From the IMG/VR virus record IMGVR_UViG_3300032053_000176, positions 1 to 40,954 of that record: a stretch of 40,954 nt of DNA; one strand, 5' to 3'. Positions within the stretch are counted from its first letter, which is position 1; each line of letters begins with the position of its first letter. Under the pieces are notes generated by a model that saw only the letters and a program-made list of their open reading frames with translations, was not told where the DNA came from and searched no databases. Position numbers and translations under genes: made by a program. This document shows, piece by piece, positions 1-40,954 of this stretch. The DNA comes from a virus.

Positions 1-1229
1 CCGACTACTTGCCTCTGGAGGTTACAAGTTCGAAGGCCGGGCGCATCGGACGGTCGTTCGTCGGTCCGGGTTTCTGCATCGGGCCTGACCAAGTTCGTTA
101 CATGGCCCCACTTCGCGGAGATGCGGGACTGAAGGACAGGCTGTTTATCGTGAAGGGGCCGTGGGACTTGCAAGCCATCCGCGAACTAGAGCGGCTCAAC
201 GACCCCGCAGTCATGGCTGTCATGCTCGGCTGGCTCGTCGCGACGCTGATGCGTGGTAAGCGCACGCCGTGTCCACCGCTGTTCATCGCGGGCGAGTCGG
301 GCGCGGGCAAGACGCACATGACGCAGACCGTGCTGGAGGCGTTCGGTTTCGACATCAGCGCTAACCTCACAACGACAACGCCGTTCGGTGTTGACTGTTT
401 CGTCTCCAGCACCATCGGATTCCCCGTGTGGTTCGACGAGTACCGCTCGGGTGCGCGCGATGACAGCATGAGCCGCCTGCGGCAGATGCTGCGCGACGCG
501 TACAACGGGCAGGAGAGCGTCAAGGGTGGCATGTCCGCGAACGCGACCGACCTGACTGAAGTCACGACGTGGTCAGGCATCATCGTTTCGGGTGAGATGG
601 GAACCGGGGAGACGTCACTCCGCGACCGGCTCGTCTACGTCGAACTTGACCCCGACATGCGCAACCGCGATGCCTACACGTACTTGCACTCGGACCTGAT
701 TCGGGGCGGACGCAAGCCGGTGAGCGCTCACACCGTGGGGCTGGGCGATGCGTTGTTGACATATCTTGCAAGCGTTCCCGACACGCTATTCAAAGTTCAA
801 GGCGTCGGTGCTCCGAACCTTCCTGACCGGTTCCGCGAGACGATGGGATTCGTTGCGGCAGGCTGGGACATCTGGCTCGGCTTCCGACACTCGCTTGGTT
901 TCACCGATACGCCGACTGGCCCTGCGTTCACGAACCTGTCCAATCTGCGAACGGTAGCAGAGGACCCGTGGTTGGACGCGCTGCGCCACTGTGAGGGCAT
1001 CTCAGACAAGGATGGCAACCCTCTTGTCGAGCAGATTGGCACCGACGTCAAAGCGATTCTGTCGGCCGTGGTACAGGAAGCGAAGCGTGTGGAGATTGAG
1101 ATACCAGCGGGCGCTCGCGAGTTCCGCGCATGGTTGCGCCGCCGGTACTCGCTCGACGAGACGCTACGCATTGGTAATCGTCGTGGAGTGCTCATCCGTG
1201 GGCTGGACCTAGACAAAAGGACATCGTGA
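1..1229 (+). CDS. Phage P-loop ATPase, primase/helicase-like (5' truncated)
   Basis: The frame is open to the left edge of the window, so the start is missing; the first visible in-frame start codon is a TTG at 9. Counting from that TTG, a Walker A motif GESGAGKT lies at about residues 95-102 and a Walker B-like FPVWFDEY at about 138-145. A segment near 195-215 (GEMGTGE...RDRLVYVEL) resembles the sensor region of phage primase/helicase C-terminal ATPases of the DUF927/D5 type. The likely role is nucleic-acid-dependent ATP hydrolysis at the replication fork. This is supported by the exonuclease, AAA+ ATPase and nucleotide kinase that follow on the same strand. I see no primase domain, which could lie in the missing N-terminus. 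The exact helicase class is inference. Confidence 0.7.
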   Translation, partial: DYLPLEVTSSKAGRIGRSFVGPGFCIGPDQVRYMAPLRGDAGLKDRLFIVKGPWDLQAIRELERLNDPAVMAVMLGWLVATLMRGKRTPCPPLFIAGESGAGKTHMTQTVLEAFGFDISANLTTTTPFGVDCFVSSTIGFPVWFDEYRSGARDDSMSRLRQMLRDAYNGQESVKGGMSANATDLTEVTTWSGIIVSGEMGTGETSLRDRLVYVELDPDMRNRDAYTYLHSDLIRGGRKPVSAHTVGLGDALLTYLASVPDTLFKVQGVGAPNLPDRFRETMGFVAAGWDIWLGFRHSLGFTDTPTGPAFTNLSNLRTVAEDPWLDALRHCEGISDKDGNPLVEQIGTDVKAILSAVVQEAKRVEIEIPAGAREFRAWLRRRYSLDETLRIGNRRGVLIRGLDLDKRTS

Positions 1230-1609
1230 ACTGCGGCCGACCTGACTGTAACGGCGTTCACGACCGTGCGCGGCCTTGGGACGGGCTGTGTGAGGGCGCT
1301 AAGGAACGAGCGCGAGCTGCCAAACGTCGGCGGTACAAGACGCCGGGGACGCACGACTACAACGCGGCACACGGCATCGGTCACCCGGGCGAAGTGATGC
1401 GGAAAGCCTTCCGTCGTAGGACACAAACACCTGACACCTACGCATACAATCGTTGTCATGGTGTCGGCGTTCCTGGTCTCCATCGCTGGCTCCAAAGACG
1501 CACAAAGGACTTGCTCAGTGAACGTCCGATAGTCAAAGCCAAGTTGGTCGAGGTTCGCGCTGAGATTGCGCGACTGAAGGAAGGAGTTCAGAATGGCAGA
1601 GGATGTTGA
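1226..1609 (+). CDS. Small basic protein with N-terminal Cys cluster and duplicated YNxxHGxGxPG motif
   Basis: The GTG start at 1226 overlaps the TGA of the preceding ATPase by 4 bases, so translation is probably coupled. The 127-residue product begins with a Cys-rich segment (C3, C8, C22) that may bind zinc, then an Arg/Lys-rich stretch. It contains two copies of one motif: TPGTHDYNAAHGIGHPG near residues 45-61 and TPDTYAYNRCHGVGVPG near 72-88. The tail is helical and rich in Lys, Glu and Arg. The duplication looks like two small nucleic-acid-binding repeats. I do not recognise the family. Its place between two replication genes suggests a DNA-related accessory role, but this is inference. 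Confidence 0.7.
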   Translation: MNCGRPDCNGVHDRARPWDGLCEGAKERARAAKRRRYKTPGTHDYNAAHGIGHPGEVMRKAFRRRTQTPDTYAYNRCHGVGVPGLHRWLQRRTKDLLSERPIVKAKLVEVRAEIARLKEGVQNGRGC

Positions 1610-1787
1610 ACTAACGCGCGCCAGGCGCAAGCTCACGACACTTCGTCGTGCAGAGCGCCGACTGGTGCATCGCTTCTCAGACATCGACTACGAGCTTGAC
1701 GTGCTCAAGGACGAAGTCAAGGCGCTGGAAGAGGGTCTCGCGCAGGGTGAGCTTCCCGTGTTCACCGTAGAGGATGAGCGGAAGTGA
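1593..1787 (+). CDS. Small coiled-coil protein
   Basis: A 64-residue protein with ATG at 1593 preceded by a strong ribosome site (AAGGAAGGAG). It overlaps the upstream gene by 17 bases. Almost the whole sequence reads as one charged amphipathic helix (RRKLTTLRRAERRLVH, then LDVLKDEVKALEEGL), so a coiled coil is likely. Its TGA overlaps the GTG start of the exonuclease gene. It could be an accessory subunit for the exonuclease or the ATPase, but no family is recognised. Confidence 0.65.
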   Translation: MAEDVELTRARRKLTTLRRAERRLVHRFSDIDYELDVLKDEVKALEEGLAQGELPVFTVEDERK

Positions 1788-3139
1788 AAGTCCATATCGG
1801 CAAGACTTCGCTGCGCATCCTCGACCTCGACTCCGAGTGCCGACCGCTTGCGTGGTACGGAGGCGACTTCGTTACGAAACAGCCGACGGCCATCGCATGG
1901 AAGTTCATCGGCGAGCGCGGAGGCGTGCAGATAGGCGCTATCGGTGAGTCCGGTGACCCGGACTGCCTGGCCGCAGAAGAAGAAGAGATGCTTGAATATT
2001 TCCGGTTGGATTACAACGCGGCAGACATCGTGACCGGACACTACATCCGTGGTTTCGACCTGCCCGTGTTGAACGGCGCGATGTTGCGACTCGGACTCAC
2101 GCCGCTCGAAGACAAACTCGCCTCCGACACGAAGCTCGACTTCTCGAAGGCGCAGGGACTCAGCAAGTCACAGGAGAACTTGGGCGCGATGTTTGAGCTG
2201 AAGCACCCGAAGGTCAACATGAACTGTTACACACCGAAAACGCGATTCCTCACCGAGGACTTGCGCTGGGTTCCATGCGGCGATTTGGTAGAAGGAGACC
2301 GCCTCTGGGGCTTTACCAAAGAACGTAAGTGGGCCAGTACCGCCGTTACCTACTCAGCACCTGCCGTGAAAGAGTGTGTCGAAATCTACCTTGACACGGG
2401 GGAGACACTTACCTGCACGGAAGACCACCCGTGGCTTGCACGAACTAGGGGAGACGGACACTTTGTTTGGACAACCCCGAATGACCTTTTGAATCGCTCG
2501 GTTCTCCACCGCCCAGTATTGCCGTTCGAGAGAGACAATTCAGCGGACGGAGGTTGGTTGGCGGGGATGTTGGATGGTGAGGGAAGTATTGGAAGAGCCA
2601 GCCGTGTAAGCGTGTCACAGTGTGTCGGAGAGACCGCCGACCGCCTCCTTACTGTGGCCTCTCGGTACGGGGATTGGTGGGTCCAGACCAAACAGCCAAC
2701 ACCTGGTAACCTGCCACCCGGCACCTATCGGGACCAGATACAGATGGTACTGCGCGGGGGCGTGTCAGCGAACATTTCTCTTTTGGGGCGTGTTCGTTCA
2801 GAGCGACTAATCAAGACGTTCGATATGTCTGGAACGCAACTCAGGTCAGCCCACAGTGCCCGAGTTGTGGGGGTTAGGAAGGTCGGACGTAGAGAAATCC
2901 AAAGCATAAGCACAGACGTTCATACCTACATCGCTGAGGGTTTCGCTGTACACAACACGACGCTCTGGGCCGAGGGCAACATGCTCACGACCAAGGGCAT
3001 CGAGCAGACGAAGAAGCGCTGCGTCGGCGACGTGGCGCAGCATATTGAGATGCGAGCAATCATGATTGACCGTGGGCTGCTGCGCCCGCCATCTGTGTGG
3101 ACCGCTGAAGGCTCGGGGAAAGGTTTCTACCATGCGTAG
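1784..3139 (+). CDS. DEDD-type 3'-5' exonuclease precursor containing an intein
   Basis: The 451-residue precursor holds a ribonuclease H-like exonuclease split by a 244-residue intein (2225-2956). The exteins join to about 207 residues. Motif I is DLDSE (residues 14-18), supplying the D-x-E metal ligands. Motif II is TGHYIRGFD (residues about 85-93). Motif III is RCVGDV in the C-extein, a variant of the YCxxDV motif of DEDDy enzymes. The protein would degrade DNA 3'-5' and so serve replication proofreading, recombination or processing. GTG at 1784 is chosen because it overlaps the preceding TGA. The intein lies between motifs II and III, so the enzyme should be inactive until splicing occurs. 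Polymerase domains are absent, so this is a stand-alone exonuclease. Confidence 0.85.
   Translation: MKVHIGKTSLRILDLDSECRPLAWYGGDFVTKQPTAIAWKFIGERGGVQIGAIGESGDPDCLAAEEEEMLEYFRLDYNAADIVTGHYIRGFDLPVLNGAMLRLGLTPLEDKLASDTKLDFSKAQGLSKSQENLGAMFELKHPKVNMNCYTPKTRFLTEDLRWVPCGDLVEGDRLWGFTKERKWASTAVTYSAPAVKECVEIYLDTGETLTCTEDHPWLARTRGDGHFVWTTPNDLLNRSVLHRPVLPFERDNSADGGWLAGMLDGEGSIGRASRVSVSQCVGETADRLLTVASRYGDWWVQTKQPTPGNLPPGTYRDQIQMVLRGGVSANISLLGRVRSERLIKTFDMSGTQLRSAHSARVVGVRKVGRREIQSISTDVHTYIAEGFAVHNTTLWAEGNMLTTKGIEQTKKRCVGDVAQHIEMRAIMIDRGLLRPPSVWTAEGSGKGFYHA
2225..2956 (+). mobile_element. Intein with LAGLIDADG endonuclease domain, inserted in the exonuclease gene
   Basis: The intein starts at Cys148 of the precursor (CYTPKTRFLTEDLRW, splicing block A) and ends in the dipeptide His-Asn (FAVHN, block G) before a Thr +1 residue of the C-extein. 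Block B is LTCTEDHPW, with the usual TxxH. Block F is STDVHTYIAEGF. Between them WLAGMLDGEGSI is a LAGLIDADG motif, with only one clear copy. At 244 residues it is short for a full double-motif intein endonuclease, so the endonuclease may act as a dimer or be degenerate. All four splicing blocks are intact, so protein splicing is expected. The host is a conserved replication enzyme, as is typical for inteins. Confidence 0.9.
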
Positions 3140-3148
3140 TGACGCCGC

Positions 3149-4006
3149 ATGAGCCGACTTGTCCGCTGGGTTAGCAGCGACGGCTACTTCTACGGGACTG
3201 GCGACGCTGCTACCGAAGAGCAGTTGCCACCCGGCGTGTACGACCTCGTCAGCGTGCAGGGCGTCGTCTTCTTCACGCCCGTAGAGGCACGCACCGATGA
3301 GCTTCTGCGCTTCCCTGACTCAGCCATCGACACCGTTGTCGCCGAGATTGTAACGTTCTGGGAGCGTGAGGATGCTTTCCGCCTGCATGACCTGCCGTAC
3401 AAGCGCGGCATCCTGCTCTACGGACCGGCGGGCTCGGGCAAGTCCTGTACACTCCAGATTGTCGCGCGTGACGTTGTCGAGCGCGGTGGAGTCGTGCTGA
3501 TGTTCAACAACCCCGACCTGTTCCTGATGGGCTACCGCATCTTCCGCATGATTCAGCCGCAGACGCCACTCGTAGTCATGATGGAGGACCTCGACGCCAT
3601 CCTTGAGCGGTCGAGCGAGACAAAGGTGTTGAACCTGCTCGACGGTATCGAACAGGTAGACAAGGTCGTCTTCGTCGCCACGACGAACTTCCCCGAGAAG
3701 CTCGGAGACCGTATCGTCAACCGGCCGTCACGCTTCGACCGCCGCTACAAGATTCCGCACCCGGCTCCAGCCGCGCGCCGGATGTACCTCGAAGCACTGT
3801 CGCGCGACGGAGACGATGTAGACCTCGACAAGTGGTCCAAGGACACCGACGGTATGTCACTTGCGCACCTGAAGGAGTTGTTCATCGGCGTCAAGGTGCT
3901 CGGGGGCGAGTACCCGGCCGTGCTGAAGGCACTGCGCAACATGAAGGAGAAGACGTCATCGGAAGACTATGACGAGTTCAATGGACCGTTTGGACAGTAC
4001 GTCTAG
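3149..4006 (+). CDS. AAA+ ATPase, BCS1/FtsH-like core
   Basis: A 285-residue protein with Walker A GPAGSGKS (92-99), Walker B VVMMEDLD (142-149), sensor-1 ATTN (177-180) and an arginine-finger region NRPSRFDRR (191-199). These are all hallmarks of classical-clade AAA ATPases. The N-terminal ~80 residues are a small domain without a membrane segment or protease motif, so this is a free ATPase module. ATG at 3149 lies 9 bases after the exonuclease stop. Likely roles are remodelling of a replication or recombination complex, or a chaperone-like function. Placement between an exonuclease and a dNMP kinase supports a DNA metabolism role. Confidence 0.8.
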   Translation: MSRLVRWVSSDGYFYGTGDAATEEQLPPGVYDLVSVQGVVFFTPVEARTDELLRFPDSAIDTVVAEIVTFWEREDAFRLHDLPYKRGILLYGPAGSGKSCTLQIVARDVVERGGVVLMFNNPDLFLMGYRIFRMIQPQTPLVVMMEDLDAILERSSETKVLNLLDGIEQVDKVVFVATTNFPEKLGDRIVNRPSRFDRRYKIPHPAPAARRMYLEALSRDGDDVDLDKWSKDTDGMSLAHLKELFIGVKVLGGEYPAVLKALRNMKEKTSSEDYDEFNGPFGQYV

Positions 4007-4015
4007 GAGGATAAC

Positions 4016-4654
4016 ATGTTGATAGGACTCACGGGGTTTGCTCGCTGCGGAAAGGACTCAGCAGCGAACATACTGCGCGATGGGTACGGGTTCAAGAAGT
4101 ACGCGTTCGCATCAGAATTGCGTCGGATGGCGAAGGCTATCAATCCGACCATCTCACTGCGGGATGTGCCCGACTTCATCCGCAACAGTTTCCGTTGCGC
4201 TGGTGTTCACCCCGAGACCGTGCGCTACACCCAGTTGCTTGAGACCGTCGGGTACGAGCGCGCGAAGGAAGTGCCGGACTTCCGCCGCTTCCTACAGAAA
4301 CTCGGCACTGAGGGCGTCCGTGACATCTTCGGTGAGGATGCGTGGGTCGAGGCACTTGAGAACAGACTCGTGCGTAATGGGCTGATGGAACCTGCGAACG
4401 AGGACAACTACGCCGGAGTTCACGGCGATGCGCGCGTTGTCATCACTGACGTGCGCTTCCCGAATGAGGCCAAGTGGATTCACAACTGGTATGGCTCACT
4501 GTGGCGCATCGAGCGGCCGGGGTACGGGGGCGATGACCTGCACCCGTCGGAAGCGCACATCGCCGGGCTACCCGCAGATGTAGAGCTAATCGCCGCGACG
4601 CTCGACGACCTGCGCTATGTGGTGATGACACTGATGGAGTTGGAACTGTCGTGA
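4016..4654 (+). CDS. Deoxynucleoside monophosphate kinase
   Basis: A 212-residue P-loop kinase. The N-terminus LIGLTGFARCGKDSAA has the GxxxxGKD/S nucleotide-binding loop at residues 7-15, as in phage T4 gp1-like dNMP kinases. RVVITDVRFPNEA (near 140-152) matches the conserved DVRFxNE segment of this family. It would phosphorylate dNMPs with ATP to feed phage DNA synthesis. The ribosome site (AGGAGG) ends 4 bases before ATG 4016. Its stop overlaps the next start (GTGA). Confidence 0.85.
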   Translation: MLIGLTGFARCGKDSAANILRDGYGFKKYAFASELRRMAKAINPTISLRDVPDFIRNSFRCAGVHPETVRYTQLLETVGYERAKEVPDFRRFLQKLGTEGVRDIFGEDAWVEALENRLVRNGLMEPANEDNYAGVHGDARVVITDVRFPNEAKWIHNWYGSLWRIERPGYGGDDLHPSEAHIAGLPADVELIAATLDDLRYVVMTLMELELS

Positions 4655-4821
4655 CGAGTCGCGCTGTTGTGACCGTGAAGTGTATCCGATGTGGCGCATG
4701 TGAGAAGCGAGACTGGCCGATTCCGTACGGCGTGTACCACATCTACGCGGGCGTCTGCAAGAAGTGCAAGTCCGACCGGAAAGGACAGGGAGATGGCGCT
4801 AGACAGAGTGAGGACACATAA
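4651..4821 (+). CDS. Zinc-ribbon mini-protein (56 residues)
   Basis: GTG at 4651 overlaps the dNMP kinase stop (GTGA). The frame stays open to TAA at 4819-4821 and encodes 56 residues. Five cysteines form CIRCGAC near residues 11-17 and CKKC near 36-39, an arrangement typical of a small zinc ribbon. The C-terminus is rich in Lys, Arg, Gly and Asp. Such phage proteins often bind DNA or host RNA polymerase, but no specific function can be assigned. Confidence 0.6.
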   Translation: MTSRAVVTVKCIRCGACEKRDWPIPYGVYHIYAGVCKKCKSDRKGQGDGARQSEDT

Positions 4822-5029
4822 GGCTGTAGGAGACGCTCTTCGGAGTGTGGGCATTGAGATTGGCCTACTTGCCCAATCCGTTTGCGTTGACCTATACGGC
4901 ATCACCGTCGAAAGCATCAAGAGCACAGACGGCACTGTGAACGGCATCGTCGTGGCGGCTAGCGGCACGGATGTTGAGTACGAGACCATTCAGTACTCGT
5001 TCACAGACGAGGCTACCAAGGAGGACTGA
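4793..5029 (+). CDS. Unknown small protein (78 residues)
   Basis: ATG at 4793 is the most likely start because it follows GGACAGGGAG and gives a compact mixed alpha/beta protein. The frame stays open upstream, but that part overlaps the zinc-ribbon gene. The product begins MALDRVRTHKAVGDALRSVG and has a beta-rich middle and an acidic C-terminus. It overlaps the preceding gene by 29 bases. Its TGA overlaps the next ATG. No family is recognised. Confidence 0.6.
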   Translation: MALDRVRTHKAVGDALRSVGIEIGLLAQSVCVDLYGITVESIKSTDGTVNGIVVAASGTDVEYETIQYSFTDEATKED

Positions 5030-5304
5030 TGGTTGACGAACGGAAGGTCGTCGAAAGTCTGGTAGGTGAGAGGTATAGAGCCCTCTTCCAATCAAATCCG
5101 TGGTTCAGGTGCGGTATAGAGACTCTAGCGGAGATGACGCAATTCTTCGTGGAGGGTTTAGCCGCCAGTGCTAGGCGAAGCGACGCCGGGAGGCAACTAC
5201 TCCAGAAGAGCATTGAACGCTACAACACACCGGAAGGTCAAGCGGACATCCACCGGGAGTGCCCGCCGGATGTCGTTACCGAGGGGAAGCGACATGAAGC
5301 GTAG
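5029..5304 (+). CDS. Unknown protein (91 residues) ending in a junction element
   Basis: ATG at 5029 overlaps the preceding TGA (ATGA) and follows AAGGAGG. The product is mostly helical (for example ALFQSNPWFRCGIETLAEM). Its last residues, DVVTEGKRHEA, are encoded by a DNA element (5271-5294) that recurs at two other gene junctions downstream and also holds the ribosome site of the next gene. No function is recognised. Confidence 0.65.
   Translation: MVDERKVVESLVGERYRALFQSNPWFRCGIETLAEMTQFFVEGLAASARRSDAGRQLLQKSIERYNTPEGQADIHRECPPDVVTEGKRHEA
5271..5294 (+). promoter_or_regulatory. Junction element copy 1: TGTCG...CGACA with ribosome site between the arms
   Basis: A 24-base element begins TGTCG and ends CGACA, perfect inverted arms. 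The purine-rich ribosome site GAGGGGAAG lies between them, and the ATG of the next gene starts at the last base. Copies of the same length occur at 5631-5654 and 5894-5917. The arms could pair in mRNA and expose or mask the ribosome site. That role is inference. Confidence 0.5.
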
Positions 5305-5476
5305 CGAGCTGCACTACCGTGTAGTCATCAGCCACGCCTGCGCCCACATCTTTGTTGGCACGAACGACAGAGAGGTCGCGAAGGTGGCATCTGCGAAGTA
5401 CCTACAGATGGTACGGGCAGGGTACAAAGATGTCTACACCGTGGAGCCTCGGTCGATAGAAGAGGTCGAAACGTGA
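5294..5476 (+). CDS. Unknown small protein (60 residues)
   Basis: ATG at 5294 sits at the end of junction element 1 and overlaps the upstream gene by 11 bases. The product (starts MKRSELHYRVVISHACAHIF) has beta-strand-like hydrophobic alternation followed by a helix (REVAKVASAKYLQMVRAGY) and an acidic tail. The length and pattern suggest a single small domain. No family is recognised. Confidence 0.6.
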   Translation: MKRSELHYRVVISHACAHIFVGTNDREVAKVASAKYLQMVRAGYKDVYTVEPRSIEEVET

Positions 5477-5670
5477 TGGAAACGACACTGGGAGACCCAA
5501 CGGACCTCTGTGACCGCTGCCTTCATCCACGTGGCATCCATCCGCCGACAGGAGGCACATGGGACGGACATTGCAACGGTCTCACGCTGTACTGGCCTGA
5601 CGACAGGTGCTACTGCGATGAGTTTGTAGATGTCGAGTCTGAAGGGAAGCGACAGGGAGGAACACCGTGA
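5476..5670 (+). CDS. Cys/His-rich small protein (64 residues)
   Basis: ATG at 5476 is preferred; an in-frame GTG lies 3 bases upstream and overlaps the previous stop. The protein has CDRC (residues about 12-15), a His-rich HPRGIHPP, then C33 and CYC (about 46-48), consistent with one zinc-binding fold. Its C-terminus ESEGKRQGGTP is encoded by junction element 2. A GTG just after it starts the next gene (4-base overlap). Function unknown. Confidence 0.6.
   Translation: METTLGDPTDLCDRCLHPRGIHPPTGGTWDGHCNGLTLYWPDDRCYCDEFVDVESEGKRQGGTP
5631..5654 (+). promoter_or_regulatory. Junction element copy 2: TGTCG...CGACA with ribosome site between the arms
   Basis: Same length and arms as copy 1 (TGTCG at 5631-5635, CGACA at 5650-5654), enclosing GAAGGGAAG. 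In this copy the final ATG is replaced by CAGGGAGG, and the next gene starts at GTG 5667. Confidence 0.5.
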
Positions 5671-5924
5671 GTAACGAATCTGAGACTCCGCACATCGGGC
5701 CGTTTCATCCAAGTCTGGAAGAGGGTTACAAGGACTTGGCTGAAGACGAAGAGCGCAACGAGATGCTACGCGCGATGTTTCCACAGCGACGGGGGTACTG
5801 GACAATCGCGCTGCGCGTGGCGTACGAGTGGGGATTCAACAAGCGCGCGTACGACCGTGATGGAATCCTTGAGGAAGCAGACCAGCGCTGGAGTGTCGAA
5901 ACCGAAAGGAAACGACATGCCTAA
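5667..5924 (+). CDS. Unknown small protein (85 residues)
   Basis: GTG at 5667 overlaps the previous stop and follows CAGGGAGG. The sequence is acidic at the start (SLEEGYKDLAEDEERNEML), has an aromatic middle (RRGYWTIALRVAYEWGFN) and ends SVETERKRHA, encoded by junction element 3. It may be a small helical protein. I do not recognise it. Confidence 0.6.
   Translation: MSNESETPHIGPFHPSLEEGYKDLAEDEERNEMLRAMFPQRRGYWTIALRVAYEWGFNKRAYDRDGILEEADQRWSVETERKRHA
5894..5917 (+). promoter_or_regulatory. Junction element copy 3: TGTCG...CGACA with ribosome site between the arms
   Basis: TGTCG at 5894-5898 and CGACA at 5913-5917 enclose GAAAGGAAA. The downstream ATG starts at the last base, as in copy 1. 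It is read in the same frame as the other copies and gives the C-terminal peptide SVETERKRH of the upstream gene. Confidence 0.5.
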
Positions 5925-6192
5925 GCGTCTAGTCACTAACAAGGAAGCGGCAGAGATTCGGGTTCGCAGCGCTGGACTTTACGACTTTCACTCGTTTGCC
6001 AGTGCTTCAGAGACACGCGCGCTTCTCACCACCGTCAAGGTGCTGAGGGAGGGGCTAGAGGATGCCCTCGACGGCATGCGAGACATGCGCCCGTACGTGT
6101 TCGAGTACTTCGCAGAGAAGTGGGACCACGACGCCTACATCAGGCGTGCCGAGGAACTGCTCGCCCAGCTCGAAGGAACGGAGAAGCTGTGA
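5917..6192 (+). CDS. Unknown helical protein (91 residues)
   Basis: ATG at 5917 is placed by the ribosome site in junction element 3. The 91-residue product has two amphipathic helices (TRALLTTVKVLREGLEDALD and AYIRRAEELLAQLEG) and an aromatic linker. It overlaps the start of the tyrosine recombinase by 4 bases. No function is recognised. Confidence 0.6.
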   Translation: MPKRLVTNKEAAEIRVRSAGLYDFHSFASASETRALLTTVKVLREGLEDALDGMRDMRPYVFEYFAEKWDHDAYIRRAEELLAQLEGTEKL

Positions 6193-6905
6193 CCAAAGCG
6201 TGCTCTGAGCCGGAATGTGACAAGCGGGCAGTGACGGGCGGACAGTGTCGCCGTCACTACAAGCCGCTCAAGACGTACCCGGCCGAGCACCTGAAGCTGT
6301 CAGAGGTCAAGCGTCTGCTCAAGGCCGCCGCCGATGCGCCGCGCACCGGCACGCGCAACGTTGCACTGCTCTGGGTGCTCTGGCGAACCGGCCTGCGAAT
6401 CTCTGAGGCGCTCGCGCTTCGACCGTACGACATCGACTATGACGAGGGCACAGTCTTTGTCCGGCGCGGAAAGGGCTCAAAGTCGCGTACCATAGGCATC
6501 GACGACTCAGCCTTCCTCGCGCTGCGTGCGTGGATTGCCGTTCGACCCGAGAGCGACTACCTCTTCTGTACGTCGAGCGGCAAACCGGTCCTGACTTCCT
6601 ACATCCGCGACCTGATGGCGCGACTCGGGCGCGACGCTGGGATACAGAAGCGTTGCCACGCCCACATGCTCAGACACTCGCTGGCTGTAGAGATGATGAA
6701 GGAAGGCATCGGCATGGAGTTCATTCGCCGCCAGCTTGGGCACACGTCCCTCGCAGTAACTGCACAATATTTGGCATCACTTGCACCGCAAGAGACCATC
6801 GACATCGTTCGTAAACGCAAGCCACCGTGGGAGGAGGACCAGGATGAACCGTCAGCAAAGGCGCGCAGCCGTGCGCGCAGGGCACGGAAGCTACAAGGAC
6901 GCTAA
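6189..6905 (+). CDS. Tyrosine recombinase, catalytic domain with N-terminal zinc knuckle
   Basis: GTG at 6189 overlaps the preceding TGA, giving 238 residues. All catalytic residues are visible: R70 (RTGLRISEA), K95 (GKGSK), H159-x-L-R162 (HMLRH), H185 (LGH) and the nucleophile Y194. The usual SAM-like core-binding domain is missing. Instead the N-terminus has C5, C10, C20 and H23, a zinc-knuckle-like unit. The protein should cleave and join DNA strands by a 3'-phosphotyrosyl link. It may act in excision or inversion, or in resolving replicated genomes, because a second, full-length recombinase lies at 10442-11275 on the other strand. The Lys/Arg-rich C-terminus is atypical. Confidence 0.85.
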   Translation: MTKACSEPECDKRAVTGGQCRRHYKPLKTYPAEHLKLSEVKRLLKAAADAPRTGTRNVALLWVLWRTGLRISEALALRPYDIDYDEGTVFVRRGKGSKSRTIGIDDSAFLALRAWIAVRPESDYLFCTSSGKPVLTSYIRDLMARLGRDAGIQKRCHAHMLRHSLAVEMMKEGIGMEFIRRQLGHTSLAVTAQYLASLAPQETIDIVRKRKPPWEEDQDEPSAKARSRARRARKLQGR

Positions 6906-7245
6906 GACACTCCTTCGCGCAGACGCACTTGCGAAGGGAGCGGAGGAACTGCTCGAAACCATCGGCGTGAACCGCGTCGATGCCGTCGGCCGACTCATCG
7001 GACTGCTCTTTATGCAGGACCCGAACGGGGGCGTGTTCCGATTGCAGGGACTCGGCGGTCCGACAGGTGTGGTCTCAAAGGAAACACTCGACCAAGCAGC
7101 ACAGACGGCCGTGTACTCGGCAGCCATCGTACCGAACAACTGGGTGAAGGAGGGAGAAGAGGATGTTCAAGAGGAAGAAGCAGGAGAGACAGGGGATGTT
7201 GGACCCGGCACAGCGGGCTCAACTGGACCCAGCGCAGAAGCCTGA
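6844..7245 (+). CDS. Unknown protein with acidic, Gly-rich C-terminus (133 residues)
   Basis: ATG at 6844 follows a perfect ribosome site (GGAGGAGG), although this places the start 62 bases inside the recombinase gene. The N-terminus is very basic (NRQQRRAAVRAG), the middle is helical, and the last 30 residues are Glu, Gly and Pro-rich and probably disordered. Its last 83 bases overlap the next gene. No family is recognised. Confidence 0.6.
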   Translation: MNRQQRRAAVRAGHGSYKDAKTLLRADALAKGAEELLETIGVNRVDAVGRLIGLLFMQDPNGGVFRLQGLGGPTGVVSKETLDQAAQTAVYSAAIVPNNWVKEGEEDVQEEEAGETGDVGPGTAGSTGPSAEA

Positions 7246-7573
7246 GAGCGTGACCGAGACTGACGAAGAGGTTCTCGCCGGTATCGAAGATGCAACGCTG
7301 GACAAAGAGTTCGGGTGGACGAGCGAGTTCATGCACGAGCTTGTCGAGAACGAGCGCGCCTGCGTCGCGAGGTTCGTCAAGGCGCACCCGGAATACAGCA
7401 TTACCGACGTCTACCGTGCGCTGGCGCTCATGCACATCTACGCTGTCACATCATCCGTCTTCTTCCGTCTGGTTGATTTGGATGAGGTTATCACTATGGT
7501 CGTCGAGGGCGTCGTGAAGCTCGCAGCGGCCCCGCCCGAAGACCTGAAGGATGAGACGCCGGATGGACCGTAA
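7163..7573 (+). CDS. Unknown helical protein (136 residues)
   Basis: ATG at 7163 follows GGAGGGAGAAGAGG, so I accept the long overlap with the preceding gene; ATG 7196 is an alternative start. After a basic Gln-rich leader, residues about 45-125 look like a compact helical domain (for example EFMHELVENERACVARFVKAHPE and YRALALMHIYAVTSSVFFRLVD). No motif identifies a function. Confidence 0.6.
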   Translation: MFKRKKQERQGMLDPAQRAQLDPAQKPESVTETDEEVLAGIEDATLDKEFGWTSEFMHELVENERACVARFVKAHPEYSITDVYRALALMHIYAVTSSVFFRLVDLDEVITMVVEGVVKLAAAPPEDLKDETPDGP

Positions 7574-7745
7574 ACAGAACCGCCTCGCGGCCGCCTCGAC
7601 CATCAGCGTGTCACTACTTGGCACAAAGGCAAAACTCTGTCACATGGGGCGTCGCTGTGTTCGTAAGTGCCGCGTCGAGACCACATTCAAGGACAAACGT
7701 GTACACACGCGGTGCCACGCAGGCAAGTGTTGGCCGGAGGGATGA
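7563..7745 (+). CDS. Small Cys-rich basic protein (60 residues)
   Basis: ATG at 7563 is preferred over ATG 7551 because GAAGG lies at workable spacing and it overlaps the upstream stop only briefly. The protein has five cysteines in its C-terminal half (CHMGRRC, KCRVE, RCHAGKC) and many Arg/Lys residues, consistent with a small zinc-binding nucleic-acid binder. Function unknown. Confidence 0.55.
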   Translation: MDRKQNRLAAASTISVSLLGTKAKLCHMGRRCVRKCRVETTFKDKRVHTRCHAGKCWPEG

Positions 7746-7975
7746 TGCACGAGACATTCTGGACCTTGCTGTGCGACCCCGCCCACTGGGAGCTTGAGAT
7801 ATTCCTGATGGTCGTGTTCGACGTGCTCGTGGGCGCGCTCGCGTGGCCGCGCATCCGGCGCTGGCTGCGACACCACCGTGCAGAAGAAGTCCACCACGAG
7901 ACTGTTGACCACGCGATTTTCGATGACCTGATTGGGCGCGTCGAAGCGCTAGAGGCGAAGGTGGCCCATGACTGA
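7745..7975 (+). CDS. Small single-span membrane protein
   Basis: A 76-residue protein starting at ATG 7745 (ATG 7742 is also possible), directly after CGGAGGG. One hydrophobic segment (ELEIFLMVVFDVLVGALAW) should span the membrane. It is followed by an Arg-rich cytoplasmic-type stretch and a C-terminal helix that may form a coiled coil (FDDLIGRVEALEAKVAHD). The layout fits a holin-like or membrane-anchor protein. No endolysin gene is adjacent, so a lysis role is only a possibility. Confidence 0.55.
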   Translation: MHETFWTLLCDPAHWELEIFLMVVFDVLVGALAWPRIRRWLRHHRAEEVHHETVDHAIFDDLIGRVEALEAKVAHD

Positions 7976-8192
7976 GCTTGGCTACCATCCAAAAAAGCGC
8001 AAGAAAGCGCGGCGCAAACCGCCGCCAGCATCCGTGTGCTCGCTCTGTGGAGAACTGGCGAAGATAGTCGCGCGCTCCGACCCGCGCATCTGCTGCGAGT
8101 GCGCAATCTGGGGACCGGCAAAGGTGGAAGGAAAGGACAAGGAACATGCCGCACATCGGAAAGCCAAGAAGCTACCGCGCCCCAATCGCTGA
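7968..8192 (+). CDS. Zinc-ribbon small basic protein (74 residues)
   Basis: ATG at 7968 overlaps the membrane protein gene by 8 bases. Residues about 24-27 (CSLC) and 42-45 (CCEC) form two Cys pairs of a zinc ribbon, flanked by Lys/Arg-rich arms (HPKKRKKARRKPP and HRKAKKLPRPN). Nucleic-acid binding is likely; the specific role is unknown. It overlaps the HNH gene by 47 bases. Confidence 0.6.
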   Translation: MTELGYHPKKRKKARRKPPPASVCSLCGELAKIVARSDPRICCECAIWGPAKVEGKDKEHAAHRKAKKLPRPNR

Positions 8193-8643
8193 GCGATTCT
8201 GGCCCAAGGTTCAGCGCGGAGGTTCAACCGAGTGCTGGCTTTGGACCGTCTATCGAAGCCGACAGGGATACGGAATATTTGGACTTCCTGGCAGAGAGGG
8301 AGGTCACGCGTTAGCTCACCGTGTTGCTTGGGAACTTGTCAATGGTCCTATCCCAGACGGTTTCCATGTTCTCCATCACTGCGACAATCCGCCGTGTGTC
8401 AATCCCGCGCATCTGTTCCTCGGCACGGATGCTGACAACTCACACGATAAGGTGGTGAAGGGGCGAGCTTCACATCTGCGCGGCGAGGACAGTGGGATGG
8501 CTAAACTTACTGAGCAAGACGTTCGAGAGATTCGGCGCTTGTCGGCTTTGGGGTACGAACAGCGGCCGCTCGGCCGTATGTTCGGTGTCTGCAAGTCTGC
8601 GATTGGATACATCGTTCGTCGTGAAACGTGGAAGCACGTATAG
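8146..8643 (+). CDS. HNH homing-type endonuclease (HNH_3 type) with C-terminal HTH
   Basis: A 165-residue protein. W31-x-W33 and GYGIFG (41-46) start the domain, then AHRVAWE (57-63) and HVLHHCDNPPCVNPAHLFLG (74-93), the signature of the HNH_3 family of phage and intron homing endonucleases. Residues about 120-160 (KLTEQDVREIRRLSALGY and SAIGYIVRRETW) form a helix-turn-helix that would recognise target DNA. It is a free-standing mobile gene placed among small early genes. ATG 8146 follows GGAAGGAAAGG. Activity is probable because the metal and catalytic residues are intact. Confidence 0.85.
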   Translation: MPHIGKPRSYRAPIAERFWPKVQRGGSTECWLWTVYRSRQGYGIFGLPGREGGHALAHRVAWELVNGPIPDGFHVLHHCDNPPCVNPAHLFLGTDADNSHDKVVKGRASHLRGEDSGMAKLTEQDVREIRRLSALGYEQRPLGRMFGVCKSAIGYIVRRETWKHV

Positions 8644-8663
8644 GAAGGAGGACAAGAAGAAGC

Positions 8664-8897
8664 ATGGATGACCCCACACACAACGCCGAGCATGAAGCTG
8701 CAAGCGCCGCAAAGGTCGTCGAAGACGAGGCTGCTAAGGCTATCGAAGCAATCCTCATGTCTGACAAAGAGCGCCCCATCGACCCGGCGATTATCAACCG
8801 TGTCAAACAGCGTGCCACAGAACGGCGTCGAAGAAAGGCACGTACGCGAGCGCACAGCAAGTGTGCCCGCGCGTCCCGCAAGGCCAACAGGAGATAG
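8664..8897 (+). CDS. Unknown small protein with basic C-terminus (77 residues)
   Basis: ATG at 8664 follows AGGAAGGAGG. The first half is an acidic Ala-rich helix (HEAASAAKVVEDEAAKAIEA). The second half is strongly basic (ATERRRRKARTRAHSKCARA) and could bind nucleic acid. No family is recognised. Confidence 0.6.
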   Translation: MDDPTHNAEHEAASAAKVVEDEAAKAIEAILMSDKERPIDPAIINRVKQRATERRRRKARTRAHSKCARASRKANRR

Positions 8898-8909
8898 GAA
8901 GGAGAGAAG

Positions 8910-9317
8910 ATGCTCAAGAGGATTCTCGTGTGCGCATCAGTGTTTGTGTTGGCGCTCGCGATTACGGGGACCGTTCACGCGGACCCGAAGACCACGACCG
9001 TGCGACTGACTCAGGGCAACGACGTGTACTACGCGCCGCACGGCGGGCACTATCTCATCCGCGCTCTAGCAGGCGATGATGTAGTTCACGCGGGTACTGG
9101 ACCGGACATCGTTCGCGGTGGACCGGGCAACGACCGACTCTGGACTGGCAAGGGCGGCCCCGGCGACCAAGTATTCGGTGGACCGGGCAACGACCGCATC
9201 CACAACTGGGGTTCGGGCGAGTCACCCGGTCTTCTAGTTGGTGGCCCTGGTCACGATGTTTGCGTCGGTGACCCGCACGATACGTTCAGAGGTTGCGAAG
9301 TAATCAAGTTCCGTTAG
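8910..9317 (+). CDS. Secreted RTX-type (haemolysin-type Ca-binding repeat) protein
   Basis: ATG 8910 follows GGAAGGAG. The N-terminus MLKRILVCASVFVLALAITG is a Sec signal peptide with probable cleavage after VHA (about residue 24). The mature ~110 residues hold degenerate RTX nonapeptides of the form GGxGxD: GTGPDIVRG, GGPGNDRLW, GGPGNDRIH and GGPGHDVCV. These normally bind calcium in a beta-roll. Two Cys near the C-terminus may form a disulphide. This would be an exported or surface-attached protein, so it may change host surface properties or act outside the cell. It is the last gene of the + operon. RTX repeats are well known in secreted bacterial proteins; the phage role is inference. Confidence 0.75.
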   Translation: MLKRILVCASVFVLALAITGTVHADPKTTTVRLTQGNDVYYAPHGGHYLIRALAGDDVVHAGTGPDIVRGGPGNDRLWTGKGGPGDQVFGGPGNDRIHNWGSGESPGLLVGGPGHDVCVGDPHDTFRGCEVIKFR

Positions 9318-9672
9318 GCCGCTGCTCCAACTCAATCAGGTTCGTAATCTGATTCGGCTCGACCTCGATACGCCGTGCTGAGATAGCCGCGACGCTATCG
9401 GGGTCGATGCTGTGTTCGGCTGCTACCTTCAGCCACCAAGCCTGTATCACCGCGCAGGCTGTTAGGAAGTTTGGCGCAGTGACGTCGGCAAGCATGTGGA
9501 CGGTGTGTTTTTCCTTGTCGTCAATCCAGGCGCGTACATTCCGCGCGAGTGTCATCTGTCCAAGTGCGTGCCGCAGACTCTCGGCGACCAGTGTGTTGTG
9601 TTGTACGTCCATCTCTACGCGAAAGACGCGGATGGCATACGACCAGTCAGCCGCGCCCTCGCGCGAGTGCAC
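9304..9672 (-). CDS. Unknown protein, last gene of the regulatory operon
   Basis: The frame from GTG 9672 gives 122 residues; ATG 9612 (102 residues) is the main alternative, and neither has a convincing ribosome site. The sequence has a strand-like start (SYAIRVFRVEMDV), then a helical middle with several His and Trp (TACAVIQAWWLKVAAEHSID) and an acidic end. It follows the Lsr2-like gene on the same strand with a 26-base overlap. Its 3' end overlaps the RTX gene by 14 bases tail to tail. No family is recognised. Confidence 0.5.
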   Translation of the reverse strand: MHSREGAADWSYAIRVFRVEMDVQHNTLVAESLRHALGQMTLARNVRAWIDDKEKHTVHMLADVTAPNFLTACAVIQAWWLKVAAEHSIDPDSVAAISARRIEVEPNQITNLIELEQRPNGT

Positions 9673-10045
9673 GCACCTGGGCGCGCTCGAAGATGAAGAT
9701 AGGACCGCGCCGTCCCGGTATCGAGACCACACGACCCGTCAGCCTGTCTTTCTTGCGCTGGTACAACACACCCGCTTTCGACATGTCGAGTATCTCGGCG
9801 GCCTGTTCCGTGTCTACCCATCCCGCCGGTACGCGGTCCATCTGCTCGGGCTCGTTCTCTCCCCCAACTGCCGCGCGCACACGCATCTTGCGTCCGTTGA
9901 ACAGCATCTCTTGATGTGCGCCGCAAACGTCGAGGTTCAACTCTTTGCCACCAAGCGCTGACCGTATGATGAGTGTGTCTACCGCGCGAACCTCGCGACG
10001 ATGCGGCATGTCGCATAGCAGGATGGTGACTTGCTTCTCGGTCAT
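9647..10045 (-). CDS. Lsr2-like domain plus helix-turn-helix regulator
   Basis: A 132-residue DNA-binding protein with ATG at 10045 overlapping the upstream TGA. Residues 5-50 (KQVTILLCDMPHRREVRAVD, then LGGKELNLDVCGAHQEML) follow the pattern of the N-terminal dimerisation domain of actinobacterial Lsr2 proteins. Residues about 78-130 (GWVDTEQAAEILDMSKAGV, then SIPGRRGPIFIFERAQVRAL) match the MerR/excisionase-type HTH used for DNA recognition. Lsr2 proteins silence AT-rich DNA, and phage versions are thought to control lysogeny or host genes. The gene next to an integrase supports a regulator of lysogeny. The Lsr2 assignment is by pattern only. Confidence 0.55.
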   Translation of the reverse strand: MTEKQVTILLCDMPHRREVRAVDTLIIRSALGGKELNLDVCGAHQEMLFNGRKMRVRAAVGGENEPEQMDRVPAGWVDTEQAAEILDMSKAGVLYQRKKDRLTGRVVSIPGRRGPIFIFERAQVRALARGRG

Positions 10046-10401
10046 GCCGACCGCCGCATCTTCCGCTTCCTGGGCGGGGCGGCCTGAGCGGCTACGGGTA
10101 GCCGAATCACACGGCCTGTCTCTTCCTGTAGCAACGTGCGGAACCACTCACGCCGGTACTCCGACTTGAACGGACGCGTCTCGCCCTCAGCCAACTTGTG
10201 AAGATAATCCTCAGCGTAGTGGTAGTGGCGCTCGACGTCACCAGACCCGAGGTCTACGAGGTCCACTCGCTCAGTGCCACACGAAGAGCATATGAGTGTC
10301 AGTTCAACCTCTCGACCATGCCTTTCAAGACCGTCCCTGCTCCACAGATGGTTCACTACGCGGCACATGCCGTACTCTGACCGTGCGATTAGAGTCTCCA
10401 T
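10042..10401 (-). CDS. Small zinc-finger protein, first gene of a probably leaderless operon
   Basis: A 119-residue protein with CSSC (residues about 38-41) followed by a VERHYHYAEDY segment, a pattern seen in conserved actinophage small proteins of unknown role. The C-terminus is basic (APPRKRKMRRSA). There is no ribosome site before ATG 10401. A good promoter instead places the likely transcription start at or next to the A of the ATG. The stop overlaps the start of the Lsr2-like gene. DNA binding and a regulatory function are inferred from the zinc motif and location. Confidence 0.65.
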   Translation of the reverse strand: METLIARSEYGMCRVVNHLWSRDGLERHGREVELTLICSSCGTERVDLVDLGSGDVERHYHYAEDYLHKLAEGETRPFKSEYRREWFRTLLQEETGRVIRLPVAAQAAPPRKRKMRRSA

Positions 10402-10438
10402 AGCTGAGATTCTACGACTGGCTTAGTCGGGCCGTCAA
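10402..10438 (-). promoter_or_regulatory. Sigma-70-type promoter giving a leaderless mRNA, with dyad in the spacer
   Basis: On the - strand TTGACG (10433-10438) and TAGAAT (10409-10414) are separated by 18 bases. Seven bases later comes the ATG at 10401, so the predicted start of transcription coincides with the start codon. The spacer holds a perfect inverted repeat, CGACT-5-AGTCG (10415-10429), a candidate operator. The promoter sits in the 40-base gap after the integrase stop. Confidence 0.6.
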
Positions 10439-10441
10439 GCC

Positions 10442-11275
10442 CTAGAGCAGTGAGATTGTTCGTGCTCGGGAACTGGTCGTCGAGGCAATATACCGCTCGG
10501 TCACTGACAGTGATTTGTGCCCAAGGAGACGCTGAATATCCTTTGCGGAGGCTCCGGCGTCAGCCAGTAGGGTTGCCATCGTAGCCCGCAAAGTGTGCGG
10601 GTGAACGTCAGCCAGTCCGGCGTCCCCGGCTGCTTCCTTGACGGACTGGTAGAGCCGACACTTCGACCGGCCGAAGATGCTCTCAGGCTGCCAGCCCTCC
10701 AGTGTACGCAGCACGCGGAGCGCGTCGAGTGACTTGCGAAGCTCGGGATGGACGGCGACCGTGCGCTCGGCCCGACCCTTCGCACCCACAAGCACGAGGG
10801 AATCGCCCCTGTCGTGCGACCACTGTGCAGTTGTCGCTTCGCCGATGCGTGCGCCTGTGAAGTAGAGGAAGTCTACGAGCGCTTCGTGGTTCACGCTGCG
10901 CCTGCGGGCTGAGGCTCGGAGGCGAGCAACATCCTCGCGAGAGAGCGCCTTCGGTTCACGCTGCATCAGGTGCGGGATGGAGATAGCGACCGTAGGATTC
11001 TCGACCACATGTCCACGCCGGAGCGCCCAGCGATACAGAGACTTGACCGCCCAGTACGCGTTGAATCGCACGCCCGGCCGGAGTGTTCCGAGGAACACGA
11101 GCACGTCGTCTTCGGTCATCGTGCGGAAGTCACGTGCGTCGAGGAACCGCATGACATCGTCCCAGTACTTGCGTGCGGTTGACGGCGCGACCGTGACAGC
11201 AAGATATGCGTGCCACGCGTCGAGCGTTCCCACGCAAGGAGTATCGGCCCAGTGGGGCTGCACCTTGAGACTCAT
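10442..11275 (-). CDS. Tyrosine integrase, full length
   Basis: A 277-residue XerC/D-type recombinase. Residues about 17-105 form the SAM-like core-binding domain (TLDAWHAYLAVTVAPSTARK and FNAYWAVKSLYRWALRRG). The catalytic set is R143 (GARIGEA), K166 (GAKGRAERT), H227-T-L-R230, H253 (LGH) and Y262. ATG 11275 follows GAGAGGAAG. It should integrate the phage genome at an attachment site. It ends just before the leaderless regulatory operon, a typical lysogeny layout. No attP core is identifiable by eye, and the tRNA cluster is 27 kb away. Confidence 0.85.
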   Translation of the reverse strand: MSLKVQPHWADTPCVGTLDAWHAYLAVTVAPSTARKYWDDVMRFLDARDFRTMTEDDVLVFLGTLRPGVRFNAYWAVKSLYRWALRRGHVVENPTVAISIPHLMQREPKALSREDVARLRASARRRSVNHEALVDFLYFTGARIGEATTAQWSHDRGDSLVLVGAKGRAERTVAVHPELRKSLDALRVLRTLEGWQPESIFGRSKCRLYQSVKEAAGDAGLADVHPHTLRATMATLLADAGASAKDIQRLLGHKSLSVTERYIASTTSSRARTISLL

Positions 11276-11332
11276 GGCCTACTTCCTCTCGACCCTCGGC
11301 CGTTGCTACTACGCTATGGTGTACCTGCCCCG

Positions 11333-11362
11333 AGCCTAGCACCGTGCGCGTTTGTCGGCCAA
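11333..11362 (-). promoter_or_regulatory. Weak promoter-like sequence before the integrase gene
   Basis: On the - strand TTGGCC (11357-11362) and TAGGCT (11333-11338) are 18 bases apart, 4/6 and 3/6 matches to the sigma-70 consensus, about 60 bases before the integrase ATG. This is weak evidence and could be chance. Confidence 0.3.
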
Positions 11363-11514
11363 CGTGACCATGACCTGCTCACAGACCGATACGCTCTTGC
11401 TGGGAAGTGCAGGGGCAAACGGTTTCCACTTGGCCTGCGAAGCGGGACGGCCGTCCCCTCGCCGGAAGCCGGAGCTTGCGCAAGTTCGGTCTTGGCCCCC
11501 TCTTAGCGATAGAC

Positions 11515-11549
11515 GAGCCCCCTGGTCAGCGTATGCGACCAGGGGGCTC
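11515..11549 (-). terminator. Perfect 13-bp hairpin
   Basis: GAGCCCCCTGGTC (11515-11527) and its exact reverse complement (11537-11549) enclose a 9-base loop. There is no T-run on either side, so it may be a transcription pause or an RNA-stabilising structure rather than a full intrinsic terminator. Confidence 0.55.
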
Positions 11550-11565
11550 ACGCGCGTAACAGCAA

Positions 11566-11591
11566 AGCCCGGTGCGGTATCGCACCGGGCT
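11566..11591 (-). terminator. Intrinsic terminator-like hairpin at the end of the long - strand operon
   Basis: An 11-bp perfect stem AGCCCGGTGCG/CGCACCGGGCT with a GTAT loop. On the - strand it is followed by TTGCTGTT, and on the + strand by TCGTTCGTTT, so it could act in both directions. It lies 14 bases after the last gene of the glycan cassette. Confidence 0.65.
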
Positions 11592-11604
11592 CGTTCGTTT
11601 GCTC

Positions 11605-11892
11605 TCAGATGACGCCACGTTCCTTGTGAGACTTGCAGTACCTACCATCGACCGTGAGAGTCGAACCACAGATGATGCAGCTCATGATGCTGCCGGTGTT
11701 GCGGTCGCGGTGAACGCGCTCGACACTCGATGAGGACGCAAAGCCTGCCGAGTACACGTACGACCTGTCGTCTGGTTTCGGCCTGCCGTCATCGGGCGGA
11801 AGCTCGTCGAACAGAAGCTCGATTGCCTCAGTCCATGCAACAAGCTCTTCCCCGAACTGCTCAACAAGTTGCTCTCGTGTTGGTCTCACCAC
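11605..11892 (-). CDS. Small protein with C-terminal zinc knuckle (95 residues)
   Basis: GTG at 11892 (or 11889) overlaps the stop of the upstream glycosyltransferase gene. The N-terminal half is acidic and helical (REQLVEQFGEELVAWTEAIELLF). The C-terminus has C72, C75, C90 and H93 (CIICGS...YCKSH), a four-ligand zinc knuckle. It is the last gene before the terminators. No function is recognised, and it need not belong to the glycan pathway. Confidence 0.6.
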   Translation of the reverse strand: MVRPTREQLVEQFGEELVAWTEAIELLFDELPPDDGRPKPDDRSYVYSAGFASSSSVERVHRDRNTGSIMSCIICGSTLTVDGRYCKSHKERGVI

Positions 11893-12791
11893 TGCGCCGT
11901 GCCTTCCGAGTCTGAGTGCCTACCTGTGTGCCCCCGTGAAAGGGCGCAGACGTAGGTCCGGTCTGAAGTGCTGTGAGTCGCGCCGCACCACCGTAGAATG
12001 TTCGACGAGTCGGGAGTGGAGGGAGACAACCACTCCCGCTCGTCGAAGTTCAATCCTGCATCGACGAGCTTGCGCATCGCGCGAGCGTCGCCGTCCGCCG
12101 CTAGGTACATGCTCGCCAACTTCTGTGAGACGGAGTTCTTCTTGAAATGCACGCCGTCATCCCAGTGACGCCGCATCTTCGAGCCCATACCTGGCCGGTC
12201 GTGCCATAGGGAGATGACAACGTCGCGCGTGCGTGTGTGCTGACCGTAGAGTGTGTCCGCCGCGCGGATGAACGAGCCATCCTCGGCTCCCCACCCGCGA
12301 TACCTCTCGTCATACCCGCCGACCTTGCGCCAACCGGCGGCAGAGATTATCTGACAGAAGCCATGAGCGCCCGGGCAGCGAGCCTCAAGCTGGTCGGCCG
12401 CCGGGAACACGTTGAACTTATACGTAGCTGGGTCTTTCTTGAGGATGGCATCAGAGAGCTTGCGCTTGAGACGATAGGCCACGTGGTGAGGCATGAACCA
12501 GAGCGGCATCTTCGTCCCGCGAATCTCATCGGCACAGCGTTCGATAGCAACCGGGCTCGACCACGTGTCGGCGTCGAGCAGGACGTAGATGTCACCGTGT
12601 GCGAGCTTAGCGGCGGCGTTGAGTGCGACACTCTTGCTGTAGGGCTCGCCCGCACACTCCCCGATTACGGTCTCTGCATCGGGAAGGTGCTTCCGGTAGT
12701 ACGCCCTCAACCACTCGAATGGCGCGGTTCGTGAGCCGCTGGAATCCTCGCGGAACGGAACGAGTAGTGAGATACCCTTGCCCTTACCCAT
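11886..12791 (-). CDS. Family-2-type glycosyltransferase (GT-A) with C-terminal CxxxHxGxH motif
   Basis: ATG 12791 is chosen because it overlaps the upstream stop as ATGGGTAA; this gives 301 residues. The start ISLLVPFRED and DIYVLLDADTW (about 68-78, DxD metal/nucleotide motif) mark a GT-A fold. GGYDERYRGWGAEDGSF (about 158-174) is the acceptor-site motif of the galactosyltransferase C-terminal type. It would move a sugar from a nucleotide donor to a glycan acceptor. The last 40 residues add a CGA...CALSRGHTGRH unit, which looks like a zinc-binding tail not usual in this family. It is paralogous to the gene at 14411-15118. Confidence 0.8.
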   Translation of the reverse strand: MGKGKGISLLVPFREDSSGSRTAPFEWLRAYYRKHLPDAETVIGECAGEPYSKSVALNAAAKLAHGDIYVLLDADTWSSPVAIERCADEIRGTKMPLWFMPHHVAYRLKRKLSDAILKKDPATYKFNVFPAADQLEARCPGAHGFCQIISAAGWRKVGGYDERYRGWGAEDGSFIRAADTLYGQHTRTRDVVISLWHDRPGMGSKMRRHWDDGVHFKKNSVSQKLASMYLAADGDARAMRKLVDAGLNFDEREWLSPSTPDSSNILRWCGATHSTSDRTYVCALSRGHTGRHSDSEGTAQW

Positions 12792-13506
12792 CGGTGACCG
12801 CCGCAAACGCTTGACGCAGTTGTCCCTGTACCTCTTCGACCGCCTGTCTTGGAGCTTCGACCCACTCGCCCCAGACGTGTTTCATGCCGATGGGCGCGAG
12901 CGCATCGTGCCACTTCCAGTCCCCACCCTCGCGCGATGTGCGTCCGTGTGGGAAGGCCATCGCTGGGATACCGAACGCAAGCGCGACCAAGAACGCGTGA
13001 AGCGAAGATGTTACGACTTGCTGTGCCATCCCAATCTCGCGTATGATGCGAACGGTTGCCGATGCGGAGACCCTCAAGTTGAGCACTGACGCCTCGGGAT
13101 ATTTCCCTTCGAGTTTGTTGTCAGACCAGTGCGGGGCTACCACGAGCTTCCTAACCCGCTTTGGACTTTGCTTCAGCAGACCGGGTGCGAGGAAGCCTGG
13201 GTCACCGAGGATGAGGTCGGTTCGCTTGAGTGCGTGGGCTGTTCGGGGGCCACGTACCGCTAGTATCTTGGCTTGGGACAGGTCGGGGAGCCTCTGCTGT
13301 CCGAGAGAGCCAGTGCCGAGTATGATGCCCTTCCACTTCTCCGGCAGCAGTCGCAGAACCGAGCCGCAGACAACGATGTCCGCGTCCCACGGGTCTGTGA
13401 CCGTGGCTTTCACGTTGGAGTAGCGCGCCAGCAACGGAACACCTAGCAGGTCGCCGAAGTTGCTTACCGTCGGGGTTTGCCAACAGAACATCCGCATGGT
13501 TCTCAT
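12784..13506 (-). CDS. Polysaccharide pyruvyl transferase family protein
   Basis: A 240-residue protein. NFGDLLGVPLL near residues 16-26, AVRGPRTAHAL (about 83-93), GDPGFLAPGLL (about 101-111) and VTSSLHAFLVALAFGIPAM (about 165-183) match the order of motifs in the PF04230 (CsaB-like) family. These enzymes transfer pyruvate from phosphoenolpyruvate to a sugar hydroxyl pair, giving a charged ketal on cell-wall polymers. It is shorter than typical members (about 300-350), so the N-terminal lobe may be reduced. ATGA overlap with the upstream gene and ATGGGTAA overlap downstream show tight coupling. Confidence 0.75.
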   Translation of the reverse strand: MRTMRMFCWQTPTVSNFGDLLGVPLLARYSNVKATVTDPWDADIVVCGSVLRLLPEKWKGIILGTGSLGQQRLPDLSQAKILAVRGPRTAHALKRTDLILGDPGFLAPGLLKQSPKRVRKLVVAPHWSDNKLEGKYPEASVLNLRVSASATVRIIREIGMAQQVVTSSLHAFLVALAFGIPAMAFPHGRTSREGGDWKWHDALAPIGMKHVWGEWVEAPRQAVEEVQGQLRQAFAAVTDG

Positions 13507-14414
13507 AGTTGATTCGCTATCTTCTTCAGCGCCTCGGCGTGGAGTTTGCCTGACACTCCGTGGTACTCGGGCGCGAACAGGTCGTCGATGAACTTGCGCG
13601 CAGGCGCGTCGATGCCGTTCTTCAGAGCGCGGTCGATGAACTTGGGAAGTTCTTCTGGGTTGTCAGCCTGGTAACCGTACCCGCCTTGAAAGACTCCCTG
13701 TTCGAGGGAGTGTGCCGCTTTCAGCAATCGCGTGCTGGTCCAGATAGAAACGACCACCGGCTTGCCGAGCGCCCAGCCCTCGTACATCAGACTGCCCATG
13801 TCGGCGATGACCACATCAGCGTCTACGAGCGGTTGGAACGTGACGACACCGGTCTGGCTAGGGTGGCCCGCGAATGTGACGTTGTATTTGTCCTCGGGCA
13901 GCGCGCGCAGAATAGCATCCTTACCACTGCCACCATCGTGCCAGGGATGCGACCCGGCATACAACACGCGCGGTCTATCGTCGGTGCGCGGGGTCGGCGT
14001 GAACTTGCCCTGATATATAGGGTCGAGCTTCGTGTAACCGACCTCAAGAATCTGACTCTCCTTGAACCCGGTCTTCAGTAGTTTGCGCGTCCAGCCCGGT
14101 CCCGGCGAGACGACGTAGCGGAACGTCTTGCACTGATGGTAGTTGCGGTAGTGCTTGTCGGCGAGCCCGTGACCAATCATCACGTCGCACTTTGTAGGCT
14201 GTGTCTGCAACTGTCGCATCCAGAAGCCGGTCACGTTTACCGTTCCGGTGACCGTATGCGGCTCCCACTGCCAGTCTCGCGAACCCAACGCGTCTGTGAT
14301 TGGCTTCACATGCGCCTGCATCATGCGCTTGAAATAGGGAACCTTCACAGTCCCTTCGCCAACTTGGTCGGCTTCGTGTTTGCCCGTCCCATAGACGAAG
14401 ATGATGGGCCTCAT
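13503..14414 (-). CDS. CDP-glycerol glycerophosphotransferase-like (TagB/TagF family)
   Basis: ATG 14414 overlaps the upstream TGA; upstream in-frame sequence is the shadow of the preceding gene. The 303-residue product reads as a GT-B fold. Key segments are YAGSHPWHDGGSGKDAI, FAGHPSQTG, and DADVVIADMGSLMYEGWALG, which corresponds to the DYSS...FEF motif of TagB/F enzymes that bind CDP-glycerol. It would add glycerol-phosphate to a sugar acceptor. It lies two genes after a TagD-like cytidylyltransferase that could supply CDP-glycerol. The match is by motif pattern, so the donor could be another CDP-alditol. Confidence 0.65.
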   Translation of the reverse strand: MRPIIFVYGTGKHEADQVGEGTVKVPYFKRMMQAHVKPITDALGSRDWQWEPHTVTGTVNVTGFWMRQLQTQPTKCDVMIGHGLADKHYRNYHQCKTFRYVVSPGPGWTRKLLKTGFKESQILEVGYTKLDPIYQGKFTPTPRTDDRPRVLYAGSHPWHDGGSGKDAILRALPEDKYNVTFAGHPSQTGVVTFQPLVDADVVIADMGSLMYEGWALGKPVVVSIWTSTRLLKAAHSLEQGVFQGGYGYQADNPEELPKFIDRALKNGIDAPARKFIDDLFAPEYHGVSGKLHAEALKKIANQL

Positions 14415-15118
14415 CGGTTCCCTTCCACAAGTTTGAGCATCTCTGCCTTGTTGTTGACCGTGCGCGAGTACTTCCCTGATAGTTGTCTCGCGAGGTACGG
14501 TTCTTTCTGACCGACCCACGCGTTCTTGCCTTGTACGCGGAATCGAGGGTGGAACAGATGCACAGCGTCTTCAGTGAACTCGGATGTTGCCGGGCCGACG
14601 ATTGTCTCCAGCGCCAAACCGAACGCTCTGTCCTCACCGCCCCAGCCCCGGAAGCGCTCATCCATGCCGTTGACAGCCGTGTACGTAACGCGCGTGAACA
14701 TGATAGGCGGCGATGTCTTTAGTCGTGAGTGCCACTCCGCACGTTCGCGTTCTTGGTCTGTCGCGACGCCGCGCCACCTAAGCGGGTCGATGCGGAGCAG
14801 TGCGTCGGTGTCAGCCTTCGAGAGTCCAATCTTCTGACGCTTCGTCACCCACGCCTGCCCGCGTGTGGCTGCCTCACGAATCACGTTCGGTTGGAGCCAC
14901 ACATCAGCGTCGGTGATGACGAGGATGTCGCCGGTTGCGCGGCACACAGCGCGGTTCACTGCCATCGACTTGCAGAACGGGTTCTTCCCATCGTCGCCCT
15001 CGACGATGACCTCGGCCTCGGGATACTCGACGGCCCACTTCTTCAGGAGCCACTGCAACACGACCGTGCGTCGCCCATTCTCGGGGTCGCGAAATGGGAT
15101 GAGGATGGAGACTGTCAC
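14411..15118 (-). CDS. Family-2-type glycosyltransferase (GT-A)
   Basis: GTG 15118 overlaps the upstream TGA; 235 residues. VSILIPFRDP opens the Rossmann-like donor domain, VITDADVW (about 68-75) is the DxD motif, and GMDERFRGWGGEDRAFG (about 150-166) is the acceptor/catalytic segment. The order and spacing equal those of the gene at 11886-12791, so the two are paralogs that probably add successive sugars. This copy lacks the C-terminal Cys/His tail. Confidence 0.8.
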   Translation of the reverse strand: MTVSILIPFRDPENGRRTVVLQWLLKKWAVEYPEAEVIVEGDDGKNPFCKSMAVNRAVCRATGDILVITDADVWLQPNVIREAATRGQAWVTKRQKIGLSKADTDALLRIDPLRWRGVATDQERERAEWHSRLKTSPPIMFTRVTYTAVNGMDERFRGWGGEDRAFGLALETIVGPATSEFTEDAVHLFHPRFRVQGKNAWVGQKEPYLARQLSGKYSRTVNNKAEMLKLVEGNR

Positions 15119-15519
15119 TTGAGCCGTTCCTTCAGAATCGTCGAACTGATGCCGGGCGTGTACGGGATGTAGATGACGTCGATGCCGCGCTCATCGAGGT
15201 ACGGTTGGTCGATGCCGAGCGTCGAGAGCCAGTCACAACCGGCCCAGTCACTTCCGATGGCGAGCAGGTCGGGTTTGACCACTTCGATTAGCTCGCGCGC
15301 GAGATGTTCTATCGGTATGACCGTGTAACCAAGTGCCGCGATGAGCCGCATACGCTCCACGAGCGAGAACACTGGGCGCTTGCCCTTGTGCTTCTCTGCG
15401 AGGTCGTCGCTGTTGATTCCAACGATGACCTCATCCGCGTACCGCTCGCATCGCCGAAGTAGCACCGCGTGGCCCACGTGCGGCGTGTCATACGTGCCGA
15501 AGGTAAGGAGTGTCGTCAC
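15115..15519 (-). CDS. tagD-like: Glycerol-3-phosphate cytidylyltransferase-like (TagD type)
   Basis: A 134-residue nucleotidyltransferase, the normal size for TagD. LLTFGTYDTPHVGHA has the HxGH catalytic motif (14-17). The C-terminal PGISSTILKERL (about 122-133) corresponds to the ISTT motif of TagD. The reaction would be glycerol-3-phosphate + CTP to CDP-glycerol + pyrophosphate. GTG 15519 overlaps the upstream stop. Other alcohol phosphates are possible substrates; the two TagB/F-like genes in this window argue for CDP-glycerol. Confidence 0.8.
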   Translation of the reverse strand: MTTLLTFGTYDTPHVGHAVLLRRCERYADEVIVGINSDDLAEKHKGKRPVFSLVERMRLIAALGYTVIPIEHLARELIEVVKPDLLAIGSDWAGCDWLSTLGIDQPYLDERGIDVIYIPYTPGISSTILKERLK

Positions 15520-15947
15520 AGTGAACGCACAACCTTCGCAGGATTCCCGACGACCAGCATGTCTGCGGGAACGTCGTCTGTGACCACGCTCCCAGCGCCG
15601 ATGACCGACCGCGCTCCGATGGTTACACCGGGTAGGATGATTGCGCCGCCGCCAACCCAGACATCATTCTCGATGACGACTGACGCGAACCGCCTGTCTT
15701 TGCGCCGTCCCTTAGCAGGTGTCACCGGATGCGTGGAGCAGTAGATGCTGACGCCCGGTCCGAAGATGACGTTGCTTCTGATATGGATGCTCGCTGTTCC
15801 CTCGACGAGGAAGAGGCAGTCCGCGTTGATGAACACGTTGCTTCCGATGTGAACGCGGCCGGGGACTGAGCACAGGAACGGTTCCAAGACTCGGACACCC
15901 TTGCCGCAGTGCCCAAAGTCGCTTAGTTTCCGGTTGCGGAAACTCAT
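15516..15947 (-). CDS. Hexapeptide-repeat acyltransferase (LbH fold)
   Basis: A 143-residue protein made of imperfect hexapeptide repeats (VHIGSNVFINADCL, SIHIRSNVIFGPGVS, VVIENDVWVGGGAII, VTIGARSVIGAGSVV), typical of the left-handed beta-helix of maltose/galactoside O-acetyltransferases. The probable catalytic His is in IYCSTHPVTPAKG. The end ADMLVVGNPAKVVRS is a family signature. It would O-acetylate a sugar from acetyl-CoA, another surface-glycan modification. ATG 15947 overlaps the upstream stop by 4 bases. Confidence 0.8.
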   Translation of the reverse strand: MSFRNRKLSDFGHCGKGVRVLEPFLCSVPGRVHIGSNVFINADCLFLVEGTASIHIRSNVIFGPGVSIYCSTHPVTPAKGRRKDRRFASVVIENDVWVGGGAIILPGVTIGARSVIGAGSVVTDDVPADMLVVGNPAKVVRSL

Positions 15948-16594
15948 GCGTACTTCTTCATGGTGATGGGATTCGCGTCGAGGTACGCGCCGCTCTCGGC
16001 GAGATACTCGACCGTGTACGCGACGTCCTCAGACTGCAACAGGGACCTCGGGTCCTCTTCGGGATACAGGCGCGCGCGCAGTGGCGTGGCAACCGGGCCG
16101 AGCACGAGGGTGTAGACCTTGATGCTGTAGGGCCGCAGCGCGACAGACAGTCCCATACCGAGACTCACGAGCGCAGCCTTCGAGGCCGCATACGCGAGGT
16201 AGCCGGGATGTGGCGGTGGATTCGCGGAGGTCGAGGCGATGAGTATGACGGTCCCGCCGGTCTCAGCCGCGATGTGTCGCCGCGCAAACTCCTGGCAGAC
16301 GATGAACGCGCCGGTCAGGTTGACATCGACCGTGCGCCGCCACGCCTCGACCGGCGTGTCGAGGAAGTCGGACGGCTCTAGGATGCCTGCGTTTGACACG
16401 AGCAGGCCGGGCTCCGCGCTCCACAGCTCCGCGTAGCGTGCGAACGCGCGCGCGACCGCGCCCACATCTGTGACATCGACCCCGGCGTGCCGGGAGAAGT
16501 CACCGACGGCGACGCCCCGCGTCTCCAACTGGCGCTTGACAGCCGCGCCGATGCCAGACGAGGCACCAGTCACAATAGCCGTCTTTATCAACAT
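15944..16594 (-). CDS. Short-chain dehydrogenase/reductase (SDR)
   Basis: A 216-residue classical SDR. TGASSGIG (9-16) binds NAD(P), NAG (68-70) stabilises the sheet, and S121 with YAASK (Y135, K139) complete the active site. ATG 16594 follows AAGGGAG at normal spacing, and the gene begins the tightly coupled run that ends at 11605. In a glycan cassette it may oxidise or reduce a sugar or polyol intermediate. The substrate cannot be read from sequence. Confidence 0.8.
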   Translation of the reverse strand: MLIKTAIVTGASSGIGAAVKRQLETRGVAVGDFSRHAGVDVTDVGAVARAFARYAELWSAEPGLLVSNAGILEPSDFLDTPVEAWRRTVDVNLTGAFIVCQEFARRHIAAETGGTVILIASTSANPPPHPGYLAYAASKAALVSLGMGLSVALRPYSIKVYTLVLGPVATPLRARLYPEEDPRSLLQSEDVAYTVEYLAESGAYLDANPITMKKYA

Positions 16595-16813
16595 CAGTAA
16601 CAGTCTCCCTTGGTTAGCCGTGTGACCTGCGGAAACGTCCTCAAGATGGTCGGGCCGCGTTGTACTGCAACGGTTTCAGAGCAAGATAGCGAAACCCACT
16701 GGAAACGACACCTTGAGGCCGCTCAGTCAGTTGCAGGCACGCTTGTGCCGTTTCCGGGCTCTAGGAGCGCTCAGGACGCCGTTTGTGCCTGTTTCGGCGT
16801 CATCGTGCCGCTT
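16595..16813. other. Intergenic stretch with three GTGCC-TTTC repeats
   Basis: No convincing gene is seen. On the + strand GTGCCGTTTCCGG (16745-16757), GTGCCTGTTTCGG (16785-16797) and GTGCCGCTTTCAGG (16805-16818) recur at offsets of 40 and 20 bases. A short hairpin GGCAC-GCTT-GTGCC lies just upstream. It separates the HNH gene from the coupled glycan genes, so it could hold a promoter or operators. No good -35/-10 pair is seen. Confidence 0.4.
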
Positions 16814-17353
16814 TCAGGCCACATGTGCCCACTTCGATAGGTTGCACGGAGGGCAAGCTGCCTGACAGTTGTCTAGCAAGTCCGAGCCGCCTCTCGACAA
16901 CGGAACGATGTGGTCCTCGTGCCAGTTGTCGCGCCGGAGTTTGCGCCCGCACATCTGACACTTCCCGCCATCGCGCTCAAAGACCTCAGCACGAGAGTGG
17001 CCGTCCGTTTCCGCTCCGCGCTTACGTGCCCGGCGTATCCGCTCGTGCGAACTTCGCTCGATTGGATGAGTCTCGTACCAACGCTGCTTACTCTTACGGA
17101 CTCTACCTGGATGAGCCGCACGATAACGACAAGCACGTATCCGAGTCCATTTACGATATTTTTCAGGATTGGCTTCACGGTAACGCCGGTCGCTCTCGCT
17201 AACCCTATCTCGGTGCACTTTCTTGTATCGACGAGCACCTTCGCGTGCCTTGACCGCGCAGTACCAAGAACCACCGGCACGGCAGCGAGTGTTCTTGTTC
17301 CAGAGCATCGGTTCGTTATGACACTCACAGAGTGGACTCACCGCGAATACCAT
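16814..17353 (-). CDS. HNH endonuclease with N-terminal Cys-rich region
   Basis: A 179-residue protein. The HNH core is at 124-175: CQMC (132-135), H145-x-D147-H148, IVPLSRGGSD (149-158), and CPPCN (167-171), the zinc-bound beta-beta-alpha metal finger of phage HNH nucleases. The N-terminal 45 residues have C9, C11, C24 and C32, possibly a second zinc site. A long Arg-rich helical segment (46-115) would bind DNA. It overlaps the end of the GT4 gene by 16 bases and interrupts the glycan cassette, consistent with insertion as a mobile endonuclease. Confidence 0.85.
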   Translation of the reverse strand: MVFAVSPLCECHNEPMLWNKNTRCRAGGSWYCAVKAREGARRYKKVHRDRVSESDRRYREANPEKYRKWTRIRACRYRAAHPGRVRKSKQRWYETHPIERSSHERIRRARKRGAETDGHSRAEVFERDGGKCQMCGRKLRRDNWHEDHIVPLSRGGSDLLDNCQAACPPCNLSKWAHVA

Positions 17354-18417
17354 CCCTGGCGACTTCGCAGTTTCGTAAGGTCCGTGAAGTACGACTCGTA
17401 GTCGAAGCGAATCTTCTGCATGTCAAACTTCAGACCGTGTGCTCGACACGCAGCCGAGTCCAAGTTGTCAACATGCTGGGCTGCGCTCAGGAACTCCGCG
17501 TAGTTGTTACAACGGAATCCTGTGACTCCCTGTACAACTGTTTCAGGGAACGCGCCAAAGTTCGTTGTGATGACGGGCGTCCCACTAAGCGAGGCTTCGA
17601 TGACAACCTTGCCAAACATCTCCGTGTAGAGTGACGGGACGAAGACAGCACGAGCGCCAGACAGGATGCGAGCGCGCTCTTCGACACCAGCGAGTCCTCG
17701 ATAGTCAACGCCATGAGGCACGGCTCCTTGGCCCGCAACAACCAGTCTTATGCCCATGTCTTTGGATACCTGAACTGCGATGTCGATGCCCTTGTCCACA
17801 TTGAGGCGACCGATGAAGGCAAAGTAGTTTTCCTTGTCTTCGCGGTACGTGAAGTCATTCACATCGAAGAAATGCGGTATCATTCGGTCGAAGAACCTGC
17901 CACGAATAGCGTTCGCGCCTTGCTGTGGGCCGTACCAGAACCCATAGAGAGTGTTCATCCATGAGAACGATGGAAACACATGGTGCCCTTCGTGCAAGAT
18001 GCCCGCGTAGCCGCAGTAGGGTTCAACCATGCACAGTTCGGGGAACGTCGCAGCGATGGAACGCTCTGCCCAACCCGAAGACAGACACACAAAGTCGCCC
18101 TCCTGTGCTCGCTCGCGTATCGCTGAGGCCGTGCGCCCAAGGAAGAGCCGCCAGTACGGAGTGTTCTCATCGTACTTCGCTCGCAGGATAGTGTCCGGTC
18201 CGGTGACTCCGATAAGGTCAGCTTGTTCTTGACGCGTGATGCACGTAACAAGTTCATCACAAGCGGCTTCGTTCTCTTCTCCTGCGTATAGGATGACCGT
18301 GTGACCGAGTGACTTCATCATGTCACAGAACTTGCGGATGAGTTCAGTGAAGGCACAATTGCAGTATGCCCTGGTGGTCTGTGTGTGAGGCAACCCAACA
18401 ATATGGAAGGTGAACAT
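17338..18417 (-). CDS. Family-4-type glycosyltransferase (GT-B)
   Basis: A 359-residue protein. The N-terminal lobe is followed by a GT4 C-terminal domain: FAFIGRLNVDKGIDIAVQ (199-216), LVVAGQGAV (225-233), and the E266-x7-E274 motif in YTEMFGKVVIEASLSGTPVI, which binds the nucleotide-sugar donor. A retaining sugar transfer to a glycan or protein is expected. It is the first glycan gene after the tail-fibre genes, only 9 bases from the DNRLRE tail gene, and so is co-transcribed with virion proteins. Confidence 0.85.
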   Translation of the reverse strand: MFTFHIVGLPHTQTTRAYCNCAFTELIRKFCDMMKSLGHTVILYAGEENEAACDELVTCITRQEQADLIGVTGPDTILRAKYDENTPYWRLFLGRTASAIRERAQEGDFVCLSSGWAERSIAATFPELCMVEPYCGYAGILHEGHHVFPSFSWMNTLYGFWYGPQQGANAIRGRFFDRMIPHFFDVNDFTYREDKENYFAFIGRLNVDKGIDIAVQVSKDMGIRLVVAGQGAVPHGVDYRGLAGVEERARILSGARAVFVPSLYTEMFGKVVIEASLSGTPVITTNFGAFPETVVQGVTGFRCNNYAEFLSAAQHVDNLDSAACRAHGLKFDMQKIRFDYESYFTDLTKLRSRQGWYSR

Positions 18418-18425
18418 GGGCCTCC

Positions 18426-19073
18426 TTACGCTACCGACGAGGTGTTGATGAGAGAGGTAAAACCGGCAGCAGGTGGTGCGTGTACGACGACGAGTTTGGG
18501 GTCCGTCGTAGTACCTTCCGCATACTCTGTCGTCGTAAAGTACACATACTCCTTGCCAGTAGGCGTGTTTCCGACCCGCTGACGACTGCTACTCAAGAGT
18601 ATCTCTGTGAGACCCGTCAGGCTGATGGCGTCGACAAAGGCTGCCTCAGATACAAAGACGTTGTAGTCGGAAGTAACGAAGTTGAGTGTGCCGAAACTCG
18701 CCAACAGTGTCTTGCCCGAGAGGCTTGCACCTGCTACCCAGTCGTCAGTCCCAAGTCCTGATGTCGTCCAGGAGTGTGTCCGCGCCTCCACAACAAAGTC
18801 AGAAGCGTCTGTGTAGTCCGTAAGGCCGTACAGGGAGAGGGTCGCCGTCTCGACTATGTCGGTGTCGGGGATGGGTGTGCCGGTGTCGAACGATAGGAAG
18901 TTCTCCCAGACATAGTACGTACTGTTGGTGTGGTACAACTGCCCGACAACAAGGGTTGCCCCTGTGTCGTCGTAACTGAGATTGCTCCCTGTACGCGCTG
19001 TTGCATACGTGGTGTTGTAGGACCGCACAAAGCCGTCGGCCGTTCTTCCATAGACGGTCGTGGTGGTGCTCAA
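18426..19073 (-). CDS. DNRLRE-like tail protein
   Basis: TTG 19073 is chosen as start because it overlaps the upstream TGA (TTGA); a longer frame upstream is an Arg-rich shadow. The 215-residue protein is rich in Thr, Ser, Tyr and Gly. The pattern (ENFLSFDTGTPIPDTDIVET, then ATLSLYGLTDYTDASDFVVE) fits the DNRLRE/CBM-like beta-sandwich of secreted and phage adhesion proteins. It is the last structural gene before the glycosyltransferases. It may bind carbohydrate at the tail tip. Confidence 0.65.
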   Translation of the reverse strand: MSTTTTVYGRTADGFVRSYNTTYATARTGSNLSYDDTGATLVVGQLYHTNSTYYVWENFLSFDTGTPIPDTDIVETATLSLYGLTDYTDASDFVVEARTHSWTTSGLGTDDWVAGASLSGKTLLASFGTLNFVTSDYNVFVSEAAFVDAISLTGLTEILLSSSRQRVGNTPTGKEYVYFTTTEYAEGTTTDPKLVVVHAPPAAGFTSLINTSSVA

Positions 19074-19396
19074 CCGCCCCACCCCTTCTGGCGGGCGACG
19101 AGGAGGACCGTCTCCTCGACCATCCGCTTCGCGGCAGCGAGCGTGGAGTTGGCGACGATGTTCCCGGCTGTGTCGCGAGTTGCGGTGGGCGGGTTGATGA
19201 AGCGGTAGGAGTCGGTCGTCGGGAGCGGGCCGTCCGCGTCGTGCGCGGTGACGGCGACCTCGATGCCGTGGGGGATGAGCTTGAACCCGGACAGCGTAAA
19301 TGTGACCCCCGCCGTTGTCCACGACCAAGTTTTACCGCCCGCGAAGAAGCGGGCGACCTTGGCCGCTATGGCAGACGTGCGTTCGTCAGGTGTCAT
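19070..19396 (-). CDS. Small tail-region protein (108 residues)
   Basis: ATG 19396 follows GGGGAG. The protein has a short N-terminal helix, a beta-rich middle (WSWTTAGVTFTLSGFKLIPH, IEVAVTAHDADGPLPTTDSY) and a C-terminal helix. Location between tail-fibre genes and overlap with the next start indicate a minor tail component or an assembly factor. No family is recognised. Confidence 0.6.
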   Translation of the reverse strand: MTPDERTSAIAAKVARFFAGGKTWSWTTAGVTFTLSGFKLIPHGIEVAVTAHDADGPLPTTDSYRFINPPTATRDTAGNIVANSTLAAAKRMVEETVLLVARQKGWGG

Positions 19397-19406
19397 CTAC
19401 ACTCCC

Positions 19407-20006
19407 CTAGGGTCGGGTTAGGTCTACCTGGATGTTGGCCTTGGTCACTGCGCCAGACGTGGAGACCAGTCTGACCTCAATGTCGTGTCCGGCCGCGACA
19501 GCCTGGTTCTGGTCCGCTGCTGTGCTGTCCCAGGCGTTTGCGGTGCTGTTCGTGTGGTTGCCTGAGAGGAAGTCCGAGGTCTGGTCGAGTCGGGCATTGA
19601 CTACGATGTTCGTCCCGGCGTCGAAGTGGGAACGAATGGCCGTCACGGTGCAAGCGAACGGGGCTACGAACACCATGCGGTACCCGTTCGCGGGTGGCGC
19701 TCCTTCGAGGAGGGCACCGACAGAAAATACTCCTCCTACGCCTGTTGCTCCTGAGCCACCTGTACCGCCGCTTCCGCCGCTTCCGCCGCTTCCGCCGCTT
19801 CCGCCGCTTCCGCCGCTTCCACCCGAGCCGCCCGTTCCACCGCTCGGCCCGACGTTATAGTCAAGGTCTGACCAAACATCTACGCCATTACCTACCTTGA
19901 AACTTCCGCTGAGAAGCGTGACTGCAAGCTCGCCCTCGGCCAGTACAGGGTCATTGGCAATCCAGTTCGCCTCCGTATCTCGTCTGAGCTGAATCTGAAT
20001 CGCCAT
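19407..20006 (-). CDS. Tail-fibre protein with (Gly-Gly-Ser/Thr) repeat stalk
   Basis: ATG 20006 follows AAGGAG; an extra GTG just upstream is less likely. Residues 1-50 (IQIQLRRDTEANWIANDPVL, AEGELAVTLLSGSFKVGNG) match the N-terminal attachment domain of phage fibre proteins. Residues about 55-80 are a GGS/GGT repeat stalk encoded by a perfect 9-base tandem repeat. The C-terminal ~100 residues form a beta-rich head (receptor-binding candidate). Ser and Thr in the stalk are possible glycosylation sites. The protein probably lies at the tail tip and contacts the host. Confidence 0.75.
   Translation of the reverse strand: MAIQIQLRRDTEANWIANDPVLAEGELAVTLLSGSFKVGNGVDVWSDLDYNVGPSGGTGGSGGSGGSGGSGGSGGSGGSGGTGGSGATGVGGVFSVGALLEGAPPANGYRMVFVAPFACTVTAIRSHFDAGTNIVVNARLDQTSDFLSGNHTNSTANAWDSTAADQNQAVAAGHDIEVRLVSTSGAVTKANIQVDLTRP
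19765..19818. repeat. Perfect tandem 9-base repeat, six copies
   Basis: CCGCCGCTT is repeated six times without error and encodes (Gly-Gly-Ser)n on the - strand. Because each unit is 9 bases, slippage would change stalk length without breaking the frame. Confidence 0.9.
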
Positions 20007-20008
20007 CA

Positions 20009-20293
20009 CTAAGCTCCTTCATCCGCGTCTATCGGGTCAATGCCGCCGTAAACAGAACTTGCAATCCCACCGTCCAGATTTGCAAAAGCAGGGCCGCTAC
20101 CGCCCTCCTGAGCTAGGAGGTCCCAATGGTCAGTCGCGGTGGCCGGGTCATCGTCGTTTGCATCGGCCGCGACCGTGCAGACGTAACTTGACCCGGCGAA
20201 CTCGACTGCATCGAGCGGGTCGTATGTTTCTGCCGTATCCCAGGGGCCGCGCCAGACAAAGCCCGGCCCCATGAGGTTCAGTTCAAGAGGCAT
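20009..20293 (-). CDS. Small tail protein with carbohydrate-binding-like module
   Basis: A 94-residue protein. GPGFVWRGPWDTAETYDPLD and GSSYVCTVAADANDDDP, then HWDLLAQEGGSG, fit the WxxxxxYxxGDxVxxxGxxYxC pattern of chitin-binding-like (CBM5/12) modules common in phage tail fibres. It is about 65% identical by eye to the start of the next gene (20303-20800), so the two come from a duplication. A role in binding cell-surface sugar is likely. Confidence 0.7.
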   Translation of the reverse strand: MPLELNLMGPGFVWRGPWDTAETYDPLDAVEFAGSSYVCTVAADANDDDPATATDHWDLLAQEGGSGPAFANLDGGIASSVYGGIDPIDADEGA

Positions 20294-20302
20294 CTATCTC
20301 CT

Positions 20303-20800
20303 TTACACCCAAGTGCCTCCGGCTTTCTGGTACACGTCGCCTGTATCGTCGTCAAGGTAGAGGTCACCGTTGACGCCTACAAGGTCGTTCGGCACACCGC
20401 TGCCGGTGTACCAAACTGAGCCCGGTGTTCCTGGGTCACCTTCGCCACCGGAACCGCCCGAACCGCCTGTGCCACCCGAGCCGCCCGAGCCGCCTGAGCC
20501 GCCCGGCTCTCCGGGCTCACCCGGACCACCTGAACCGCCGGACCCGCCGCTTCCGCCGCTTCCGCCCGAGCCACCGCTGCCGCCGGTCCCGCCGGAGCCA
20601 CCACTGCCACCTTCCTCAGCTATGACTTCCCAGTGCTCAGGAGCGTTCTCAGGGTCGAGGTCGTTCGCGTCGGCCGCAAGGATGCAGACGTAGGATGAAC
20701 CGTTGAACGACGCAACGTCCCGAAGGGCGTATGTCTCAGCGGTATCCCAAGGTCCACGCCATGCAAAACCAGGACCGAGTATGTTGCTAATCAATGCCAT
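20303..20800 (-). CDS. Collagen-like/GGS-rich tail-fibre protein
   Basis: A 165-residue protein: residues 1-65 repeat the CBM-like module of the next gene (GPGFAWRGPWDTAETYALRD), residues about 66-128 are GGS/GGT/GEPGEPG repeats forming a flexible or collagen-like stalk, and the last ~40 residues (VWYTGSGVPNDLVGVNGDLY, LDDDTGDVYQKAGGTW) match the C-terminus of the 20805-21932 protein. The protein is a mosaic of modules shared with its neighbours. Confidence 0.75.
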   Translation of the reverse strand: MALISNILGPGFAWRGPWDTAETYALRDVASFNGSSYVCILAADANDLDPENAPEHWEVIAEEGGSGGSGGTGGSGGSGGSGGSGGSGGSGGPGEPGEPGGSGGSGGSGGTGGSGGSGGEGDPGTPGSVWYTGSGVPNDLVGVNGDLYLDDDTGDVYQKAGGTWV

Positions 20801-20804
20801 ATTC

Positions 20805-21932
20805 TCACCACCCTTCGCCAGTCTTCTTGTAGATGTTGCCTGTATCGTCGTCTAGGTAGTAGTCACCCACGTTGCCGAGGCCGGGGTCTGGCGCTCCGTG
20901 GCCGTCGTACCAAGTTGCGCCTGAAGTGCCCGCGTCCCCGGTGCGCGTAAAGCTAATAAAGACATCGTGATTCTGGGGGAACGGAACGCTCCCGCTTCCG
21001 GCGAGGAAGGCTACCGGGATGGTGTAGTAGTCATCGCCGTCCTCTACGCGGGTAAGCGCACCTGTAACCGCGTAGATGATGTAACTAAAGGAGTCATCAG
21101 TATCGGCGATGAGGATGTAGCCCTTGGTCGGACTTGTGGCGTCATCGAAAGTCTCAATCCATGTGCCGATGTCGGTGGCGTTCCCATCACCTGCTGCGAG
21201 ATGAAGCGTTGTTATCGTATCGTAGGTGTCGGCGAAGTCGATTCCGACCCAGCCGTACCAGGGAGATGTTTGTTGGTCCCAGTCGTTTATCCACCATGCC
21301 GCGACCGAGTTTCCGCCGAAGCCACCAACGGGACCGGCGGGACCGACAGGGCCTAGCCCGGCACTAATCTCGTTCGGGTAGCATGTCGCAACGACAGCAT
21401 CCCCAGTTACCAGCGACCCTAGTGTTCCCGGCTGTTGGACGGTCAGGTAGTACGGGTAAGTCGGGGGGCCGCCTCCACCCATCCCAATGATGACGAAGTC
21501 CCAGAGGACTTCCTGTTCGCCCTTGACAAGCCGCAGGGTTCCAAACTCAGGACTGGTCCCCCAGGTGTACGCCAGAATCCAGTATTCGATGCTGTTGCCG
21601 TTGGCATCGTGACAGGGCCGGTTGAAAGTGAGGACGTAGGGGTCCGTGTCGTCAAAGAAGACGTAGCCATCAGTGTCTTTGTAGGTCTCGTAGTCATCGT
21701 GGTTCGCGTATATCAGCGGGATATCAGTGCCGCCGCCTCCACCGCCCGAGCCACCCGTACCACCGGAGCCGCCCGTGCCGCCTGAACCACCTGTACCACC
21801 GGGTGGACCAACTGCACCCGCGCCCTCCGGGTCCATCCACCGCAGACGGCCCGGCCGTGTCGGGTCGGTGACGAGAATCTGTCCGTCCTTGCCTTTCGGC
21901 AAGAACAAATGTTCAACAGGGTCAGCGGTCAT
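20805..21932 (-). CDS. Large tail-fibre protein with Gly-rich stalk
   Basis: A 375-residue protein. Residues 1-35 (VEHLFLPKGKDGQILVTDPT, RPGRLRWMDP) look like a tail attachment segment. Residues about 40-68 are GGTGGSGG repeats. The middle (70-330) is beta-rich with many Tyr, Trp and Asp, probably a host-binding region. The C-terminal 40 residues (GATWYDGHGAPDPGLGNVGD, YYLDDDTGNIYKKTGEGW) equal the terminal module of the 20303 gene product. It belongs to the tail-tip adhesion set. Confidence 0.7.
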   Translation of the reverse strand: MTADPVEHLFLPKGKDGQILVTDPTRPGRLRWMDPEGAGAVGPPGGTGGSGGTGGSGGTGGSGGGGGGTDIPLIYANHDDYETYKDTDGYVFFDDTDPYVLTFNRPCHDANGNSIEYWILAYTWGTSPEFGTLRLVKGEQEVLWDFVIIGMGGGGPPTYPYYLTVQQPGTLGSLVTGDAVVATCYPNEISAGLGPVGPAGPVGGFGGNSVAAWWINDWDQQTSPWYGWVGIDFADTYDTITTLHLAAGDGNATDIGTWIETFDDATSPTKGYILIADTDDSFSYIIYAVTGALTRVEDGDDYYTIPVAFLAGSGSVPFPQNHDVFISFTRTGDAGTSGATWYDGHGAPDPGLGNVGDYYLDDDTGNIYKKTGEGW

Positions 21933-21950
21933 CGGTTAGGTTTCCTTGCA

Positions 21951-22814
21951 TCACATGTGTGTTCTGTTGGTGGACTGAATCACGGACCAGCCCTCGTCAA
22001 TCGGAATGTAGGCGATGCGCGGCCTCCAGGCCATCGTCTCGCTGCTGTTGCCCCAGTTCACACCCGCTCCCACATCTAGGCTCTGCCACTCCGAGATGAC
22101 GGATGAGCAGTGGTCATACTCGGCCTCGCCTAGTAGGTGCCACGAGAGCATGAGGCCGACGCGGATACGTTCGTTCGTCGGTGATGCTGGGGACAGTAGG
22201 AAACTCTCTGGCGTGAGAAGTACGTCATGCCCAGTTTGGTTACTCCAAGTAGTAGTTAGCGGGTCTACAGGGTTTTCTCCTGTACTCTCGTACGGTGGCG
22301 CTGTGTGCGGCCAGGTGATGTTTCGAAAGTCCCAAGTCAGGATTACATCGTCCTTCCAGCGGTAGGCAGCAGGGTCGAAGAACCCTGGACGGTCTTTGTA
22401 AAGGTCCATGCCGAGTGTGTGCCAAGGACTGGCCCAAGCCGGATTAGATTCAACCCCACCCTCCCACCAGATAGACCCACTCTCGCCCGCCTCTAGCGCG
22501 TAGGGTTCCCAGACACCAAGCATCACCGAATCATAGGTTTGATAGGTGCCTCGGACTCCCACGACGGTTCCGCTCTCGGTCCCATCACAAGTCTTCCCGA
22601 AAACCCCGTGGTAGTTCGCCCCAAGGCCCGCGTAGGCCCAGCCAGGTTGAACCGTTGATACGTTCGAGCCGTAGTAAAAGATGTACGCCTTATCACCCTC
22701 GTGGACATCAGCAGGGAAGGTTAGGGTGTGAACCCAAGAACCGTCTACCAACACAGCGATGTCGGCGTTCATATCGCCACCGCGCCAAGTTTTGAGGTAC
22801 TTGAACGTACTCAT
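21951..22814 (-). CDS. Tail protein, paralog family member 1
   Basis: A 287-residue protein and one of three adjacent paralogs (this gene, 22811-23548 and 23545-24441). Shared pattern: a start with a beta-strand, then VHEGDKAYIFYYGSN...QPGWAYAGLG (as in many phage tail proteins, GDxLIAxLxYG...PxGWxLLG), a middle with His, Asp and aromatic residues, and a C-terminal D-E-x-W-S/T-V motif (IDEGWSVIQS). This looks like a single all-beta domain of about 250 residues. ATGA overlap with the neighbour shows coupling. Tail-tip structure or receptor binding is likely. Confidence 0.65.
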   Translation of the reverse strand: MSTFKYLKTWRGGDMNADIAVLVDGSWVHTLTFPADVHEGDKAYIFYYGSNVSTVQPGWAYAGLGANYHGVFGKTCDGTESGTVVGVRGTYQTYDSVMLGVWEPYALEAGESGSIWWEGGVESNPAWASPWHTLGMDLYKDRPGFFDPAAYRWKDDVILTWDFRNITWPHTAPPYESTGENPVDPLTTTWSNQTGHDVLLTPESFLLSPASPTNERIRVGLMLSWHLLGEAEYDHCSSVISEWQSLDVGAGVNWGNSSETMAWRPRIAYIPIDEGWSVIQSTNRTHM

Positions 22815-23548
22815 CCGACGCTCCCCGAAGTGTGAAGGACGGTCCAGTCCTCATCAGGGAGAAAAGATTCTTCGAGCATCTCCGCGTCATTCAGCCAGAA
22901 TCCGCAAGTCGTTACACTCATGGTGTGATTGGCACTGTCCGTAACGGCCAGAGTAACTGGTTCGACGACCCCTGTCTTGTTCACCGCATCGACGAGAACA
23001 AGTCCCGATTGCTCGTTATATGGATGAAACCAACTCAGGTCCCCCCGGTCATTCCATTCTGCACTCGATAGAGGGTACGAGAGAGACACCGAGTCAAAGC
23101 AGTTGATGTGCGCGAAGACTCCAACGATAAGATGTGTGTCTCCGAGGTCGCCCGGGTCAAATGGTCCAACGATAATCGGGCCATAGCTGGCGTAGTGCAG
23201 GGACTCGCCCCAGCCCAATTTCCAGTCGATGTCATTGGGGTCTATGGCCGGGTGATAGCGGGCCATGCCCGCCCAGTACTGCGTATTTGGCTGCCCGTAC
23301 CCATACAGCATCTGAGCAACCGTTCCACCCTCCGTCCCGCTAGCGCGGCGTCCGTAGGTCCGCATCGAGTGGTAGCCCACGCTCTGACCCCCCAGGAGCG
23401 CCCAACCGGACGCGGGCGTGGAAGAGCCGTATACCAACGCTGCTATCAGGTAATCGCCATACTGCGTCTCGGCAGGATAGTCTACAGCGCAGTAACCACT
23501 ACCATCAGAGAACCCCCAAGACCACGCAATATCTCTGAACGCGCTCAT
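22811..23548 (-). CDS. Tail protein, paralog family member 2
   Basis: A 245-residue member of the paralog triplet. It has YGDYLIAALVYGSSTPASGW, then ALLGGQSVGYHSM, and ends PDEDWTVLHTS. Its sequence is the shortest and may be nearest the basic domain. Stop and start overlap with both neighbours (ATGA). Confidence 0.65.
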   Translation of the reverse strand: MSAFRDIAWSWGFSDGSGYCAVDYPAETQYGDYLIAALVYGSSTPASGWALLGGQSVGYHSMRTYGRRASGTEGGTVAQMLYGYGQPNTQYWAGMARYHPAIDPNDIDWKLGWGESLHYASYGPIIVGPFDPGDLGDTHLIVGVFAHINCFDSVSLSYPLSSAEWNDRGDLSWFHPYNEQSGLVLVDAVNKTGVVEPVTLAVTDSANHTMSVTTCGFWLNDAEMLEESFLPDEDWTVLHTSGSVG

Positions 23549-24441
23549 CGCGTCTCACCGCCCCACACAACGGACCAGTCTTCATCGCGGAGACCAAGCT
23601 GCACCCACAGTTGTCCGGCCACACCAGGCACACCACCTGCTACCGCATCAAGCCACGATGTCTGAGGAACATCGTGTCCGTAGGCGTAGTCCGGCCATCC
23701 AGGTAGGTGCCCCAACCACTCACCGTCGATGTCGTACGTTGCCGTCGTATCTGGTGAAACGTGCGCGTAATCCAGTTTGCTGACTATCGCCATCCCGAGC
23801 GAAGTTCCAACATCAGCATCAAAGTCCGGGTACTGGTCCTGGGCGGGGTCCTGCCGGAACCGGTTGACAACCGAATACGAGTCTGATGCGAGTAGGTCAC
23901 CCGCCCCACCTACGCTAAAGCCTGTAATCGACGGCGGTGTAGCACTAGCGTACGTGCCCCACCTATATGGGGGTACATTCTCTTGAAACGGTCCCTGCCA
24001 CGCATCCTCGCGAAAGTAAGCGAACTTGATTCCGGCTGCCAAGAGCCACTCGCCCTCCTCCCAGTCCCACTTTTCGTCGTCGCTTGCGATATTAGAATCG
24101 GGGTTAAGCCGAGAACTCAGGTCGATGGCAACGCATCCGATGATGTAGGCGAACGGGTCAGGTGCGTCATGGTCGAGCCAATACAGTGGGTTCAACTGCG
24201 TATCGACGGGATAACTTGTGCCGATTATCGGCTCTGTTGCTGTAAGGTGATGTATCCCCAAGGTGAATCCCGGGTCCCCCGTGTACAACTGTGGACTGAA
24301 GTAAACCAATAGGTCACCAACATGTGCCCCAGCCGGAATGTCCATAGCCATGCGCCGGTAACGGGTTTCAGCGGCACCGTAGCCAATATCGGTCGTCAGC
24401 CCGTACGAGATAGAACTGTCGTGGATGATTGATTCTGTCAT
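23545..24441 (-). CDS. Tail protein, paralog family member 3
   Basis: A 298-residue member of the paralog triplet, with VGDLLVYFSPQLYTGDPGFT, a central ITGFSVGGAGDLLASDSY, and a C-terminal RDEDWSVVWGG motif. Overlaps: its ATG with the stop of the upstream gene, and its stop with the start of member 2. Confidence 0.65.
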   Translation of the reverse strand: MTESIIHDSSISYGLTTDIGYGAAETRYRRMAMDIPAGAHVGDLLVYFSPQLYTGDPGFTLGIHHLTATEPIIGTSYPVDTQLNPLYWLDHDAPDPFAYIIGCVAIDLSSRLNPDSNIASDDEKWDWEEGEWLLAAGIKFAYFREDAWQGPFQENVPPYRWGTYASATPPSITGFSVGGAGDLLASDSYSVVNRFRQDPAQDQYPDFDADVGTSLGMAIVSKLDYAHVSPDTTATYDIDGEWLGHLPGWPDYAYGHDVPQTSWLDAVAGGVPGVAGQLWVQLGLRDEDWSVVWGGETR

Positions 24442-25304
24442 CGCGGTTTATCTGACTGAAGTGTGACGTAGACGTACGCGACCATCTTGCCAGATGCACC
24501 GTGCAGCGCTGTACACTCGATTGTCAGGTCATCGACATCGACAACATCGTCGTTGCTGCCGGTGCCGGTCGGGCTTGTGCAGGCAACGATACCGCTGTCA
24601 AGTTCATCCGCATAGACGGTCACTGCCTGGAACGTCGTTCCGTTGAGCGCGAACGTGAAGGTCGCATCGTTGTTGGGTTCACCACCATCGTCGAGCACTA
24701 CGCGGACCGCTTGAATCGTGAACTGCCAGTCCTTGCCGTTGTCGTCGAACGGGATGCTGGTCAAACCCTCTGTGATGTCCGAGCACTCGTAGCGCAGAAC
24801 ACGCTCGGGAGGCGCATTGTCCTTCGAGATGCGCGGGCGCTTTCCCAAGATGTCGGCTATCTGCCACCGTGAGTGCGAGGGTTTGTACACGTACAGCACC
24901 ATCTCAGTCTGTCCGCTTCCTATGTTGCGCGCGCCGACAGGAAGCCACGCGTAGAAGTGGTGCGGAACAAGACAGGTGGTCGTGTCATCCTCCAGCACAT
25001 CCTGTACTTCCGCGTAGCGCTGAATCACGCGCGGGTAGACGCGGATGGTAGTGCCGCCGACCGTGTAGTCGTGCGTGAGTCCTGTTACGCCGGTCAACGT
25101 TAGGGCACTGTAGTCGAGACCCGTGTACGTAATCAGGTCGCGCTGGTGCGCGTGGTCACGTATCTGCGCCTGCCCGCCATCCTCATCGAAGTTGTCGATG
25201 TCCTCCATGTACACCGTATCAGCACCGATGGAGACAGCCGATGCGAGCACGCTTCCCTCGTACTCGGTAAACACGTTCAGGACGTAGCCTTTACCCGAGA
25301 GCAT
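24438..25304 (-). CDS. Minor tail protein (288 residues)
   Basis: The gene starts at ATG 25304, overlapping the stop of the tail hub gene. It is beta-rich. A middle part (RWQIADILGKRPRISKDNAP) and the C-terminus (ECTALHGASGKMVAYVYVTL) are conserved-looking, and the text is typical of phage minor tail subunits. The start (MLSGKGYVLNVFTEYEGSVL) lacks a signal peptide. It probably sits in the tail-tip complex between the hub and the paralog triplet. Confidence 0.6.
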   Translation of the reverse strand: MLSGKGYVLNVFTEYEGSVLASAVSIGADTVYMEDIDNFDEDGGQAQIRDHAHQRDLITYTGLDYSALTLTGVTGLTHDYTVGGTTIRVYPRVIQRYAEVQDVLEDDTTTCLVPHHFYAWLPVGARNIGSGQTEMVLYVYKPSHSRWQIADILGKRPRISKDNAPPERVLRYECSDITEGLTSIPFDDNGKDWQFTIQAVRVVLDDGGEPNNDATFTFALNGTTFQAVTVYADELDSGIVACTSPTGTGSNDDVVDVDDLTIECTALHGASGKMVAYVYVTLQSDKPR

Positions 25305-28111
25305 TACGCACCCTTCCTAGCCCTGATAGCCTTGCTCGGCCAGTTACTCGGGTCGTGGCCGCCACCCTTGTTGCCCTTGCCGCCCTTGTCGGTTGCCCCA
25401 GGAGACCCGCCTCCGGGGCGGTGGTGCGTTGAGCCGGTGCCCTTGTGGTGGACTGGCCGTGGGAGCTTCGTCTTCGTGATGACGTGGACCGGTGCGTTGT
25501 AACCGAGCGTCATCAACTGGTTCGGCACGAGTGGCAGCGTCCACTTCTGTGGGATGAGGACGGGATTGTGAATCGTGGTTAGTCCATCTAGCTCGTCGAG
25601 GTACACGCCGACCGCATCGTACAGTTCAAGGTGTGGGAACGGCAGACAGTCAAGCTGCAACTGCTCCTGCTGGAGCAGCGTCTGAGAGAGTGTCTGCTTG
25701 CCAATCTTCACCGCCTGTTCCTTGCTGATGTGACCGGGGTTGCTGACGAACTCAGTCATCGCGCGCGGGATGTCGTTGTGAGCGAGGTCCAGTTCGCTCG
25801 CGGGTTCGTCCTGCTGCTCGTACACGACCGCGATGACCGCCGTAGCCGCGCCCGACGCTGAGTGCCAAGGCATGTCAACCACAACTTGGTTGCGCCATGT
25901 GGTTTGCTCGAACCCGACCGTGGGCAGCGTCGCGATGCACGAGGGCGGTGCCTTCGATGTCGGATGGTTACTAATCTGCGCGCGCACGCGGACGGTGTTG
26001 TCCTCGCTTCTCTCCGGCATCTTTCTGAGTCGGCAGAAACCCTCAGTGTCGAAGAACAGGTTATAGCCATAACCCTTCGTCCACTGTTGGAGGTAGGGCC
26101 ACAGTCCGTTCTGTTTGATGTACGCACGCGCGATGTTACGTTTGTCCACCACATGTGTGTCGGGTGTCTTGCCGAGACGAAACTTCGTCTCACCGTACTG
26201 ACGAAGCAGTCCCTCGACGAACTCGTCCAGCGTCTGTCCCGCGTTCGGGATAACAGCGAGTGCGGCCGTGCGGTCGGACCATTCGAGGAAGTTCGGCAGG
26301 TTGTACAACATCTCCTTGCTCTGCGCCTCGATGTGCAGCGTGCCCCGCGTCTCATCCCCCGCAGCATGCGTCATGGGACCGTAGAACACAGGCACCTTCA
26401 CCCATGTGTTCTCGGTTCCGTTGGCAGGCATGCCTGACGGGAAGTTCCAGCCCTTCGGTCGATGCACGAAGACCTTGTAGTAGACCTGAATGTAGTTCGC
26501 CGGGTGGAACGGCCCCTTGTCTGTCCCCGCACCCGGGCTCTTGCCCCAGACGTGCTCGTTGAAATCACCCGGGTTCTCTACAGCCATGTCGAGCGAGAGC
26601 GAACGCGGGATGGCCTGTGTGATATCCACATCCACCTGTCCGCTGATAATCGCGTACCTGTTAGGGTCGAGACGCCCGATGTCTTCCTCATTCTGATTGA
26701 GAATATGAACCTCAATCGACATCAGGTGCGAGTCGAAGAGCATGTTGTAGTAGTCGCCTTTCATCTCCTCGCCCGCGCGCGGAAGGTAGTGGAAGATGTC
26801 GAACGACTCGATGGCCGGGTCCGGCGGTTTGCGTGTCTCATGGTGGTCGCCGTCGGGATGTCCGCCGCCGCCCTTGCCACCACCGCCACCGCCGTGGCCG
26901 CCGTTAGCTCCCTGCTCGGCAGAATCCGGGCTGACTCCGAAGTAGTTCGGCCACAGCATCTCCGACATAGCCACGCCGCCGAGCCCAGGTATCGACTCTG
27001 GGAAGACTGTCTGGTCACCCTGCCCGCTCGACCCGGTGTACTGCCACGCAGCAAACGGTTTCTTCTCGGCAGGACCCTTCCTGACCTCGCCCGCCTTGCT
27101 CGCGTCCCAGTCAATCCACCACACGGCATCCACCGACTTCCACGTGGGGTACGTCGCCCACTGCTGCTCGGGGAGGGTCATAACGATGATGGGCAGGTGT
27201 GGTATGCGCCACCGCAGTTGCTCGCAGTACGCCATAGCCTGACCCTGCGTAATCAGTACCTCGCTCCAACGAACCACGAGGAAGTTCGGCGTCGCGTGAT
27301 TCTTGACCACGTTCCACATCGCGTCCGCCTGGTCGGGGAAGAATCCACCGTCGTGCGTCGCCATCCCGAGCGCACCGAACGGGAGCCGCTTGTTGCTCCC
27401 GAACAGGTCCTTCACGATGTCAACGTGGTCGCCGTAGAGTGGGTCTTCGTCGATGCCGTCGGTCGCCTTGATGCACACTACGTCAATGACCTTGGATGCG
27501 GCCTTGAAATCGTTGGCCGTGTAGAGCCCGTCGGAGTCGGAGATGTTCGGCATGAGCGCGGGCTTCTTCCAGTGGAACGTGTAGCCGGTCTCATCGTGGC
27601 CGTCATGCGTGCCGCCGTTGCCGTTCCCTTCCGACAGTAGTCCGTCCAGAAAGCCCTGCGAGAATGTGTCGTTCTTCATCGCTTGTGCGGCCTCACCAAA
27701 GCTGGCAGGAGGCAGTTTGCACAACTGACGCACCTTCGAGTGCGCCGTGTAACCGTCCCACCCTGCCGGGCAGTAATCGTCACCGGAGAACTTGTCATTG
27801 TGTCCGAGCCGCCAGCGGACCGCTTCGGCAATCCACTCAATCCAATCGGCATGCTGTGGGAAGGAAGGATTCTGCACCGCCATCAGCAGATGTGCGCCCT
27901 CGTGCAGAATCACGCCGGGGTCAGTAGGTGGGCTGAAGTAGTTCTGGTTCATCCATATCTGACCGCTGATTGTGTAGGCTACCTCATTGACACCATCAAA
28001 GACATGCCACTCCGGGCTTGCTTGGTCCACGCCGAGCAAGCGCGCCATCGCTTGACCCTTCACGTCCCAGACGTCCTGCGCCCAGTCCTTGATGTCTTGC
28101 TCGGTCGTCAT
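25304..28111 (-). CDS. Multi-domain tail hub/lysin: HExxH metallopeptidase-like, GH25-like muramidase, Gly-rich linker, tail hub
   Basis: A 935-residue protein. Residues about 60-105 hold HEGAH (70-74) and WIAEAVRW (93-100), the zinc-ligand pattern of gluzincin-like peptidases, closest to the plant/bacterial basic secretory protein (BSP) family. Residues about 195-395 resemble a GH25 lysozyme barrel: VVCIKATDGIDEDPLYGDHV (211-230) and FAAWQYTGSS (353-362), though the usual DxE catalytic motif is replaced by VVRWSE (279-284). A Gly/His linker spans about 400-430. Residues about 435-880 are a beta-rich tail-hub (Tal-like) region, followed by a His/Gly-rich end. Such tail-associated lysins open the cell wall during DNA entry. 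Confidence 0.8.
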   Translation of the reverse strand: MTTEQDIKDWAQDVWDVKGQAMARLLGVDQASPEWHVFDGVNEVAYTISGQIWMNQNYFSPPTDPGVILHEGAHLLMAVQNPSFPQHADWIEWIAEAVRWRLGHNDKFSGDDYCPAGWDGYTAHSKVRQLCKLPPASFGEAAQAMKNDTFSQGFLDGLLSEGNGNGGTHDGHDETGYTFHWKKPALMPNISDSDGLYTANDFKAASKVIDVVCIKATDGIDEDPLYGDHVDIVKDLFGSNKRLPFGALGMATHDGGFFPDQADAMWNVVKNHATPNFLVVRWSEVLITQGQAMAYCEQLRWRIPHLPIIVMTLPEQQWATYPTWKSVDAVWWIDWDASKAGEVRKGPAEKKPFAAWQYTGSSGQGDQTVFPESIPGLGGVAMSEMLWPNYFGVSPDSAEQGANGGHGGGGGGKGGGGHPDGDHHETRKPPDPAIESFDIFHYLPRAGEEMKGDYYNMLFDSHLMSIEVHILNQNEEDIGRLDPNRYAIISGQVDVDITQAIPRSLSLDMAVENPGDFNEHVWGKSPGAGTDKGPFHPANYIQVYYKVFVHRPKGWNFPSGMPANGTENTWVKVPVFYGPMTHAAGDETRGTLHIEAQSKEMLYNLPNFLEWSDRTAALAVIPNAGQTLDEFVEGLLRQYGETKFRLGKTPDTHVVDKRNIARAYIKQNGLWPYLQQWTKGYGYNLFFDTEGFCRLRKMPERSEDNTVRVRAQISNHPTSKAPPSCIATLPTVGFEQTTWRNQVVVDMPWHSASGAATAVIAVVYEQQDEPASELDLAHNDIPRAMTEFVSNPGHISKEQAVKIGKQTLSQTLLQQEQLQLDCLPFPHLELYDAVGVYLDELDGLTTIHNPVLIPQKWTLPLVPNQLMTLGYNAPVHVITKTKLPRPVHHKGTGSTHHRPGGGSPGATDKGGKGNKGGGHDPSNWPSKAIRARKGA

Positions 28112-30018
28112 TACTGGTCGGCTTCCTCATGCGAGATAGGAACGTCGAAGTCACCGGTCTGCCACCAGTCGAACCCGATGACGTAGACGGGCTCACCGTG
28201 CGACCACTTCGACTGCGTGAAGTTCGCGATGATGACGGGGTAGCTGTTGCTCCCCCACATCAGACGTAGGTGCGGAGTCGTCGAGAACTTGCCCACGACG
28301 GTCTGCATGTCGCCCAGATGGTCGATAGCGTCGCCCTCATCGTCCCCGATAAGCTGCCCATCCACGTGGCCGTACATGCCGCGCGGAAGTCCCTCGATGC
28401 GGACCGGGTCGCGCCGGTTGACGAGATAGAACGTCTCGCCGTCACGCGACAGCGTTTCGTCCATTGCCATGTCACCGTAAATGGGAATGATTATCTGGTC
28501 GGGCATGTAGATGAGGTAGATGCCGAGCACCGTGAACACGACTGTCTCCGTGTTGCTCGGGTGTGACCAGCCCGTACCGGGGCTGCCATCTCCGACTATC
28601 TTGGCCTTCACCTGAATGTCGTACGTCTCGTTCGGGCGCGCTCCGTACCACGTCCACGAGTAGTGCCCCTCGCCGTCATAGCAGTCGGGGCCGTCAAGCG
28701 TGTTGATTAGCTCACCATCGACGATGATGCCCCACTTGTCGGGGCACTCCAGCCTGTACCACGCTAGGTCGATACCCGCGCCCACCACATCGGCCGACAA
28801 CGTGTCCGGTGGGTCCACCGTGTCATCGTTGACGAAGTAGAACGTGCGCGTGTCCTTCGGCGTGTCGGCATCTTCGGGCGAGCGCCCGTAATCGTGGGAG
28901 TCCTTGCCGTCGATGACGAATACCTCGACGCGGTACTGAGAGCCATTCTTCTTGATGAACCCTTCGTCCGGCGTCCAGTCCTTGACTGCGGTCTTCTCCC
29001 AGCCGGTGGTAGCCAGCCGGGTCCATCCGCCCGCGCCGTCGGCGAGTGAGAGAACCGCTTTGCGCATCGTCTGGTCATTGCCGTCGCCGCCGGGCGTGAA
29101 GGTCCACACGATAGGCGGCGTCGTGTCGTTCACAGGGTCGTCATCTGTGACGGGCGCTGTGATTAGGACCGTGCCCGCGCTGTCGTAGCCGAACTCCGCA
29201 GTGTCGGACCAGGGTGAGTCGGTGCCGACGTCGGCCCACACCTTCACGCGCCACAACCGCTTGCCCTCGTCGGGAATCGGGTCGAACGTCGGGTCTGTGG
29301 CTGCCGCTAGGTCCCACATCCCTTTCTCGTTATCTTGCTGGAGCGAGTCGTACTCCGGGCTGGCAAACTCGGGGTCCCCAGCGCCCGTAACCTGCACGCG
29401 GCTGTGTGCCTGCGTTCCATCGAGAGGCTTGTGACCCATGTGCCACCGTAGAACTGGCTGGCTATCGTAGATGGCGATGCCGTTCGGCGTCAGGTCAGTC
29501 GGTGCGTCGGGTGCGCCCGCGTACACAAGGTGCAACTGCGGACGGTCACCCTTATCGTTACACTCGGACGAGTGCAGTTTGTGTGTGTCGTTGTCGCCGC
29601 TTATCTCAAGGCGGATGCCGTAATACTTGTCACCGTCCGCAACATCCTCAAGCATATCCGAGACGTCAATCTCATCCTTGCCGCCCACGCCATCGCCCGA
29701 ACAGGATGCCTGGTTGGTGCCGCTCGCGTTGGGCTGGTTGTTCCAGCTAACGTCGCCTTCGTTCCAGGTCTGAGAGATACGCTTCGCCGTGATAGTGGTT
29801 CCGGCAAAGTCGCTGGACTTCTCGTGAAGCTCTAGCGTGGCCGTAAGAATCGTGTAACGCCGGATGTGTTTGGGCAGCGGAAAGAACAGCAGCGCGTACT
29901 GTGTCTCATTGGTCTTACCGCACAACGACAAGGTGCGCTGCCCGCCGGAGTTCTGCTTCGGGTTGTCTTCGTCGATGCACGAGTCAATCTTGGCCGTGGC
30001 GTGGAAGTTACGTGACAT
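28111..30018 (-). CDS. Large tail protein: DNRLRE domain, fibronectin-like repeats, distal tail region
   Basis: A 635-residue protein. Residues about 1-170 form a DNRLRE-like beta-sandwich (for example KTNETQYALLFFPLPKHIRR, KRISQTWNEGDVSWNNQPNA). Residues about 175-480 read as Fn3-like repeats (APDAPTDLTPNGIAIYDSQP and following). The C-terminal 150 residues (DETLSRDGETFYLVNRRDPV, GSNSYPVIIANFTQSKWSHG) may be the distal-tail anchor. Its position directly after the tape measure gene fits a Dit-like role. The stop overlaps the hub gene start. Confidence 0.7.
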   Translation of the reverse strand: MSRNFHATAKIDSCIDEDNPKQNSGGQRTLSLCGKTNETQYALLFFPLPKHIRRYTILTATLELHEKSSDFAGTTITAKRISQTWNEGDVSWNNQPNASGTNQASCSGDGVGGKDEIDVSDMLEDVADGDKYYGIRLEISGDNDTHKLHSSECNDKGDRPQLHLVYAGAPDAPTDLTPNGIAIYDSQPVLRWHMGHKPLDGTQAHSRVQVTGAGDPEFASPEYDSLQQDNEKGMWDLAAATDPTFDPIPDEGKRLWRVKVWADVGTDSPWSDTAEFGYDSAGTVLITAPVTDDDPVNDTTPPIVWTFTPGGDGNDQTMRKAVLSLADGAGGWTRLATTGWEKTAVKDWTPDEGFIKKNGSQYRVEVFVIDGKDSHDYGRSPEDADTPKDTRTFYFVNDDTVDPPDTLSADVVGAGIDLAWYRLECPDKWGIIVDGELINTLDGPDCYDGEGHYSWTWYGARPNETYDIQVKAKIVGDGSPGTGWSHPSNTETVVFTVLGIYLIYMPDQIIIPIYGDMAMDETLSRDGETFYLVNRRDPVRIEGLPRGMYGHVDGQLIGDDEGDAIDHLGDMQTVVGKFSTTPHLRLMWGSNSYPVIIANFTQSKWSHGEPVYVIGFDWWQTGDFDVPISHEEADQ

Positions 30019-33000
30019 GGTATCTGCGCCTCACTCGTCTGTGCATCCTCTGTTGTGACTCGCTGTAGGTCTGTCGCTCCGCACTCTCATCGCGCGCCAG
30101 ATAGCGGATGTAGCCTGTGCCCTCGTCCCAGTTCGTAATCGTCAACTCAGCCTCCCCAGACTGTTCGCCCATGCTCTCGACGACCGCGCTGTTCGGGACG
30201 ATGCGGCCAGCCTGGTCGGGTGTGAACAACTCCGGCCCGCGTTCGCCGACGAGATACGGCGTACCCGCACTGACAGGGCCACCGAGAGCGCGACCTGCAA
30301 CCGGCGTGATGTCAACATTGAAATCGAGCCCGGTGAGGACATTCAGGGACGCCGCGAGTTTGCCCACGTCGGCGTTCGCCATCACGAGCCCCGAACTGTC
30401 ATACGGAATCTTGATGCCGATTGCGTTCAGGTTCTCCAGCGCGCCCTCTGCCTCTGCCGACCGCTCGACGATGTCAAGTAGCACCGCAGTGGGGCCTACC
30501 GCCGCAGCCTTCGCGGTCCTGTCCTGCGCGGTCTGCCACTTCTTTGCGTCCGCAATCATCTTGTCGAACGACTTCCCAGACATGCCTGCGATTTGGTCTA
30601 GCGTCTCCGAGGTCATCTGCCCGGTGGCTTGCAGGTACGCGTACATCTGCTGCTCGTTCTCGGTGCCCGAGCGCCGTAGGATGGTCCGCGTGTCCCTCGC
30701 CCTTGCCTGGATGTCCTTGATGTACTTCGCGTTGTCGTGGAGGATTATCGCGGTCGTGTTCTTCGACTTCTTCGCAAGGTTGTCGAACTCGCCCTCCACC
30801 GTGGCTACCGCCGCACCAACACCCGCCGCCCAAGACTTGATAGACTGCTCGGTTGACATGATGAGGTCGAGGGCTGCCTTGCCTTTCTTGTCGCTCTCTG
30901 CCAGCGTGGTCATCACGTTGGAGAACTGGATGGCTAGCTGCTCGCCGGTTGTACCGACGATGCCAGCAACGGTGTCGAACTCGTTGCCGAGGCTGCGAAT
31001 CTCGATGCCGGATGCGCGGGCCGCGTTCTGTACTAGCAGTTCGGCCGCCACGTAGTCACCGGCCGAGACCGCAGCGAGTATCTGCGCCCGGTTCAGCCCC
31101 TCCGTGCTGCCCGTCAGGGTAACGTACTGCCCAACGAGTCCCGCCAGGGACTGCTTCGTGACGTCGGAGATGCCCGGCATCAGCGCCATCGTGCCGAGGA
31201 GCATGCCCATCGACTTCTCCCCGAACAGGAGGGACAGCCCCGTCGTGTCTGCTACCTGTCCCGCGTTGGTCTGCGCCTTTATCCAGGCGTTCAGCGCAAG
31301 GGTCGCATTGTCGGCCACACCGACCTGCTTCCCCATGATGACGACGAGGTCAGTCGTGTGACTGTTTATCATGTCGAGGGTCTTGTAGTATTCGTCATAC
31401 CACACCTGTGCAGGGGACGGCTTGCCGAATATGGAGGCGAACCCCTCTCTGATTTGGTCAAAGAAGCTCGGTTGCAGCGCCTTGTTGTACTTGTTCTGAA
31501 TCTTGACCAGCGCGTCCGTGGCCTCGCCCGTCTTTGCGATTTGCTGTTCGGCCTGCTTGTACACGGCCGCAGCCTCCGCGACCGCCGCGTTGCTTGCATC
31601 CCAGCCCTGCTTAGTCAGCCACGCGCCCGCTGCAACGACCGCGAGCGCCGTGACGAGCGGCCAACTCGCGGCAATCCATCCCTTCAGCGCCGCCGCCGAG
31701 GACAGGGTGTAGATGCGCAGCGTTTCCATCCCGCCGCTGAACCCTCCCACGGCGAAGGAGGCCGAGATTGACTCTGCGGCCACCGCGCTCAAGCCAGGGA
31801 TGACGCCAAATAGTGCCTTCAGTAGTGCGCCTCCGAGCAGTATCATCTTGCCAGACACGAGGTTCCAGAGCACCATCGCGCCCGCTGCGACGCCGATGGC
31901 TTCCACGGCTACCATCATTGGACCCGGAATCGCCTTGATGACGTTGTCGAGCAGCCACGTGCCGACCGACAGTACCTTGCCGACAGCAATCTCTAGCTGG
32001 TTGAATCGGTTCTTCAGGTCCGCCAACGGCGTCAACGCTGCCTTGGCACCGCCCGCGAACCGCTCATTCGTCAGGTTGATTATCTCCTGAGTCGCCGCCT
32101 CTTTCTTACCGGCGGCGATAAGGGCGTTGATGTGCTGAACCTGCAAGAGTGTCAGCGCGCCAAACTTCTGAAGCATAGGAAGCGCGCGTGCGGGGTCATT
32201 CAGGATGAGCGGCCCGAGGCTTCGCGTCATCAGCGCGAGCGGCTTACCCGTCGCAGCCGCCATGTTGATGAGACCCTCCGTCAATCCCTCAATCGCTTTC
32301 TGTGCGCCTGCTGGCCCGAGCGCGGTAAGCGTTGTCTGTCCGAGGCTTACAAGGTTCGCCTGTAGCTTCAGGATGTCGCCCTCGGTCTTGCCCGACTCAA
32401 GGGAGAACGCCTGCGCGGAGTCTATCAAGGGCTGGAACAGCGCGGGCATCTCCATCTGTGTTAGGCCGTACTGTATCCGCTGCGTGTTTGACTCGATGGT
32501 CTCGTACGCACTCAGGGTCTGCTTGCCGAAGTAGGCCGCGAATACGCCTCCTAGAACCGTTCCGAGGGTGCCGAACCGCTGCACTACCATAGGTGTCGCG
32601 CCCAACAGCCCGAAGGAGTTGCCTAGACCCTGACCCATGCCCTGTCCCGCCGCAGTCCCCGCGTCTTCTCCCGCAGATTCCGAATCGCTGGACAGGCTGT
32701 CGGACATATCCGCCATCGCCGTGTCGATGGCATCGGTGACCGACTCGGAGACAGCATCGCCGAACGCGGCTGCAAGGATGTTGCCGCCCTCTTCCCCGGC
32801 CAGTCCGGCGGCACTCTCTACCGCATCCACCAGGCTAGAATCGAGAGTGCCCTGCACCGTAGAACTGAAGTTCGACTCGAATGATTGCGCCGCAGTCTCG
32901 CCACCGGCTTGCCCGGCCGCGTCTCCGGCACTCGCCACCGATTCCTCCATGCCGGAAGTTAGGTCGGAACCGCTTCCCACTGCGGAACTGAAGGTATCAT

Positions 33001-33139
33001 TGAACGCCCGACCTGCAACCTCACCACCGGTTTGCCCAGCACCTTCGGCAGCCTGAGACAGCCCTTCATCGAGCAGGTCGTCAAACCCCTCCATGTTGGG
33101 AATCAAGTCTACAAAGACATCACCAACGCCTGATGCCAT
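30008..33139 (-). CDS. Tail tape measure protein
   Basis: A 1043-residue protein. The N-terminal 180 residues are Ala/Gly/Ser/Glu-rich repeats (GQTGGEVAGRAFNDTFSSAV, GQAGGETAAQSFESNFSSTV), followed by a tape-measure core with long helices and a hydrophobic stretch near 400-510 (VAVEAIGVAAGAMVLWNLVS, SWPLVTALAVVAAGAWLT). The C-terminal AGTPYLVGERGPELFTP is a frequent signature of phage tape measures. It sets tail length and probably leaves the tail during DNA ejection. Its start follows the frameshifted chaperone gene directly. Confidence 0.9.
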   Translation of the reverse strand: MASGVGDVFVDLIPNMEGFDDLLDEGLSQAAEGAGQTGGEVAGRAFNDTFSSAVGSGSDLTSGMEESVASAGDAAGQAGGETAAQSFESNFSSTVQGTLDSSLVDAVESAAGLAGEEGGNILAAAFGDAVSESVTDAIDTAMADMSDSLSSDSESAGEDAGTAAGQGMGQGLGNSFGLLGATPMVVQRFGTLGTVLGGVFAAYFGKQTLSAYETIESNTQRIQYGLTQMEMPALFQPLIDSAQAFSLESGKTEGDILKLQANLVSLGQTTLTALGPAGAQKAIEGLTEGLINMAAATGKPLALMTRSLGPLILNDPARALPMLQKFGALTLLQVQHINALIAAGKKEAATQEIINLTNERFAGGAKAALTPLADLKNRFNQLEIAVGKVLSVGTWLLDNVIKAIPGPMMVAVEAIGVAAGAMVLWNLVSGKMILLGGALLKALFGVIPGLSAVAAESISASFAVGGFSGGMETLRIYTLSSAAALKGWIAASWPLVTALAVVAAGAWLTKQGWDASNAAVAEAAAVYKQAEQQIAKTGEATDALVKIQNKYNKALQPSFFDQIREGFASIFGKPSPAQVWYDEYYKTLDMINSHTTDLVVIMGKQVGVADNATLALNAWIKAQTNAGQVADTTGLSLLFGEKSMGMLLGTMALMPGISDVTKQSLAGLVGQYVTLTGSTEGLNRAQILAAVSAGDYVAAELLVQNAARASGIEIRSLGNEFDTVAGIVGTTGEQLAIQFSNVMTTLAESDKKGKAALDLIMSTEQSIKSWAAGVGAAVATVEGEFDNLAKKSKNTTAIILHDNAKYIKDIQARARDTRTILRRSGTENEQQMYAYLQATGQMTSETLDQIAGMSGKSFDKMIADAKKWQTAQDRTAKAAAVGPTAVLLDIVERSAEAEGALENLNAIGIKIPYDSSGLVMANADVGKLAASLNVLTGLDFNVDITPVAGRALGGPVSAGTPYLVGERGPELFTPDQAGRIVPNSAVVESMGEQSGEAELTITNWDEGTGYIRYLARDESAERQTYSESQQRMHRRVRRRYHVT

Positions 33140-33884
33140 TACTTCTTCGCCTTACCTCTCTTGATGCGGATACCATCTACCGCCATGAACGCTTCTATCT
33201 CTGCCTCAGAGGACATGACCGGCTTGTCTTTTTCCTTGCCTATGTCCCTCGGTCGCGGGATGTGGATTGGCTTGCGGACGCGCGAGTTCTTCTCTCCGTA
33301 CACCTGCATGAGAATGACGTTCGTCACGTCTGCGACCTCTGCAATCTGTGCGAGCAACTCCTGCGTAGTACTCCAGCCGAGCCCCGCCCCCAGCGGGTCC
33401 TGCGAGCGCGCGAGCGGTGAGTCAAGCGGCAACCACTTGACTAGGTTCCACAGCCGTCGTGCGCCCCACGGGTTTGGACCGTAGAGCAGGGTTCGCAAGT
33501 CTAGCTGGTAGCTTTGGCGGAACGCCGCCTCGGCCGCGCCGTAGTGCTCTTCACAGGCGTCGGCGAGGCTGAGGATTCCCCCAGTTCCATCCCGTACTCG
33601 GCCGGGATACCTGACACGACCGCAGCAAGGTCCTGAATCGAAGGACCGTTTGTCATGAACTCGGCGAACTCCCTGCCGAGCATCGCCTCAAGCGCGCCCA
33701 GCAGCGCGTCGGTGATGGCATCGCCGTCTTTCTTCTTCGTCGCCTCAGCAAGTGACTTCAGGTGCCGGATAGCCTCCACCGGCAGCTCGACTGGTAGTTC
33801 ATACTCTTTATCCCCAATCCGCAGTACCGGGTGAATCCCTGCGGTCTCACGCCGTGCAGCGCGGGCTTCATCTAGGTCAATCAT
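33139..33884 (-). CDS. Tail assembly chaperone, long form made by programmed -1 frameshift
   Basis: The short chaperone (33501-33884) continues after a -1 shift at GGGGGAA (33576-33582), giving about 248 residues. After the shift the read-through is ILSLADACEEHYGAAEAAFR, QSYQLDLRTLLYG, which fits the family pattern of tail assembly chaperone T regions and joins smoothly to LWNLVKWLPLDSPLARS in the downstream frame. The C-terminal extension ends in a Lys-rich tail. Such long forms bind the tape measure protein and the major tail protein during tail assembly. Confidence 0.85.
33501..33884 (-). CDS. Tail assembly chaperone, short form (gpG-like)
   Basis: A 127-residue product starting at ATG 33884, which overlaps the LAGLIDADG gene by 8 bases. 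It is mostly helical (EAIRHLKSLAEATKKKDGDA, ITDALLGALEAMLGREFAEF). The C-terminal basic tail (PRRRSAKATS) is read only without frameshifting. The location between the major tail gene and the tape measure, together with the frameshift site, identifies it as the phage lambda gpG analogue. Confidence 0.85.
   Translation of the reverse strand: MIDLDEARAARRETAGIHPVLRIGDKEYELPVELPVEAIRHLKSLAEATKKKDGDAITDALLGALEAMLGREFAEFMTNGPSIQDLAAVVSGIPAEYGMELGESSASPTPVKSTTARPRRRSAKATS
33576..33582 (-). other. -1 frameshift slippery heptamer GGGGGAA
   Basis: In the mRNA (- strand) the heptamer is positioned as G GGG GAA relative to the short-form frame, so both decoding tRNAs can slip one base back. The frame reached after the shift is the one of the downstream 33139-33498 extension. 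Confidence 0.85.
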
Positions 33885-34422
33885 GACTCTGTATCTCCCT
33901 TCGTGGCGCGCGCCGTCCTCTTGAGACTGCGCGCCCTATCTCACTTCGCCGCTCCGGCGAAGTGTCTGCCCAACGAATCTTCTGTGCGACTGACCGTCGA
34001 GCAAAGTCCTCTTCAGATGTAAGTGGTTGCGACACCTGAGAAAGAACCTCTGTTGCTCTTGTACGCCTCCGTTCACCAAGCCAGGGCCACAACATCACAA
34101 TCGCAGCTTGTACTTTCTCGAAGGTGTGGAGATTCCAACTCCACATCGCAAGACCCGCAACGTGCGTGTGTGGGCCATTCATACAGCCTCCCATCACATT
34201 CTGGAATCGCTGAATAAGGTCTCTATCCGTCAGACCCATCGACATCTCAGCGTGTTGGCGGTGGTTCGCGCGTTTCACCAGCACAATAGAGCCTTCACCA
34301 TCAAAGAGACCGGCGGCCCAGGCAAGTTCTTCACGTGTTCTCAATCTCTCTCCCCCTGATAAAGGAACAGCCCCAACACTGCCGCTTGTATTGCGGCCAT
34401 TGGGGTTGGTGTCTCCCTGCAC
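33877..34422 (-). CDS. Free-standing LAGLIDADG homing endonuclease
   Basis: GTG 34422 is chosen because AGGGAG lies 6-7 bases before it; a TTG at 34458 has no ribosome site. The 181-residue protein has one LAGLIDADG motif (WAAGLFDGEGSI, 35-46), so it would act as a dimer. Further support is a helical body (MGLTDRDLIQRFQNVMGG). The C-terminal ARRSVAQKIRWADTSPERRS, then EIGRAVSRGRRA, is a basic DNA-recognition tail. It sits between the major tail gene and the chaperone gene and is translationally coupled to the latter. Confidence 0.8.
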   Translation of the reverse strand: MQGDTNPNGRNTSGSVGAVPLSGGERLRTREELAWAAGLFDGEGSIVLVKRANHRQHAEMSMGLTDRDLIQRFQNVMGGCMNGPHTHVAGLAMWSWNLHTFEKVQAAIVMLWPWLGERRRTRATEVLSQVSQPLTSEEDFARRSVAQKIRWADTSPERRSEIGRAVSRGRRAPRREIQSHD

Positions 34423-34442
34423 TGCTGTCTCCCTACTCTCGG

Positions 34443-34485
34443 GGGCGGGGGCTCCCAACCCCTTAGACGGCCGGAAGCCCCGCCC
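34443..34485 (-). terminator. Stem-loop between the major tail gene and the LAGLIDADG gene
   Basis: GGGCGGGGGCT (34443-34453) pairs with AGCCCCGCCC (34476-34485) with one bulged base and a 22-base loop. It falls just after the major tail protein stop. No T-run follows, so it may attenuate or stabilise rather than end transcription. Confidence 0.4.
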
Positions 34486-34508
34486 TTTCAGTTACTGTTA
34501 TTGGTGCT

Positions 34509-35111
34509 TTACGACCCTTCCAATCCAGCGTCGTTGCTGAATATGTTGTAGGGTGCGCCTGTGCCCGAATGGTTGAGCTGGAATTTCACGGGCAGTTCAG
34601 CCGGAGCCGTTCGACTCAGGGTGAACGCGGCGAGGTCAACCACCTGACCGTTCGGAATGTAAAGCCGGAACAGGCGAGTCCCATCCTGCCAGTCCAGGCA
34701 CAGTGACCGTAGGTCAACTGCCTGCGCAAGAGGCGGTGTGAAGGTAAATGCCCCGCCCTGTGGAGCCTCGACAACCGAGCCCCCGCCCATCGCGAACACG
34801 AGCGCAACTGGGTTGGAAAGCTCCCGAAGGATGAAGTCCAACTCAAGTCCGCGCGACGTGATTATCTTCCGCGCCGGATATGAACTCTGCCAAACCATCA
34901 CGGGCGTGACGGCCTGACTCGGTGTCACAACCACACCGTTCTCTGCGACGAAGCCCAACTCAACCCAATCGCCTGCGACCGCATCGTGCGGGGCCACAGC
35001 GCCCAGGTCAGTCGTGGCGTCGGTCGGAGCCGTGGCGGTGATGTCTGAGACGTACACCGTTCCGTTTGCACCAACAACGATGCGACCTGCATCATTGCCC
35101 TGATACGTCAT
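34509..35111 (-). CDS. Major tail tube protein
   Basis: A 200-residue protein, a usual size for siphovirus tail tube subunits. It starts MTYQGNDAGRIVVGANGTVY and reads as an all-beta sandwich with a conserved-looking SSYPARKIITSRGLELDF region. Its gene is placed after the tail terminator and before the frameshifted chaperone and tape measure, the standard order. The ribosome site AGGGAAGGAG before ATG 35111 is among the strongest in the window, consistent with high expression. Confidence 0.8.
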   Translation of the reverse strand: MTYQGNDAGRIVVGANGTVYVSDITATAPTDATTDLGAVAPHDAVAGDWVELGFVAENGVVVTPSQAVTPVMVWQSSYPARKIITSRGLELDFILRELSNPVALVFAMGGGSVVEAPQGGAFTFTPPLAQAVDLRSLCLDWQDGTRLFRLYIPNGQVVDLAAFTLSRTAPAELPVKFQLNHSGTGAPYNIFSNDAGLEGS

Positions 35112-35125
35112 CTTGTTTCTCCTTC

Positions 35126-35141
35126 CCTCTCCTAAGAGAGG
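35126..35141 (-). promoter_or_regulatory. Hairpin immediately upstream of the major tail protein ribosome site
   Basis: CCTCTC-CTAA-GAGAGG is a 6-bp perfect stem with a 4-base loop that abuts the ribosome site on the - strand. It could stabilise the mRNA 5' side or modulate translation. The 35112-35260 stretch has no gene. It also contains a repeated GCTCCGTGCG (35154-35163 and 35185-35194). Confidence 0.4.
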
Positions 35142-35260
35142 TACTTCACTGCTCGCTCCGTGCGGGCAGGTATGCCAGTCTTGCGCTCCGTGCGTACGAC
35201 TGTGGGCTTGGCGTGAACATGCAACGACTGTTTCAGCCCACTACAACGGTCGTTGACTTC

Positions 35261-35683
35261 TTAGACGTTGTGAACCGTTAGATACACTCGGAAGAGGTAT
35301 CTGGGTTTCAAGTTAATGCTGTCGAACTGCCACTGGACTCCTAGCGCGTCCTCCGTACCCGTGACGACAGCAGGCGGCTTCGCGTAGACCTTGCCCTCGG
35401 CCTTGAACAGAGCGACCCGCGCGAGCTGCGCGATGCTGTGTGCGTCTTTCTTGATGTCATGCCAGACGTCCACCTGTATACAGGGATGGTCAAGCCGCCT
35501 GCGCTGAGTCGGCACACCGCCGATGCGCTGCACCGTGAGAACACCCTTCGAGAAGTCAGGTGACGCAGGGATGCGCGTACCGATGCGCGGCGTGTGGCTG
35601 GCGAACTGCCCGGCCGTGACAGCGGCCTTCAGAATCTTGACAGCCAGATATTCACTGTCTGGAAATATGTCAAAGTCTGTCAT
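35261..35683 (-). CDS. Tail terminator-like protein
   Basis: A 140-residue protein with ATG 35683 overlapping the upstream stop (ATGA). The fold pattern (YLAVKILKAAVTA, PRIGTRIP, LTVQRIGGVPTQRRRLDHP, IQVDVWHDIKKDAHSIAQLA) is typical of HK97 gp10/lambda gpU-type tail terminators that cap the tail tube. It lies just before the major tail gene. Confidence 0.7.
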   Translation of the reverse strand: MTDFDIFPDSEYLAVKILKAAVTAGQFASHTPRIGTRIPASPDFSKGVLTVQRIGGVPTQRRRLDHPCIQVDVWHDIKKDAHSIAQLARVALFKAEGKVYAKPPAVVTGTEDALGVQWQFDSINLKPRYLFRVYLTVHNV

Positions 35684-36048
35684 ACGTCTGTCTCGCTCTC
35701 GCCGTAGTCCCCGTGTGGGTGGAACTTGCCCGTGGCGTCAGCGGCGTTGAAAAACGGTGCAAAGACTGGCATCTCGCCTCGGTAAGCTCCGGCTTTCGTC
35801 TCGCGCTCGCCCGTGCCGAACTCAATCAGGTGGAACTTCGGTGAAGTCGCCTGTACGCGCCAAGCGTTCGGGATGTCTGGGTGCTCGACAACCTCGATGG
35901 ACTCCACCGCGTGGCCCGTCTCACCTACCGGTGTCAGCGACCGTACGGTTTCAGCAAGGTCGTTAGCCATCTGCTCAATCGCTTCGTCGATTTCCGCCAG
36001 CTCGTCGAGGGCAGCGCGAAGTGCTTCCTTGTCTATCTCGTGGTACAT
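35680..36048 (-). CDS. HK97 gp10-like tail completion protein
   Basis: A 122-residue protein starting at ATG 36048 after AGAGGGA. The N-terminal helix (EALRAALDELAEIDEAIEQM) is followed by LTPVGETGHAVESIEVVEHP and a FHLIEFGTG motif, the signature (xxxEFGTxxxxxxP) of the HK97 gp10-type neck protein. It acts at the head-tail joint. Confidence 0.75.
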   Translation of the reverse strand: MYHEIDKEALRAALDELAEIDEAIEQMANDLAETVRSLTPVGETGHAVESIEVVEHPDIPNAWRVQATSPKFHLIEFGTGERETKAGAYRGEMPVFAPFFNAADATGKFHPHGDYGESETDV

Positions 36049-36049
36049 G

Positions 36050-36391
36050 TCATCCCTCTATGATTCGGACGATTGCTTCGATATGACTCACGCGCGAACG
36101 TCGGCGCATCGGACTGGGGTCACCGAACACTTCGTACGTGATGTTGTCGATGACCACGCGACTCTTCGCGGTCAGTTCTCCAGTGGCTTGCTCCGTGAGG
36201 AACAGACGGAAGAACGACTTCCTCGTGTCGCGGTCAGTCTCGTATTCCTGTGAGGACGTCGGCTCGATGCGGCAGTCCCAGACGATGCCCGACGTATCCG
36301 TGAACGTGCGAACGTCATCGCCGTACTGGTCCTCGGTTGTGTCAACCTCGTTGAGGATGACTGCGTGCTGACACATCAGATGTTTCAACAC
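36050..36391 (-). CDS. Head closure (stopper)-like protein
   Basis: A 113-residue protein with GTG 36391 after GGAG. It is beta-rich with IVWDCRIEPTSSQEYETDRD and KSRVVIDNITYEVFGDPSPM, patterns of the SPP1 gp16-type head closure proteins. The place between the connector and gp10-like genes fits this role. Confidence 0.65.
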   Translation of the reverse strand: MLKHLMCQHAVILNEVDTTEDQYGDDVRTFTDTSGIVWDCRIEPTSSQEYETDRDTRKSFFRLFLTEQATGELTAKSRVVIDNITYEVFGDPSPMRRRSRVSHIEAIVRIIEG

Positions 36392-36396
36392 GTGCG

Positions 36397-37257
36397 TTAT
36401 CTCCGTCGGTCGCGATAGCGGTCGAGAATCTTCTTCTCGTCAATCGTCAACGTCGCAGGCTGACCTGCGTAGGAAGCTGAGTAGCTGCCGACGCTCTCCT
36501 GATTCGCGCCGTCCTGCGCCCACGTGCGCGCGGCGCATGCGACCGCGATGAGTTGAATGTCGGCGGGCATCTGATTCGCGACCTCGAACGTCACGAGCAG
36601 GACGTGGCCGGTCGTGCTGGTCGCAAGAGTGAAGCCGTCGCCGTCGATGTCAAGCGTCGGCATCCGCAGTGCATGAGAGGTTTCGTCATAGACAGCCACA
36701 AGTGTGTCGTCCCGTAGCGCGTCGAAGCCAGGTACGTCGATGTCCACGAGCGCAGCCGCGCCCATCACGCGCACGGACACGAGCCCGCCCAGGCTGTAGC
36801 CGTGCGAGTACGTAACCTGCACGCTGCGCCTGCGATTCGGGAACTTGCCGAACGACGCAGCGAAGCGGCTCTCAACTGTGACGAACTGCCCGTGCCGACG
36901 GAAAAGTAGGCCCGAATCGCTGAAGTCGTACTCGGAGTCTGAACCGCTGTCCGAGCCGAGCAGCGCGTGCGGCGTGGTCCAGTCGCAGTTCTCAAGGACT
37001 TCGGACACGTCGGTAACCGGCAGGTCTGGCAGGAGCAGGGTGTCAGAGCCTGTGCCGTCCACGACGACCGTGTCGTTCTCGATGTAGAACAGCGTCTGGT
37101 CGCAGTATTTCTGAATCGCGTGGGACGCGCCGAGCAGGGCGAGGTTCGCGAGTTTGCTACCTGCCGGGACGGTCTCGACAAGGTACTCACTGAGTAGGTC
37201 CACCGTAGCAAACGGCACTGTTGCCAGTCGAATCGCGATGCCTCTGTGCGTGGTCAC
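36397..37257 (-). CDS. Head-tail connector (adaptor) protein
   Basis: A 286-residue protein starting at GTG 37257, which overlaps the stop of the glycerophosphotransferase-like gene. The first ~60 residues are helical (VDLLSEYLVETV, ANLALLGASHAIQKYCDQTL), as in HK97 gp6-type connectors, followed by a long beta-rich insertion (residues about 65-230) and a C-terminal helix (DIQLIAVACAARTWAQDG...KKILDRYRDRRR). The family is usually ~100-200 residues, so the insertion is notable. It bridges the portal and the tail. Confidence 0.65.
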   Translation of the reverse strand: MTTHRGIAIRLATVPFATVDLLSEYLVETVPAGSKLANLALLGASHAIQKYCDQTLFYIENDTVVVDGTGSDTLLLPDLPVTDVSEVLENCDWTTPHALLGSDSGSDSEYDFSDSGLLFRRHGQFVTVESRFAASFGKFPNRRRSVQVTYSHGYSLGGLVSVRVMGAAALVDIDVPGFDALRDDTLVAVYDETSHALRMPTLDIDGDGFTLATSTTGHVLLVTFEVANQMPADIQLIAVACAARTWAQDGANQESVGSYSASYAGQPATLTIDEKKILDRYRDRRR

Positions 37258-38426
37258 GCCTTGCTCCTTCGTGAGCAGTCCTTGTAGTGAAACAGTTCTC
37301 GCTCGATGTTCCTGTCTGCCGGTCGTTTGCGGGCGCGCTGCATGGATGCCATGAGCGCTATCTGCCGTGAGCGCTCCTTGCGGAGTCGCTCATTGCTTGG
37401 TATCGGCGTGTCCGCCATAGCCATGTACCCTGTTCCGGCGTTGTCGATGAAGTACTCAATCGCATCCACTGCCGTAGCCGCCGCGTCGCCTCGGACCGGG
37501 TAGACCGCCTCGACGGCTTCCTCCCGTTGGAATCGCACCATCGTAGGGTCTACCTGTGCGGTCGAAGCCGCGCCGACAAGTTCTGATGGCTCGTCAATCT
37601 GCAAGCCCGGGATGTGCTGCCAGAAGCGGAGACCGTCGTCTTTCTCTTCGCGGTAGGCCGGGCAGTTCAACGACAGCACTGGGCGTCCAAGGCTGGCGAA
37701 CTCGTAGGCGACACTGGTAGCGTCTGCGATGAGCATACTGGCGGTCCGGTACATCTCCTCCAGAGTGATGTACGGGATTCCCAGTGACAGACAGAGGAAC
37801 TTGACCTCCGTCTCGATGCGCGGATGACTGTGGCCGACCAACTCGTACCCCTGCTTAGCACACCACTGCGCCAGTTCGGGTAGGGCGTCCCGGTAGTGCT
37901 CCAGCGCTGAGCGCGTTCCCGGGGCGACAAGAGCATCCCAGTGCCAAGCCATCGCAATCCGCTTCCGACCGTGTAACTTGGGCGGCGGATACCATCGGTC
38001 CATCTTCGGCGACCCGATGACGGCCTGCGCCGCGTACGGGTGCGAGCGCGCGTTCGCGTTGAGCGCGTACTCGTTCACGTTCAGAAACTGCACCACATTC
38101 GGCCGCTCCAGCGAACCGGAGTAGGAGTCGAGCGTCAGACCGTCGCTGCCCTCGAAGGTGAAGCCCGCACCGTGTTCCATGAAGATGATGGGCCGCGCCA
38201 GCTCCGCGAAGTGTGCGAGCATCAGGTCACCGTAGCTGCATGTGAGCCAGAGGTCGCCGCCCGCGTCGGCGCGCTCCGGCATCTTAGCCGGGGCGAACTT
38301 CGGCTCCGTGTAGAACGAACCGCGCATCGAGGGCGGTAGTGCCTGGTAGACCGGCAACAGGTGCTCCGTGAAGTGCGGACCGCCGCCTGCTACGAAGTCG
38401 ATAACCAAGTCTCGATTCACGGACAT
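37254..38426 (-). CDS. Glycerophosphotransferase-like enzyme (TagB/TagF family), in the head gene block
   Basis: A 390-residue GT-B-type protein. GGPHFTEHLLPVYQALPPSM and PIIFMEHGAGFTF start the N-lobe. The C-lobe has ELVGHSHPRIETE and the ASMLIADATSVAYEFASLGR segment (donor site, like the DYSSxxFEF motif of TagB/F). It probably transfers glycerol-phosphate or a related alditol-phosphate from a CDP donor. It is translationally coupled (GTGA) to the connector gene, so it is expressed with virion genes. A direct link to virion modification is inference. ATG 38426 follows AGGGAG. Confidence 0.7.
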   Translation of the reverse strand: MSVNRDLVIDFVAGGGPHFTEHLLPVYQALPPSMRGSFYTEPKFAPAKMPERADAGGDLWLTCSYGDLMLAHFAELARPIIFMEHGAGFTFEGSDGLTLDSYSGSLERPNVVQFLNVNEYALNANARSHPYAAQAVIGSPKMDRWYPPPKLHGRKRIAMAWHWDALVAPGTRSALEHYRDALPELAQWCAKQGYELVGHSHPRIETEVKFLCLSLGIPYITLEEMYRTASMLIADATSVAYEFASLGRPVLSLNCPAYREEKDDGLRFWQHIPGLQIDEPSELVGAASTAQVDPTMVRFQREEAVEAVYPVRGDAAATAVDAIEYFIDNAGTGYMAMADTPIPSNERLRKERSRQIALMASMQRARKRPADRNIERELFHYKDCSRRSKA

Positions 38427-38444
38427 GTCTCCCTCATGTCATGT

Positions 38445-38462
38445 TGTCCTGATAACCGGACA
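38445..38462. promoter_or_regulatory. Operator-like palindrome copy 1
   Basis: TGTCCTGATAACCGGACA has perfect TGTCC/GGACA arms and matches its own reverse complement at 14 of 18 positions, as expected for a dimeric repressor site. It lies just upstream of the ribosome site of the glycerophosphotransferase gene. Confidence 0.5.
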
Positions 38463-38471
38463 ATGTAACGG

Positions 38472-38489
38472 TGTCCTGATAACCGGACA
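38472..38489. promoter_or_regulatory. Operator-like palindrome copy 2
   Basis: Identical 18-base sequence to copy 1, with a centre-to-centre distance of 27 bases. Confidence 0.5.
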
Positions 38490-38533
38490 GTCGTTTCCGC
38501 TACGTTTCGACACCTTGATTCGCAAAGTGTGAA

Positions 38534-38548
38534 GACTGCCGAACAGTC
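38534..38548 (-). terminator. Small hairpin after the tRNA cluster
   Basis: On the - strand GACTG-TTCGG-CAGTC is followed by TTCACACTTT. It is a weak intrinsic terminator candidate that could end the transcript carrying the capsid, HNH and tRNA genes. Confidence 0.35.
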
Positions 38549-38676
38549 GTTGGTAAGACGACCTGTCCCGTTTCGACAGCCCTAGCCGTATCCCACTCCC
38601 TCTACGGGCTCAGGTGGGGCGGGGTCGCCGTTTCGACGTGCTACCAATCACGTCTCCTGCGACCGGTGAACCTTCG

Positions 38677-38749
38677 GGTGGCGGACGGGATTTGCACCCG
38701 CTTCGACGCGGGCCACAACCGCGCGCTCCGCTACACGAGCATCCGTCAC
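38677..38749 (-). tRNA. tRNA-His (GTG)
   Basis: On the - strand the acceptor arms GTGACGG/CCGCCAC pair with one A-C mismatch. The D-arm is GCTC...GAGC. The anticodon stem CGCGG/CCGCG is perfect with loop TTGTGGC, giving anticodon GTG (His). The T-stem GCGGG/CCCGT has loop TGCAAAT in place of the usual TTC. The discriminator is C. CCA is not encoded. Confidence 0.75.
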
Positions 38750-38751
38750 AG

Positions 38752-38824
38752 TGGATGCGGAAGCGGTCGAATCTCCGTCTCCCGCTCTTCGGGCGGGCGC
38801 TTGTACCGTCTCAGCTACGCATCC
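38752..38824 (-). tRNA. tRNA-Phe (GAA), with unusual C33
   Basis: Acceptor GGATGCG/CGCATCC is perfect. The anticodon stem CCCGC/GCGGG is perfect with loop CCGAAGA, giving anticodon GAA (Phe) but C at position 33, where U is nearly universal. The T-stem has an A-G mismatch next to the loop. The discriminator is A. The gene may be functional or degenerate. Confidence 0.6.
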
Positions 38825-38833
38825 GTATTCTCG

Positions 38834-38913
38834 TGCATGGGGAAGGAGTCGAACCTCCACAGCCGCAGCCACTGATTTACAGTCAGCTACCCTCGCCAAT
38901 GGGTTGCCCATAC
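38834..38913 (-). tRNA. tRNA-Tyr (GTA), long variable arm
   Basis: Acceptor GTATGGG/CCCATGC pairs with one wobble. The D-arm is ACCC...GGGT. The anticodon stem carries loop CTGTAAA, anticodon GTA (Tyr). The variable arm is long, as in bacterial tRNA-Tyr. The T-stem is GGAGG/CCTTC with loop TTCGACT, and the discriminator is A. Confidence 0.8.
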
Positions 38914-38914
38914 G

Positions 38915-38985
38915 AGCGCCACGTCGGACTCGAACCGACGACACCTACTTGGAAGGAAGGCGTGATACCACTTCACCAGTGGCGC
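38915..38985 (-). tRNA. tRNA-Gly (TCC)
   Basis: Acceptor GCGCCAC/GTGGCGC is perfect. The D-arm is GTGA...TCAC. The anticodon stem CCTTC/GTAGG has one T-T mismatch and loop CTTCCAA, anticodon TCC (Gly). The T-arm GTCGG-TTCGAGT-CCGAC is perfect, with discriminator U as expected for tRNA-Gly. Only 1 base separates it from the tRNA-Tyr gene. Confidence 0.8.
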
Positions 38986-38991
38986 GTGTTG

Positions 38992-39059
38992 CATCGAGCC
39001 AAAGAGTCGAACTCTGTCCTGCTGCTTTGGAGGCAGCGTGGCTCCCCAGCCTGCCCGAT
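38992..39059 (-). tRNA. tRNA-Trp (CCA), short D-arm
   Basis: Acceptor ATCGGGC/GCTCGAT pairs with one wobble, and the anticodon stem GCTGC/GCAGC is perfect with loop CTCCAAA, giving CCA (Trp). The T-arm is CAGAG-TTCGACT-CTTTG. The D-arm is only GGCT-GGGG-AGCC, so the gene is 68 bases and shorter than usual. The discriminator is G. Confidence 0.7.
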
Positions 39060-39067
39060 TTGTTCTC

Positions 39068-39568
39068 TCACTCGTAACGCTCGATGACCTCGTGCGCCCA
39101 AGCGAGCAAGTCTTCTACTCTCTGTCCTGTGGGTTGTGCTGTGCTCCACAGTTCCAGGTTTTCAGGACGGTTATCGTCCTTCACACCGTTCTTATGGTGA
39201 ACGGATTCGCCCGATAGCAGCGACCGCTTGAGTGTCTGCTCCATCACTGTGCGATGTTCTAACACTCTGCGGCTCCGACCTCGACTTAGCTCTCGGTAGC
39301 CATTCGCCGTTACCCAGCCTGTCCCGTCGTTCTTGCGAATCGGCCGGAGAGTCTGTCCCATCCGTCGTTGATGCGCGTGCGCCTGACAATGTGGCTCTGA
39401 CGCACGGGGACGAGCACAGCCCGGAAATGCGCACGCTGGCCGCGCACTCTGTCGTGTCCTCACACACTCCTTACACTCGGCCGCGTAACCACCACGACCG
39501 GCACTCTGTCGGTAGAACTCCGCAAGTCGCCTCGTTCTTCCGCACTTCGTACAAGTCTTCATGTTCAC
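39068..39568 (-). CDS. HNH endonuclease with N-terminal zinc fingers
   Basis: A 166-residue protein. The N-terminus has CTKC (6-9), ECKEC (31-35) and further Cys/His (C46, C51, C61, H64), two zinc-binding units. The HNH core (103-150) is [40 protein letters not shown], with the H124/H125/N127 centre. It matches the HNH nucleases that accompany phage structural genes and would cut DNA for homing. It lies between the capsid gene and the tRNA cluster. Confidence 0.85.
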
Positions 39569-39589
39569 TCCTCTCGTCTAGTACGCAGT

Positions 39590-39621
39590 GAGAGCGGGCG
39601 GGTACTAGACCACCCGCTCTC
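39590..39621 (-). terminator. Hairpin after the capsid gene
   Basis: GAGAGCGGG (39590-39598) pairs with CCCGCTCTC (39613-39621), with two more G-C pairs past one mismatch. There is no clear T-run on either strand, so it may reduce rather than stop read-through from the highly expressed capsid gene. Confidence 0.45.
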
Positions 39622-39660
39622 AACCACGAGGGTGTTACTTTTGCTGCTTGTGCTTCGGGT

Positions 39661-40905
39661 TTAGCTGCCCAGGATGAGTTCGCCGATGGCCTGCGGACGG
39701 AACACCGCAAACGCAACACGGACCTTTCCACGGATGGCGACAAGTCCCTCGCCAAAGTACGTGCCGTAACCTGTCGAGCTTTCGACCCTTAGCCCACCGT
39801 TGCGGAAAATCATCGCCGCAGTGGGGTTCGTCACGAACACGCGGTCATCCGGCACAACGGGGGTAACCACAATCGGAAGACCCCAGATAGTGCGGACAGA
39901 CGCGAGCGTCGGAGGACCAGCAAGGAACTGGCCGAGTCCGCCGTTCAAGTTCGTGCGGAGCGTGACGTACGCAGCCCACGTTGCGGGGCTCATGAGCACG
40001 TTCTTCGGGTCGAGGAACGAGTTCTTGAACACCTTCGCGCAGAGCTTCATCACAGCAGTGTCGATGTCATCGGCACCCTGCGCTGCAATGGTACGGTCTT
40101 CGAGGTTCTGAAGGCCAACAAGGTGCGCCCCAGTTCCATCTCCGGTCAGTAGCTCCTCCTCTTCACGCAACTGGACGAACTTCGCCAGACGCATGCTGAG
40201 GTAGGCGGACATCGCAGGGATGTCCATTAGAACGTCTTCCGTGACTGGCAGCAAGGTCGTAATGTCCTTGACAGGCGAGTCAAGCGGAGAGACTTCTATC
40301 TGCGAAGCGTTGTACGCCTCGCCTTCCTGACGTGCCCGGGCACCCTTTACGGTGACCGTTTCCTTCACCAAGCGAACGAGGTTTGACTCGGTAGCGCCCT
40401 GTGCGAAGAGGTCCGCCACGACCGGAACCCGGGTAGGCGGTTCGATAATCCCGGGGTAATAGAACGGCGAAACGACTCCACCGTACTGCTCACCGGGGTC
40501 GGTTCCTGCTAGCACAACAGCGCCCGCGCTCGTCTCAGATGTAACTCCGGGGTCCACTACCTTGTAGCGGATGTCGAAGCCCCAAGGCTCACGCGTCTTG
40601 TTCTTCCATGTCTTCACCGCGCTCGCGAACGCCTTACGGTCAGCGACGGCCTCGTACTGGCGACCTTCCACCAGTCCAATGACAATCTCTGAACGCGCAG
40701 CATCCTTCGGAGCCGGAGTACTTTCGGATAGAGTCCGAGTGAACTCGTCGATGGAGCGCTCCTGATGAATCTTGTCGCTAAGGGACTTGGCCTCGACCAT
40801 AGTGTCGGCCAGTTCCTTCGTCTCAACCTCATCGAGAGCGTCTTTCTCGGAAAGCTCACGAGCCCTAGCCAGAACAGTCTCCAGCTTCTTCTCGCGCTTT
40901 GCCAT
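39661..40905 (-). CDS. HK97-fold major capsid protein with N-terminal scaffold-like region
   Basis: ATG 40905 is preferred to a TTG at 40914, since AGAAAG lies at workable spacing. The 414-residue protein has an N-terminal charged helical part (about 1-70, like the delta domain) and then a capsid core: RVPVVADLFAQGATESNLVR, the A-domain text AKFVQLREEEELLTGDGTGA, a PKNVLMSPATWAAYVTLRT helix and the C-terminal GTYFGEGLVAIRGKVRVAFA, VFRPQAIGEL strand. This pattern and its size are typical of actinophage capsids. It would form the icosahedral shell. A protease gene should lie upstream. Confidence 0.9.
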   Translation of the reverse strand: MAKREKKLETVLARARELSEKDALDEVETKELADTMVEAKSLSDKIHQERSIDEFTRTLSESTPAPKDAARSEIVIGLVEGRQYEAVADRKAFASAVKTWKNKTREPWGFDIRYKVVDPGVTSETSAGAVVLAGTDPGEQYGGVVSPFYYPGIIEPPTRVPVVADLFAQGATESNLVRLVKETVTVKGARARQEGEAYNASQIEVSPLDSPVKDITTLLPVTEDVLMDIPAMSAYLSMRLAKFVQLREEEELLTGDGTGAHLVGLQNLEDRTIAAQGADDIDTAVMKLCAKVFKNSFLDPKNVLMSPATWAAYVTLRTNLNGGLGQFLAGPPTLASVRTIWGLPIVVTPVVPDDRVFVTNPTAAMIFRNGGLRVESSTGYGTYFGEGLVAIRGKVRVAFAVFRPQAIGELILGS

Positions 40906-40954
40906 TTCTGACAACTTTCTAACGCTTCACATCTTTGCGCGTCCCGCGTGCGCG

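Follow-up and report, generated by a model that had tools for sequence, protein, structure and literature searches.

In the classical Tal protein of phage tails, the lysin module lies C-terminal to the hub, and most tail lysins described so far carry M23, NlpC/P60, lysozyme or transglycosylase modules. Tal-type tail lysins, such as Tal2009 of phage Tuc2009 and the enterococcal representatives, combine a hub-position protein with a wall-active module of the M23 or NlpC/P60 type (PMC9662197, PMC10194240). More than one lysin domain may also reside in a single tail protein, as in gp13 of phage phi29, with its lysozyme-like and endopeptidase domains (PMC9863714), and in several enterococcal tail proteins (PMC10194240); a pairing of lytic modules in a single tail protein, called unusual in the initial annotation, would accordingly not be without precedent. 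Carbohydrate-binding modules are known in Dit proteins and tail lysins (PMC9128512).

The window analysed here, i.e. the whole stretch of 40,954 bases, corresponds to one whole IMG/VR virus record. It is a siphophage fragment, with two tyrosine integrases (6120-6905, plus strand; 10442-11275, minus strand), an HK97-type capsid, which shows only about 25-28% identity to its best matches in the phage collection, and a minus-strand tail operon. The gene of interest (25304-28111, minus strand) is an open frame with an ATG start that encodes a protein of 935 amino acids, referred to below as P0001, while stops interrupt the plus strand over this interval. Residues 454-839 of P0001 match the phrog_1887 tail protein family (E 6.3e-10), and its gene is the second one after the tape measure gene (30008-33139). 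The intervening gene (28111-30018, minus strand) encodes the Dit-position tail protein, which has a CBM96 module (PF24517, E 1.8e-18) and an Ig module, Rha78A-N (PF25788, E 1.8e-9). The order capsid, adaptor, terminator, major tail, tape measure, Dit-position protein and P0001 is comparable with that of the siphophage Teagster. The succession from the major tail gene through the chaperones, the tape measure and the Dit-position CBM96-Ig protein to P0001 thus identifies the latter, as judged from its sequence and setting, as the tail hub (Tal-position protein) of the phage, with the family profile and the gene order in agreement. The initial annotation of the protein as a tail hub is therefore upheld by its phrog_1887 match and its place behind the tape measure and Dit-position genes.

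The hub module itself (25472-26824, minus strand; residues about 430-880, including the part matching phrog_1887) is preceded by about 400 extra residues making up two modules, and the boundary between these and the hub is marked by a glycine-rich linker, GGHGGGGGGKGGGGHPDGDHHE (26828-26914, minus strand; residues about 400-428). The extra modules are thus N-terminal to the hub, in contrast to the C-terminal lysin of the classical Tal. Other phrog_1887 proteins share the hub module (residues 454-839 of P0001), but most matches from bacterial genomes, specifically of Desulfobacterota, are frames of 360-436 amino acids that lack the N-terminal 400 residues of P0001, which makes the bare hub the usual form. 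An N-terminal extension of such hubs is nevertheless not unique, since the phrog_1887 search also retrieved two prophage ORFs, each longer than 1,000 amino acids, with about 300 non-hub residues ahead of the hub.

The second of the two modules (26987-27559, minus strand; residues about 185-375), hereafter module 2, appears as a degenerate GH25-type barrel in hhalign, AlphaFold and Foldseek analyses. hhalign aligned it with GH25 over 173 columns (probability 96%, E 3.9e-9), with a score of 60.0 compared to a best value of 34.8 among 100 shuffles preserving the IKATDG motif. A HMMER profile built from 34 viral GH25 domains gave 23.4 bits, compared to at most 17.6 in 1000 shuffles keeping the motif IKATDG...DP, and 9.5 against a best of 7.0 in shuffles when the motif was masked. 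These controls matter because the GH25 set had been collected with a motif derived from P0001, which makes the HMMER test partly circular. Pfam, including its PF01183 model, and NCBIfam report no GH25 match for the module; when a profile of nine sequences, P0001 included, was compared with PDB, all significant matches were GH25 enzymes. The AlphaFold model obtained from an 18-row alignment has a pLDDT of 73.6 and a pTM of 0.74; across residues 185-314, the majority of 10-residue blocks have mean values of 82-96. Foldseek searches with this model retrieved phage lysozymes from BFVD and, from PDB, 17 matches at E<0.001, each of which is a GH25 enzyme. Because the model is driven by a GH25 alignment, it supports the fold without being an independent proof.

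In overall fold and colinear profile, module 2 agrees with GH25 (PF01183). It shares with GH25 muramidases such as Cellosyl (1jfx), Cpl-1, PlyB and the phiSM101 endolysin the barrel, a colinear alignment and the IKATDG and WQYT motifs, at about 16-28% identity to the aligned viral GH25 domains, and we therefore read residues 185-375 from sequence and model as a divergent GH25-type fold. The GH25-like barrel initially placed at residues 195-395 thus proves real, with similarity exceeding that of motif-keeping shuffles, although slightly displaced.

What sets module 2 apart from these enzymes, besides its location in a tail hub, is that N, R and S occupy the places of the catalytic D, D and E. 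The three catalytic columns of the viral GH25 set read D in 34/34, D in 34/34 and E in 33/34 sequences. In P0001 the first catalytic Asp is replaced by N189 (27545-27547, minus strand; placed by the two alignments A1 and A3 and by hhalign), and the catalytic D-x-E by R281-W-S283-E284 (27260-27271, minus strand), a part of the stretch VVRWSE (residues 279-284); four separate alignments, including those by HMMER and hhalign, agree on R281 and S283. Moreover, two near-invariant tyrosine columns of GH25 read L248 and V310. One conserved active-site acid, D366 (27014-27016, minus strand), is apparently kept in an invariant column, in a region where the alignment is less sure, and another acidic residue, E284, is located one residue beyond the lost catalytic Glu. 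It is conceivable that a barrel using E284 and D366 as alternative acids would still be a muramidase, but the concordant Arg and Ser in the D-x-E positions, the Asn in place of the first Asp and the loss of the two tyrosines make this highly improbable; a shift by one residue on a beta strand points the side chain away, and a rescue of catalysis by E284 is accordingly possible but unlikely. Module 2 is thus very probably not a muramidase. The altered D-x-E and the possible inactivity had both been noticed in the initial annotation, and to these can be added the missing first Asp, bringing the loss to at least three conserved acids. With the pocket aromatics gone as well, the barrel may no longer bind peptidoglycan at all. 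It follows that the original notion of two cell-wall-degrading modules does not hold: as the second one is very probably inactive, P0001 would have no more than one degrading module, alongside one that binds.

The N-terminal module 1 (27617-28111, minus strand; residues 1-165) is a candidate gluzincin-type zinc metallopeptidase domain, as suggested by the order of its motifs. An edge-strand-like stretch, AYTISGQIWMNQNYF (27935-27979, minus strand; residues 45-59), is followed by HEGAH (27890-27904, minus strand; residues 70-74), with the putative zinc ligands H70 and H74 and the putative general base E71, and by WIEWIAEAVRW (27812-27844, minus strand; residues 90-100), which includes the WIAEAVRW (residues 93-100) singled out initially. 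In M1 proteins the third zinc ligand is the Glu of E-G-[ILF]-A, a motif that we also saw in Peptidase_MA_2 examples and in one BSP-like example. The corresponding residue of P0001 would be E92, in E92-W-I-A, separated from HEGAH by 17 residues, the alternative being E96 (W-I-A-E). Module 1 thus resembles the Peptidase_MA_2, M1 and BSP gluzincins (PF13485, PF04450) in having HExxH followed 17-21 residues on by an E-x-hydrophobic-A helix and preceded by an edge-strand-like stretch, the resemblance of AYTISGQIWMNQNYF to the strand that precedes HExxH in 30 Peptidase_MA_2 proteins having been noted by eye and post hoc. It differs from them in a Trp replacing the Gly of E-G-x-A and in the lack of a significant profile match.

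For a statistical evaluation we used the motif HExxH-x(12-35)-E-x-[ILFVM]-A, defined from the M1, Peptidase_MA_2 and BSP families, and left out an earlier three-part motif that had been derived post hoc from P0001. The motif, present in P0001 as H70, E71, H74 and E92, is rarer than chance, occurring in 53/300,000 shuffles of the module 1 domain (1.8e-4) and in one of 4,495 unrelated ORF-like stretches, compared to 24 of 30 genuine Peptidase_MA_2 proteins, and the HExxH of P0001 is the sole one in the window that satisfies it. All in all, we consider it more likely than not that module 1 is a zinc peptidase. The initial proposal of a BSP-like zinc peptidase consequently holds as regards the zinc-peptidase-type motif (HEGAH and the E-x-I-A helix), but the assignment to BSP does not, the family model (PF04450) giving no match to P0001 even at E<=10.

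The main competing reading is that HEGAH and the EWIAE helix are a chance occurrence or a relic and that both N-terminal modules are adhesive or structural, in which case P0001 would be an ordinary decorated hub. It can draw on the fact that module 1 has no relative in Pfam, NCBIfam or PDB, that its HMMER score against the 30 Peptidase_MA_2 proteins (0.6 bits) falls within the range of shuffles, and that hhalign aligns it with Peptidase_MA_2 (PF13485) over the HExxH helix only (17 columns, probability 19%), i.e. no profile similarity to PF13485 was found beyond the motif; a single-sequence AlphaFold prediction of residues 1-400 has a pLDDT of 38, too low for use. Since, however, shuffling of the domain would produce the full motif in about 2 of 10,000 cases, and since the motif is unique in the window and has the edge-strand-like stretch correctly placed before HExxH, we hold this reading to be somewhat unlikely. 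Provided that the peptidase is real, its substrate might be a surface protein (an S-layer protein or the like) rather than peptidoglycan peptides, given that the similar gluzincins of the M1 and MA_2 families cleave proteins or peptides. Phage wall endopeptidases, for their part, are typically M23 or NlpC/P60 enzymes (PMC10194240, PMC9662197), but the barrel of a wall-enzyme type adjoining the peptidase argues against a surface protein, which we regard as an unlikely target. Some phage structural proteases act in virion assembly, and module 1 might by analogy process the hub or the tape measure instead of acting on the host; this seems improbable for a peptidase at the far N-terminus, beside a wall-enzyme-type fold, in a hub protein, where entry lysins are usually found.

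We give an even chance to the reading of P0001 as a hub preceded by a dead-barrel module for adhesion or spacing and by an N-terminal gluzincin-type zinc peptidase, with the glycine-rich linker as a hinge. On docking of the tail tip, the hinge would let the two N-terminal modules reach the host surface, where the barrel might serve as an adhesion or spacer module (with cell-wall glycan or another ligand) and the HEGAH domain, with H70, H74 and probably E92 as ligands and E71 as the base, would clip wall peptides or surface proteins. The Dit-position neighbour also has a carbohydrate-binding module, which fits with a sugar-rich surface. A bolder version, in which a new family of gluzincin-type peptidases and a muramidase fold turned surface anchor sit together N-terminal to the hub, the anchor holding the wall and the peptidase opening it, can be put forward only tentatively.

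The nearest parallel is gp13 of the phi29 tail knob, which, like P0001, unites a fold of the sugar-cleaving type and a metallopeptidase-type part in one tail-tip protein. The phi29 protein, however, is a podophage knob protein and its peptidase is an active endopeptidase of the M23 type, i.e. of a different fold class, whereas in P0001 a siphophage hub carries a gluzincin-type motif together with a dead GH25 barrel. As tail proteins with two lytic domains have been described before, the novelty of P0001 is in its parts (the gluzincin-type motif, the dead GH25 barrel and their N-terminal placement), not in the principle. Should a gluzincin-type peptidase really be present in the hub, phage entry would gain an unrelated class of peptidases; a muramidase fold retained after the loss of its active site would be a clean example from nature of how an entry enzyme turns into a binding part.

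Neither P0001 nor its modules have close relatives detectable by tblastn in phages and plasmids, none were found by back-translated scans of viral contigs and genomes, and for the N-terminal half in particular the phage, plasmid, viral-contig and genome collections yielded zero relatives. DNA-pattern matches to HEGxH..WxxEA in viral contigs all turned out to be out of frame or unrelated when inspected, and a match in Sphingomonas phage Carli was dismissed for its location among replication genes. The phage as such is an orphan, since scans with its capsid and major tail proteins found no related phages. The sole match from an integrase scan, an integrase of Desulfobulbaceae, has 28% identity, which does not amount to a host assignment.

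Several other genes of the record deserve mention. Downstream of the hub gene are two adjoining genes (21951-23548, minus strand) for proteins of 245-287 amino acids without a family match, which look like distant paralogues (29-38% over a part of their length); the C-terminus of the protein encoded at 23545-24441 is similar to this pair by eye. Further on (19407-21932, minus strand), four fibre-like proteins are encoded in a row; three contain long glycine-serine (collagen-like) repeats, and some of the four share termini at 53-62% identity. A gene cluster of the surface-polysaccharide type (11886-18417, minus strand) comprises GT2-like transferases, a polysaccharide pyruvyl transferase, a cytidylyltransferase-like protein, a hexapeptide transferase, a short-chain dehydrogenase and a GT4 glycosyltransferase with 38% identity to a protein of cyanophage S-CAM7, and may serve virion decoration or a change of the host envelope. 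A 390-amino-acid protein matching CDP-glycerol glycerophosphotransferase (37254-38426, minus strand; PF04464, E 8e-6) is encoded within the head-tail operon, an odd location for an enzyme of the teichoic-acid type, and adjoins a cluster of five tRNA genes (His, Phe, Tyr, Gly and Trp; 38676-39059, minus strand) in the interval between the capsid and head-tail adaptor genes. HNH endonuclease genes occur at 33877-34458 and 39068-39568 (minus strand), both intercalated in the structural operon, and at 8146-8643 (plus strand). The plus strand further encodes a small protein with RTX calcium-binding nonapeptide repeats (8910-9317; PF00353) and an AAA ATPase (3149-4006) with PADLOC matches to IetA, the best at E 1e-11.
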